In this document: one piece after another, positions 1 to 64,000 of the stretch
Position numbering within the stretch: the stretch's first letter is position 1
How the letters are laid out: each line of letters begins with the position of its first letter
Assembly (NCBI GenBank): GCA_037176725.1
Contig: JAZBRS010000049.1
Coordinates: 12,914,001-12,978,000 of the forward strand
Reading direction: 5' to 3'
Origin: Posidonia oceanica
Lineage: Eukaryota; Streptophyta; Magnoliopsida; Alismatales; Posidoniaceae
Length of the DNA stretch: 64,000 bases
Translations under genes and position numbers: made by a program
Notes under the pieces: generated by a model
Database searches by the model: none
What the model was told of the DNA's origin: nothing
The model's input: the letters and a program-made list of their open reading frames with translations, nothing else

Positions 1-75
1 ATCTATTTGTAATGTTCACACATCCACGGAGCCCTATTATTACTTCCGCTAATCCGTGCGTGTGTGGATGTTACA
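1..75 (+). repeat. Tail of the 5' LTR of the Tekay element
   Basis: These 75 bases match the end of the 3' LTR at 6808-6883 with about seven differences including one indel. The tail ends GTTACA, complementary to the TGTAAC with which the 3' LTR begins. The rest of this LTR lies left of the window. Confidence 0.85.
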
Positions 76-78
76 ACT

Positions 79-90
79 TGGTATAAGAGC
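79..90 (+). other. Primer binding site, initiator tRNA-Met type
   Basis: TGGTATAAGAGC lies three bases after the LTR end and matches the common plant tRNA-Met PBS TGGTATCAGAGC with one mismatch. Confidence 0.8.
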
Positions 91-859
91 ATAAGGTCCT
101 CTTCGTGTGTTGAATCTAGGATAGTAAAACTACTAAGAGTTAGTAACAACTAAGATTAGCATAGTCATTGCATATTTGTCGTGTTTTGTTTCAAGAAATG
201 GTAAAGACGATTAATAATCCCAACTTTAGGAGGATTGACGGTGGTACCTTGCATATACAAGAGTATCAAGAGATGCAAGAGATACGGTGCAAGCTCGAAG
301 AAGAAAGGCAAACGCAGCGGGCACAACAACGCACGGAGAGAACACAACGACAACTGACCAGGGAGTGTCGATGATAGGAGAGAGAAAGGCATCGTCAAAA
401 AAGACATAAGAAGCACATGCACACTTATCTAAAGAAACAGTGTGCAACTCCATAGGGGAGCGAGGTTATTAGTATCTACCGGAAAAACTGCAAGGCGTGG
501 CAAATCATGATGATCCCGCATCTGGAAGGATGAAGAGGAGGAATGTGTGAGGGATAACTTCCAGCTTTATCGCCAGCGAAGTCGTAAATAGATATCCATA
601 TTTAATGATGATTCTGTTAAGAATTGTCAGGGATTCCTAACTACTTGTATGAGTTCCCCTAACGTAACTTCTGCTTGGATTCCAAACCCTGATATGTAAA
701 CATTGTTGTAGTGTAATCATCTTTAGTTGAGTAGTTTAGCCGGAACAACCTTGCCTTCACACGACCTTCAATAATAAATAAAGTGGTACTTTTTAGTTAA
801 GAAGCTATTTGGAATTCCTTTTGCACACTTTAATTTCGGAACATGCTTTATTTGGATGT
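91..859 (+). other. Tekay leader, no recognisable gene
   Basis: This is the segment between the PBS and the first gag-like sequence. Short open frames exist (for example 168-374), but they have no recognisable motif and no conserved context. I read it as the untranslated leader, possibly with decayed gag N-terminal sequence. Confidence 0.5.
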
Positions 860-1793
860 CAGAATGATACGTTCAGGACAGGGAAAGGGTCGAAAAGCAC
901 GTTCTGAGAATGTCACAGAACATCACAAAACAGCATGAGAGCTGCGAAGAGCGATGGAATCTATTACACAGTTGGCTCAGGCATTGGCAAGTTAGGTGGT
1001 CAGAAGGGAACGAACGTCGACTATAGATTTGCTGTAACGATTCATGAGACAGAATCCACCAAGTTTTGCAAGTGAGGTGGATCCTAAAAAGGTGGAAAGT
1101 TTAATCAACGACATGAAGAAAATTTTCAGAGCTATGAGTTGCCTAGCAGAGCGAAGAGTGGATTTGGCCACATATTGCTTTACAGAAGAAGCTGAACACT
1201 GATGGAGAACTACTCGGGAAATCAAGTTCGAAGAAGAAGATACGATTTCATGGGATGAGTTCCTGAAAGTTTTTAATGAAAAATATTTTCTAGAGCATGT
1301 TCGGGAGAAGAAACGGTAGGAATTTCTAATGCTGAAGCAGAACAAGATGACTTCGACCAAGTATATTTTAAAGTTCAACAAGTTGGAGAAATATTGTCTA
1401 GGAGTTTACAGCACACCCAAGGAAAGGGCATCTAAGTTTACTTCGGGTTTGATTCCAGTACTCAGAACTAAGGTCAGGACAAGCAAACCTTAGACCTTAG
1501 CTAAAGCAATCGAGTGTGCTATAGTCCTTGATGATAACCATCAAGAGTACCTACAGGAAATGGAAAAGCAACAGAAAGGAAGCAGCAGAACACCTAAGAG
1601 GCAGAGGACAGAGCACAAATTTGGTGGCAAAGGTGGTCAAGGGGCATGTTCCTACTGTGACAAGTTTCATCCTGGTAAAGAATGCTACCGACACACTGGT
1701 GCATGTTTAACATGTAGGCAGAAGGACCATTTCATCAAAGATTGCTCTAATAAGAGGAGTGATGCTAACATGGGCAAGAAACCTAAGGGATAG
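860..1793 (+). pseudogene. gag: Tekay gag (capsid and nucleocapsid) remnant
   Basis: Gag packages the element RNA in a cytoplasmic particle. Conceptual translation with frame changes gives capsid-like sequence around 1050-1480 and a nucleocapsid segment at about 1640-1780. The latter contains a canonical CX2CX4HX4C zinc knuckle (CLTCRQKDHFIKDC) preceded by a second Cys/His cluster beginning CSYC. In-frame stops occur near 1200, 1318 and 1491. The zinc knuckle with downstream protease and RT makes the assignment secure; the copy is not functional. Confidence 0.8.
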
Positions 1794-1829
1794 CAACGAA
1801 GGGTTCAAGGACGTGTATTTTCACCATTG

Positions 1830-3600
1830 ATGCAGAGGAGACAGAGAAACACAACGCAGTTGTGACAGAAGCAAAAGTACTTTTTGATTCTGGTGCTACA
1901 TACTCATTTATTTCATCAAGGTTTGCTAAAATTTTAGATATTCTACCATAGAAGTTAGATTATACCTTGGAAGTGTCAACCCTTTTAGGAGAAGTAGCAG
2001 TCGTAAGACACTTTAGTGATGTTCCTGTTAAAATAGATGAGCGGAATTTTCTTGCAAATTTGGTACTACTTCAGATGACTTTGATGTCATTTTAGGAATG
2101 GATTGGTTAGCACAATATTATACCAGTGTTCGAAAACAATGGTAGTGATTAGAGAGATCAAGCAGAGGAAGGGTTGTCGGAGGTTGATCTCTGTGGTAAA
2201 GGCACAAAAACTGATAATGAAGGGCTTACCTAGCAAGTGTAATTAAGATAGAATCAACTCCAATGAAACTTGAGGAGATTGAGATTGCAAGGGAATTCCC
2301 ATAAGTTTTTCCTAAAGATCTCCCCGAATTACCTCCTAAACGGGAGATAGATTTTATTATTGAATTAATGGATGGAAATACACCCCAATCAAAGACACCA
2401 TACCGGATAGCACCTGCAGAGTTAGAAGAATTAAAAAAACAGCTGCAAGAACTAATGGAAAAGGATTCATTAGACCTAGTGTTTCATCATGAAGAGCACC
2501 TGTACTGTTTGTCAAGAAAAAAGATAGATCGATGAGGATGTGTATTGACTATCGGATGTCGAATCGGGTAACTGTGAAGAATAGATACCCATTTCCACGG
2601 ATTGATGACTTGTTCGATCAATTGAAGGGTACTTCAGTGTTCACAAAGATTGACCTTAGGTCTGGGTATCATCAGTTGAGAATTAAACAAGAGGATATAC
2701 CCAAGACAGCTTTTAAATCACGTTATGGGCAATATGAGTTTGTGGTCATGCCTTTTGGATTGACTAATGCACTAGCAGCATTTATGGATATGATGAATAG
2801 AATATTCAAAGATTTCCTAGGCAAGTTTGTGATTGTGTTTGTCGATAATATTTTGGTATATTCTCTGGACGGAGAGCAACAAAAGGAACATATCAGGATT
2901 GTGCTAGAAACCTTAAAAAGGAACCAACTTTATGCTAAGTTTTCCAAATGTGACTTTTGATTGGACGAGGTCATGTTTCTTGGACATATAGCGTTGAAGG
3001 ATGGAATTTTTGTGAACCCAGCTAAAATTGAAGCAGTGATGAAGTGGAATCGACATAAGAATGTTGCAGAAATACGAAGTTTTCTTGGACTTGCTGGTTA
3101 ATACAGGATTTCTCAAAGTTGGCATTACCTATGACGAAGTTGACTAGGAAATGTGCAAAATTTGAATGGAATGCAAAGTGTGAAGACAGCTTTGTGGAAC
3201 TGAAGAGGAGGTTGACATCTGCACCAGTTTTGATACTTCCTTCAGGCAGTGGAGGTTTTGTCATTAATAGTGATACCTCAGGACTTGTTGTGTATTGATG
3301 CAACATGATAAGATGGTAGCTTATGCATCGAGGCAACTCAAGCTACATGAAAGGAATTAGTTATTGTGGTTTTTGCTTTAAAGATCTAACATCATTATTT
3401 GTATGGGAAGCAATTTGAGGTGTTTACGGATCATCAAAGTTTAAAATACTTATTTTCACAGAAAGAATGGAATATGAGGCAGCAAAGATGATTGGAATTC
3501 TTAAAAGATTATGATTTTAATATTTCCTATCATCCTAATAAGACCAATAAAGTAGCAAATGCCTTGAGCAGGAAATAGGAAGATTAGTTGCTCATATGAT
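1830..3600 (+). pseudogene. pol: Tekay protease, reverse transcriptase and RNase H remnant
   Basis: The protease is marked by DSGATYSFIS near 1887-1917. RT follows from about 2250: motifs include CIDYR, the [14 protein letters not shown] block, MPFGLTNA and the polymerase box at 2838-2849. That box reads FVDN where active enzymes have FVDD or YVDD, so a metal-binding aspartate is lost. RNase H-like fragments occur at about 3200-3580, including the FEVFTDHQSLKYL-type motif and an NKVANALSRK end. Stops and frameshifts occur throughout, for example at 2306 and after the KFSKCDF motif near 2958. Confidence 0.85.
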
Positions 3601-3859
3601 GGTTCAGGAATGATAGTTAGTAAAAGAGTTTATTCAGTGAAAACCATTAATGGGAGAAAAGAGGAATGCAATACTTGCTAACTTGAAGATTGGTTCAAGC
3701 TTAGTGGAGAAAGTTCTCATAGTACAGTTGCAAGCATCAAAGTTATGGATGATGCTCGTAATGGCCAGTAAAGGAGACTCAGAGTTTAAGGTCGCATTAG
3801 ATGGAGGAATTCGATTTCAGAATAGGTTATAGGTACCAGTTAATTCTCTGAAGTTAAGA

Positions 3860-5150
3860 GAAAGATCCTAAAGGAAGCTCACAGATCTCCATATAGTATA
3901 CACCCTAACACCACGAAAATGTATAAAGATCTGCAAAAAGAATATTTGGTGGAAGGACATGAAGAAAGACATTGTAGAATTTGTATCACGGTATCTTATT
4001 TGTCAACAGATTAAGGTTGAACATTAGAGACCAACTGGCATGTTGCAATCCATAGAGTTACCAGAATGGAAATGGGAAAATGTAACCATGGACTTTGTGT
4101 GTGGTTTGCCTAATACCAGGAAAAAACATGGTGCGATATGAGTGATCGTGGATCGTTTGACCAAGTCGGCACATTTTCTACCAATTCGGATGGACCAAAA
4201 GCTGGATATCTTAGCCGAGTTGTATATTCAGGAAATTGTGAGATTGCATGGAGTGCCAGTTTCTATTATTTCAGATCGAGATCCTCGCTTCACTTCGAAT
4301 TTTTGGAAAAGTCTTCAGAAAACCTTGGGAACAAAGTTGAAGTATAGCACAACTTTTCATCCTCAGACAAATGGACAGTTGGAGAGGACGATACAAATCT
4401 TAGAGAACATACTTAGAGTTTGTGCTTTGGATTTCAGTGGTAGTTGGGATAAACACTTATCAGTAGAGTTTGCCTACAATAATAGTTATTACTCAAACAT
4501 TGAAATGACACTATATGAAGCTTTGTATGGGAGACATTGTAGATCACCATTATGTTGGAGTAATGTCGGTGAGCAGAGATTGCTCAGTCCCGAGATTGTT
4601 CAACAGTATATAGATAATGTGAGTTTAATCAGGAAGAGATTGGAAGCATCTCATAGCAGAAAGAAGAGTTATGCAAATCGTAAGCACCGTGAGTTGCATT
4701 TTGATATTGGAAATCATGTTTTCCTGAAGATATCACTAGCTAAAGTTGTGATGAGATTCAGACGAAAAGGAAAGTTGAGTCCTAGATATGTGGGACCTTT
4801 CGATATAATGGAACGAGTTGGTGAAGTTGCTTATAGATTAACACTACCACCACAATATGCCAAGTTATATGATGTGTTCCATATATCAATGTTAAGGAAA
4901 TATATACAGATGAGACTCATATAATTAAGCATGACACTCCAGAGATTCAAGTAGATTTATCTTTTGAAGAGAAGCCTATACGGATTATGGATTTCAGGGA
5001 GCATAATCTGCGTAAGAGAATTGTTCCGATGGCAAAAATTCAACGACAACATCATGGAATTGAAGATGCTACTTGAGAACCGGAGAGTAAGATACGCAGT
5101 AAGTACTCGGACTTATTTGGTAAGTCTTTTGTCTTGTAAATTTCGAGGAC
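3860..5150 (+). pseudogene. int: Tekay integrase with chromodomain-like C-terminus, remnant
   Basis: Integrase inserts the cDNA copy into chromosomal DNA. The longest open stretch, 4142-4924, has VDRLTKSAHFLPI, IISDRDPRF (an acidic catalytic residue), FHPQTNGQLERT (the glutamate region), the GPFDIMERVGEVAYRL motif and FHISMLRKY. After 4924, frames joined across stops read like the Tekay/Del chromodomain, including EEKPIRIMDFREHNLR and GIEDAT followed by a degenerate EPE. The zinc-binding N-terminal part near 3880-4010 is badly broken. A TAG near 4922 and further stops end the frame. Confidence 0.82.
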
Positions 5151-5159
5151 GAAATTTTT

Positions 5160-5174
5160 ACAAGAGGAGTAGGA
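5160..5174 (+). other. Polypurine tract of the Tekay element
   Basis: A purine-rich run ACAAGAGGAGTAGGA sits directly before the TGTAAC start of the 3' LTR, the expected place for plus-strand priming. Confidence 0.65.
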
Positions 5175-6883
5175 TGTAACACCCAGCCGTTACGTACAGG
5201 AAGCGTCGAGGAACGGAAGCCCTGGTGAAAACTGAGGCAACGGCAAGCATTGAGAGACTATTGGCGTGCTCGTTGATGACAGCGTTAATGCCTTAGGTGC
5301 ATCGACAGGCTATAAAATGAACCCAACTTCAATAACGACTGCAAGCAGAGAGAGAGGAGGAAGAGGAGAGAACTCGCCAGACTAGGTTGGAAGCTCGTCG
5401 TCGAGAGGGATTGATCGCCGGAGAAGGTATGTGTGTGGATTAAAGGTTTCGTTTCCGGATTTTTCTTTTAGATTCTCTTTTGGGTTCATTTTTTTGTTGG
5501 GTTCAAGGTGTGTCGTGCGTGGTTGGAGGAAGAAGATGGAGATTTTGCGTTTTTGTTCTTGTATTATTGGATTACTGATACAAAGTTGGATATCATGATT
5601 TGTACTTTTGATATTTTACTAAAACAACCACAAATCTTCTTGATAATAACAGTACTCGTGTTTTGAGGATAAAAATGGTGGAAATTTTGTGATTTATTAT
5701 TTAAGTTTCGTAAATTTACAGTTAGACCCATAGGTTGTATGTTTGATGTTATGTCCTTCTATGCATATTAATAAAATTTCATATAGGCTCTTGAAAGCTT
5801 ATGGTTTGGAGTTATTCCAAAATTTCGGATATTTGTTTGGGTAACATGGAAGAAGACTAGGAATAGTAGCTTATTTCTAGATGAAGGATATTTTGCAGTT
5901 GTTGGATTTAGTTTTTTTCAAGTTCTTATATTAAATGTCTCTTGCCGTGCCTTTCCTATCATGTTATCATAATTGTATTTAGATCCTAGACAGAGTTGTA
6001 TTGTTTCTAAAGTATTTGATAATTTCAAAGTAGTCCAAGATTTGTAGTCAAATTATGAACAGAAACTTAGGGAAAAATCTTGTATTTATTGTTGTTAAGC
6101 AGAATGAAATTTTACAGTCAAACCCTTTCATTTATGAAGAATTAAATATTAGTCTATTTAGGTGGAAATTATAAAAATTACAAGTATCTCTCAAGATAAA
6201 ATATGAGAGAGAGAACAGCGTCTTTGACATATGACTTTTCGGAGTTACGAGGGATACACTAGCCTGACGAGATTTAGTGTTGGATCCTTTTGAAGATCTC
6301 GTAGCAACAATAAGACCACTAGACTCAGATATGATGTCTTCTGACACACAGGTTGGTATATGAGATCATCACTAATGATCTAAAAATGAAGTAGAACATG
6401 TAATAACGAGAGTAAGGATGAGTTGTATACCAATTGGAAGACCGCGTTATGCCAGCGGTGGGTGGTCTAAAGGATTCACTAAAGACGGAAAGGAAATGAA
6501 AGTATAACATAGAATTTGTGATTTTGTTATAAGTCTGTCTAGATCTGTGTTAGGCTAGGATCCCGTTTGCATAATGAGTTTTCTTAAACTCATACCGTAT
6601 TATTGTTGTTTACTGTAGATAATCAAGGGTCATAGAGATGTTTTTCTTTGAACTTGCATGGTGTATAGTATGGCTCAATGAAATACACATGGGACCAAGA
6701 TGAATATTGTTTTTGCTCTATTTCAAATTTCAAGTAATGTAATAGAATTGTAATGGACAGATTTAAGAAATGTAATAAGTCTTTTGGTATTTTAACTATT
6801 CTCTTTTATCTGTTTGTAATGTTCACACATCCATGGAGCCCCTGTTATTACTTCCGCTAGTCCGTGCGTGTGTGGACGTTACG
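5175..6883 (+). repeat. 3' LTR of the Tekay element (about 1.7 kb)
   Basis: It begins TGTAACACCCAGCC after the polypurine tract and ends at a copy of the 5' LTR tail. The end reads GTTACG instead of GTTACA, one decay change. A TATA box lies at 5311-5318. No gene is seen inside; short frames on both strands lack motifs. Confidence 0.85.
5311..5318 (+). promoter_or_regulatory. TATA box in the Tekay LTR
   Basis: TATAAAAT lies 136 bases into the LTR, followed about 30 bases on by a purine-rich GCAAGCAGAGAG stretch. It is the likely core promoter of the element. Confidence 0.6.
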
Positions 6884-7017
6884 CTACTAACCTATATTGT
6901 TGTAAGTTTCCCATTGGCATGGTACTGTAATGATAAACTTGATATATGACATATTGATCCAATAATTAAATTAAGAGCAAGAAACACAAAACAACAGATA
7001 TTGTTGGATCCACATAC

Positions 7018-8081
7018 CTCATATACAGAAATACGAGCAATATGAGGCCCACCCTTTTCAAGCACAACTTTCTTCTTCTGTATTCATGGAAAACCCACCA
7101 TCCAAAATGTCAAGATTTAATGAAGAACCTAGTATGTGATAGGAAAGGCATTTTTATGTTAAAGAAATTATGACACTTTTTGTTCACTATATTTTAAGAG
7201 GTTTTACTTGCAAGACGAAATATAAGATGCAATTCTTGGACCATCTACAAACAATAAACAAAGAGATGGTTCAAATTAAATGTCTTGCAATGACTACCGG
7301 AGTACCAGCATAGTCATAATTGTCAGTTTCTAAGGAAGTGGAGTTTCATTTTTCCATCACAACTACAACCAATATTCTAACATTACCCTTTCAAGAAGTA
7401 GCGCATGACAAATCAGTATATAGAAATTCGCCAAATAGACTGCCGAAGAATAAAAAAACGACTAAAACCTGAAATGTGCAGAGAAGGTACTATACTCACA
7501 GATTTCCACTCAGGCTTCTCCGTTCTGCTTCATCATTTCGGTCAAATCAAGAATTCAAGTGTCAGGATTACCCCACAGCCATCCAATACGAGTTCCAACA
7601 ACTGAATTCTAACGTTGATCTTGACCAAAAGCTAGGAGGAAAGTGGGCAAAAAAACAAAAGCAGAAATAAATAAAAATCATAACGCTACTCAACTGATCG
7701 GATTTCGGCGTCCGGTACGTCCTCTCCCCCAAAGCAAGGCAAGCAAGCCACCTATCCTTGAACTTCATCTCCGCCTAAACAACAACAAGAAGCATCATCA
7801 TCATCAACACCAACAATTGAAGTCACTTTTCGCGAAGAACCGAGGAAAAAAAAAAGGAATGAAGAGAGGAACCAGAACCATACGCTGACGAGCTCGATGC
7901 AGGCGATCCCGACTAAACCGTCGGCGGAGAGGTAGTTGGTCAACGAGTCCGCCTTGGACCTCCGGCGGCCGAGGCGGAGACGCCTCCTGTACCGAGTGAA
8001 TCTCGACGCCTCCGACGAGGAGTCCCTGCTCCCCGAGGGATCGGCGTCGCCACCGCCCGATTTCGAGCTCTCGTTCCCCAT
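7018..8081 (-). CDS. 5' exons of a phosphatidylserine decarboxylase-like gene (PSD2/PSD3 type, C2 domain), partial
   Basis: The plant PSD2/PSD3 proenzymes decarboxylate phosphatidylserine to phosphatidylethanolamine and carry an N-terminal C2-like calcium/lipid-binding domain. Four minus-strand exons are visible. Exon 1 (8081-7884) begins MGNESSK, a possible N-myristoylation site, then a Ser/Arg-rich stretch, and ends at a GTATGG donor. Exon 2 (7774-7690) reads AEMKFKDRWLACLALGERT. A very short exon 3 (7608-7590) ends CWNS. Exon 4 (7077-7018) reads KKKVVLEKGGPHIARISVYE, with a GTATGTGG donor. The order and spacing match the start of the C2 region as I recall it for PSD3. Phase fits from exon 1 to 3, but 3 to 4 is off by one base, so that junction is misplaced or the gene is damaged. 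The catalytic part would lie beyond the Tekay element, outside the window. Confidence 0.72.
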
Positions 8082-8857
8082 TCCTCTCTCTCTCTCTCTC
8101 CCTCTCTCCTATCGTTCGGGATTTGGTTCGGTCGTCTGTGGAAACGAAAGTGGAAAGAAGAAGAAGTGGTGCCGGTGAAAGGAGTTGATGTTTTGATTAT
8201 TAGTTGTTGCTTTGGTGGATTGGTTGGTAAGTTTTGATTTAATTAACAACTTCTTTTGGTGAGCTTAGAAAAAACATGTTTTAGGAGATCTTATGAACTG
8301 TGCCGATATTGCGTGAACTGTGCGTGTTGGATGTTGATTGATGATGAGCTATGTGGACTTAAAGACTGCCAAGACTTGGTTTAGTTTTATTTTAATGAAT
8401 ACATATGGTGGCACTGTGGATAAGAGTGCCAGCTAGTTGGCAGAATCTCCTCCTTATCGTTCTCAACAAAAAAAAGAAAGAAATGAAACCAACCTTCTGT
8501 AATATATCTGGATTACGAGTTGACAATTAGTGAACTTTAGACAGGAAAATGAGCAAATGAAAGAATAATAATAATTATGAGACTTTACAAGAATCAGAAA
8601 AATAAATGTGTGGCTGTGGCAGTTAAAAGTCACGCAAAGACGAAGAAGAACGTAGAAAACGGGAGACAAGGGATTTTTATATTCCGGACTAAAGGTGTTG
8701 CATGCGAATGGATATTCAGTTGGCCAGTGGACAATGCTTACAGTAGATGCGTGCGTTATCACCTCTTGAGGTCTCCACTTGGTGGGATAGTGGGCCCGTA
8801 GCATCAACGGCAATGTGATTTCTATTTTTCTACTAGCATACTACCTACATGAACATA
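8082..8857 (-). promoter_or_regulatory. Putative 5' UTR and promoter region of the PSD-like gene
   Basis: This sequence lies upstream of the minus-strand start codon. It opens with a pyrimidine microsatellite on the plus strand (purine-rich in the transcript). I see no recognisable gene; frames such as 8463-8813 lack motifs. The LINE begins at 8858, so only about 780 bases separate the start codon from transposon sequence. Confidence 0.4.
8084..8109. repeat. CT microsatellite in the 5' UTR of the PSD-like gene
   Basis: The CT dinucleotide repeats with small interruptions just upstream of the start codon, a common feature of plant 5' UTRs (GA-rich in the sense strand). Confidence 0.7.
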
Positions 8858-8925
8858 TTTTTTTCCCCTGGGGAAACATTGGAGTCTCATTAATCAAGAA
8901 ACTTAGGGTTACAAAGTCACCCGGT
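8858..8925 (-). other. LINE 3' end with short poly(A)
   Basis: The sense strand ends in seven A residues after CCCCAGGGG. It is continuous with 11876-12071 once the hAT element is removed. Confidence 0.6.
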
Positions 8926-9200
8926 TAGAGTTGGAAATCGGGCCGGACCAGGCCACTACTACACGTGGGCCAGGCCATTTTTTATGACCCATCGGCCCGG
9001 CCTAGTCCATGGCCCGCGGGCTTGGCAGACCGGGTCTGGTGGGTTGGTCCATTGGGCCGGTGTATTTAAAAAAAAAAATTAAAAAATTTAAATTTTTTAT
9101 TTATTATTAAATATTTGATGTATACATAAAAAATACATAAAATATTCAATAATTTACATTTTTACATTTTCTTTTGTTTTACATCAATAAAAATAATAAA

Positions 9201-11190
9201 TTAATCATGAGTGGAGCCCGTTCCGATTCCGGTTGAAGTTGATGTCGTATCTTCATTTTCTGATTTCTCGTTTAAGCTCAGCTCCTGAAGACGATCAATC
9301 GCATCGTACCAGTCGTTTAAGCATATGGAGGCTTTCATAGACTTCTCTGATAATTTACATCTTTTATCGTTTAAAACTCTTTTGCCTGCAAAAAATGCAG
9401 CCTCTGACGCCACAGTTGACGCTGGAATAGTTAGTAAATCTTTAGCCATTCTTGAAACTATAGGAAACCTAATTGCGATACTAGACCACCACTTTAATAT
9501 ATCTAAGTTATCTATTTCTAATTCACTAAAAGCAAACTCACATTTTAAATAATTTTCTAATTCATTATTTATAGTTGATTTTACATATTTTTCTTTTTTC
9601 TTATTTAATCTACTCCAAAATGAGCTACTACTACTAGTAGTAGTATGCGTTCCTACAAAACTAGATGTGTGAGCACTAAAACTACTACTTTCACCATAAT
9701 TGTGAACATATTCTTCAAATAATGTGCATAAATTTGTCTTAATTTTATTATTAAATGAATCTATTAAATCACTTTTATTCATGTTACTAAAAATATCATC
9801 TATAAGTATCATACAATTAACTAATCTATGCCTAGAGTATATAATTAATGCTAAACAAGTCCACATTGGAGGCTCATCCCAATAACTATTATATTTGTTT
9901 TCCATTAATTGAATAATATTTACAAAAATTGAGATTTCTCTATATTATTGAAAAATATTTGTAATATTAAATAAATTAATTAAAACTAGAGAACTTATAG
10001 GATAATATTCACCAGATAATTATTTAGTTGCATTATAAAATGGTTCTAAAAAATTATGAATTATGTTAGAATTTTACCAATCTTCTTCATTTAACAAATA
10101 ATTAGATTTTGTATTATAATATGATGTAATTATGTTACTATAAGGTAAACTTAAACTTAACATATCATAAATTGAGTTCCATCTATGTTGAATATCTAAT
10201 TTAAATTTTCTAGGTTTTAAACTATTTTCTGCACATATATGTCTAAATTCTTGATATCTTTTAGTTAATGTTTAAATAAATAAAACACTGAGCTTATATT
10301 TTCTATATAAAGCCTAATGCAATCTATACCATCTTGTACAATTAAATTTAAAATATGACAACAGCATCTACAATGAAATAATTCACCATTTAATATTGGT
10401 TTTATATTTCTTTTTAATATTTCTATTGCAACATTATTATTAGAAGCATTATCAAAAGATATTGTATTAATTTTAAAATATATGTTATATTATTTAGCAA
10501 TCTTTTCTATCATATTTGCTATAGCTTTACCAGTATGTGGATGATCAAAACTTTTAAAAGTAATTAATCTTTTTTGTAAATTTCATTTTATGTCTATCCA
10601 ATGTGTAGTTAAACATAAATATGGAAAATTATCAGGACTAGTCTAAACATCACAAGTTAATGATATTTTACATAATAAACTAAAAAATAATTGTATTAAA
10701 TTTAGTTTATCTTTTTTAAATTTTTTATAAATTATATTTTTAGTAGTGTTCCTAGAATAACCTTTAAATTGTGGATTAAAATGTTTTTGCATATATGATT
10801 CAAAATTTTTATTTTCAGAAAAAGAAAATGGTTGTTCATCTTGTATTATAAATTTTGTTAAACCTTCTTTTGCTTCGTCTGTATTATATTTCCAATTTAC
10901 TAAACCACTAGGACCTACGTGCAATTTAGATTGTTTTAAATCTGTGTTATCATCCTTATTATGTGCAACTATACATTTTTGTAAATATTTAGCTATGTGA
11001 TCTACACCCCCTCCCATAGGATAAGTGTATCCTGTACTACAATAATTACAATAACATTTATTTTCGTCTGTAGGATCTAAGGTTACATGCTCCCAAACCC
11101 ATGAACTTTGTTTCTTATGTTTCTTTGTGGCTGTGGATCTTGTTTAGGTGTTTTGAGGCTGGTTTGACTCTTGGGTTGGGATATAATCAT
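9201..11190 (-). pseudogene. hAT transposase with BED zinc finger and C-terminal dimerisation domain, broken
   Basis: The likely original start is the ATG at 11190 (MIISQPKSQ...). A frameshift near 11115-11130 separates it from the BED-type finger region, with CYCNYC and HIAKYLQKC, and an open run from 11017. Stops interrupt the core around 10641, 10486, 10273, 10070 and 10000. The C-terminal part (9905-9201) is open and carries the hAT dimerisation domain: DILKWWSSIAIRFPIVSRMA, then TIPASTVASEAAFFAGKRVL and a CLNDWYD end, as in Ac-like transposases. The protein would bind the subterminal repeats and cut and paste the element; this copy cannot make an intact product. Confidence 0.88.
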
Positions 11191-11227
11191 GGCTGCCTAT
11201 ATTTTTATTATAATATATAAAAAAACT

Positions 11228-11252
11228 AATAATAATAATAATAATAATAATT
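11228..11252. repeat. AAT microsatellite
   Basis: Eight AAT-type triplets in a row lie in the 5' flank of the hAT transposase. Confidence 0.85.
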
Positions 11253-11526
11253 CTTTAACTCGAAAAATCCAAAACCCAAAACCCAAAAATAGAAGGATTA
11301 GGAGTAGAAAAATTGGAGGGATTAGAAGTAAAGAATTTTTGTTGTTGGAGGCCGGAGCAGAGTAGTAGACGGAGTCGAGAGTCCGAAGCCAAACTTGAAT
11401 TCTCCACTTGAGTCTTGAGAATTTGAGACAGTTGGAGAGAATGAAAGAATGAGAGTGTGTTGTTGTAGTAGAGTAGAGAATAGAGAGAAGAGTGAGTTGT
11501 ATGAAAAAATGAGAGGTATAGGAGGG

Positions 11527-11536
11527 TATTTATAGA
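11527..11536 (-). promoter_or_regulatory. TATA box for the hAT transposase
   Basis: The minus strand reads CTATAAATA about 340 bases upstream of the likely start codon, inside the element, as expected for the transposase promoter. Confidence 0.5.
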
Positions 11537-11589
11537 AAAGAAGAAGGAGAAGAAGAAGAAGAAGAGAGGAGAAAAAAGAAGAAGGACAT

Positions 11590-11655
11590 TGCACAACGTT
11601 AAGAATAACGTTGCAAAATGCAACGTTAGACTTAACGTTGCAATTTTGCAACGGT
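11590..11655. repeat. hAT subterminal GCAACGTT hairpin repeats
   Basis: GCAACGTT and its complement occur several times. They form two adjacent inverted repeats, AACGTTGCA-AAA-TGCAACGTT (11607-11627) and a second one at 11634-11654. Clusters of short motifs near hAT ends are usually transposase-binding sites; that role here is inferred from position. Confidence 0.6.
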
Positions 11656-11867
11656 TTGATGCCAGCCGTTGTGTTTTTTTATTTTTTTAAAAAAAGTCTT
11701 GGTTGGCCCAACCCGGAATGGCCTGGCCTGCATTTGCAGGCCCAAATAGGCCTATCCGAGCGGGCCTGGCCTATGGACCCGGCACGCCCGTGGCCCGATA
11801 CGGGCCTGGGCTAGCCCGACCCATATTTCCAATGGGTCGGGCTAGGCCGGCCCGATTTCCATCTCTA

Positions 11868-12071
11868 CACCCAGGAGTGGTGTGGTACATAAGCATTCTT
11901 TAAGATTGCAGATAACGAGGACCAAGTACAAAGCACACCCGTGGCCGATGTGGCTCTCAAGATACAAGTACAAAATTGAGCTAGAAGTAAAACGTAGAAG
12001 TCATAAACAAAATGAAGCCCATTATATGCAAAGACAAAATGGTTTGGGTCCATAAGATGCATAGTAGAAAG
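11868..12071 (-). other. LINE 3' UTR segment between the hAT element and the solo LTR
   Basis: This non-coding segment continues the LINE tail. Its last five bases, GAAAG (12067-12071), are one copy of the target duplication of the solo LTR. Confidence 0.55.
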
Positions 12072-14669
12072 TGTAGTAACCCTGAAAATCGATGCGTCCA
12101 TGCACGATGCTAAAGTTCACGTGCGCCGACCGAAAGTGGGTCACTGTTAGCGGGTGGATCTGAGGAAGGAAACTCTACTCGAAAACATCGGAAAAAGAGG
12201 AAAAGCAAAGATAAAGCAAAATCAAAGTCGCCACCTGGTCTATTAAATTGGGAGATAAGGAAAACCGGAGAAATGCATGAAAAACATGCAAAGAGATGCA
12301 ATGATATGCAATGATATGACTCGTGCCTAGGATGAGGACATAATGGTCATTGTGGGCCAAGAGAAAAGGTAAGGACTCCTGTTACACACGGGGAAGGTGT
12401 TAGGCACCCCCGATACGTCCGAGGAATCGGTCTTTCTTAGGCTTCTCGCTCGCATATGTAGGATGTCAATAATTGCTTGCCTTTACTGTACGCCCAGGGG
12501 ACGAGAGGTGCTATGAATGCCTAATGAATGCTTAAACTTGCTTAATATGTCATGATGCATGCATGAAATTAAACGTGCAGACTATGTGCTCGACAGCGCT
12601 GCCAGTGTTTCAAACCGGGCGTGCCCTGGTTCGTAAGAACTCTAGATAGTAAGCATCATCATCCTAATACAATGCAGGCGGAAAACAAAACGGCGGATAA
12701 ACCATGCAATGCAAAGCGACATGCGACATGGGTTTGTAAATGATGCAAGCTTTGAAAACATGCTAGAAATCTGATCAAAGCGAAAATACAGCAAAGCGAT
12801 GATAAACAGGCTCGGGAAGCAAATCTGAAAGTGAACGAGCGAAATGAACAAGATGCAAAGCGACAAACATGGGTGGCTTGGCCACTGTTTGAACTGCAGG
12901 CCTGGTCGCTGCCCTTAGCGGCGGTAGTGTATGTCGTCGGTGAGATCGGCGAGGCACTTGGAGCCTGTTAGAGCAGCAACTGAAGCCAGTCGCCGGTGTG
13001 AGCGGCGTCTGAGCTTGTCGCCTGGGAAGTTGGTGACAGAGGCGCGCATAGTGCTTCCTGATAGTGACTTTCATGGCTGAAAACAAGTTAGCTAGATGAT
13101 GCAAAATGGCAAACTAAATGCATGGAAATGAAGATGGCATGATCAGGAACACAAACATGCAAACAAATTGCAAAATGGACGCCTAGGTCGCAAGATACGA
13201 CGGTCCAAAGGTTGGTCGGAGGAACGACCAAGAGTTGCAGTTGAGTCACCGGTGTTAGTGACGCCTGCACTGCAATCAGGCTTTCCAAACAGTCAACTTT
13301 GGGACCAAATCTGGAACCCATGGCTATGCAAAACTATGATCTAAACTTGCAATCTTAAAGAGCAAACATTCACGATCACAAATATACAAAAATAAAATAA
13401 AATAGAACTCTGGGTCGGTCGGAGCGGCGGCCCAAAGTCCGACCATCCTGTAGACGGAGGTGCAGGTCAGTCGCCCCTTACTGCAGCGCCTAACCTGGCA
13501 AGCCTCCGCTGCCGGAGAAGATGGCCAACAACGACTAAGCTAAGCACGATAAAATCTAAGAAACTAGCTAGGAAGCATGCACGGCACGATACGAAGTCAG
13601 TGGAGGGATCGCTCACCTGCGGGGATGCACAGATGTGCCCCCCGACCTAGCTCGTCGGAGTGCGCCGGCGTAGAGGTTGCTGCGGCGCCGAAGGCAACGG
13701 CGGGTGCTCGGGTTGATCGGGTTGTATTCGTGGTAACCAGGAGATGGTGTGCACATAGTTTGGAGGTGTTTGGCGCCACGGAGCGGTTTCTGGTAATGTT
13801 GGCCGGCGGCGGCCAAGGAGGAACGGCTACGGGGTCGTTGCGGTGGTCTGGAATGTGAAACCGAGAATTGAAAGGCTTGGGAAGATGCTGGGATGTGTGG
13901 GAGTGCTTCTGGATTGTCTCTACGCGCTCTGGTGCGAGCGGCAAGGGAGGAGAAGGAAAATTCTGGTCGATTGTGTGCAAATGTCCGGGGGTTGTGATTC
14001 TGTGTGAATTGGAATGGGTTCACCTCCACCTATTGGCTTTGGCAACAGCCAATCCTTGCAGAGGGAGGGCAGTGAGAGGCTATGAGGAGGCTTGGCAGTC
14101 GAGGAAGTAAGTGGGTGTAGGACGAAGACAGGGAAGGTCGTCGGTGGCAGGTTGCAGGCGGTGGTGGCAGTGAGGGTGGTGAGTGCGGGTAGTCCGCCGG
14201 CGAGGAGTTGACGCCGTGCCAGTGAGTTAGTGGATTTTGGCATGTAGCACGTGGCCAGGAGTGAGGAGTAAGTGGCGAAGGGGATGGGTGTGGCAGGAGA
14301 TGGTGACCAGCAGCTGCCGTGGCGGTGAGGCTTGGGCGGTGGCCTGAGTTACAGTCTAGTCGCCTCCACACATGGTGCCAAACTCAGTCGCCACTTAGAG
14401 TTGCGATCAAGTCCAGTCGCCTCTGCATGCGGTGCCTGAACGTGCCACTCAGTAGGCTGGGCTGCTATTGGGCTTAGGCTAGGCTAAGGCTTGGGTTGAG
14501 TTGTGAAATGGAAAGTGGATGGTTTTGGGTTGGTTTTGGGTAGGGTTTGGAATAGGATTTGGTTTTGGGTCAGTTTGGGTCAGTTTAGGTGGAAAGGTTG
14601 GATCCGCCGCTTCCGAGCTCGTTCCTCTAAGTTTGATCCACCGCCAGGTGTCAAATTGGAGTGTCTACA
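12072..14669 (-). mobile_element. Solo LTR of a Tat/Ogre-type retrotransposon with perfect 5-bp TSD
   Basis: In sense it starts TGTAGACACTCCAATTTG and ends GGTTACTACA. GAAAG flanks both sides (12067-12071 and 14670-14674). No internal region is present, so unequal LTR recombination probably removed it. It shares with the other Tat/Ogre LTRs of the window the block GGGTGCCTAACACCTTCC (about 12350-12425), the GGTGGCGACT motif (about 12220-12230) and a splice-donor-like site at 13616/13617. The first 40 bases resemble the E1 LTR. Long GC-rich minus-strand frames around 13600-14370 have no recognisable domain. Confidence 0.88.
13610..13622 (-). promoter_or_regulatory. Splice-donor-like site in the solo LTR
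   Basis: The minus strand reads CCCGCAG|GTGAGC with the cut after 13617. Equivalent sites occur in the E1, B, C and D LTRs. Confidence 0.5.
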
Positions 14670-17269
14670 GAAAGATACATAGCAGATAGACTAGGGTAGG
14701 ATGCTTGAAGCAATTATCTGGAGTTGTCTGGCTAGTTGGAGCGAAGGTGGAAGTTATGACACACAAAAGACCACATCACATTGGACCTTCCAAACTTCCC
14801 AAAATCCTTGTAAAAGTCACGTGATGGAGGCAATGTGCAGACGATGAATAAATGTATAGGTCTCGGAAGCCTTGGGGAAGTCCAAACAACACTGCCTTGG
14901 AATAACAACAGGATAGAAACAGATGAGTGGAAGACCCCTCGTAATTATGTGTACATAGAATACAATGTGGTTGGATTGTTGTGATAATTCTATGCAGTTG
15001 GAGTATAGTAAGTAGAGCATGGATGACGAGCTTCCAGTTGAGGAGCAGTACCCTAAGTGGAAGTGTTCTAAGTGAACGCCAGTATGAGGTGAATGGAAAA
15101 AGGGGGTGGGGAGTGAGGATGCGACTCGGAGAATAGGAGTTTGTAGAGTGTTTTAATGTTGGTGGGTCTAGCTGTAATTGCCAAATGCTGGAGATATGAC
15201 TGAATCCTTTAAACACCTTGCCATGTGATGGATTTTGCTCCAGATAGTGCTCCTAGTTGCTGTCACGAGTGAAGTATTTAGCCATCAGCAAGGGCTACAG
15301 TAGAGGATGGTGGATTGACCTAGTGAATGTGATGGTGAATAAGGCCATGCTGGTGAGGAAGGGATCTTTGATGTTTAAGCCACCAAAAACCTTAGGATAA
15401 TAAACGTTTGTCCATTATTTGAGCATCTAGTGGTGGGAGCCATTGCAGGAGTTGTGGTTCCACTAGAAGCGCCTACAAATAGCTGCTAACTGGTCACACT
15501 AGCCTTTAGTAAGCAAGTTGGAGGACATGAAGTATGAAGTCGTAGATGAGAGGACAACTTGTATAACGATTGTTTTCCCTGCTTAGGAAAGCAACTTACT
15601 TTTCCAACCTTCCAATTTGGTTTGCATTCACTCTTTAAGGATCTAAAAGTAAGATGATATGCTTGCTCTACCAGAAATAACACTACCCAAGTAAATTGAG
15701 TCTTCCCTGAAATGTTGCAGTTGGAGTTGATGACAGAAGAATTGGCAAAACAGAGTTGTGGTCTTTGCTCCGAAGAGGATATAAGACTTTTGTAGATTAA
15801 TCTGCTGACTAGAATGCAGAGTGAAGGTAGCCAGTAACTGCTTAAGCAACATAAATTCATGAAATGTAGTGTTTCCAAACAAGAGGAGGTTATCAGCTAG
15901 TGTGAGGTGAGTGAAGAGAAGTCCTTGAGGAGTGATACAGAGGCCTTTATATAGTCCCAGATTGGTAGCCTCTTTGAATAAGTAGATAAACCCTCCCATA
16001 GCAATAAGGAAAAGGGTCGGGGATAAGGGACAACCTTGTCTAAGGCCACAAGAGGGTTAGACTGGGCCAAAACGATGCCCATTGACCATGACCATAAAGG
16101 TTGATGAAGAGACACAGGCTATGAGAAGAGCAATGCTCTAAGTGTCAAAACCCGCCAAACATAAGATCTAAAATAGAAAGTCCCGTTCAAGCCTATTGAA
16201 AGCTTTAGATAAGTCTACCATGAGCATGCAGTTCCAGTAGACTCTGATGAGGTACGAAGCCTATGACTAGTCTCCTTAGCAATTAGGATGTTGTGGTGGA
16301 TGTTCCTGTTTTTCTGGAATGTATTTTGAGAAGGGGAGATCAAATGGGGAAGAAGGTTTAAGAGAGGGTTTGTAAAATCTTCACCACTATCTTATAGGAT
16401 ACGTTAGTCAGGGAGGTAGGGTGGTAGTGGTTATGAGACGTAGGCAATGAAACTTTTGGTAAAAGAAGTATATTGACATCAACAACAATTTGCAGGGGAA
16501 ATATGCCAATAGAGAAAAACTAATGAACACATAGGTGGTTATGGGCTGACGTAGATTATCTCAGGAGTGATGATAGAAGATGTAGAGAAGCCATCTGGCC
16601 TTGGTGCTTTGAGGGAGCCTATATTAAAGACCATAGACTTGATTTCCTCAAGTGAGGGAGGGGAATGAAAGTAGATATTTTGTTGAAACGTGAGAGGATT
16701 GAGGAGGCGGATCAAATGAGAAAGGCAGGGGGTGGAGGTGAGAGGTCTAGAAGAGCTCCTTGAAATAGATTTGAAAAAAGACACTAATGGCGTCTGTAGA
16801 GGTAAGCAGTTCGTCATTGGTAGAGGAGATAGAAGAAATGTGATGGTGGTGGCATCTCTTGGTTGATACTAGTGAAAGAATGCAGTATTCCTATCACTAA
16901 GGTGCAACCAAGTTAGACGGGATCTCTCTACTGGTAGGCTTCTTTAGAGAGTAGTAAGGCATTGTAGGATTGTTGTAAGTTATGAATAGTTCTTAAATTC
17001 TGAGGAGTAAGGGGGTGGTGTTTTGAAGATCCAGTAAGTCTTGGCATACTTATACCAGTTTCTGTTTCCAAAAAGCCACCCTTAGAGTAGTCTATCAACA
17101 AACATGATTCTTGAAATAGGCCAGGAGAGTTGTGATGGAAGTGGTTGGAGCAACAGCAAGAGTGGTCTCTAGGAACTGTTGATATCCATCAAGATGATGC
17201 CAAGATTGTTCATAGTGGAAGACACGTTGATGTTGTGTAGGTGGATTTAGCCAAAGTAGTGTCGGGTTG
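14670..17269 (-). pseudogene. LINE reverse transcriptase region and zinc-finger tail, broken
   Basis: In sense order from 17269: linker sequence with VFHYEQSWHHLDGYQQF (about 17190-17220); RT N-terminal motif SLEEIKSMVFNIGSLKAPRP followed by DGF (about 16580-16680); a QGCPLSP-like region near 16030; and the polymerase box near 15880-15930. That box reads LADN where active plant LINEs have FADD. An RT C-terminal region (INLQKSYILFGA) and a zf-RVT-like end with CILC and THLFLSCC (about 14870-14960) follow. Frameshifts and stops separate the pieces. The copy is inactive; the enzyme would have performed target-primed reverse transcription. Confidence 0.85.
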
Positions 17270-17823
17270 TGTAGACACCCCAATTTTGTTGTCACCAACT
17301 GGCGGATCCCTCTGGAAGAGCTTGCTTTAGTTGCGACGAGGCACCATCCATTACCACAAACTTACCCAACATCATAAACCCATCCAAAACCATAAACCTT
17401 AATCACCCTGAGCCAACCCGATGGTTCAAATATTTAAGAAACAAACCAAAGGTTCAAACAACAAGCCCTGACATAGAGCAGGCACAGCCCATTGACGTGC
17501 ACAGGAGATGTGTATTTCAGACATGTACTTCTGGTGCATGTCCATGGCACGGGTTAGTGGAGCGTAATCCTGGCGCTACATCCTGGCATAGTGCCCTGAG
17601 CCAGTAGCCTGCTGTGGAAGGATTCAATCGTCCATTCACCTTTGGACGACTGTTTCCTTGCTTCTCATTAGTTGTTATAGATCTAAGGATGTTCCCTGAT
17701 GTTTCTTGACCATCGTACCCCTCATCCAAAATTTAAAACCCGATCCAATCCCTTACATTACGTTACGGCCATAGCGTTTAAAAAACAGTTATAATCCAAC
17801 GATCTTCTTGCAACCTCGAGCTC

Positions 17824-17832
17824 TATATAATA
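17824..17832 (+). promoter_or_regulatory. TATA box in the E1 LTR
   Basis: TATATAATA lies 555 bases into the LTR, in the middle, with CT-rich leader sequence starting about 30 bases downstream. Confidence 0.55.
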
Positions 17833-18167
17833 GTACCCATCTCCTATGTAGAGCTCTCTCTCTAGCTCTCGCTCTCCCGGTCGCTCTGGCTTGCTCTTGG
17901 TCTCTGGCTCTCCTGCTCTCACCCTCCCTTGGCATTGCCCTAAGAGCCACTGCACAGCACCACCGAGCACAGCACCTTCAACACCTCCACCTCAAAGCCA
18001 CCTGTGTTTCCAGTGAGCTAGAGTGAGAGAGTGGGCATCCTAAGTTACCAAGAGCATCCCTCGCATTCCCGACCACAAGCATTCTGCCTTCGTTGCATCC
18101 GTAGCAGCAACAATTCGGAGAAGACCACCACACAAACTGCTGACGTCGGGAGGGACACTTCGAGCTT

Positions 18168-18181
18168 CATCACAGGTAAGC
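18168..18181 (+). promoter_or_regulatory. Splice-donor-like site in the E1 LTR
   Basis: ATCACAG|GTAAGCG lies about 350 bases after the TATA box, preceded by GACGTCGGGAGGGACA. The D LTR has GACGTCGGGAGGACAT before its own donor, so the site is conserved between diverged elements. Confidence 0.6.
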
Positions 18182-19052
18182 GACCCTACTTCAAGCATAT
18201 TTGAGCCTTCCCTCGCCCCACGTAGCCTTGTTGCTGCCTGATTGTTTGGTTTTCAATTGAACTCTTCTTGAGTTTTCGTCTCTGTTCCGTGTCCACGGTG
18301 ATGGGTTCATCCAACTTGCACGAGGCCATCGGCCGTTGAATGCGAGGCACGGCCCATCCCTACACATGCATCCGCTCCTCAACTCCTCCACGAGGACCAC
18401 GACGCTCCAGATGAGCTCTCAGCCTGGGAACCTCTCCGTTCCGACCAATTGTCCCAACGATGGTAGGGGAACTCGACGTCACAGAGTTGGAGGCATGTGG
18501 ATCTCGGAGAGTATGTTGCATTCTATCTGAATTGCATTGCATGATCCCATCTCTTCTCTCTATCCTTCCATCATCCTTGGATCGCTCCAGAAGGAACCAA
18601 ATCCTAGATGCTCACAGCCTGACCCATGGCCGCGAGAATTAGGGTGAATTCTAGCGAATAATGGCAAGGATGGTGAAGGACGAGCGTGCATTCCCTCTCT
18701 CATTCGTTGCATGCCTTCTTTTGATATGTTTGCAATACCTCGATGATTTCTAATCTCATCGGATCATGCAAGGAGCGCTGACAGCTTAAACCAGAGCTTA
18801 AGGCATGTCAAGTTGGCATGCACAGATGGCGTGCCCTTCTAGCGCGTATCCATGGCGCGACATCCCGATGTGATCCCCTGGTCCAGAACAGGCAGTAAGG
18901 CAGAGCACATTCCTTGATTGCATGGTTTCATGCGATTTGCCTCTTGCATATTTTACTTCCACTTGCATGGCATCTTGTATTTGCTTTATGGCATACATTA
19001 ATGGGCACTTGCATGCTTGCAATGTCAAACACATGAGTGGAAAAAGCATTGA

Positions 19053-19140
19053 AAGACCGACGTTGTCAGGCGTACGGGGTGCCTAACACCTTCTCCATGC
19101 GCAACAGGAGTCCTTACCCTTTCTCTGCCCGCGACGACCC
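19053..19140 (+). repeat. Conserved Tat/Ogre LTR block (E1 copy)
   Basis: Contains GAAAGACCGA then GGGGTGCCTAACACCTTC, CAACAGGAGTCCTTACCC and a GCGACGACCCA end. The same block in the same order occurs in the solo LTR and the C and D LTRs. Confidence 0.8.
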
Positions 19141-19408
19141 ATATGTTTCATCCATTGGCATTGGAGTCTTGCATTCTCATTTCCTTGCTCACATATACAT
19201 CTTTTCTTGCCTACGGTTTTCCTCGTCTTCCGTTTTAAATAGACTAGGTGGCGACTCCCTTTCCTTGTCCTTTCCCATTTTGCTTTTGCCTGGTGTCTTC
19301 GAGTCGAGATTCCCCTCGAATGCACCACCTTCTCCATGGCCTCTTGGCATGTGTGGCTTCGCCTGCACACTTTGGGTCTCAGTTCCCGCTACGCACGGTC
19401 ATCAGAAC

Positions 19409-19426
19409 TGGCAACTCTATTGGGGA
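19409..19426 (+). other. Primer binding site of E1, tRNA-Arg-like
   Basis: TGGCAACTCTATTGGGGA differs from the D site (44627) by three transitions. The next 25 bases, with ACTTCGGCTTTC, also match D. Confidence 0.65.
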
Positions 19427-19850
19427 TACTAGACTTCGGCTTTCACTCTTGCTTTTTGCTTGTGTGGCTTGCCTATGCTCTTTACATTTGCCTTTGCTTG
19501 ATTCCTTTCCTTGTGGCAATTATTCTTATTACTGTAGATATTCCATTTTTACATATCCTAGAGTTCTTGAAGGATAGCAACCTTTGAGGCGCCTCAGATC
19601 ACACAACTAAGGCATAATAACACATCTTACAAATTTCCCGTGATTTGTTTAAAAGCATCGCTTGATTTTACTTGACTCAGGGTCGTTAGCTGTGGTAGAG
19701 CTAACTCACTCAGACTGGTGGCAGGTCAGAGCACCTTGAGTACCCTTTGTTTCTACTCAAATTAGTGGCAGATTCGAGTTAGATAGGATGTTTTCATGAT
19801 TTCACGGAATTTCTAAAGTTTTCCGGGCTTTTATCATGTTTCTCTGGATT
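19427..19850 (+). other. E1 internal leader, no gene seen
   Basis: The start resembles the D leader after its PBS (CTAGACT..CGGCTTTC). The rest has no recognisable frame or motif and runs without a clear border into the LTR of element A. Confidence 0.4.
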
Positions 19851-19917
19851 AAAATAAAAGATAGGGCTAAAAATGCAAAAAGACTAGACAATTGCCTCCC
19901 CAAGTGGTGACATAGCT

Positions 19918-20395
19918 TAGCCGCCATTCAGAGTGGCGACTAGTCTATGCAGGCGCCTATGACATCAGCGACTGAACCTTGGGCAGATCTGGGCCCTCAA
20001 AATCTGAGCTTTCATCTGGCCCACTCACCAGCAAGGCACCACTACCAGCGGCGACTTGCTGACGTGGACCTTCTTTGACCAAGTCTAGTAGAAATATCTG
20101 AGTCATAGGCGCCAGTTGCACTGGCGACTAGAGGTCGTGGATTCATCTGGGCCCTTCAAAATCTAATCTTTCATCTAGTTCGCACACTAGCTAGGCACCA
20201 GTACCACAGGCGACTTGATGATGTGGACATCTCTGACCCAGTCAAATAAGAATATCTGAGTCTCAGGTGCCAGTGTGAGTGGCGACTTGCTGACATGGAC
20301 TCCTTCTTTGACTCGGTCACATGCTTTCACGTCATTTCCACGTCATTTAGGGGAGATATTTGTGCTAGGCACCGGTGCATTCGGTGACTAACTAT
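19918..20395 (+). repeat. Hairpin series with CGCC/GGCG arms in the A LTR
   Basis: Examples are CGCCATTCAGAGTGGCG (19922-19938), GGCGCCAGTTGCACTGGCG (20108) and GTGCCAGTGTGAGTGGC (about 20268), with a similar unit near 20371. Units are followed by ACT or GACT and spaced irregularly. Confidence 0.6.
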
Positions 20396-20452
20396 AAATA
20401 TCAATTTTCTTCTAGAATCTTCCTAGATCTGACCCATTCGTGCCCCACACAT

Positions 20453-20461
20453 CTATAAATA
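20453..20461 (+). promoter_or_regulatory. TATA box in the A LTR
   Basis: CTATAAATA followed by AGACCCC lies 576 bases before the LTR end. Confidence 0.6.
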
Positions 20462-21032
20462 GACCCCATGAGTCAGTGCTCAGGGGGTGGCACTTCCAAA
20501 AGGAGAGAGAGCTAGAAGAGACCAATCTAAGAACCATCTTTCAAAATCCTAGATCCCAGAGATCACCATCAATCCTAGATCCCAGAGATCCCAAGTCTAG
20601 TCGGAGCTCCGACCATGCCTCCACTTCCTCATCCCACAGCTCATAGCACGAGGGTGAAGGGAGTATTTCTTCCCATCTATTTCTTTATTTCATTTGCATT
20701 CCTTAGTTAGGACCCATAGCATATGCATGCGGGGAACCACCCTGGTTAGTATTAGCTACTTTTGTTTATGTTATATCTCATTTATCTGATCTATTTACTA
20801 CACCCGAACTTACCCAGATTTATTCTTGTTATTTTGAAGGAAAGGAAATTGCTCCCTAGCACGAGGACACCATTGGACAGCACCCTGCCGCTGATCCAGT
20901 GAGCCGACGACCCACATCTCCCCCAAGCGCCTTGTCCGCCCATTGACGAGTGGCGATCACATCAAGTAAACGATGTCGTGGAAGCGCCGACTACTTCATC
21001 CTTTACACCCCCATTTTCCACATCTACAGAAC

Positions 21033-21049
21033 TGGCGATCATGGTGGGA
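21033..21049 (+). other. Primer binding site of element A, tRNA not identified
   Basis: TGGCGATCATGGTGGGA lies four bases after the LTR end. B has the same site with one change. The TGG start and position fit a PBS; I could not match it to a tRNA from memory. Confidence 0.6.
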
Positions 21050-22446
21050 TCGGCTTGAGCCAACCCTACGTGCTACATGAGCTTATCTTTTCCTTCCTTT
21101 CTTTATTGTTATAGATCTAGGTGTAGTTTTTGGTTTGGGGGATCGTGCGTATAGGTTTTCGCGACACCCAAACTTTTTTATCGGGTTTTCTTATTTCCGA
21201 CGTTAGTAAAACCTCTCATCTAGTCATTTTCCACTTAGGACGCCGGGTATCGTTAGTACTTTGAGGCAACGACTCGCTTTGGCGTCCATAGCTCCGACGA
21301 CTGGGTTGGTTTAATTGAGGTCAGGAATCTCCTGCTCACAGTCACCTCTCTGAGAGGTGCCTTGTCCCGTCGCACTTCTCTGCGACGACTGATAGAGGCG
21401 CTACTTCTATAGGCGACTGGATCTGGGTACTGTTTTCTTCTGCAGATCAGTAGTTTTTTTTCCTGTATTTTGTGTTGTTTTTAGGTCTGCAGTTGCATAA
21501 AAAATCAAGCAAAAATCCTGTTCACCACTCTTTTAGTTTTTTCACGGATTCTAGGCTTGTTTGCGTCCACCACTAGGGTGGAAACTATTTTCCTGATATC
21601 AGAGCTAAAGTTCCTTAAGGGAATCTTACTCTAACTAAAACATATCAGATCGAGCGAACCGGGCTAGTGCAAGTCGCTCACCCATACTCGATTTGGTTGT
21701 TATAGTTAGATTGAGAACTCAAGGTGTTCTAGGAATTTATTATTGACTCCTCCATTCTCTCTAGGTCAATAATAGTTCTTAGTAGATACTTGACGCTCTG
21801 ATATTTTTTGTTTATTTACCGCTTTGTGGATTGCTAGGAAATGACCTTAAGGACAGAATCCTGGGTTGCGGGCCCCTCTTTAGAGAGACAAATCCGCCGC
21901 TTAGGCCCTCTTGGTGGACCCTAACAAAGGTCAAGGAGTGGTACCAGAGTATCAAAATCCTATTGAGTGACACCTAGATATCCCAAAGTTGTCCTTACCC
22001 AGCCTAGGAACCCATTTAATTGAGAGCACGCAGGTTTAATCAAACGATTAATTAATCACTTGAATAATTAAAAAATTTTGCATTGTTTGAGACCTGTGTT
22101 GGTTATTTCTTGTTTGTTGCGCGATCTGTCCAGGGCAGATCTTGGTTGCCAAAAGGACAGAGTCTTAGACGCCTATCCAAGCGGTGCCTCGTTCCGCCAC
22201 TGGTTAATCCGACGTCGTGTTTAGCCGCTTGTCTGCTAGGCGACTACAAGGAAATTGCACCGCCGTGCCTTGTTTACAGAGTGGTTTGGCAGGATCAGTG
22301 ACAGATTGCAAAAACGCCAGAACAGTTATCAATCAGCTAGTTATTTCCTTTTATTTTTATTCAAATCAAGTCTGTATTAAGTAGCGTTAATCGAGTCTGT
22401 AATTTCATTTCCAAGTACTTGTAATAATTTAAAGATAGTCTTGCAA
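21050..22446 (+). other. Leader of element A, with hairpins
   Basis: No gene is seen. Inverted repeats include CACCTCTCTGAGAGGTG (21343-21359) and GTCGCACTTCTCTGCGAC (21369-21386). The stretch TACTTTGAGGCAACGACTC near 21255 resembles GTGTTTTGAGGCGTTGTGAC in the B leader, supporting common ancestry. Confidence 0.5.
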
Positions 22447-24300
22447 ATGGAACGCATCAGCATATCATCCGCCTCTACCTCCACTGCACAGGCAAACATG
22501 GGCCAAGACGGGTTCTTGTTCAGAACCCCAACTTCAAGCACAACAGAGCCAGAGACTCCTAATTTTTCACAAGCAATGGGCTAACGCAAGTTCCCTCATG
22601 CCTCCATCCCATTCAACTACTCCATTGGGGGGCCTACTCCTACATTCTCTGCACCAGGTTTCAGCAAAAGCCTATCTTATGAAGGAGACCTTGAAGAGGA
22701 GAGGGAGTCCGCTCGAGCACACACCTCTCAGATTAACCTCCCAAGTAGTGCCACCTACACCAAATGCTTCCCATCTATCTGAAGAAGCAACTAATGAGGT
22801 CTACAAATTCCTGGCACGACACCACGTCTTGTTTGGGAGCCCTCAAACCTCATCCGCCCATGGACCCTCTTTCCCAAATTCCTACCACAGCCCATTAACC
22901 ACACCCACTTACACCCATGACATACCACCAAACCCCACAGTAAACTTCACACAATACCACGCAACGCCACCCTACCCTTCCAAGCATCAAACCATGCCAT
23001 CCACAACCAACTACTTCCCGCAATACCCAGGAACATCACACTCAGCACAACCACTCCCAAACGCACAATCCTACTACACTCCATCACAATCCCTACCATT
23101 CTCACCACCTCATAACCCACCACAATTCCATCAAACTTATGGGCACATTAAAAGAATGATCTCGGAAGCGTTGGCAGAAGCGGGGGTTACTTCGAGAGCA
23201 CTAATGGGCTATGATACCTCTAAATTCCCTCACTTTACCCTTCCACCAGGGTTTAAAATGCCAAAGATGAGGAGGTACAATGGGGCAGAGGATCCAAGGA
23301 ATCATTTAGCTGTCTTCAACATGGATACTCTACCATATCATTATGACCAGGGGCTCATTGTTTATCTTTTCTTCAAGACGCTTGAGGGAGAGGCATTAAG
23401 ATGGTTTGACGCCCTCACTTCCCATGATCTCCATGACTTTAAAATAGTGGAGGAGAAGTTCTTGAACCAGTTCAGTCACCGGGTACCGCACAAGTCAACT
23501 ACGGGCGACCTCACTGCTGAATGAATGAGAACTAATGAAGATTTTGTTACTTTTGCCAGCAGGTGGAGGGACATGGCCGCTTGATCAGAGTGCCACATAC
23601 TCGAAAGTCAAGCTGTGGAGATTATAGCCAGGAATACTACAGGGGCACTAAGGACAGGACTACTGGTTGGTGACTTTCATACCTACCCACAGTTATATGA
23701 ACGGGCTGCAAAGGTCCTCCATAACAAAGAAGACCTACCATTCCTAGAACTTGAAGGTAAAGGTCGAAGGAAAGCTGCGGGGCACACAGTAGAAGGTGTT
23801 GTAGGGAGTATGGCACAACTATCAACCCAACAGAACCAGAAGGGATGGAGAGGCCAACAGTTTCCACCACCTCAGTTTCAGCAGTAAGAACCTCATTGGC
23901 AACCGCCTCAACAATTTCAGCCCCAATAGTTCCAACACCCGCCGAGCTTTCAACAGGGACAAATAGGCAATCAGCATAGAGGGCCACCATAGGGGCAAAG
24001 AAATTACAACAATGTCCCTCCACCTCAAGCTCACAGGGGGCATAGAAGACAAAGCTACCCGCCACTTCCTGAAGCACTCCCAGACGTGTTCAGGATGTTG
24101 GTCAAAAGTGGGGACCTACAGCTTCCAATCCCGAAGCCAAATGCCCCCAACACAAACATGTCCAAATATTGTCAATATCATCAAAAGAATGGACATACCT
24201 TTGAAGAGTGCTTTGTACTGAAGGACAAAATATATGATCTAAATGATAAAGGGGAAATTATGTGGCTAGCTCTCAGGGACAGATTGAAAGTAGTACAGGT
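22447..24300 (+). pseudogene. gag: Gag of element A, broken
   Basis: An ATG at 22447 (MERISISSAS) is a plausible start, but a stop follows and the frame changes before 22598. The capsid region (23150-23520) includes FPHFTLPPGFKMPKMRRYNG and the LEGEALRWFDAL core typical of Tat gag. A knuckle near 24172-24213 has the arrangement CX2HX4HX4C (CQYHQKNGHTFEEC), the same His-for-Cys variant as in D. Stops include TGA at 23522, TGA at 23583 and TAA at 23886. Confidence 0.82.
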
Positions 24301-24689
24301 GGAACAACATAAACTGCAGATACACCAGAACCCTATGGCCCACCATCCAATGGCACATATAGGAGCTGATAGCACCGCAGTTCAATCCGAGGTGATAACC
24401 ATTCAGCACCTAGAGACAGACCCGGAGTTGGTCCCCTCAACTGAAGGGGACAAAGAGCCAGATATTCCAGAAATATGTTCTGAGCAAGGGTCCACAGAAT
24501 GGGAAGTCCAGACGGACGATATGTGGGAGGAGATGCAGGACGAAGAAAGTGCAGCAAATGACCTCGCACTACTTGAGCATTTTTATTTCCTCCTGGGAGA
24601 TGAGCAGCAGCAAGAATCTAGCAATCCTGATGAGGCAGACTCATTTGACCTAGCCAGGGAAATCATTACAGGATTTGAGCGAATGAACA

Positions 24690-25134
24690 TAGTGTTTAGG
24701 GATTCAGAATTGCCGACTCCAGAGGAACGTCTCCGCCTTCTAATCATTACCGTAGATATTGATGGCTATCTGCTTCCAGGCGTTCTTGTCGAAACCGGGG
24801 CAGTCGGAGTGCATGTTCCTTGAACACTCTCCAATACCTGGACATCGGGGAAGAACAGATCATCAAGCAAGGCTTTCTCTGCAAGGGCTATGACAACAGT
24901 CAAAAAGAGGCGTTGGGGACTGTCCAACTGGAAATTACTGTGGGTCCTCTTACCAGCATCACCACTGTCATTGTAATGGAGCAAGATTTGCTTGAGCCAT
25001 TAATTCTAGGGAGATCCTGGTTAGCAGAAATCTATGTAGTTGCTTCCCCAACACACCAGCTTATCAAGTTCAAATACCGAGGGGAGGTAATCACAGTCGA
25101 AGCTGATCATGAGATAGATTTAGCAATGATCTAG
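24690..25134 (+). pseudogene. First (upstream) retropepsin-like domain of element A, catalytic Asp replaced
   Basis: Reads FRDSELPTPEERLRLL, then GVLVETGAVGVHVP (Glu codon at 24791), a stop and frame change, GYDNSQKEALGTVQLEITVG, LEPLILGRSWLAE and HQLIKFKYRGE. These elements recur in the same order in the domain about 1 kb downstream. The first copy has ETG where an aspartic protease needs DTG, so it should be inactive. It looks like a tandem duplication. Whether the loss preceded the general decay of the copy cannot be told from one sequence. Confidence 0.68.
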
Positions 25135-25559
25135 ATGCCCTATCTCCATGAATTCGGTATGGGAGGACCACTGCCAGAGTCAAACAGTGCATGGTCGGTG
25201 GGCGGTTGGATTGATGACTGGGATAATGAGGTTCCAAGCTTCCAAGGGTTCCAAAGTTTTGCAAGCAGTAATGCCACCCAGGGATATGCTCAGATATAGT
25301 ATACAGGACCTGCCTTGCCAAGCTCATCTCTGCTGCCCATAAACCAGGGGCAATCTTTGCTTAAAAGACCGACATCACTGCTCCGATCTACTCCAGCCAA
25401 AGGGGGGTACCTTCCAGCACAGCAGGCACCCATTACTAGAACCGAGCACATCTCAAATCAAGTCATACCACCTCCACCTCTTGCAGAGAGAATCTAGTCT
25501 CCTCCCCGATGGGAATTTGAGGTTCCCAGAAGAATAGACGGCGAGTTTGATATCTTAGA

Positions 25560-26150
25560 GCAACTCCAGAAGACACAAGCCAAGATATCAATCTATGAAC
25601 TAATCAAAGCCTCCAAAAAGCATTGGGACATCCTAATGGAGGTACTAAAGAAGGCCCGGGTCCCCGAAGACATGCCTGCAGAGACCCTTGCAGTAGTTGC
25701 AGCCACAATGTTCATCAAGCCTACTCTGTTCTTCACGGATTCAGAATTAGCTCCTCCTGAAAGGAGGACTTTACCTTTGAATGTTACTGTAATAGTGAAT
25801 CATTATAAACTTTCTGGTGTATTAGTGGATACAGGGGCAACTTTGAATGTGTGCTCATTAGATACCCTTCACCTGATTGGACTCAAAGAATCTTAGCTAA
25901 ACCCGGCAGCTTTGACAGTATCAGGGTACGATAATAATAAGAAAGTGGCTCAAGGCAAAATTAATGTCAAAATCGCCGTTGGCCCTGTTGAGGTGGATAT
26001 AGAATTAATAGTTGTCGATGCACCCATCTCCTATCGACTCATCTTAGGGCGCCAATAGATTGAAGAAATTAAAGTTGTCACCTCCCCACGACATCAATGC
26101 CTAAAGTTTTCCTACCAAGGGAAAATAATCAAGATTATGGGAGATGAGCC
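25560..26150 (+). pseudogene. pro: Second retropepsin (aspartic protease) domain of element A
   Basis: Upstream ISIYELIKASKKHWDILME matches the D region ISIWDLIHTSAEHREAFLR, so this copy is equivalent to the single D protease. The active motif is LVDTGATLNVCSL (Asp codon at 25828-25830). GYDNNKKVAQGKINVKIAVG, RLILGRQ and QCLKFSYQGK follow. Stops at 25894 (TAG) and 26057 (TAG) break the frame. Confidence 0.8.
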
Positions 26151-26823
26151 GATAGACGTCGAGGCACACCTCGTGGCAGTCCCAACCACCACACTGGCAT
26201 GGCCACTCATCCCTGAAAGCAAAAATTCAGTTACAAAGGCCAGTGACAGTGTAAAGCAGACCTTGTCCCCCTGGAGCATTAATATGAACCAGTATGATTT
26301 CCCAGAACACATGAAGAGACCATGGGAAATTCTCCTCAAATTAGGGTACACTCTTGGGAAAGGGTTGGGCCGCCAAGAACAAGGGATGAAGGATGCGCTC
26401 GAAACACCAGAGGAGCGTAAGGGTACAGGATTGGGGTATTCAGGATATTCAGTGAAAGATCTCGAGAAACCTCTCGCATGGTCATTATCAAATCATTTTA
26501 TCTCAGTTGGGCTACAGTTCCAGGACAAGTTAACTTCTAAAGAAGTTCCCAACTCCCCAGAAGAGCCCGAAGCAGTAGCATTGATCTCTTCCCCCGACTT
26601 TGAAGAAATCCCTGACATCACTCTCCAAGTATTAGACGATCCTCCCCACTCTCCTCAGATTCCCCCTCTTCCGGACATCCCAGCCGACAGCTCCTCTAAA
26701 GCTTCCTCCAAGAATACCGAAGCAGAAGTCGTCGACTCTCTCTCCCTCAGCGATCTTACTTCCCTCTTCGACGACCTACAGCCTTGCCCCTCTGAGCAAG
26801 AAGGGGCTGGGGCCACCGACTAA
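26137..26823 (+). pseudogene. G-patch-containing spacer between protease and RT of element A
   Basis: The open frame contains WEILLKLGYTLGKGLGRQEQ and GTGLGYSG. The glycine and aromatic spacing matches the G-patch (D111) motif, a domain of RNA-processing factors that also occurs after the protease in some retroviruses. A serine/acidic, disordered-looking tail follows and ends in TAA at 26821. It probably binds RNA or partners of RNA helicases; the role in this element is inferred. Confidence 0.7.
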
Positions 26824-26883
26824 CGCCTAATGGCGCATCGTCTCCACCGAGGAGGCAAACCTAGGGGCAGTCCTCCTAGTCTT

Positions 26884-26960
26884 GTAAATAGTTTATTTCC
26901 TGCTTTCAATTCATACATTTTATTTTCGTGTAATTTACTTTCTGGTAATTCATTTTCTAG
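26884..26960 (+). other. Possible short intron between protease and RT of element A
   Basis: The stretch between CTT|GTAAATAG and TTTTCTAG is T-rich, unlike the coding sequence around it, and lies where Ogre elements are known to carry an intron. The splice sites are only plausible by eye. Confidence 0.3.
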
Positions 26961-27045
26961 TTTAGCTAATAATGGGGAAAGTAGTCGAGGACATGGCTCG
27001 GACGGCTTAACCGCCACCATGTCCTCACAACGAGTATCTAACCAC

Positions 27046-28646
27046 TCTGTTAAGCATGCAGGCCAGGTCAAGAAGGAGCCAGTCACCCAGACAGTCAGAG
27101 TTTGTCATTATACCACAGCGTTACCACAGGAGCTAGCCACATCGCACGCTATCTTCCTGGTTGAAGAGGTGTCAAATATCACTGGCAAAAATACTGAGAA
27201 TTATGAAGTCTATGAACTGGTGGATACAGAAGAGGATCCAGATAAAGAAGAATCAGTAGACCCAGCCATCTTTGAAGAAATGATAAAAAAATTTGATGAG
27301 CAAGTCAAGGCTACCACTGAAGAAACAGAGGAAATTAATCTGGGAACTGAAGAAGATCCAAGACTAGTTCGGATAAGCTCTGCGCTTAACTCAGATGAAC
27401 GAGTCAGAATGATCAAGCTACTCAAGAAATATGCCATGGTGCTGGCCTTCTCCTACGGAGAAATGCCCGGGCTTGAATCACTACTGGTGGAGCATAGGCT
27501 CCCTCTCAAGCCAGATGCAAAGACAGCGAAGCAGAAGCTCCGACATCTGCGACCAGACCTTGTCCTGAAAGTAAAAGAAGAGATAGACAAATTGCATAAG
27601 GCAAAGTTCATTAGAGTTGTAGTATATCCAGAGTGGATTGCCAACATAGTCCCAGTAATGAAAAAAGATGGCAAAGTGCGAGTGTGCATTGATTATCGAG
27701 ACCTTAATGAAGCATGCCCAAAAGATGACTTTCCTCTCCCACATATAAACATCCTCATAGACAACACAGCAGGCCATGAAATGCTTTCATTTATGGACGG
27801 CTTCTCTGGCTACAACCAGATCAAGCTTGCAGAAGAAGATCAGGAGAAGACCTCGTTCACCACTCCATGAGGAACTTACTGCTATGTGGACATGCCTTTC
27901 GGACTGAAGAATGCTGGAGCCACTTACCAAAGGACTATGATGGCAATCTTTCACGACATGATGCACGACTGCATGGAATGTTATGTGGATGACCTGCTAG
28001 TAAAATAAAAAACGAGAGAGGGACACTTTGAAGCATTAGAAAGAGTACTCCGAAGGGCAAACCAGTACAACCTCAAGATGAACCCCAAGAAGTGTGTCTT
28101 CGGGGTTACTGTCGGAAAGTTACTTGACTTCATAGTGAGTAAAAGGGGCATAGAAGTAGATCCTACAAAAGCCAAAGCTATAACAGCCATGCTGCCTCCA
28201 AAGAACATCAAGGAGCTCAAAGGACTCATAGGAAGGCTGCAATTCATCCGGAGATTCATCTCCCAACATGCAGAGAAATGCAGACCATTCTATGAGCTGT
28301 TAAAAGGCAGTACAGAGTTCAAGTGGGATCACACTTGTGAAAAAGCATTTGATGATTTAAAGCTCTATCTTCTCAATCCTCCAGTATTGACTGCTCCAAT
28401 CCTCGAGAGGCGATTGTTACTCTACTTGGCCGTTACTGATAACTCAGTAGGAGTCGTCCTGGCACAACATGATGAAACTGGGAGGAAAGAGAAAACGGTT
28501 TATTTCCTGAGCAGAACATTCATTGAGTACGAGAGGAAGTACTCCCAGATCGAGAGACACTGCCTAGCCCTAGTATGGGCTTCACAGAAATTGAGACACT
28601 ACTTCCTGGCACATCGAGTTTGCTACATAGCTAAGATGGACCCCAT
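27046..28646 (+). pseudogene. pol: Reverse transcriptase and RNase H of element A, truncated
   Basis: RT motifs in order are HRLPLKPDAKTAKQKLR, VCIDYRDLNEACPKDDFPLP, MDGFSGYNQI, MPFGLKNAGATYQR and an intact YVDD box (27982-27993). The RNase H part runs from LLYLAVTDNSVGVVLAQHDE to LRHYFLAHRV and stops at MDP where B is inserted. Stops include TGA at 27868 and TAA near 28006. The second RNase H and the integrase of this element lie beyond B, C and D, outside the window. Confidence 0.85.
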
Positions 28647-28775
28647 TGTAGATACCCCGTTTTGGCACTCTCTATGCATTTTTAGGTACCACTGCACTAA
28701 ATCATGCACCACTCATCATTAGAAGCAATTTGCTCAGCTTAAGTACTCTCCAAAAGCTTAATTGCCAGTTTGGGG

Positions 28776-28887
28776 CGTTGGCCGCTGGTTTTCCAATGTA
28801 TAACGTTGGCCGCTGGTTTTCCAGCATCTAACGTTGGCCGCTGGTTTTCCAGCATCTAACGTTGGCCGCTGGTTTTCCAACATCTAA
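28776..28887 (+). repeat. 28-bp tandem hairpin array in the B LTR, 4 copies
   Basis: Units start at 28776, 28804, 28832 and 28860. Each contains CGCTGGTTTTCCAGC or a close variant, a self-complementary core with a TTTT loop. Confidence 0.85.
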
Positions 28888-29063
28888 CATGGAAGCCCAG
28901 TGCCAGCCACAAACTTTCTTTATTTGGCCAAATACAAAATCCGTGTTTTTACCTTCTTTAGACTTTGTTGACCAGTCAAGGCAATTAACAGCAGTTTAAT
29001 GACACTTAATCCAGTTTTAGTTGGGGAATATTCCTTTATCCTGGCAGCTGTGCCTCGGAGGTT

Positions 29064-29119
29064 GTTATACGCTGGGATTCCAGCTTATAACGTTATGCGC
29101 TGGATATCCCACGTATAAC
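29064..29119 (+). repeat. Two abutting 28-bp hairpins in the B LTR
   Basis: GTTATACGCTGG-GATT-CCAGCTTATAAC (29064-29091) is followed directly by a related hairpin starting GTTATGCGCTGG (29092-29119). The length equals the unit of the array at 28776, but the arm sequence differs. Confidence 0.7.
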
Positions 29120-29182
29120 ACTTCTGAAACAGGAAATTTTGCTGACTTGGCCTTTGTGTCTATATTTGTTCCTCCCCTGTTT

Positions 29183-29191
29183 CTATAAAAG
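29183..29191 (+). promoter_or_regulatory. TATA box in the B LTR
   Basis: CTATAAAAG followed by TAGGGGTACC, with a transcribed-looking leader beginning about 30 bases later. Confidence 0.6.
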
Positions 29192-29537
29192 TAGGGGTAC
29201 CCCCACAACTACAAGGGACACAAAATTGGGTCGGTTCAGAAGGACCGGTTTTTAGTGTCACAAATTTGAGAGAGGAACACAATTTTAGAGGAATTTTTGA
29301 GAGAAAATTGAAAGTGTTTTGAGCTAGAATCTTGAGAGAAATTATGTTGAGAAAGAGTTTTGAGAGAGCTTGAGTCTTCTTCCATCTCCAACCACGCCAA
29401 TGGCATCTTGCATTCTACGCATACCACCCATATCAAAAGGGGGTTTTCTTTTTAATAGTTTGCATATCACATTTCATTTCATATATTGTTGTAGCTAGTC
29501 ATATTCATACATTGTTGCAATCGGGGGGCTAAAACCC

Positions 29538-29549
29538 CTCGGGTAAGTA
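29538..29549 (+). promoter_or_regulatory. Splice-donor-like site in the B LTR
   Basis: CCTCGG|GTAAGTA matches the plant donor consensus well and lies about 350 bases after the TATA box, as in E1. Confidence 0.55.
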
Positions 29550-29898
29550 TTTTTCTTTTCTTATTTCATGTCACTTTTTTTATTTGCCTTGAATCGTATA
29601 CTACACTTTATTAATCCGCATCTTTAAATCTGTTTTACAAGGAAGAAGAAGAAGAAGAAACTCACCAAGTACGGGTACCCGTGGGCAATGCTAGCGTTGT
29701 CCCAAGGTAGTTGAACCCGCAACCATCACACATCTCCCAAGGCGTCTTGAGGGCCAGCGAAAGTAAACCGAGAGTGGCGATCACACCAATTCCATCACCT
29801 GTGGAGTGACGGAGTTGGATACAAAAAAGGGGACGCCGAGAAAGAGGAAAATAGAACAAAACAAGCTTGTTCTCCTCGAAAATCCCATATCCACAGAT

Positions 29899-29915
29899 TG
29901 GCGATCACGGTGGGA
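29899..29915 (+). other. Primer binding site of element B
   Basis: TGGCGATCACGGTGGGA, one base different from the A site and in the same position relative to the LTR end. Confidence 0.6.
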
Positions 29916-31696
29916 CGGCTAGAAGTGCTCCCGTGCAAAGTGAGTAATTTCTTTCTTCTTCTTCTTCCTTGTTATCTTCATTTCTAGTTTTTTTTTTAGT
30001 TTTTTTCATAAGTTTTAAGGTAGCGGTGAAATTCCTCGTAGTGTTTTGAGGCGTTGTGACTCTTCTCATTTTTTTTTCCACGTCCAAATAACTGAAACCA
30101 CCTCCCCTTTTCTCTGGGATTCTCAAGAGTATAGGTGGTTCGTAAAAGCCATTGATTTCCTGTAAAAAAACTCTGTCAGTACGTTATACGCGTGATCTGG
30201 TGCGTCTAACATTAGACGCCCAAGTAGCCGCGTCTAACGATCACTGAACAGAAACCCGTCTGTTTCAAAATTTTTTCTTAGTTTTCTTTTCATAACTGGC
30301 CCAAAGACTGAGGTGTGAGGTGATCGGCTTTGTCGTAGGGACCGGAACCTTAATCTTTGGGTGCTTTTCAAAAAGAAAAAAGAAAGAAAAAAAAATCAAG
30401 TTTTCTTTATGACTTGCATGGTCCTTATTGGGAACTAGTTTGTTTGTGTCTTTTCTTGAATTACACAAAATAACCACTTAAATCATGAGCACCTCTGTTG
30501 CAAAGGACTTAAAAGAGGTGTTTGTGTTGTCACTTGCTTTCACAAGGGACACTCTTCTTTCCCTTGCTCCGTGTGGAAATAAGTTAGAACTCCAAGTCTT
30601 GATTTGTATTCCTCCCCCCTTCGGTGGTTTGTTTATTTTGTTGTTGTTGATACGCAAGAGATCCGATCAATCCTGAGTACGCTGGGCTCTATCTCTACGG
30701 GGTAGGGACCTTAGTGTATTCGGGCTCCTCCTAACATCCTCAGGAGTTGAGGTAGAGGGTAGTATAAAAAAAAAGAGAAAAATATTTACCCATTTTGTGA
30801 GGATGCATAGAAATCCCTAAAAAAAAAAACCATACCCAAGCCTTAAGGTACCCTGAGAGCTACGTAGGTTTAAGACACTAATCTCAAAGCGAAAACATAA
30901 ATCAAAACTTTAATCGCTGTCTAAAAGTGTTTCTGTGAAGTTCTCTAAAACAAGGTGTTAGACGCCTAAATCTCTGCGTCTAACGTTAGACGTAGGAAAT
31001 AGTGCGTCTAACACATTCTCTGATTGGCTGTTTATTTTTAGCTTCTCTATGTGGATTAATTGTAGGATAAAATATTTGAAAAATAAAAAAAAGGACAGTG
31101 ACAGTTTTATATTCAGTTCTTACTTTTTTAGGAACCTGTATTAAATTGCAAAGCTTCTGTAATTTATTTTTTCTCTTGTAATTACTTGTAATCCTTCCTA
31201 TATATGTAAAAAAGAAAAGAAAAAAAGAAAAGAAAAGAAAAAACAGAAGAAAAAGAAAAGAAAAGAAAAAACAGAAAAAAAAGAAAGAAAAAAAAAGAAA
31301 AGAAAAGGAAAACAAGAAAGGAAAGGAAATTGAGTGATTCCTTGATCTCTGACTGTATAGAGTCTGTAAAAACGTTTGAAAAGTTGATCTCCCACCAAAT
31401 CAGTGGTAAAATTCCTGTCAGGAACTTAAAGTGTTAGATGCAGAGATCTGCGCGGCTAACGTTGAATGGCGGAGAATAGGCGTACAACGGCGCCAGTTGC
31501 CATTCAGAAGCATTAGACGCTAGATTCTGTAGCGTCTTATACTCTTATGTTAGACGACTATTCTGGCGCGTCTTACGTTTTACAAAAGCTTAAGTCAGAT
31601 TTATAGTTGAAATGCATGTCTGAATTCAAAGTTGAATATCCTGAGCTTAACAGCAATCACTGAGACGCAGATAATGTGCCTGGGGAGGACCCTATC
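29916..31696 (+). other. Leader of element B with GCGTCTAA hairpins and an A/G-rich tract
   Basis: No gene is seen. Palindromes include GCGTCTAACATTAGACGC (30202-30219) and GCGTCTAACGTTAGACG (30976-30992), with more half-sites at 30230, 30956 and 31500-31570. An A/G tract with AAAAGAAAAG units runs from 31207 to 31330. Confidence 0.55.
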
Positions 31697-33107
31697 ATGA
31701 AGATATTTCATCCAACCACTGGAGAAGAAATGGATCCCGACTCGATCCAATATCAAGCCATGTGTCGCTTCCTTTACAGCAACACCAACCAACCTGGCCC
31801 AATGGGCATATCAAATCAACATGATCTCCATCATGGTCAATACCTCCCTGGTGAAGGACTACGAAGGCTCGTCGCAAACCACATCTCTGAAGGTCTATAC
31901 CAGGGACAGCTCGAAAATGCGCCGCCGGACATCGAACACCAGGGGCAGATAAACGACCCCAATGGAATATTCCGAACAAGGAGCCATCCTTTGTTCTTTG
32001 AGCAATTACAACAGCAGCCACATGGCCAGTATAAAGGAAGAGTCAATTCACTATTCTCCAGTCAACTAGAACAGTTCCCTCAGGCCTAAAATTCAAATGC
32101 TCAAATAGCTCAGATAAGCACCACTGACTTGGCAGAAATGAGGAAGATGCTCAGTGCATTGGGAGTACATACTCAAGCTCTACCTTCCTTTGATATGGGC
32201 AAGTTCCCTCTTTTTCGGCTACCTCCGGGCTTCAAGTATCCAAAGATGCCCAGATTTAATAGAACCACAAATCCACAAAGCCATATTATAAGATTCCAAA
32301 TAGAGGCCGCGCCTTACTGCCATGACTTAGGGCTCCTTATCCACCTGTTCTTCTATTTCCTTGAAGGAGAGCCCATGGAGTGGTTTATGTCACTGAGCAA
32401 GGAACAATTAAGCAATTTTAAGCGAATTCAAGAAAGCTTCCTTCTCAAGTACTAGTATAAGGTAGAGCCTAAGCCAACCTTCCTTGACTTGGCAAAGGAA
32501 ATGATGGAACCTAGCAAAGACTGGTTCACTTATGCCAATCGATGGAGAGATATGTCTGCGAGATCAGGCCTAGAAATCCCAGAGAGACAAATGGTCCAAA
32601 AGCTAATAGCAAACACCACAAAACCAATGAAGAAAGGACTTGCCAATGCTTACTGCCCATCTATCTCGGCATTGTATGAAGTAGCGACATCAGTCTGGGA
32701 GAATATTCATGATATTGAAGTAGCGGCATTAGTCTGGAACCACAACTAATTAAAGATGATATTGAAGATGACATCGATCAAACCACAGTGAATCAAACTC
32801 AAGGAAGATGCAACAACTATTATGGCAATAAAAGGCAACAATGGAGGCAACCACAACCTATCTCAAGTCTGTGGCAAACTCCAGTCCAGCCGACACTGCA
32901 CCAAGTGCCACAGCCAACACTGTACCAAGAGCCAGTAACTGCACAGGTGCTAAGAGTACAGCAAGCTCAACCAACATGGAGGCATCAACCTCTGACACAC
33001 TCAAGCAAGCCAATAAAATATACAGAAGAGGTTAAGACACCACTCTCGCAAGGCAGTCGAAATATGTGGGGCATTTTCAAGAAAGATAAACCATTGCCAA
33101 TGCCCGT
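31697..33107 (+). pseudogene. gag: Gag of element B, broken and truncated
   Basis: The first ATG of the frame, at 31697, gives MKIFHPTTGEEMDPDSIQYQ. The capsid core (32190-32455) contains KFPLFRLPPGFKYPKMPRFN and LEGEPMEWFMSLSKEQ, aligning with A gag. Stops occur at 32087 (TAA), 32453 (TAG) and 32747 (TAA), and a frameshift precedes 32788. The C-terminal part is Gln/Pro-rich and ends at PLPMP where the C LTR is inserted. No knuckle is reached. Confidence 0.78.
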
Positions 33108-34021
33108 TGTGACCGTCCGCCGCTCGGGCCCACGACGGTCCTCGCAACGCTGCTACAGCTCGCGATGCGATCGTGCCATGAGAGAGGGAGGGAAGTCGTG
33201 GTCAGCAGTGAATCCAAGGAGAAACTCGACTCGAAAACATCGGGAAAACACAAAGAATAATAAAGATAAGACAAAAGAGAGTCACCACTTAGTTTATTAT
33301 TGGGAAGACGAGGAAAACTAAGGAAAAACATCGAAAACAAGCAAATGAATGCAATGCTATGCAAAATAGATGACTCGTGCCAAGGACGAGGGCAAAATAG
33401 TCATTGCAGGCCAAAGAAAGGGTAAGGACTCCTGTTACGTGCAGGGAAGGTGTTAGGCACCCTCGACACACCCGAGAAGTCGATCTTTCTTGGCTAACTC
33501 GCTCGCATATGTCGGATGTCGGCAATTGCTTGCCTTTGCTATACGCCCGTAGGCGATGGATGCCATGCCGTGCTATGAATGCTTTAAATGCCTAAATGCC
33601 TAAATGCCAAGTAAGGGAAATTAAACGTGCAGCCTATGTGCTCAACAGCGTTGCTTGTGTTCCGAATCGAGCGAACGCTGGTTTGTGAGAATTCCAGGCA
33701 GTAAGTATCACTGACCTAATGCAAATGCAGGCGATAAAACAAAATGCCGGTAAAACCACGTAATGCAAGTGTACGACATGCAAAGGGGAAAGCGAACAAG
33801 GGCGAGAAAGCCAAATAAAACCACACGATGCAAGCGATATGCAAAGGGGAAAGAAAATCAGCATGGAAAACCACAGGAAAATGTGCAATGCAAGGCGCAA
33901 AACCAAAACAGGGGTCTGGTAGCATGCACAGGTATTACAGCATGTATCAGAGGCGATAAAACGCGAAAGGCAGTAAACGAAACCAAATCGGCGCTTAAAA
34001 AATGAGTTAAGCCAACTGTAA

Positions 34022-36319
34022 GTGTTGGACGCAGCTATGACCTACATCCAATGTTGGACGCTGGGATAGCTGGCGTCCAACATAGACAGAAGGCAAAAAA
34101 GCATGCAGTGGAGAAATCGATGCATTCTAGGATGTATGGATGTAATGCCAATGCAATGATGCAGTAGAATATGTAAGGCAGTCCAAACAATAATTCACAC
34201 AGAGATTTGAAGGCCTGGAGCAAGCAAGAACTGCATTTAAACAAAGCAGGGTGTTGGATGCTAGAGTACATAGCATCCAATACTAGACGCTGAAGGACTC
34301 TGCGTCCAACACTCTGTAAACAGATACAAGGCAAAATAGCATGCAAACTGATAGAAAATCACAGAGGCATGTATTTAAGTTGCTGTAAACAGGTTAGGGC
34401 TAAGCATGTAAACATAGATCATGTAAAATTGCAAGAAAATCAGCATCTGCAAGGCATGCAAGGAAGGAAACACAACCAGAGTGTTGGACGCAAGCTACAC
34501 CTGCGTCCAATGTAGGACGCAAGGAATACCAGCGTCCAACACACTGGGAGGCACAGACATACAAAACCCTCCATAAAACCTTGATAAAAAGCCAAGCAAG
34601 CTAAAGGACAGTTGCCAAAGGGGCCAGATACAACCATAAAAGCATGGATTAAACAAACACAAGAGATCTGAGCACCATGCAAGCATTAAAGCAAAATCAG
34701 CTAAGCAGAAGCATTGGACGCAGAGTACATCTGTGTCCAATATAGGACGCAAAGTGTACCTGCGTCCAATACCTGAAACATGCAAACCAAACTGCAAAAG
34801 AGGAGCTGAGCTCAAAACCCACTCAAGCATGCATACAAGCTATTGAGGACATGCCAGACCAAGACAAACCACTTATATCAAGCATGTATTTCATATGGAA
34901 CCAAGTAAGAAGCATGTGCAAGGAAATAAGGGAATAAAAACCCACATAAATCAACATCCAACTTAAAAGGAGGCTTGCAAGCTAGAAAGATAGGTGCTAT
35001 AGAGGCCAAACACTGCTAAGCATGCATGAGGCAAATATCCAACTCAAAATAAAGCAGCACTTAAACATGGCAGTTAATGAGAGCAAACAGAGGAGTAGGA
35101 TGCTGGATGCACCAGCGTCCAACGTTGGACGCTGTGTGTTCCAGCGTCCAACACAGGCCAGAAGCATACTGATATGGAGCTTGAAATAATGATCTAAAAT
35201 GGGATCCAAGCATGAAAATAAACATTCCATGGCATAGGTAAGCATGTAAGGAAGCATGTATCAGAGATGCAAGCATTTAGACCACAGCGAAGCAGGAGCA
35301 AAGTAAGAAAATTAATAGGCTAGCATGCATGGGTGTTGGACGCTACCCAAGGGAGCGTCCAACGTTGGACGCACCAGTGTGCGCGCCCAACAAGTCGGGA
35401 AGCTTCCCGACCGAGATCAGTGGCCAATCTTGCAAAAAATCTCAAGGTGACTTGCTAGGAAGCAAGAGTGAGTGATGACAAGCATGGTGGTATGCTCGGC
35501 ATCAAAAATGGGTGGGTGGAATCCTCCACCCACCTCCTCCTCCTTGTGGCCGGCGGTCGAGGCCATTCTGGCCAACCAAGGGCCGTGTGCGTGTGTGCAC
35601 TATCCTAACATGTTTGCTAACATGTATACTAGCTAGGGGAGTCGAGAGCCTACCTGGTCACGGCTCAGAGGCGACGTTTGCTGTTGCGGCCGGCGCTGCG
35701 GAAGGTGGCGACGAGGCTAGTCCAGCGAGCTTCTGGGATGCAAGGGAGGCTCGGGAGAGGTTGCTGGATGCTCGGGGATGGTCGTGGGAGATCGCTGGAG
35801 CTCTAGGAGTTGTGAATTTTCTAGCAAATTAGTGTGGTGTCCTCTGGAAGAGGGTGAAGTGGCTGGTTTTGTTCATGGGTTCATGGGTTCATTTTCAACG
35901 GTGGCAGAGGTTTGCAGGTGTGGCAGCGGCTCGAGCAGGCATTGGCAGGGCGTGCTTGTGAGTGGGGAGGCCACGAGGGATGTGGCGTGCACAGCGAGTG
36001 GGCATAGGCTTGGTAGGTGCGCTCAGAAGATGGCGTGCACAGCAAAAGGCATGGTCGGCAAACGGTTGAGCAGAAACGTCTAAGCGAGTGCACGGCGGGA
36101 TAGTAGGGGTAGGTGGCGAGCTGTTCGGGCGGCACCGGGGTGAAGCACCGGCTGGAGGGGCGAGCCAAGTGGCTAGGCTGTCCGAGGGGCGTGGCGGAGC
36201 TGGCGGAGGGCGGCCCTGGGCGCAGCGGAGGGTGAGCCAAAGGGCTACCGCCGCAACGCGTTGGACGCTACAACAAGCAGCGTCCAACGTTGGACGATGG
36301 AATAGCCAGCGTCCAACGT
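34022..36319. repeat. Seven dispersed double-hairpin units in the C LTR
   Basis: Units lie at about 34023-34081, 34251-34312, 34481-34542, 34712-34771, 35101-35153, 35333-35391 and 36259-36318. Most are two adjoining inverted repeats of the form TTGGACGC..GCGTCCAA. The left hairpin of the second unit is GGATGC..GCATCC, a paired change in both arms. Confidence 0.75.
35646..35660 (-). promoter_or_regulatory. Splice-donor-like site in the C LTR
   Basis: The minus strand reads GACCAG|GTAGGCTC, cut after 35654. Confidence 0.45.
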
Positions 36320-36498
36320 CCTAGAGTGGCTTCAAGGCTGTTTTGGCATTTTGGGCTTAGGTTGGGACTTGGGTTTAAGGCTTAGGTGATGGTTTTGGGG
36401 TTTAGGTGGGGTTTGAAAGAGAAGGAGCCATCTCAGGGTCCGAGCAAGCTTGCAGGGGAGTCCGCCATCTTCCAAGCAGTCAAAATGGGGTGTCAATA

Positions 36499-36517
36499 GA
36501 TGCCCCTCCCTGAGCGA
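36499..36517 (-). other. Polypurine tract of element C
   Basis: The minus strand reads TCGCTCAGGGAGGGGCATC directly before the LTR, identical to the D tract. Confidence 0.75.
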
Positions 36518-38815
36518 GGTCAAGGGGACTGAGGCCGCTGCTTAGGGTAGACTAGACACCCCTCCTGACGCCGGCAAGAGCGCAAAGTTGCTGTAGGCCT
36601 AAGTCACTTATTCGGTGGATGCACCGAAAATCATGACCCATCGCCGCAATGCAAATGCAAATGTGAACGCAGATGCAGTGCAATGCAATGCTGATGATGC
36701 AATGCTGATGTTAAAATAAACCTGCTCTAGTTTTTGCCGCGCTGAACTCCGCTGGGAGATGCGGGCGATGCATGCTGACATGATGCGAGATGCGACCCTG
36801 CTGGGGAAAACATGCAATGATTGTGTATGTGATGCTGACGTTGCTATCTAGCATGTGATGCAATGAATTATGAGTTGACGGACTCATTGCTGGATAGTTT
36901 GGGTTATCGGCCCAAGGAGTTGACGGACTCGCCACTGGACAGTTAGGGTTATCAGCCCGAGGAGTTGATGGACTCGCCACCGGATAGTTAGGGTTATCAG
37001 CCCAAAGAAAAGGACACCAGACAGGGTAACAGGTGTCATCCAGGCAGTTTGGGCTGCCAGCCTAGAGAAGATACCGAGGGCGGCAAAATAATATGCCCTT
37101 GGTATCAAGGATGATGCCAGGGGACAGCCGAAGCGTCCGTGGCATCGAAAGAAGGGTTGGACAGTTATGACGGGTGTCAACCGAGCAGTTTGGGCTACCA
37201 GCCCGGGGCAGACATTTTGACAGGTGCCAACCGAATAGTTTGGGTTGCCAGCCCGGAGAAAGAAAGATAGCTTGTCCTCGCCCGAGGAAGCAAGCAAACG
37301 ACTAGATCGGTGCGTAACAAAAGGGGCAAAATTCCTGCGCGAAAGAAAAGGAGGCATTTTTTCTACTGAGAAAGCAAGTAAGAAAAGGGGACGCATGATA
37401 GATGATAGGTTTCGGACCCATCGACCGCAAAGGACGAGCTGATGATGAGTGATAGGTTTTGGACCCATCGACCGTAAGGAAGTGATATGATAAGCTTCGG
37501 GCTTATCGACCGCAAAGGATAGGTTTCGGACCCATCGACCGCAATGAAGCGATATGGTGTGATAAGTTCGCAATCTTATCAACCAAGACCGGATAAGTTT
37601 CGGACTTATCGGCCGGAAGCGATAGTTTACGGTCCTATCAATCGGAAGCGACAGATTGGTATGATAAGCTTTCAGGCTTATCAGCCAGGATCGGATAAGT
37701 TTTGGACTTATCGGCCGCAAAGGTGGCACGATGTAATAAATGATAGGTTTCGGACCCATCGACTGCAAAGGGTGATATGATAAGTGATAGGTTTCGGACC
37801 CATCGACCGCAAAAGGAGTGGATGATAAGTTTCGGACTTATCGACCGGAAAGGATAGGTTTCGGACCTATCGACCGGAAAGGATGATATGATAAGCTTCG
37901 GGCTTATCGACCGCAAATGATAGGTTTCGGACCTATCGACCGCAAAGGTTGTTGATAGATGATAGGTTTCGGACCTATCGGCCGCAAAGAGTTGAAATGT
38001 GATAAGTTTCGGACTTATCGACCGCAAAGGGGTTGCTGATAAGTTTCGGACTTATTGACCGCAAAGGATCGGAATGTGATAAGTTTCGAACTTATCGACC
38101 GCAAAGGATTGGAATGCGATAAGTTTCGGACTTATCGATCGCAAAGGGTTTGAAAAGTGATAAGTTTCGGACTTATCGATCGCAAAGGGTTGCTGATAAG
38201 TTTCGGACTTATCCACCGCAAAGGGTTATAGGAGCACCAAAATCCGAAGGCGGAGCAAGAAAGCGGATGGGCTCGCGACAGTTAGGCATGCTAGACTGGA
38301 TGTAGCTGGAGATGTGATATCATGGGGGAGCAAAAAAAGATGCCCCTAGTACCAGGGGACAGCCGAAGCGCCCTTGGCATAAAAAAGCGATAGACAAAGC
38401 TGACACACTTGTCAAATGAGTAGTTTGGGCTACCAGCCCGGCGAGGATCTGGTCGGGGGCGCTCGGTGGCTTTGCTCGTGTTGACGGCACTAGTCTGCAG
38501 AGATTCTAGCATTCAAGTGGAACGCAGGGTCTTCTTGTAGCTTCCCTTGGCGCTGAGAATGTTGGTAGTTGCTTCCAAGCTTGCAAGCTATCAGGATCTG
38601 ATAGTGCCCTTCTCACAGCTCTGAGGGCTTGGATCTGCGAAGCTGAAGTAGTATGCTGAAGATGTGATTGAGACCATGCATGCATTATGTTATGGAAAGC
38701 AAACCAAACATATAGGCAAATGGCACAAAACATCATTGTATTAACAAAGTCTTGGTTACACGCCTGTAGCAAGCTAAACAAAGTACAGGTAGACTCAAAA
38801 TGGGACATGCAGATG
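36518..38815 (-). repeat. 3' untranslated region of element C: covarying hairpin array
   Basis: From about 37396 to 38218 there are roughly 22 units. In plus orientation they have GATAAGT..ACTTATC, GATAGGT..ACCTATC or GATAAGC..GCTTATC arms around a TTCGG loop, spaced by CGACCGCAAAGG-like linkers. A longer stem GATGCCA..TGGCATC lies at 37113-37146, and GGGCT..AGCCC units at 37010-37260 and 38430. No gene is seen in 38230-38815 or 36518-36900. Long minus-strand frames such as 36884-37768 are translations of repeats. Confidence 0.8.
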
Positions 38816-38875
38816 TGTTGACACCCCATCTTGGCAGGCCCGGACCCTTGGAGCCCTCTTGGTGATTGCTGGATC

Positions 38876-38912
38876 AAACCCCTAACCAAACCCTAACCCT
38901 AATCCTCCTCTC
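38876..38912 (+). promoter_or_regulatory. Telobox-like CCCTAA motifs at the start of the D LTR
   Basis: AACCAAACCCTAACCCTAAT contains AAACCCTAA, the plant telobox. More copies occur at 40147-40166 (AAACCCTAAAACCCTAAT). The run is too short and irregular to be telomeric. The 3' LTR keeps all of them. Confidence 0.45.
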
Positions 38913-41576
38913 TACCCTCCAAAATCAGCCTGTCTTGACCTAAACCTTTACCCCCCTTCCCAACCTCAAAACCTAACCAAAAATCATAGGAAAACCCACC
39001 ACTATCTACTCAACAAACCTACCCAAGAACTTAGAAATTTCCAAACCTAACCCATTCCCAAAAATCCTAGAAAACCTAGGTGAAACTACCCTTTTTCTAC
39101 ACCTTGAAACCCCTCCAAAACCTCCTTAGAATCAAACCAAAATTTCAGGACCAACACCTCAAATCCTAGACTAGCCACTCACCAATTTTCACCCCATTCC
39201 AAGACCCTTAAGACCCTCTTTCACCCAAATTATCATTTTCTCTCTCCTCTCTCTCTCCTGATTATCATCTCTCTTTTCATCCCCTTCTCATCCTTTTTCT
39301 GGTCTGGCTGTGGGCCCCCTCTGTGCTTCTATCCTTCCTCTATCTTATCCCTATTTTTACTTTATTTTTAACACTTTTTCTGAATTTTAAAAATCGTTTT
39401 CCTCCAACCTATCTCTTTTCCCCTTATCTCCCTCTTTTCTCCATTTCTTTCCTCTTTCTCTTTTCCTTTTCTCTCCTTTGCAAAAATCCACAAAAACCCA
39501 TAAAAATCTGTAAAACCTCAAAACATAAAAGAAAGAAATCAGTACTCTAAGAAAAACAATTAAAAAATATTAAACAAGCAATTAACAACTTAAACTTAAC
39601 TAAATCAAGCTAAAAGGAAAACCAAACATGCAAGCTAAAAAATGCAAAACAAATCAAAAGAAAACACTGAAAAATCAAGAAAAAACTAAAATGAGATCTA
39701 AACCCAGCAAAAATAAAAACCCCACTAAAAGAATTAAAAAACAAACCCTAAAAAGAAGAATTAAAAACCAAACACTAAAACAAGTAATTAAAGAAGGCAA
39801 AAGACTTAACCTAATAAACATAAGAAAAGCAAGTTAAAAACCTAATTAAAAAAGAAAATAAAAAACAGATCTGAAGGACTTAAAAACATCCTACCAAACC
39901 AGAAAAACCCAACCAAAAACTTCAAGAAAAATCAATGAATAAAAATCAAAACATAACTTAAAAGACTTAAGAAGGAAAAACCCTAAGAAGACTACAACTT
40001 AAAAATCTAAAAGACATCCTGGTTAATGGGAAAATAAATCCTAAAAAATCCTAATCAGTACCCTAAGTGTCCAACAAGGGAAACATAATTTTAAAAAGGG
40101 TTTAACAAACATTTAATCAAGAGATAACTAATTAAAACCGAAACCAAAACCCTAAAACCCTAATCAAGCCCAAAACACATTAATCAACTCAAAATGACCA
40201 TTAAAAATCTTAATTAAAATCCTAATCTACAGCAAAACTCTTCTAATATTTTTATTTATTTTTAGTTTATTTTTACTAATTTTATTTCCCCATTCTACCC
40301 TCTCTTTCTTTCTTACTTTTCTTTTCCATTCTTTCTTTTCTTTACTGGGCTTATCAGCCCGTTCCCTTTCTTCTCTATTTCCTTTTTCTTTTTTCTCGGC
40401 CCACAGTCCGGCCTTCCCCACCCTTCTTCTTCCTCCTCTCCTCCTCTGTGTTTTTCTCCACCGGCTTCTCCCACGAACCTTCGGCTACAGAGTTCCCTCC
40501 TCCATTCGAAATTCAAGCCTCCATCACTTCAATCCACAGCAGCCCGCCGCTCTCCTTCCTCTCTGCGGCTTTTCCGGAGCCGGTCGCCCCGTCCCCTCCA
40601 CTGCAGTAACTGCCGGCCGAGTTTGAATTCTCAGCTCGCGCCCAGCAGCAGCAGCTCCTCATTCATAAGCCTCCCGTCCTCCCTTCAATCCAGAGTGTCA
40701 GACAGAGCCGAAGTGAGAGCAATCCAGTGAGAAGCCAGAGAGTGGAGAGCAGAATTTCACTTCTTCCCCACCTGTGCGACCCTCCTCCTTCTTCCTCTTC
40801 ATCCTTCCATTTCCAGAGAGAAGATGACCAGTGAGAGTAGAGCTTGAGAGGTCCTTGACATCCCGGAGAAGGGCTGCAATCCCAGAGCTTTCCCACACCC
40901 AGACCTTCTCCATTTCCCTCCTCAAAATCCACCAGACTCTTCCCCTTCTTTTCCAATAGCCCAGCACCACTTCAAGCCTCTATCTTTCTTCCAATTACTC
41001 CCTCAATTTCACCCCAAAACTCAGCATCCTTCCCAGCCATTCCACCACCCAAATCACCCCTCAATCACCCCCTGATCACCCGACACACCAGACCTGCAAC
41101 CCAACACAACCCACCACACCATTCCCTTCACCACAGTCCGCAGCCTCCTCCCAGTTTCCACCCCGACAATCCTTGAACCACCACCTTTCCAGAGCCTCCA
41201 ACCTCGAACCTAACCGTTCACCACAGACTGCAAACTTCACTACAAACACCTGCATCAGCCACTGACCAGAAATCCGATCAACTCCCAAATCCTTTCCACA
41301 GCCTCCAGAACAGCAATCCAATCACCCAGAATCACTCCCCGCACCTCCAGCAATCTTCCAGAACACTCCATCCAGCCTGAGGAGCAGCAAACACCCTCCC
41401 CGACCTCCGGCAGCATTCTGAGAACCCAAAAGTGCCGAATCCTCACCCGAGCTGTAGAGCTTCAGTCCGGTCGATCAGGAAGCACCGGAGGGATGTTCTG
41501 AGGCAGCTCCAACCTTCGCGAGCGACTGACGATCACCGCCGCGACTGGACGAACGCCGCCGGCCACCTCTGGAACC

Positions 41577-41618
41577 CCTGACGTCGGGAGGACATCTCAG
41601 ACGCGGACTCAGGTACAT
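41577..41618 (+). promoter_or_regulatory. Splice-donor-like site in the D LTR
   Basis: GGACTCAG|GTACATTT, cut after 41612, preceded by TGACGTCGGGAGGACAT, which matches the E1 sequence before its donor. With the acceptor at 45773 it would remove a leader intron of about 4.2 kb. Confidence 0.6.
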
Positions 41619-44254
41619 TTTGCTTCCCTTAGCTTCCTCTTCCTTCCCTCTTGCTTCTCCAGCCTTTAGATTAGGATTTCCGGTCTTCCTGCTCCGAGTC
41701 AAGCTCCGGTCAGACCGTCTTCTCCGGCGACGTTCTCCGTTCGTCCCGTCGCTCTGGCCAGCGGAACGCAGCTCTGGTGGATGCCTCAGGTCCGCACAGG
41801 TCTCAGGAACCTTCTCCGGCCCTCAGAACGCAGCGTCGCTGCGTCGATCGGCTGGACGAAGTTTCTGAAGCTCTGCAGACCTCCGGCGACCGCTCCAGCT
41901 CGCTCCGGTCCACGCCGACCTCCGCCGAGCACCGTCCGACCTCCGTCAGCGCCAGGAGCTGCTCCCCCGCCGGTCTGCGTGTCTCCAAGCCCCCTGTGCC
42001 GGCGTTCATGGGCGCTGGCAGCTTGCTGCTACAGTGCCCATGGCACCGGAGCTTTCACTGTTCCTTTATTTTTCTCTGGCTAAAGTTTTCTGGTGAATAT
42101 TGCATATCTGGCTTGAGTTTTCTTTATTTTGCGTTCCGGTCCTTATTTAATTAAATCTGCTGTTTTCTGTGTTAAAACCATACTAAATTGCATGAACTGT
42201 TTGTGTTTTCCTGTATTTGCATGATAGTCCATTTACTGTGCATTCATTCAGTAGAAAATTAGATTTCAGCCCTCCTGTTTTTGATTTTTGCATTTAAGTC
42301 CTACAGTAGTTTATTTAAATTTAATGCTGTAACTTTGCCTTATTGCATTGCATTCTGAGCCCCTGTTGTTTCCTGTTTTTGCATTTTAATCCACTGCACT
42401 GTAGAACTTAGGATTTATTTTTTATTTTTGCTTGTTGCATTGCATATTCTATCCTTTGTTTTCTGATTTTTGCATGTAGGTCCTTTCTAATGCACAGTAG
42501 TCATTTTTCATGCATATTTAGCTTATTAAATTGCATTTTCAACCCTGTTTTTTCCAAAAATCACACATCAGTCCTGTTCCCTGTTTTTCAGAACATGTTT
42601 TCCATATAAAATTGCATATTTGACCCCTGCATGATTTAAAAATCACACATAGGTCCTTGCATCTTTCAAAAACCATGTAAAAAGACCATTTTGCCCCTAA
42701 ACTTGCATCTTAGCTCCTATGCTTACCAAATCGCATGCAGACCCTCCACTAGCATTCCCAGACTCCCCAGAACCTTGTTTTCTGGAAAATTTGCATTTTA
42801 GACCCCAGTTTTCTTAAAATTGCTTTCTGATCCCTTTCTGCTTTCAAAACCTCTTTTAAAGCATACCCTCTTTTTAAAACAGCTTTCTGAGCCTAGTTTT
42901 TTACAAATTGGACCCCTGTCCTCTCCTGTTTGCGAAATCTTTTCCTGTGGACCCCTGTTTTCTGGAAAATTTGCATTTTTAGCCCCTTTCTTTTTTCAAA
43001 ATGCTTTCTGAAATCCTGGCTTTTCCCAGTTTCTTCTCTTTGCTTTTTCTTGCTTTTGCATGCATCCTGCATTCATCTAGTCTTGCATTCTAGCATCCTT
43101 TTGCACACACTAAGCACTTTTAGCTCCCTTTCACTTGGGAGGACCTTTTGCACATCCCTAGGGCCTCCTGAACACCTAGATCTGTTCTTCTCTCCTGTTC
43201 TGGCCCTTCTGCCTTGAAGCTGCGATATCTTCCAATCCGGCCGTTGGATCTTCTCAAGTAAGCTGCCCAGGCGACCGCAGCGAAGCGCTCTTCAGCGTGG
43301 ACAGACAGATTTCAGATCAGGCTCCCGGATTTCCAGGTATGTCCTCCTGGACCCCTGTATTGCATTCATTTGCATACCATTTGCACAGTTTTCCTTGTTT
43401 TCGCTTTCTGTCTCTTTGAGCATGTAGAATAGGGCCTCCCCTCTCTACTTCTATCTCCAAATCCCCGTTTCGCGTATTCCTGAGTGTTTTGTGTTGTGTT
43501 TTCCCTGGATTTATCACTTAATGTGACTTTCTTCCCCCTTTTTTCCACGATCCGATCGCATCGCGAGCTTTGGGCAGCGTGCGAGACACACCGTGGAACG
43601 GTTTAGCGGGAAACAGTCGCAAAGAGGTGGTAATCCCTCCGTTTGCACACTCTCCCCTCCGTAGGTCTTCACACCTACTCTGAGCGGTCCTAAACGACGT
43701 CTGTTCTTATACACACGTTGTTTTGCCTCCCCTTTGGCCTCTTCTGATCTTTTCTGCATTCTTGCATTCGCATGGCTTTTCTGAGGTTTTTGCTTCGCTG
43801 TTTTGGCACCGTTTCGCGTGCCCGCTCTGTTTTTGCACCGTTTTGCGTGCCATTCTGTTTTCTTGTCTTGTTTCGCGGGTTGCTTTGTTTTCCGCTCTTT
43901 TTGCGTGTCGGTTTCGCTCTTTTGCATCGTTTTGCGTGCGTTGCTCATTTCTCGCCTTGTTTTGCGTGTTTTACGCCGTTTTCCCTTGCATGTCGATTGC
44001 ATTGCATGGTTTTCTCGCTGTTTCGCTTTTTCGCCTGCATTTGCATATAGGGCTGTGATGCTTACTGTCTGGAGTTCTCACGAGCTAGGTTTCGCCTGGT
44101 TCGGAACAAGGACAGCGTAGCTGAGCACTTAGAGAGCACGTTTACTTCCCTGCTTTGTTTCTTCCCACTTAGAGCACACCTTGAGCATTCATTTAGGCAT
44201 TTATAGGCACATAGGCATTCAATCCTGCATTTCCCTGCGTATGCGAGCGTAAGC

Positions 44255-44350
44255 CTAGAAAGACCGATTCTCGGGCGTGTCGGGGGTGCCTAACACCTTC
44301 CCCGCGCGTAACAGGAGTCCTTGCCCTGTCTTCTGGCCCGTAATGACCGT
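44255..44350 (+). repeat. Conserved Tat/Ogre LTR block (D copy)
   Basis: Contains AGAAAGACCGATTCTCGGG, GGGGTGCCTAACACCTTCCC, GTAACAGGAGTCCTTGCCCT and a GTAATGACCGT end; matched in E1, C and the solo LTR. Confidence 0.82.
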
Positions 44351-44498
44351 ACTGCCCTTATCCTAGGCTAGAGTCATCTCATTTGCATGTATTTGCATTT
44401 GTTTCTTTTGCATTGCTTTGCTTTGCATTTCTTGCTCGGTTTTGCGCGTTAATTCACGCATTACCCCGGTTTTCCTCGTCTTCCGTTAATAGACTTGG

Positions 44499-44509
44499 TG
44501 GCGACTCTG
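44499..44509 (+). other. PBS-like motif inside the D LTR
   Basis: TGGCGACTCTG repeats the first 11 bases of the true PBS 128 bases downstream. It follows CGGTTTTCCTCGTCTTCCG, which is also found before the same motif in E1. Confidence 0.6.
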
Positions 44510-44626
44510 ATTTGTCTTATCTTTCCTTTTTCTCCTCGATTTTAAGTGTTTTCGAGTTGAGCCTCTTCCTCGGATCCAATCGCCGCTAAAAATCAGCGAG
44601 CCTGATTCCGATCGGGATCGCTACAG

Positions 44627-44644
44627 TGGCGACTCTGCTGGGGA
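44627..44644 (+). other. Primer binding site of element D, tRNA-Arg type
   Basis: TGGCGACTCTGCTGGGGA starts one base after the LTR end. Ogre elements are known to prime from tRNA-Arg; the sequence fits what I recall for them. Confidence 0.75.
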
Positions 44645-45956
44645 TTAGACTAGACTCCGGCTTTCGTTCCCGGCTTTTCGCTCGCTTGTTTTGCAGCTTT
44701 GTCTGCCTTGTGTGCCTTCTTCGCCTGTTTTACTCGCTTTTCTGTGCAAGTTCCTAGCGAGTCGCTTCGTGACTACTCCGCTTAGGTTCTCGCACCTCTT
44801 TCGCTTCGGTCTTTGCTCTCTTTCTGCCTGGCTTTGCTCCTTTGCCTGTTTATTTACTTATTGTCTTGCTTATGCTCTTATTTCCTTTACAGTCTGCTTA
44901 CTTTTACCTTGCTTTACCTTACTTGCTCATTATGGCTTTAATTCTTGCACATTGCATGTCTACATACTTTGTTTGGCTAAAATACATGCTTTTTGGATGT
45001 TGAATGCTTCTTTTACACCCTTGCTATGTCACTACGCACGCACATACTATGCTTACATGCCTTTTGACTTGATGAATATTCCTTTTTCACCATCATATTC
45101 ACAAACACTCGCACATGCCATGAACATGCCTTTTGTTGTGTTGTATGATGGTTGCTTGCCATTTTGACTGATTTTCTTCCCTTTTGCACTTGCCATGCTT
45201 AGGATAGTAGAGACTTGTCTGCTTCCCCCATGGTTAACTAAAAAATGCAAGTAAAAAGAACTTCTAGGGGCAACTAGAGACTACAAACAATCCTTCACTC
45301 CCTTTGGTTAATAAAATGTACAAGATAAAAAACTCTAATCATTTGCATAAGCATCATATAGGGCATGCATTCTTCTCCTCTGAGTCCACCTACTAGTCTG
45401 CGAAGGACGGTTCCGGCCTCTTGTTCCACTGCTTTGGGCGTGGCATAAGTTGGTCGGTCCATCCCCTCCTTGTCCGGGGGTCGTGTCGGTGTTAGTAGAG
45501 GGTACCACCCACGCTTTGGCGGGGTAGAGGCCACCAACGCACCACCCTGTCATTACCTGAGCTTTGGGCCGGGAGTTAGACAGGGGACCTACTTTTTCTG
45601 ACCTGAGTCGGTGACCCATACATCCAGGGATACCCGGAGTAGACAACCTTGCTAGGAAACACTAGTTAGGTAAGGGGGCATACTAGAAAGCATGCACATC
45701 ATTCATGCCACTTAACTAACTCATTTGCATTCATCTTTTAGTTTCTAACCCTAATTTCCTTCTGTTGTGTCAGCGTGATTGGTAAGCGAGTTTCCCTTTG
45801 CCAGAGCTCGAGTATCGACCCCCGTTGACGCCCTTTTGCGACTTAGTTCGCGACCATTCCCCTTCCGAGCTATCCGCACTTGCGACGATAGCTCCCCTTA
45901 GGAAGTACCGCTTGAATACTCGTCGCAGCCCTGTTCTCACACGCTCTAGGTCAGCG
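44645..45956 (+). other. D leader, with a strong splice acceptor candidate
   Basis: No gene is recognised; the 44691-45167 frame has no motif. At 45745-45773 CTAACCCTAATTTCC followed by TTCTGTTGTGTCAG gives branch-point-like sequence, a pyrimidine tract and AG, a convincing plant acceptor 184 bases before the gag ATG. Open gag frame extends upstream of that ATG but has no earlier ATG. Confidence 0.55.
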
Positions 45957-47213
45957 ATGGCCCAGTACGTTAGTGAGCCTTCTTTTACTCCTATCACGGA
46001 GGGTGTTTCCGTTCTGGCCCCTCCGGTTGCTCTTTCTGTCCCCCTTGTTCCCCCTCCGACGCCAGGGTTTCCTCCTCTGACGTCTCTAGGTTCTCAGTAC
46101 ACCCCGAGACAGTGGCAAGCCTCCCTTCCTCCGGATTCAGTCGCCGAGTCTATCTTGACGGCCGTTACTCGCGCTCCGGAGACGCCACTGCCCCCTCCGT
46201 CCCAGGGATACGTCGCTTTCGACATCCCTTCCACCGCTGCTGCGACCTTTTCTGTAGATTCCTTCCCTCCCGGACAGTCTGTGTCCGTGCCCCTTGCTTC
46301 TCAACCTCCGCCGGCACTGCACTTCAGCGTTCCCGCTGCCGAGACGCCCGAAGCGTAGTACCAGCACCTGATGGAGCTTGCCCAGAGACTGCAGGGCATG
46401 GCTCTATCAGTTCGTCCTTCTTCTGTCTCTGTCGTCCCTGAGGTTCCTCCGAGGCCAGTTCCTGCATTTCATGCATCAACCTCTGCACCTCCGCCTCGAC
46501 CATCGTCGCAACTGCTCACGGTTCCGACGATGGGGGCTCGGTTACCGCCTCCCGCTGCACAACACTTGGCACAGCATGCTCCACTTCCTTCTGGTGGTCA
46601 ATCCTTTGGATCGGCTGGAGCCCAGTACCTCACTGGCTCGCTGTCTGGCACCCCGCCCGTACAGCAACTGGTGCTCCGTCATCCTCCCCCTATCCCAGCA
46701 CAGCATGGCATTTATTCTTCTCCTCTTCACCAGGTCCAGCATCCTGCATACACTCCTGCATACACTATCCCCTAGCACGGATACGCCGGCCATCCTGTTG
46801 CTCCACCAGGCGACGCTATGGTAGATCCGGAGGAGCACTTAGGTGCGACCCATTCGGCGTATGTGCTCACTACCCCTGCTGATCCCTCTCCTACAGCAGC
46901 AATCCCAGACCCCATCAATAACCGGATGGACGTCTTGGAGAAGGCACTACGACTAGTGCAGGGTACTGAGCACCAGACCTACCAGTTCCGGGACCTCTGT
47001 TGCTTTCCAGAGGCGGTACTCCCTCCGAAGTTCAAAATCCTGGACTTCGAAAAGTATAATGGTAGGGGCTGCCCTGTAGCACACCTGAAGGCGTATTGCG
47101 GTGATCTCGCTCAGCTTCAGGCTGACGAGAGGTTGCTGATCCGCTTGTTCCAGAAGAGTTTGACCGGGCCGGCACTCAAGTGGTTCACATCACTCGATAT
47201 GTCAGCCATCTAG
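45957..47213 (+). CDS. gag: Gag N-terminal and capsid segment of element D
   Basis: Starts MAQYVSEPSFTPI, then a long Pro/Ser-rich region (to about 46800) and the capsid core: KILDFEKYNGRGCPVAHLKA, ADERLLIRLFQKSLTGPALK and WFTSLD. This is the retrotransposon gag fold region that assembles the particle. TAG codons at 46356 and 46773 interrupt the Pro-rich part and TAG at 47211 falls inside the capsid. The next residues, TWNDLSQAFLEQYSF, continue the domain in the same frame, so the stop is a point change. Confidence 0.8.
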
Positions 47214-50123
47214 ACTTGGAACGACCTCAGTCAGGCGTTCCTGGAGCAATACTCCTTCAACCTCGATCTTGTCCCAAAGAGGGCGGACTTGATCGCTATC
47301 AAGCAGAACTCTGGCGAGCCGTTCGGGGAGTACGTCGGCCACTGGCGCGCCCTTGCCTCTCAGGTTCGAGATAGACCCTCTGACGAGGAATCTATCAAGA
47401 TCATTATCAAAGGGGCGCAGCCGTCTCTCGGAGCTCTGCTTAGCATTCAGCCAGTCACTACTTTTGCGGCACTCATCAGAGCTGGAGCGCGCGTAGAGAG
47501 TTCTTTGCGGAGTGGCAACTTCCCAGCTCTCTCTGCGTTCGCTAAGCAGGCAGCGATAAGCAGCAACAGTGTCAACAGCAGCACCTTCAACAACAACAAC
47601 AGCAGCAGCAACAACAACCGCCCGAAAAGGAAGGATTCGCTGAAACCCACTGTTGCATTCGTCGATTCTCCTGCTGTGCCTGTTCGCTTGCCGTCTCGGC
47701 CTGCCCCAGCTCAGATGGTGTACGCTCCTGCACCTAGGAACCCGCACACACCGCACATCACTACCACCGCTAGACCGGTCTATCCTGCCGCACCGGTTCA
47801 GCAAGGCTCGCACCCAAGGCAAAGAAGACCACCCGCTGAGAGGAGGAATTTCACCCCACTGGTGGAACCACTCACGGCCATCTTGCCGAAGGTAGCATCG
47901 CTCCTGAAGTTCCCGGAGGTTCGTCCGCCGCCAAGCCCTCTGCCGCATTGGTTTAGGCCGGACCTCTTCTGCAATTTCCATCGAAGTGTCGGGCATTCGA
48001 CGGATAATTGCTTCTCCCTGCGGAACGCGATTCAGGACCTGATCGAATCGGGAACGATTGTGATCGACACGCACGAGGCTTCCACTCAAGCACGCACTCA
48101 TGCATCTGCATCTCCAGCTGTTTCCCCGCATCCTGGCATCGTCTGCCAACCTTTACCGGAGCACTCTTATCCGGGAGGGGCGGGAACCTCAGGCGTCCAC
48201 TCTGTCTTTCCTTCTGGGCCCGCTACTTCTGTGGTAGACCCTTCCGATCTTATCTCTGACATCTCTGAGCCTTTCCCGGTCAGTCTCTATCTCGCGGCAG
48301 TTGCCGGCTCCGAGTCGGGAATCCATTTGATCCGACCGTGTGCCAGGCCGGAGCGCCCTCTCGCGCCTCCCACCATGCTCCCTCAGGCTCAATCTCCTGT
48401 ACACCTTTTGGCTAGAGCCCAGCCTAGTTCTCCCATTCACCTTTTAGGGCAGCCTCAGCTACACCTTCTAGGCAGACCTCAACCTGCCCCAGCCTTCCCA
48501 CCCCAACAACCATACCCACTAAATAGACCTCAACATCCTGTAGGTCCCCCTGTAACCCCTCCTGTGCTCGCAGCACATGCTCCAGTCGTCATTGACTTGA
48601 CCCTGGACACCCATCGCGTCCCTTACAGCTACGCCACAGAAATGTGCGCGGAAGTAACGCGATCGGGGAGGGTTTATAGGCCCCCAGCACCGGCAACTAG
48701 GCCAACTCACCCTGGACCTGTTATACCCCCACCCTCAGGCCAACCCTTAGCAGATCCAACTCCAGATCAGCCCGTAGCTAGCCAAATCCCTAGCCAGCCT
48801 ATAGTAACCCAGCCTCCTAGCACTACCCCTTTAGAACCTGCTAGAATCACCCCTCCAGCTGCTAGGAGAAGCCAACCTAAAGCGGACCTAACTTCCCAGC
48901 TTAAGAAGGTTAAAGCCGACATCTCCATCTGGGATTTGATCCACACTTCTGCCGAGCACCGCGAGGCTTTTCTTCGCGTGTTCCAGGCTGCTCGTGTGTC
49001 CCAGTCCATTGAGCCTTCTGCCTTGGAGAGCATGGTTGGGTTAATCGCGGAGCCCCAGGTCATCTCTTTCACGAGTGATGAGCTACCTCCGGCAGGGATT
49101 AATCATAACCAGCCCCTATTCGTCACGGTGCAGTTCAAAAGCTTTCGCATTCCCCTAACACTGGTTGATAATGGGTCAGGCCTTAATGTCTGCCCCTTGC
49201 ATACAGCAACCAAGCTCGGATTCAAAGCCGAGGATATCACGCCAGCCGTGAAGGGAATGACTGCTTTTGACAACACTCACCATGACGCTCTAGGGATTCT
49301 GATTATCCCTCTGGCTATCGGTCCGGTCGTCTTCGACGTAGAATTCTATGTCGTCGACTTGAAGCCTAACTTCAATCTTCTGCTTGGGCGCCCTTGGCTC
49401 CACAAGCATCAGGTCCTTCCTTCGATCCTCCATCGAATGATAAAGTACCGTCGTGGCGATGATGTCATTGTCGTCATGGCGGAGAACTTTGAGAAGGAGC
49501 GGATTGAAGCAGTCTCTCTTGTGTCTTCGCAATCTATCCCGTTTGACCCCGAGACTTCTGAAGCCCTCTATCGCGTTAACCGGTGCGAGCCAGTTAACTT
49601 CGTTCCTGATCTTGAACGTGTCAACTCCTTGACCGTTCACAATAACCCCTTTCGAATGGTCGAGAATGTATGTCACAGGTGGGGTTACACAAAGGGTACG
49701 CCGCTCGGGCGTCACGGCCAAGGGATCGCGGAGCCGATCGTAGCAGTGGAGCGAAGGAAATCTAAAGGCCTCGGTTACGAACCCAAGCCCAACGAAGATC
49801 ACTGCTTCCAGCTCAAAGCCCATGCACCAGCCATTCCCAGAGACCTCACTAACTTTACCAGTGCAGGAATTCTGGGATCAACCGACTACCAAGCCACAAC
49901 GCCGACAGAGGATTGGGTGTGTATTGAGGACTACTACTCGGATGAGGAGCAGTTTGATGCAACAGAGGCAGTCCCAATCAACTCAGCAGAAACAGTGGTC
50001 AGAGCAAAGGCCCCACAGTCAGTCTATTTAGCTCTCCCTCTGGCAGAAACAGCAGGCAGCTCAGCAGGCTCTGTGGCAGATGCAAGTTCTCATCCTTTTG
50101 CAGCCACAACAGCTTCTCAAGAT
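47214..50123 (+). CDS. gag-pro: Gag C-terminus, aspartic protease and G-patch-like segment of element D
   Basis: Open for 970 codons. It holds the gag end (WNDLSQAFLEQYS to about 47500), a knuckle variant CX2HX4HX4C (CNFHRSVGHSTDNC, near 47970), a Pro-rich spacer of about 300 residues, and the protease (49070-49480): SFTSDELPPAG, LVDNGSGLNVCPL with the Asp codon at 49167-49169, and LLLGRPWLHKH. A G-patch-like region follows (about 49670-49790): WGYTKGTPLGRHGQGI and KGLGYEP. DNG instead of DSG or DTG is, as I recall, common in Tat-branch proteases. The segment ends at TAG 50124. Confidence 0.85.
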
Positions 50124-50126
50124 TAG

Positions 50127-53100
50127 ACAGCAGCAGTGCAGGAGTCAGAGACACTCCTTCTGGCAGAACCAACATGCTACCAGCGGTCACAGCAACATCA
50201 GTGCCACTGCCTCCATCTCTGGAGGGGTAGTCCATCAACTCAGTCAGCAGCGTGGCCCAGCCCGCTCTCTCAGCATCATCTTCAGGAATGCAGCTGGCGC
50301 AGTCCGCTCCGTGTTCTCCTGACAACCAACAGCAGCTCTCATGGCGTCAGAGGCTGCGCTCTCTCAGTTACGGCCCGATACAAAAGGCCAACTGTGCACT
50401 ACATTATCTGGGCCCTTGAGCCCTCCAAAGAGCACCCCTGCTTACTCTCCGACAGTGACCTTGAAAGCTTATTCATCAGTAGCACCGCTGGCCTGCTATT
50501 TGGACCTTCTACATCAGAATTGCCATCAGCGGACGCGCCCGTGAACCAGATCATGCGGATTCCAAGGGCAGCAATCCGTCTTGCAGCCGGGCCAGTGCCG
50601 CAGGCCCCCGGCGCCTACTACGTCGACTCCCCCTCAGACGAGGAAGAAGGAGTGGTGATAGAAGCCCAGGTCGATTCTTGGATGTCTGACTTAGAGCTAC
50701 TTTATCAAGAACAAATCAAGTCAATAGCAGAAGACCTGGCAGACCATCAAGCTGCAGAAAGGAAAGGAAAAGCCGTAGTTACAGATCCTCCTCTGCAAGA
50801 GGACCGTGCTTCTATCATGGTCCTAGAAGACTCAGCAGTGCCGGACTCCCCTAGACCAGATGAGCTCATCACTCTTCAACCTGAAGGCGGGTCTAGGTGG
50901 TTTCTGCAACCCATGCCTCACCTGAGCGAGACATCGAGCGGCAGTAACCAGGTCAGCCGCCAGTCCGGCGTATCCTCCACGAGCACACTAGAAGACCCAG
51001 AGGGGGGAGCATCAGCAGTAGATGCAGCAGCAGCAGAGCAGAATGCCTCAGCAGCACAGTTAGCAGAGCAGTCAGCAGTATCAGCAGCAGAGTCAGTTGA
51101 GCCCTCAGCAGAATCAACAGAGCACTCAGCAAAGCCAGTCAGGCCAGAGCAAACAGCAGAAGGAGTTGCTGGGACGGGGGTCGCGCACCGAGGCTACAAG
51201 AATACTCGAGTGAGCGTGACCGTCCTGAAGCGTCACCAGGGCCAAGCAGCGGAACACATGCACTCTTTCGACATCACAAATCCTTCTTTCGAGAAAGAGA
51301 TCCTCTCAGAACTTGTTGCTTATGGAGAAGAGGATGATACGAGCATGGGTGAGACTGACGAACCTTTGCCCGAGTTCCGGCCCTATGACGACGACCCAGA
51401 AGGCCCCAACCTCCATGTTGAAGAAGAAACGGAGGCTGTTAACATTGGCACGGCTGAGGAAGTCAGAGAAGTTTGCATCAGTGCCCAGCTGTCCGCCCAG
51501 GCTCGAGCTGAATTCATCGCATTCCTGAAAGAATATGCGGATGTCTTCGCCTGGAGTTATGAAGATATGGTCGGCCTTGACATAGAGATAGTGGTGCACA
51601 ATCTGCCATTAAATCCAGATGCCAAGCCAGTAAAGCAGAAGCTAAGAAGATGGCGACCGCAGTGGCTGCTCATGATCAAAGAAGAGATAATGAAGCAGCT
51701 TGGAGTCAACTTTTTGAAGGTCGTTCTTTATCCTGAATGGCTGGCAAACATTGTACCTGTGCCCAAGAAAGATGGCCGAATTCGGATCTGTATCGACTAT
51801 AGGGACCTGAACAAGGCGAGTCCCAAGGACGACTTTCCATTGCCCCACATTGACGTCCTAGTCGACAATACAGCGGGCCACAAAATGCTCTCCTTCATGG
51901 ACGGCTTCTCTGGATACAATCAGATCAAAATGGCAGAAGAAGACATGGAAAAGACTTCATTCATCACCCCTTGGGGAGTCTTCTGCTACCAAGTCATGCC
52001 GTTCGGCCTGAAGAATGCTGGTGCAACCTATCAGAGGGCCATGACTGTGCTAATCCACGACCTCATGCACCAAGAAGTGGAGGTCTATGTAGACGATATG
52101 ATTGCTAAAACCAAAGAGCCCGAGGATCATCTTGCCTGTCTCAGAAAGCTCTTTGACCGTCTACGGAAGTACAAGCTGCGCCTGAATCCCAAGAAGTGCG
52201 TATTCGAGGTATCTTCTGGCAAATTGCTCGACTACATTGTTAGCCAAAGGGGGATTGAGGTAGACCCGTTGAAAGCGCAAGCCATCATGGACATGCCACC
52301 CCCTGGAACTGAAAAAGAAGTCAGAAGTCTGCTTGGGCGTTTACAATTTATCAGTCGCTTCATTGCACAGCTTACGCCCATCTGTGAACCCATTTTCAAG
52401 CTCTTGAGGAAGAATGCGCAGATTCACTGGAGCGAGGAGTGTCAAGCTGCATTTGCCAAGATCAAGGAGCTGCTGACCAAGCCTCCTGTCCTGGTCCCGC
52501 CTACGCCAGGGAGACCCTTACTTCTCTACCTTTCTACCACGCAGCATTCCATGGGCGCCGTCTTGGGCCAACATGACGAATCTGGTAGAAAGGAGCGCGC
52601 CATCTACTACCTGAGCAAGAAATTTAATGAATGCGAAGCCAGGTACAGTACACTGGAGAAGACTTGCTTGTCACTTGTCTGGGCTGCACAGAAGTTGAGA
52701 CACTACTTGATGGCATACTCAGTGCAGCTCTTATGCCGGCATGATCCCATCAAATTCCTCTTTCAGAAGCCGGCTATGGTGGGCAGATGTGCCAAGTGGC
52801 AGGTGTTATTGTCCCAGTACGACATCACCTTTGTCACACAGAAGTCCATGAAGGGTCAAGCAATGGCAGACCATCTTGCTGACCTCCCTCTGCCTGAATA
52901 CCAGCCCCTCCAGACGCAGTTTCCTGATGAAGACATTCTCTTTGCAATGGAGGACTCTGAGCAGAAAGATCCTGAAGAAGCAGAGGAATGGCAGCTCTAC
53001 TTTGATGGTGCAGTCAACAAGAAGGGCCGAGGCGTAGGCGCAGTGCTGACCACGCCCCAAGGACAGATGACTCCTTTCGCAAGGAAGCTGACTTTCACCT

Positions 53101-54371
53101 GCACAAACAACGAAGCAGAGTACGAAGCGTGCATCCTAGGGTTGAAAGTAACCCTCGAGCATGAGGCGCAGAAGCTGCATGTGCACGGCGATGCCATGCT
53201 GGTGATTTCTCAAGTGAACGGCGATTGGAAGACAAAAGATCCCAAGCTTGTGCCGTATCACGAACACCTGCTGAGGCTGATGAGAGAGTTTGAGAGTATC
53301 CGCTTCACATACCTGAACAGAGCAAAGAACGCGTATGCAGACGCCCTAGCAACTCTGGCATCCTGGCTCACCATTTCAGAAGACAACACTGTGGATGTAT
53401 CAGTCACTCGCATTGAACAGCCTGCATACTGCATGAGCATAGAGGAAGCGGATCCCGCAGAGGAGCAGCCATGGTATCGAGATATAAAATCTTTCCTAGA
53501 GTCTGGCAGTTTTCCTCCCGATACCACAGCAGCAGACAAGAGAACTCTGGCGCGTCTGGCGTCAAAGTATGTGTTGGGGGCTGGGCAGCTGTACAGAAGG
53601 TCATACAATCAGATGCTACTGCGCTGCCTGAACAAATCGGAGGCTGACACGCTGATGCTTCAAGTGCATGCGGGGACCTGTGGCCCGCACATGAACGGCG
53701 TCCTCCTGGCCAAGAAGATCATGCTGCAAGGTTATTTCTGGCAGACCATGGAAGCCGACTGCTGCCGGTTCGTGCGTAGATGCCACAACTGTCAAGTCCA
53801 TGGAAACTTCATCAAAGCCCCTCCGCATCAGCTGCACAACATGTCTTCGCCATGGCCTTTCTCCACCTGGGGGATCGATGTCATCGGCGCCATCCACCCT
53901 GCTGCTTCAAATGGTCATCGTTACATTCTGGTAGCGATCGATTACTTTACCAAGTGGGTGGAAGCAGCCTCTTACAGGACAGTCACCAGTGCAGCAACAG
54001 AAAAATTTATCAGAAACAATATTGTTGCCCGATATGGGGTCCCGCACTCTGTCATCTCTGATAACGGCTCAAACTTCGTTGCCAAAAGGATCGAAGAATA
54101 CCTGCAAAGTCTCAAGATCAAGCACCATCGATCCTCGCCCTACCGGCCTCAGATGAACGGGGCAGTGGAATCTGCAAACAAGAACATTGTCAAGATCCTG
54201 AAGAAAATGGCAGAAACCCACAAGGATTGGCACGATAAGCTCCCATACGCGCTCTGGGCGTACAGGACATCAATCTGGACCTCTACAGGAGCCACTCCGT
54301 ACTCTCTGGTGTACGGCATGGAAGCGGTGTTACCTGTTGAAGTGGAGATCCCCTCTCTGCGAATCTTGTAG
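50127..54371 (+). CDS. pol: Pol segment of element D: RT, RNase H, archaeal-type RNase H, integrase
   Basis: A low-complexity Ala/Glu/Ser region comes first, then RT from about 51600: LPLNPDAKPVKQKLRRWRPQ, CIDYRDLNKASPKDDFPLPH, MDGFSGYNQIKMAEED, MPFGLKNAGATYQR, and YVDD at 52086-52097. The gypsy RNase H covers about 52500-52880. A second, archaeal-type RNase H covers about 52990-53370 (LYFDGAVNKKGRGVGAVL, TNNEAEYEACILGLK, NAYADALATLAS), diagnostic of the Tat branch. Integrase starts near 53640: VHAGTCGPH and CHNC zinc ligands, then D, D and E in TWGIDVIGA, VISDNGSNF and GAVESANKN. The frame stops at TAG 54369. Confidence 0.92.
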   Translation, partial: TAAVQESETLLLAEPTCYQRSQQHQCHCLHLWRGSPSTQSAAWPSPLSQHHLQECSWRSPLRVLLTTNSSSHGVRGCALSVTARYKRPTVHYIIWALEPSKEHPCLLSDSDLESLFISSTAGLLFGPSTSELPSADAPVNQIMRIPRAAIRLAAGPVPQAPGAYYVDSPSDEEEGVVIEAQVDSWMSDLELLYQEQIKSIAEDLADHQAAERKGKAVVTDPPLQEDRASIMVLEDSAVPDSPRPDELITLQPEGGSRWFLQPMPHLSETSSGSNQVSRQSGVSSTSTLEDPEGGASAVDAAAAEQNASAAQLAEQSAVSAAESVEPSAESTEHSAKPVRPEQTAEGVAGTGVAHRGYKNTRVSVTVLKRHQGQAAEHMHSFDITNPSFEKEILSELVAYGEEDDTSMGETDEPLPEFRPYDDDPEGPNLHVEEETEAVNIGTAEEVREVCISAQLSAQARAEFIAFLKEYADVFAWSYEDMVGLDIEIVVHNLPLNPDAKPVKQKLRRWRPQWLLMIKEEIMKQLGVNFLKVVLYPEWLANIVPVPKKDGRIRICIDYRDLNKASPKDDFPLPHIDVLVDNTAGHKMLSFMDGFSGYNQIKMAEEDMEKTSFITPWGVFCYQVMPFGLKNAGATYQRAMTVLIHDLMHQEVEVYVDDMIAKTKEPEDHLACLRKLFDRLRKYKLRLNPKKCVFEVSSGKLLDYIVSQRGIEVDPLKAQAIMDMPPPGTEKEVRSLLGRLQFISRFIAQLTPICEPIFKLLRKNAQIHWSEECQAAFAKIKELLTKPPVLVPPTPGRPLLLYLSTTQHSMGAVLGQHDESGRKERAIYYLSKKFNECEARYSTLEKTCLSLVWAAQKLRHYLMAYSVQLLCRHDPIKFLFQKPAMVGRCAKWQVLLSQYDITFVTQKSMKGQAMADHLADLPLPEYQPLQTQFPDEDILFAMEDSEQKDPEEAEEWQLYFDGAVNKKGRGVGAVLTTPQGQMTPFARKLTFTCTNNEAEYEACILGLKVTLEHEAQKLHVHGDAMLVISQVNGDWKTKDPKLVPYHEHLLRLMREFESIRFTYLNRAKNAYADALATLASWLTISEDNTVDVSVTRIEQPAYCMSIEEADPAEEQPWYRDIKSFLESGSFPPDTTAADKRTLARLASKYVLGAGQLYRRSYNQMLLRCLNKSEADTLMLQVHAGTCGPHMNGVLLAKKIMLQGYFWQTMEADCCRFVRRCHNCQVHGNFIKAPPHQLHNMSSPWPFSTWGIDVIGAIHPAASNGHRYILVAIDYFTKWVEAASYRTVTSAATEKFIRNNIVARYGVPHSVISDNGSNFVAKRIEEYLQSLKIKHHRSSPYRPQMNGAVESANKNIVKILKKMAETHKDWHDKLPYALWAYRTSIWTSTGATPYSLVYGMEAVLPVEVEIPSLRIL

Positions 54372-54713
54372 GAAGCTGAGTTGGAAGAAGCAGAATGGGT
54401 CGAAGACCGCTGCGTCCAACTGAACTTGATTAATGAGCGCAGATTGCAAGCCATGCACAACGCTCACTGCTATCAGAAGCGAATGGCCAGAGCATTCTTG
54501 AAGAAGGTCCAGCCCAGAAGCTTCCAGTCAGGGGACCTTGTCTTGCGCGCCATTCATTTGCCTGACGGTCGAGGGAAATTCCGACCCAATTGGCGTGGCC
54601 CCTTTGTGGTCAAGCAGATCTTTTCGGGAGGCGCTGTAACTCTTGAGGATATGGACCAGGTCGAGCAGTCTGAGCCCGTCAACCTCTGCTATCTGAAAAA
54701 ATACTATCAGTAG
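54372..54713 (+). CDS. int: Integrase C-terminal segment of element D after the last internal TAG
   Basis: Same frame as pol: EAELEEAEWVEDRCVQLNL, QARFLK-like basic region, SGDLVLRAIHLPDGRGKFRP, NWRGPFVVKQIFSGGAVTLE and a final YLKKYYQ. The WRGPFVVK stretch is the usual integrase C-terminal fold. No chromodomain follows. TAG 54711-54713 is the natural end. Confidence 0.82.
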   Translation, partial: EAELEEAEWVEDRCVQLNLINERRLQAMHNAHCYQKRMARAFLKKVQPRSFQSGDLVLRAIHLPDGRGKFRPNWRGPFVVKQIFSGGAVTLEDMDQVEQSEPVNLCYLKKYYQ

Positions 54714-56193
54714 CCGAAAGCGGCCCCGTTGCAGATGCCCTTCTCCCACCTGCACTTGCATTCTCGCCTTCTTGCTTCAACTCTACTTCAAATCATCATC
54801 GTCATCCTTTCAACTCTTGCATTTTTTCTTTTCAAATTATCATTGTCATCCTCTCAAACATCGCATCTTCTGCCCGGTGATGACAACCGGAAGTGCTTGC
54901 CTGCTCTGGAAAGAGTCACCCTGCCTCACTTGGCACTACTTAGATGTCTTAGCGAGTGAGGGAGCCACCACCAATAAGGACAGGCGAACTGCCCAATCTC
55001 ACAAGGACATACACCTCTGAGGGAGAAAAAAATGTTAGGTTGTGAGCTTGAAAAAGTGAGAATAGACATCTAGGTTTGGGCACCTCCAAGGAACAGAAGA
55101 CGAAGACAGAAGCCGGCCCTAGAGATAGGGGTGTGCAGTCTAACCCTGCTCCTTCTACCCATCACACAGCAGACCCAAAGCCTAAATCCATTACAATTCA
55201 AGCACCCTTCTTTTGCCACCAGAATGGGGATAGCAAAAGCCTGAAAAAAAAAAAGAAAAAGATCAAGCAAAAAAAAAAAAAAAAAAGAGATAGAACAAAG
55301 ACAAAAACAAAAAAGGAAAAAAGCAAGCAAAACAAAAAAAGAAGAAGAAGAAGAAAAAGGCAAAGGTAGCCCAAAAGCACAGGCACCGCTATCCCCCATA
55401 CTTTACTAGAGATCCCCAGCATGTCAAGCCTGACAAAGGGGTCTACCACATCCTCCCAAGAGCAAACACATACCTTCTCCTAGCTAGGGGCAGAGAAAGA
55501 CTGCATACCTATGAGGGAGAAACCTTTCAAAAAAAAAAAAGAGAGCCGAAAGAATAGGTGTAGGTCCCGAGAGTGCAGCCAGTAGCCTGTCCTCACCACA
55601 TCACCACCTGTATAATGCCAACAACCTGTTCCGGAGCGCCACCAATAAGCCGAGAGTCTGAGTAGGGCCCAGTGAGTCTAGGACCACTCCCTTCCTCTGC
55701 AGCAGGCACCAAAGCACTCCGTACGCTGAGGGCACTCAAGCATACCCATCCACCCAAGCATACCCATCCATTCAAGCATACTTATTCATCCAATAATATT
55801 CATCCTCATGAGCATATCACTAGCATCTTGCATTCATGCATCTTCCTTCTTTCCTTTCCCCTTCCGCCAATCTCTCCGCTCTGCAACACGCTCAGGTCCT
55901 GAGGCAGTACTTCTCCCCAGCAGAGGCACATCGACGACACTCAAGCTGCGCTGGTCCAGATTTCCTGCCAACCCTCGCCCCCGTGTCCGCAAGACTGCTG
56001 CAGAATCCCCCTGCTTATCAGTGCTCAATTGCTATGTTCTGTTATCACTTTGCCTAGATGCATATTGGAACTACATTTTCAGTCTCAGTTTCTGCTTATT
56101 GTCAGTGATTACATACCTGCGAGATCTGACTGTTTATTGATAGCAGGTACCTCAAGCCTTGCAGTAATCAGCCTGTCTTCTGCAACCAGTATA
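54714..56193 (+). other. Spacer between pol and the extra ORF of element D
   Basis: No gene is seen. An A-rich tract with long A runs lies at 55240-55370 and a shorter one at 55528-55541. Repeated CATACCCATCCA-like units occur at 55738-55790. An in-frame extension of the extra ORF upstream to 56029 has no ATG and may be leader or an upstream exon; TAGCAG|GTACCTC at 56146 could equally be an acceptor or donor. Confidence 0.5.
55240..55370 (+). repeat. A-rich tract in element D
   Basis: Runs of up to 18 A with scattered G and C on the plus strand. A similar A/G tract lies in the B leader. Confidence 0.8.
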
Positions 56194-57396
56194 ATGGGTT
56201 TTCCTACTCTGCTAACTCCCGCACGCTGCTCGGAAACCCTGCAAGAATGGATCAGCAGGCTCACCCAACAAGACTGTGAAAAGTTGCTCCTGTGGGGTAT
56301 ACCAACCAAGCTGCTAAAGGCCGCTGATGTGGAGGTCAGCCGCCACCTTCTGTGTGCCGCCGCGAGATTCTGGAAGCCGGTGCACCATGTCTTCCGTTTC
56401 AACAAGACTGAGCTGACACCTACACTGGAAGAGGCACGTCGGATATGCGGCTTTTCAAAGATCCTGGGACCGCCTGTTTTCATGAGGCGCGACGGATATC
56501 TTCGGGTCCTGAGCCAACTGACTGGGCTCTCCACTCAAGACTGCCAACAGAAGCTAATCTGCACCAGTGGACCAGAGCCCATGCTTCGCCTTGCACACTT
56601 TGATGATATCTTGAACAAGCGTGCTGACCTCGGAGACGAGCTGTGGCTCCGAGGATTCGTCATCCGCTTTCTGGGCGAACTAATCTTTACTCATGGCCGA
56701 CTGACAGTGGCCATCGAGGTCGCAGAGATTGCATTAGCTGTGGTGACCCAGCACATAGACCTGGCACCGGTCGTCTTGGCAGAGACTTATCGCAGGCTAG
56801 ACCGCATTTCTCATCGCTGCCGCCACTTCCACGGTTGCGGAGCACTCATACAAGTCTGGCTGACCGCGCACTTAGAGATGGACCTTCTGCGCCCTCAAGT
56901 GCATGCTTTCGAAGCTTACTGCAGCAGCGCCCGTACCAGAGCAGACAAGAGCGTCAAAGACGAATATGAGAGGCTGTCAGCACTGACTGACGATGCTGTG
57001 ATCTGGCGCATCGTTCCCTCTGCAGCAGAGCCATTCACAATCTTCTTCAGCGCGCGTGACACGCGGCTGATCATTCTTCCAGGCTTCACAGCAGGCGTAG
57101 AGTACCATCCAATCAGGGTCATGCGCCAGTTCGGCTTCCAGCAGGGCGCCTTCATTGACAGTACAGTGCCCGAGCTTCTACAGACTTATCCTCTCAGCAC
57201 CACTGCCTCAACCAAGAAGCTTGCTAGTCTGATGCAGCATGGGGTCCAATCTACAGACATTGCAGCTGTGAGAGGTACAGGATGCACTCTTGATTATGAA
57301 GCTGAAGTCCGACAGCTCTGGCCAATCACTGAAATCCTGCCAGGCGGCCCCTTATTCCCCGACTCCAGGCAGCCAAAGAAGGCCCGGGTTGACTAG
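56194..57396 (+). CDS. Extra ORF of element D, plant mobile domain/DUF7745-like, 400 codons, intact
   Basis: The ATG at 56194 (ATAATGGGT) gives MGFPTLLTPARCSETLQEWI and the frame ends at TAG 57394. It has no stop or frameshift, unlike gag-pol. The region KPVHHVFRFN then TELTPTLEEARRICG, an aromatic and Trp-containing N-terminal domain, resembles the plant mobile domain (aminotransferase-like, MAIN/MAIL1 family) and the related DUF7745. The C-terminus is basic (RQPKKARVD), which could act as a nuclear signal. Such domains are known both in plant genes and inside Ty3/gypsy elements; the retroelement function is unknown. It sits in sense between pol and the 3' LTR and could be expressed by splicing. 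Family assignment is by eye and only moderately sure. Confidence 0.72.
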   Translation: MGFPTLLTPARCSETLQEWISRLTQQDCEKLLLWGIPTKLLKAADVEVSRHLLCAAARFWKPVHHVFRFNKTELTPTLEEARRICGFSKILGPPVFMRRDGYLRVLSQLTGLSTQDCQQKLICTSGPEPMLRLAHFDDILNKRADLGDELWLRGFVIRFLGELIFTHGRLTVAIEVAEIALAVVTQHIDLAPVVLAETYRRLDRISHRCRHFHGCGALIQVWLTAHLEMDLLRPQVHAFEAYCSSARTRADKSVKDEYERLSALTDDAVIWRIVPSAAEPFTIFFSARDTRLIILPGFTAGVEYHPIRVMRQFGFQQGAFIDSTVPELLQTYPLSTTASTKKLASLMQHGVQSTDIAAVRGTGCTLDYEAEVRQLWPITEILPGGPLFPDSRQPKKARVD

Positions 57397-57627
57397 GCCC
57401 TTGTGCGACCATCATGTGGTCTTCTTTCAAATTGTGCTGTACATTTCTGGCCTACCGCAGGCATTGTACTTCTCAAGATCATATCAATGGAAACTGTTTC
57501 TGCTTTCTGCTTGCACATCAAGACTCTTTGCTGCATTGCATATCATCATCATCATTATCTTGGGCCCTCTAATCAGACTTGCAGACATCCCAACGCGGCG
57601 AAGTCCTCAGCACCCAATTCGGAGCCC

Positions 57628-58042
57628 AGAGCATCTGCAGGCCCGCGACACCAAGCTCCGCCGTCCGGCGTCCCCAGCTGGTCATCCCCGGCTGGACCGC
57701 TGTCCCTTGCGGGCTGGCACCCCAAACTGCCCGGCGAAAGGTCCGTCAACCTGTCATCCTCCTCAGCTGTTCATCCTCAGCTGAGTCCCTTGCGGGCTGG
57801 CACCCCAAACTGCTCGGCGAAAGGTCCGTCAACCTGTCATCCTCCTCAGCTGTTCATCCTCAGCTGAGTCCCTTGCGGGCTGGCACCCCAAACTGCCCGG
57901 CGAAAGGTCCGTCAACCTGTCATCCTCCTCAGCTGTTCATCCTCAGCTGAGTCCCTTGCGGGCTGGCACCCCGAACTGCTCGGCGATGGGTTCGTCAACC
58001 TATCATCCATCCACTCGCTTATCTATCTTTGCATCCTGATGC
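57628..58042 (+). repeat. 83-bp tandem array, 4 copies
   Basis: The GGGCTGGCACCCC core starts at 57711, 57794, 57877 and 57960, spacing exactly 83. The linker contains CCTCAGCTGTTCATCC and CTCAGCTGAG. Confidence 0.88.
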
Positions 58043-58112
58043 CAGGGGCGCATCGGCCATCCCCTGGTATCATCCTGATACCAGGGGCATCTTTTGGCCG
58101 CCCTGTGGTATC
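58038..58112 (+). repeat. Two long hairpins, GATRCCA..TGGTATC
   Basis: GATGCCAGGGG pairs with CCCCTGGTATC (58038-58071). GATACCA pairs with TGGTATC (58077-58112). Confidence 0.75.
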
Positions 58113-58147
58113 ATCCCCAGCTGATCATCCCCAGCTGAGTCCCTTGC

Positions 58148-58760
58148 GGGCTGGCACCCCAAACTGCTCGGCGAAAGGTCCGTCAACCTGACACTCTTCT
58201 CGGCTGGTCATCCCCAGCTGAGTCCCCAGTTGGTCGTCCCCAGCTGAGTTCTCTGCGGGCTGGCACCCCAAACTGCTCGGCGAAAGGTCCGTCAACCTGA
58301 CACTCTTCTCGGCTGGTCATCCCCAGCTGAGTCCCCAGTTGGTCGTCCCCAGCTGAGTTCTCTGCGGGCTGGCACCCCAAACTGCTCGGCGAAAGGTCCG
58401 TCAACCTGACACTCTTCTTGGCTGGTCATCCCCAGTCGAGTCCCCCGTTGGTCGTCCCCAGCTGGATCATTATCTCTGCGGGCTGGCACCCCAAACTGCT
58501 CGGCGAAAGGTCCGTCAACCTGACATTCTTCTCGGCTGGTCATCCCCAGTCGAGTCCCCAGTTGGTCGCCCCCAGCTGGATCATTATCCTTGCGGGCTGG
58601 CACCCCAAACTGCTCGGCGAATGGTCCGTCAACCTGACACTCTTCTCGGCTGGTCATCCCCAGCTGAGTCCCCTGCTGATCGCCCTCAGCTGAGTCTCTT
58701 GCGGGCTGGTACCCCCAAACTACTCGTCTGACAAGCACGACACTCTTGTCATCACTCTCT
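58148..58760 (+). repeat. 109/114-bp tandem array, 6 copies
   Basis: The GGGCTGG core starts at 58148, 58257, 58366, 58480, 58594 and 58703. Spacings of 109, 109, 114, 114 and 109 show two length variants. Units contain CCCCAGCTGAGTCCCC and GTCAACCTGACA. Confidence 0.88.
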
Positions 58761-58766
58761 GCTTTC

Positions 58767-58841
58767 GACGCCAAGGACGCGCTGGCCAACCCCTGGTGTC
58801 ATCCCGACACCAGGGGCATCTTTTGATCGCCCCTTGGTATC
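58767..58841 (+). repeat. Further long hairpins, GACRCCA..TGGTRTC
   Basis: GACGCCA..TGGTGTC (58767-58800) and GACACCA..TGGTATC (58806-58841) are in the same order and spacing as the pair at 58038. Confidence 0.7.
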
Positions 58842-58906
58842 ATTCTTTCCCTCTTTCCCCTATGACGTTCCTGGCATCATGGGATGATTTCTTCTCATCA
58901 TTCCCT

Positions 58907-59134
58907 TATCCCTTCTTTGCCGGCCGATAAGTCCGATATCTTATCATTCTCATCATTCCCTTATCCCTTCTTTGCCGGCCGATAAGTCCGATATCTTATC
59001 ATTCTCATCATTCCCTTATCCCTTCTTTGCCGGCCGATAAGTCCGATATCTTATCATTCTCATCATTCCCTTATCCCTTCTTTGCCGGCCGATAAGTCCG
59101 ATATCTTATCGATCAACACTTCTCATCATGATCT
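58907..59134 (+). repeat. 55-bp tandem array, 4 copies, with GATAAG hairpin
   Basis: CGGCCGATAAG starts at 58921, 58976, 59031 and 59086, with a fifth copy at 59581. Each has GATAAGTCCGATATCTTATC, arms GATAAG/CTTATC. Confidence 0.9.
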
Positions 59135-59588
59135 CATCTCCCTCTTTAGCTTAATTTCTCATCATGATCTCGTCTCCCTCTTTAGCTTAATCTCTCATCA
59201 TGATCTCATCTCCCTCTTTAGCTTAATTTCTCATCATGATCTCGTCTCCCTCTTTAGCTTAATCTCTCATCATGATCTCATCCCCCTCTTTAGATTAATT
59301 TCTCATCATGATCTCATCTCCCTCTTTAGCTTAATTTCTCATCATGATCTCGTTTCCCTCTTTAGCTTAATCTCTCATCATGATCTCATCTCCCTCTTTA
59401 GCTTAATTTCTCATCATGATCTCGTCTCCCTCTTTAGATTAACCTCTCATCATGACCTCATCCCCCTCTTTAGCTTAACTTCTCATCATGATCTCGTCCC
59501 CCTCTTTAGATTAATTTCTCATCATGATCTCGTCCCCCTCTTTAGATTAACTTCTCATCATGATCTCATCCCCTCTTTGCCGGCCGAT
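59121..59588 (+). repeat. 36-bp tandem array, 13 copies
   Basis: TCTCATCATGATCTC recurs every 36 bases. ATGATCTC[AG]TC alternates along the array, hinting at a 72-bp higher-order unit. Because 36 is a multiple of three, a frame of 178 codons stays open (12-residue SHHDL repeats). It has no domain and I do not call it a gene. Confidence 0.9.
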
Positions 59589-59639
59589 AAGTCCGATATC
59601 TTATCATTCTCATCATGATCTTATCCCCTCTTATCAATC

Positions 59640-60660
59640 AATCAATCACTCGTGCTAGGCTGATATCCGAAACTATCTCAGGCTGATATTCCTAAACTAT
59701 CATCTATCAATCACTCGTGCTAGGCTGATATCCGAAACTATCTCAGGCTGATATTCCTAAACTATCTTCTGGTCGATCCATGGTCGGCCCGCAGTTGTGT
59801 TATACGGCTGACATCCAGTAACTGTCCCTCGTAATTGCACTTTTCCAGTTGATAGGTCTGTAAACTATCCACCGGTTGACAGGACCGTAAACTATCGTTT
59901 CAGTTGATAGGTCTGTAAACTATCGCGTCCAATTACGTTATACGGCTGACATCCAGTAACTGTCCCTTGCAATTGCGGTTTCTAGTTGATAGGACTGTAA
60001 ACTATCCTCCAGTTGATAGGTCTGTAAACTATCCACCGGTTGACAGGACCGTAAACTGTCGTTAGGCTGATACTCCTAAACTATCACCAGCAATTGCATT
60101 ATACGGCTGATATCCAGTAACTATCCCTCATCATTGCGCGTTTCCAGTTGATAGGTCTGTAAACTATCCGCCGGTTGACAGGACCGTAAACTGTCGCTCC
60201 AGTTGATAGGTCTGTAAACTATCCGCCAGTTGGTAGGACTGTAAACTACCACGCGCAATCATGTTATACGGCTGACATCCAGTAACTGTCCCTCGCAATG
60301 CCGTTTCCAGTTGATAGGACTATAAACTATCCTCCTGTTGATAGGTCTGTAAACTATCCGCCGGTTGACAGGACCGTAAACTGTCGCTCCAGATGATAGA
60401 CTGTAAACTATCCGGCATTGCGTTATACGGCTGATATCCAGTAACTATCCCTCATGGTTTGTGGTTTCCAGTTGATAGGTCTGTAAACTATCCGCCAGTT
60501 GATAGGTCTGTAAACTATCCGCCAGTTGATAGGACTGTAAACTATCCCACAACCATGTTATACGGCTGATATCCAGTAACTATCACTCACAACTGCCTCC
60601 GGTTGACAGGACCGTAAACTGTCACTCCCGGTTGATAGGACCGTAAACTATCCGGACGAT
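59640..60660 (+). repeat. Covarying hairpin array of element D
   Basis: About 30 units of 20-30 bp with arms GATAG/CTATC, GACAG/CTGTC, GGTAG/CTACC or GATA/TATC and loops such as GTCTGTAAA or GACCGTAAA. Longer repeats of 120-180 bp start at TTATACGGCTGA. Examples are 59851-59869, 60042-60060, 60232-60250, 59810-59826 and 60109-60125. Confidence 0.82.
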
Positions 60661-61202
60661 AAGCCCGTCACCTTATCATTTTTTTTCTCCTTTTCGGCGT
60701 GGCCTTGTCCCAGGAAGACGAAGTCACGCACCCCCTTTCTGCGATAGGAGAGGTGGCCTCTCTCCCCTCGCACCCTTCTCCCCTGCTAGCTTGCTCCCCG
60801 GGCGGGGACCAGCTGCACCCTGCTTTCCTTGCTTTGTCGCGCAGGTCTGGCCTCCCTGCCAGATATTCGCGCCACATCGCACCCTTTTTATCATTTTTCC
60901 TGCATCATCTCTGCACTTTCTTAGCTAGCGCTGCATATCACTCCAGTATCACTTGCACAGCATCAGCATTTTCTTCTAGCTGCACTAACTTTTATACTAA
61001 CTCTTGCATTGCACTCGCATCAGCAAGCATACACACAGCACAGCATCCATCTGCACTGGCATCTTGCATTGCGGCAACGGGCTACGATCTTCGGTGCATC
61101 CGCCGAATAAGTAGCTCACGCCCATAGCAACCCGCTGCTTCCGCCAGTCAGATGGGGTGTCTTATCAACCCTAAGCAGCGGCCGCGCTCCGCTTGCCCTC
61201 TC
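60661..61202 (+). other. Pre-tract region of element D, no gene seen
   Basis: The GCATC/TGCA-rich zone (60880-61080) has no coding motif. The last 130 bases, from CGGTGCATCCGCCGAATAAG, resemble the matching part of element C and may hold conserved 3' signals. Confidence 0.55.
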
Positions 61203-61219
61203 GCTCAGGGAGGGGCATC
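61203..61219 (+). other. Polypurine tract of element D
   Basis: GCTCAGGGAGGGGCATC lies directly before TGTTGACA of the 3' LTR; identical to the tract of C. Confidence 0.8.
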
Positions 61220-64000
61220 TGTTGACACCCCATCTTGGCAGGCCCGGACCCTTGGAGCCCTCTTGGTGATTGCTGGATCAAACCCCTAACCAAACCCTAA
61301 CCCTAATCCTCCTCTCTACCCTCCAAAATCAGCCTGTCTTGACCTAAACCTTTACCCCCTTCCCAACCTCAAAACCTAACCAAAAACCATAGGAAAACCC
61401 ACCACTATCCACTCAACAAACCTACCCAAGAACTTAGAAATTTCCAAACCTAACCCATTCCCAAAAACCCTAGAAAACCTAGGTGAAACTACCATTTTTC
61501 TACACCTTGAAACCCCTCCAAAACCTCCTTAGAATCAAACCAAAATTTCAGGACCAACACCTCAAATCCTAGACTAGCCACTCACCAATTTTCACCCCAT
61601 TCCAAGACCCTTAAGACCCTCTTTCACCCAAATTATCATTTTCTCTCTCCTCTCTCTCTCCTGATTATCATCTCTCTTTTCATCCCCTTCTCATCCTTTT
61701 TCTGGTCTGGCTGTGGGCCCCCTCTGTGCTTCTATCCTTCCTCTATCTTATCCCTATTTTTACTTTATTTTTAACACTTTTTCTGAATTTTAAAAATCGT
61801 TTTCCTCCAACCTATCTCTTTTCCCCTTATCTCCCTCTTTTCTCCATTTCTTTCCTCTTTCTCTTTTCCTTTTCTCTCCTTTGCAAAAATCCACAAAAAC
61901 CCATAAAAATCTGTAAAACCTCAAAACATAAAAGAAAGAAATCAGTACTCTAAGAAAAACAATTAAAAAATATTAAACAAGCAATTAACAACTTAAACTT
62001 AACTAAATCAAGCTAAAAGGAAAACCAAACATGCAAGCTAAAAAATGCAAAACAAATCAAAAGAAAACACTGAAAAATCAAGAAAAAACTAAAATGAGAT
62101 CTAAACCCAGCAAAAATAAAAACCCCACTAAAAGAATTAAAAAACAAACCCTAAAAATAAGAATTAAAAACCAAACACTAAAACAAGTAATTAAAGAAGG
62201 CAAAAGACTTAACCTAATAAACATAAGAAAAGCAAGTTAAAAACCTAATTAAAAAAGAAAATAAAAAACAGATCTGAAGGACTTAAAAACATCCTACCAA
62301 ACCAGAAAAACCCAACCAAAAACTTCAAGAAAAATCAATGAATAAAAATCAAAACATAACTTAAAAGACTTAAGAAGGAAAAACCCTAAGAAGACTACAA
62401 CTTAAAAATCTAAAAGACATCCTGGTTAATGGGAAAATAAATCCTAAAAAATCCTAATCAGTACCCTAAGTGTCCAACAAGGGAAACATAATTTTAAAAA
62501 GGGTTTAACAAACATTTAATCAAGAGATAACTAATTAAAAGCGAAACCAAAACCCTAAAACCCTAATCAAGCCCAAAACACATTAATCAACTCAAAATGA
62601 CCATTAAAAATCTTAATTAAAATCCTAATCTACAGCAAAACTCTTCTAATATTTTTATTTATTTTTAGTCTATTTTTACTAATTTTATTTCCCCATTCTA
62701 CCCTCTCTTTCTTTCTTACTTTTCTTTTCCATTCTTTCTTTTCTTTACTGGGCTTATCAGCCCGTTCCCTTTCTTCTCTATTTCCTTTTTCTTTTTTCTC
62801 GGCCCACAGTCCGGCCTTCCCCACCCTTCTTCTTCCTCCTCTCCTCCTCTGTGTTTTTCTCCACCGGCTTCTCCCGCGAACCTTCGGCTACAGAGTTCCC
62901 TCCTCCATTCGAAATTCAAGCCTCCATCACTTCAATCCACAGCAGCCCGCCGCTCTCCTTCCTCTCTGCGGCTTTTCCGGAGCCGGTCGCCCCGTCCCCT
63001 CCGCTGCAGTAACCGCCGGCCGAGTTTGAATTCTCAGCTCGCGCCCAGCAGCAGCAGCTCCTCATTCATAAGCCGCCCGTCCTCCCTTCAATCCAGAGTG
63101 TCAGACAGAGCCGGAGTGAGAGCAATCCAGTGAGAAGCCAGAGAGTGGAGAGCAGAATTTCACTTCTTCCCCACCTGTGCGACCCTCCTCCTTCTTCCTC
63201 TTCATCCTTCCATTTCCAGAGAGAAGATGACCAGTGAGAGTAGAGCTTGAGAGGTCCTTGACATCCCGGAGAAGGGCTGCAATCCCAGAGCTTTCCCACA
63301 CCCAGACCTTCTCCATTTCCCTCCTCAAAATCCACCAGACTCTTCCCCTTCTTTTCCAATAGCCCAGCACCACTTCAAGCCTCTATCTTTCTTCCAATTA
63401 CTCCCCCAATTTCACCCCAAAACTCAGCATCCTTCCCGGCCATTCCACCACCCAAATCACCCCTCAATCACCCCCTGATCACCCAACACACCAGACCTGC
63501 AACCCAACACAACCCACCACACCATTCCCTTCACCACAGTCCGCAGCCTCCTCCCAGTTTCCACCCCGACAATCCTTGAACCACCACCTTTCTAGAGCCT
63601 CCAACCTCGAACCTAACCGTTCACCACAGACTGCAAACTCCACTACAAACACCTGCATCAGCCACTGACCAGAAATCCGATCAACTCCCAAATCCTTTCC
63701 ACAGCCTCCAGAACAGCAATCCAATCACCCAGAATCACTCCCCGCACCTCCAGCAATCTTCCAGAACACTCCATCCAGCCTGAGGAGCAGCAAACACCCT
63801 CCCCGACCTCCGGCAGCATTCTGAGAATCCAAAAGTGCCGAATCCTCACCCGAGCTGTAGAGCTTCAGTCCGGTCGATCAGGAAGCACCGGAGGGATGTT
63901 CTGAGGCAGCTCCAACCTTCGCGAGCGACTGACGATCACCGCCGCGACTGGACGAACGCCGCCGGCCACCTCTGGAACCCTTGACGTCGGGAGGACATCT
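61220..64000 (+). repeat. 3' LTR of element D, first 2.78 kb
   Basis: Collinear with 38816-41597, with about 19 substitutions and one deletion in a C run near 61357. It ends at the window edge within GGGAGGACATCT, just before the donor-like site. The remaining 3 kb are outside. Confidence 0.95.

Follow-up and report, generated by a model that had tools for sequence, protein, structure and literature searches.

The locus analysed here raises the question of why short inverted repeats lie in an array between the last open reading frame (ORF) and the 3′ long terminal repeat (LTR) of a Posidonia oceanica retrotransposon; namely, whether their complementary arms are maintained as a structure, in RNA or in DNA, or are a by-product of the way in which repeats are copied. 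The first-pass annotation of the window (the whole 64,000-nucleotide stretch) had pointed to one such array, at 59640–60660 and referred to here as array D, in which the two arms of the hairpins appeared to change together.

Array D is part of the 3′ untranslated region (UTR) of a young Ogre-like LTR element on the plus strand of the window. This focal element sits inserted in another element of the minus strand, el2, to which it is related.

36660–38300, minus strand: 3′ UTR of el2, broken upstream by the focal insertion; class II units plus relatives of classes I, III and IV
38811–38815: target duplication AGATG, 5 bp, found again directly after the 3′ LTR (L051:3031–3035)
38816–44625, plus strand: 5′ LTR of the focal element, TG...CA, 5,810 bp
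47289–50126, plus strand: gag–protease ORF with a G-patch domain (Pfam; protease match below the Pfam cut-off)
50136–54371, plus strand: pol ORF with reverse transcriptase, RNase H, a second RNase H (RVT_3, in the aRH position) and integrase (Pfam)
56029–57396, plus strand: last ORF, with a plant mobile domain (PMD/DUF7745; PF10536 and PF24924, over 56029–57393; Pfam)
61220–64000, plus strand: 3′ LTR of the focal element, truncated where the window ends

The 5′ LTR is 99.2% and 98.9% identical to two parts of the 3′ LTR, and TGGCGACTCTGCTGGGGA lies one base downstream of the 5′ LTR end, in the position of a candidate primer-binding site. The gag–protease and pol ORFs share a frame and are separated by 9 nt. 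Pfam searches of the pol ORF, done as two pieces, gave the order RT_RNaseH, RVT_3, integrase zinc-binding and rve, which is also found in Retand. A G-patch domain also occurs in an ORF of another element (26137–26823; Pfam). Betaretroviruses carry a G-patch domain, which in Mason-Pfizer monkey virus lies by the protease. In the sections of PMC6317226 that concern the Ogre lineage, an aRH between RNase H and integrase is a feature of that lineage and the Tat clade, an extra ORF with a plant mobile domain occurs in 57% of Ogre elements, and the gap between GAG–PROT and pol is about 274 bp and corresponds to an intron in pea and Medicago. The aRH and the extra PMD ORF are both present in the focal element, which by the domain features listed there is Ogre-like, in line with the first-pass annotation.

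The el2 pol, which runs past the window edge, shares about 80% DNA identity with the focal pol over 3.07 kb. All sequences compared below come from one host genome (2.96 Gb). Searching it with the last ORF gave 93 scored relatives of 77,181 first-look candidates, all at least 94% identical, and searching with the el2 tail gave 40 of 9,702, at least 89% identical. The focal-family comparison uses 20 UTRs from the lower part of the 93-copy list plus the focal one (21 in all); the el2-family comparison uses 20 stretches of the 40 scored copies, made up of 12 loci and eight later stretches (L064–L071), with window letters in place of the copy (L052) that is the window's own el2. A protein search with the last ORF returned 11 matches, nine of them ENA proteins on contigs of 1–2.2 kb and two of them Nicotiana proteins at 24–25% identity. 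Viral contigs gave no match to the class II pattern or to the pol piece 52200–54368.

Array D makes up about 1 kb of a 3.8-kb 3′ UTR, and similar modules occur at 57732–58751, outside the span that was first annotated. On the 5′ side of the units a further stem (S1) is interleaved with the main stem (S2), such that the arms (capitals below) follow in the order S1, S2, S1′, S2′, which is that of an H-type pseudoknot. The first-pass annotation had missed this interleaved stem, the second family (el2) with its different array built on the same plan, and the modules that lie upstream of array D. The parts of the focal 3′ UTR are as follows.

57702–58726, plus strand: 5′ part of the 3′ UTR, with tandem repeats of 83 and 109 bp that hold class III units CGG-cgaa-AGGT-CCG-tca-ACCT and class IV units GGG-ct-GGCA-c-CCC-aaac-TGCC
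58724–58751, plus strand: unit TCGT-c-TGACAAG-c-ACGA-cact-CTTGTCA, with an S1 sequence unlike the others; its S2 hairpin is in 41 of 62 sequences
58892–59110, with a further copy at 59581, plus strand: class V unit CGG-cc-GATAAG-t-CCG-atat-CTTATC in 55-bp repeats
59120–59578, plus strand: 36-bp tandem array, without hairpin excess
59640–60660, plus strand: array D, composed of 18 class I units and of units whose loops are CCAGTAAC or CCTAAAC
60653–60677, plus strand: last unit, CGG-ac-GATAAG-c-CCG-tcac-CTTATC

Examples from array D are CGGT-t-GACAG-g-ACCG-taaa-CTGTC and CAGT-t-GATAG-g-ACTG-taaa-CTATC, and another focal unit with an interleaved stem reads TTAGG-c-TGATA-ct-CCTAA-ac-TATCA; the class II unit of el2 is CGG-tc-GATAAGT-CCG-aa-ACTTATC. 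Two long-hairpin blocks 729 bp apart (58038–58114 and 58767–58843) show a paired difference, CCCCTGGTATC/GATACCAGGGG versus CCCCTGGTGTC/GACACCAGGGG, and el2 has blocks that resemble them by eye. Both families also have a hairpin TTCGG..CCGAA about 110 bp before the 3′ LTR (61090–61107 in the focal element; about 36629–36612, minus strand, in el2).

The initial observation on array D holds. The arms GATAG/CTATC (59851–59869), GACAG/CTGTC (60042–60060) and GGTAG/CTACC (60232–60250, embedded in TGGTAG/CTACCA) lie where they had been placed, as do GACA..TGTC at 59810 and GATA..TATC at 60109, and the description of dozens of inverted repeats is about right, given 18 units of a 27-nt type and 8 of a second register family (6 with the CCAGTAAC loop and 2 with the CCTAAAC loop). 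The main stem is fully paired in 17 of the 18 register-aligned units and broken, by a C·A, in one. Counted as non-overlapping perfect hairpins (stem of at least 5 bp, loop of 4–12), array D contains 18, compared with a mean of 6.7 (s.d. 2.5, maximum 12) in 30 dinucleotide shuffles. By inspection, 11 of these are main stems of units, 5 form between neighbouring units (CTATC..GATAG), the last arm of one pairing with the first arm of the next, and 2 are others; such pairing between units, in 5 of 18 hairpins, counts against the reading preferred below. The el2 UTR has 24 perfect hairpins (shuffles 9.3, maximum 16). The 5′ part of the focal 3′ UTR (14 versus 9.6, maximum 16) and a control piece at 42000–43600 inside the 5′ LTR (16 versus 9.7, maximum 16) show no clear excess over shuffles; the other controls gave 14 and 6 for two pol pieces (12.7 and 12.1), 8 for the 5′ LTR (13.3) and 5 for 44000–45600 (8.3). 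The 36-bp array that adjoins array D, counted over 59120–59640, has one hairpin (shuffles 3.0), and thus the hairpins are not produced by tandem repetition as such.

For the analysis of paired changes, units were gathered by sequence distance to templates, with pairing not used as a criterion. The focal family holds 355 class I units (43 distinct) in 20 of its 21 UTRs, 298 of which belong to five types. Four of these types are linked by clean paired double changes (24-nt numbering), from A–T to G–C at 2/14 in S1, from A–T to G–C at 7/23 in S2 and from T–A to C–G at 8/22 in S2; the commonest type differs from one of the four by a single T/A difference at position 12, and rare variants often break pairs. 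In 12 el2-family sequences, 261 class II units (138 distinct) show A–T/G–C at 10/20 and T–A/C–G at 12/18, with S2 89% paired (30–41% when the arms are slid) and S1 84% (5–55% when slid). Class IV, with 462 units (98 distinct) in 62 sequences, shows G–C/A–U at 7/20 and C–G/U–A at 8/19, and G–C, G·U and A–U all occur at 6/21.

Across the 62 sequences (distinct units: I, 84; II, 116; III, 65; IV, 98; V, 31; classes overlapping, in that I and II have some units in common and the class II register takes in class V units), none of 500 shuffles reaches the number of S2 cells changed on both sides in classes I–IV when all distinct units are used. The same holds for variants in at least two sequences (0, 0, 0 and 0 of 500), and for those in at least five sequences (8 to 10 variants per class) the values are 14, 6, 21 and 0 of 500. 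Class V (31 distinct units) shows no S2 covariation, its both-side count being reached by 500 of 500 shuffles. A separate counter, applied to variants seen at least twice (28, 22 and 23 in classes IV, II and I), gave 0 of 500 over the whole structure for cells paired, both-side cells and covariation score; the numbers of changed pairs and of pair types were not above shuffles in this counter. One alignment (A2) lacked five of the repeated el2-family variants of class I; with all 23 included (A4), the outcome was the same. In the alignments of repeated variants, S2 is 98–99% paired and S1 88–91%, and sliding the arms lowers pairing from about 96% to 15–53%. The later sequences L064–L071 agree, with S2 paired in 98%, 95% and 95% and S1 in 83%, 89% and 79% of classes I (10 distinct), II (67) and IV (38).

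Main-stem partners thus change together beyond chance in four of five classes, in shuffle tests that leave relatedness in; more weight therefore falls on the seven pair positions, spread over three classes, that show paired changes (five if a single change underlies position 7, and another position 8, in both class I and class IV) and on the match with the later sequences. Because seven pair positions are involved, at least five of them independent, one or two duplicated variants do not account for the paired changes. The earlier proposal that structure is kept through such changes stands in this respect, and its interpretation as a whole is partly supported.

Whether the structure acts as RNA or DNA can be approached through wobble pairs: a G–C pair after one transition reads as G·U on one strand and A·C on the other, and we infer that the two would be equally frequent without strand-specific selection. 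Among variants found in at least five sequences, S2 departures are G·U in the sense strand at class II 9/21, class III 8/21 and class IV 6/21, the last of them in the most frequent class IV unit, which 49 of 62 sequences contain. If class V units that fall into the class II register are discounted, these variants contain no A·C in S2; reading class I units in that register produces mismatches of other kinds. S1 wobbles include both G·U and A·C, with no sense bias. Raw G·U:A·C counts over both stems, with classes overlapping, are 15:7 (at least five sequences), 41:29 (two to four) and 202:140 (one), and in the later sequences they are 1:0, 24:9 and 26:7 for S2 and 3:5, 29:22 and 6:17 for S1 in classes I, II and IV; many cells stem from few events and we attach no probability to these tallies. 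The wobbles speak for S2 acting in sense RNA rather than in DNA and say nothing for S1. We regard a folded S2 in sense RNA as probable. Nested folding lacks strand specificity, a point against the proposed structure: relative to 20 shuffles each, array D gives z = −2.0 sense and −1.5 antisense, and el2 gives −5.8 and −11.2.

The evidence for S1 is more mixed. Interleaved stem pairs on the element strand number 20 in array D (59580–60690; shuffles 4.8, maximum 8), 15 in the UTR stretch 5′ of it (7.0, maximum 11) and 25 in el2 (7.7, maximum 12), counts that include some pairings that join neighbouring units or are unrelated. The opposite strand is also in excess (16, 13 and 20), because complementary arms must produce this. 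Four of five control regions lack an excess (6, 6, 1 and 6 versus 8.8, 9.7, 8.9 and 5.8), and the LTR piece 42000–43600 has 12 (6.8, maximum 11). Tighter limits leave 21 sense and 11 antisense pairs in the bin at 59201, and 12 and 9 in the el2 bin. A further bin, 9601–11200, with 7 and 11 strict interleaved stems, was rejected as AT-rich and without a visible tandem array.

When loops were swapped among all 71 recurrent hairpins, the fit of S1 to its own unit was not significant (20 versus a mean of 13.2, maximum 24; mirror control 14). In a hand-made list of 23 types, S1 fits its own unit with at least 3 bp in 16 (swap mean 8.3, fraction 0.00065); this list keeps seven types with S1 below 3 bp and omits recurrent hairpins off the plan (CAGCTG, CCCCTGG and others of the 71) and units specific to L046, and it was picked after the test on all 71 had failed, so the result is to be weighed accordingly. 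For S1 covariation in class I, none of 500 shuffles gets as high when all distinct units are used, and 26 and 37 of 500 do in shared subsets; both partners at 2/14 are changed in 7 of the 23 repeated variants. In classes II–V, S1 covariation is matched by shuffles (445, 399, 366 and 312 of 500). Differing S1 arms recur, such as TCGT/ACGA, TTAGG/CCTAA, TTGGG/CCCAA and TTGGGT/ACCCAA. In rough nearest-neighbour sums with an assumed initiation of +7, all 12 of 12 units have the pseudoknot lower in energy than the S2 hairpin, and with +9.6 this holds for 10 of 12. Set against the best nested fold, it wins in 11 and 8 of 12, respectively; the 1 and 4 units in which the nested fold wins count against the pseudoknot. 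In H-type pseudoknots, a short first loop passes over S2 and a longer last loop over S1. The loop lengths of the units fit this arrangement in sense RNA and would be awkward in antisense, a fit that depends on those general groove rules. An Rfam search of 36000–64000 gave no matches at gathering score. On balance, we lean slightly towards S1 and S2 forming a pseudoknot.

Arrays of this plan recur within both families. Class I arrays are found in 20 of 21 focal-family UTRs and class II arrays in 17 of 20 el2-family stretches; among the eight later ones, five carry 18–24 class II units, L067 carries two, and L066 and L070 carry none. Counted from the start of the fetched sequence, which lies about 100 nt upstream of the ORF end, the LTR is 2,978 to 4,233 nt away in the 19 of 21 sequences in which it was found. 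One copy, L046, is without class I units; repeated there in their place are AGG-ct-GATA-t-CCT-taac-TATC, GGG-ct-GATAG-CCC-taa-CTATC and CGG-tggc-GAGT-CCG-tca-ACTC. Given L046 and the range of UTR lengths, arrays get replaced while the plan recurs. No hairpin array occurs in the 4.7 kb downstream of pol in a third-family copy with a related RNase H (L075), the 3′ UTR of which may lie elsewhere; by eye, this stretch has a possible coding region on the opposite strand.

Palindromes also occur in LTRs. About seven pairs of palindromic modules (GTTGGACGC..GCGTCCAAC) are dispersed along the el2 LTR (about 36498–33300, minus strand), and the two arms of the inner stem both differ in sister copies (for example GGACGCAGG/TCTGCGTCC in L055, GGACGTAGG/TCTACGTCC in L059). 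These modules were considered as pseudoknots and are classed as long hairpins, because their S1 candidates are not constant between copies. Another stretch that looks LTR-like by eye (28776–28888 and 29064–29119) has palindromic repeats, GTTATACGCTGG..CCAGCTTATAAC and CGTTGGCCGCTGGTTTTCCAGC, that resemble the el2 LTR modules; the interval 28740–29130 has 6 hairpins (shuffles 3.3, maximum 7).

Our preferred reading, to which we give a probability of about 0.58, is that the 3′ UTRs of the Ogre-like element and of el2 are strings of short RNA modules that selection would keep folded in the sense genomic RNA, while module sequence drifts and whole arrays are swapped out. Each module would consist of S2 (4–8 bp, covarying), joined in most types by an interleaved S1 (3–6 bp) and a mostly A-rich last loop. 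The array may act in cis as a repeated scaffold that binds Gag or a host protein and aids export, stability, translation or packaging of genomic RNA, perhaps export or stability. Single units would be free to turn over because copy number would supply avidity. A cis scaffold is favoured because arrays occur across both families, are read in sense and are apparently selected by shape; we put it forward tentatively.

Simple sense-RNA hairpins, with S2 alone and S1 as a by-product of shared flanks (CGG next to CCG), would account for several of the results: S2 carries nearly all of the covariation, S1 is the less well paired stem, the swap test over all 71 hairpins is not significant, and the long hairpins of the el2 LTR have no constant S1. 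The S1 fit at type level (fraction 0.00065, albeit in the hand-made list), the class I covariation of S1 (0 of 500 over all distinct units; 7 of 23 repeated variants at 2/14) and unlike S1 arms such as TCGT/ACGA, TTAGG/CCTAA and TTGGGT/ACCCAA argue against this, and we consider it rather unlikely. The first-pass annotation had also offered DNA cruciforms and template-switch copying, neither of which fares well as the main cause. Template switching in reverse transcription or replication would restore quasi-palindromes and so yield matching arms without selection; one event can make a paired double change, UTR length and array type do vary among copies, and the passage on repeat origin in PMC7004042 proposes a link between repeats and abnormal strand transfers. 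Restoration should yield Watson–Crick pairs, whereas S2 has recurrent one-strand G·U, even in the commonest class IV unit (49 of 62); nor would it be expected to give two interleaved stems, an AA before the last arm that is constant in alignments A1, A3 and A4, or a 36-bp array beside array D without hairpin excess. We judge it improbable.

Cruciforms or dimeric protein-binding sites (GATA-like half sites) in DNA or cDNA would fit the palindromes with GATAAG/CTTATC cores and the presence of modules in the el2 LTR. Binding sites would keep the half-site sequence rather than complementarity, the cores vary (GACAG, GGTAG, AGGT, GAGT, GGCA) and the shared S2 wobbles favour one strand, which leaves this reading very improbable. 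The units are plainly tandem copies, five types making up 298 of 355 D-type units, and a few variants could have spread by tandem duplication, unequal crossing-over and gene conversion with no structural constraint. Against this stand seven pair positions with paired changes, distributed over three classes (five if class I and IV positions 7 and 8 share ancestry), the tendency of rare variants to break pairs that common ones mostly keep, the different arrays of the same plan in L046 and el2, and the agreement of later copies; spread without constraint has the least to recommend it.

Tat/Ogre elements reportedly have hypervariable tandem repeats in their 3′ UTRs, an account attributed to Macas in 2009. 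According to the sections of PMC7004042 on them, such repeats are widespread among the Tat elements of plants and contribute to satellite DNA. A 2025 survey of Retand elements states, where it discusses these repeats, that their origin and possible function remain unknown (PMC11963269); this bears out the first-pass annotation, which knew of no described function for arrays located after the last ORF and before the 3′ LTR, but the arrays themselves are described. As portrayed in the relevant parts of both papers, these repeats resemble array D in lying between the last ORF and the 3′ LTR, in forming family-specific arrays and in turning over fast; they are treated there as DNA repeats and a source of satellites, in contrast to the folded-RNA modules with paired changes that array D appears to hold. 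Word searches of the two main texts found no mention of hairpin, secondary structure or pseudoknot. A literature search, with most subscription papers outside its reach, found no account of pseudoknots in the 3′ UTR arrays of Ogre or other plant LTR elements.

The closest parallels come from other systems. The upstream pseudoknot domain of tobacco mosaic virus (TMV), as described in the passage on it in PMC4683447, is likewise a row of several pseudoknots in the 3′ UTR of a plant RNA; it acts in replication and translation and binds eEF1A. It has three pseudoknots, whereas the array numbers dozens of units and is carried by an LTR retrotransposon. The ENE of the Arabidopsis Copia element Evade is a structured RNA in the 3′ UTR of a plant LTR element and a precedent for stability: in the part of PMC12501189 that deals with it, it forms a triple helix with the poly(A) tail and protects the RNA from deadenylation. 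It differs in that triple helix, and the focal region is without an Rfam match. The one pseudoknot passage of a review concerns MusD, an LTR element of the mouse (PMC12786077); the MusD transport element is a single structure in that passage, as opposed to an array. The same review names Ogre as intron-bearing, and because Ogre elements have introns, a need like that of MusD may exist in them; by this analogy, export would be attractive for an intron-bearing lineage. Structures in Ty1 and Ty3 genomic RNA resemble the array as structured LTR-element RNA linked to packaging, with the Ty1 signals at the 5′ end. The constitutive transport element (CTE) of Mason-Pfizer monkey virus is a structured RNA upstream of the 3′ LTR that exports unspliced genomic RNA; it has no sequence link to the array.

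In its boldest form, which we regard as possible and not as the expectation, the hypervariable 3′ UTR arrays of Ogre elements would be modular scaffolds of interchangeable pseudoknots, selected for shape and number and nearly free in sequence. If the arrays are folded RNA, 'hypervariable' would describe their sequence and not their structure, and the function of the repeats would become open to probing and reporters. Both the fast turnover of the arrays and their persistence would then be explained, and satellites derived from them would begin as arrays of structured RNA. Plant retroelements would have a counterpart to the viral pseudoknot domains, the MusD export element and the Evade ENE.
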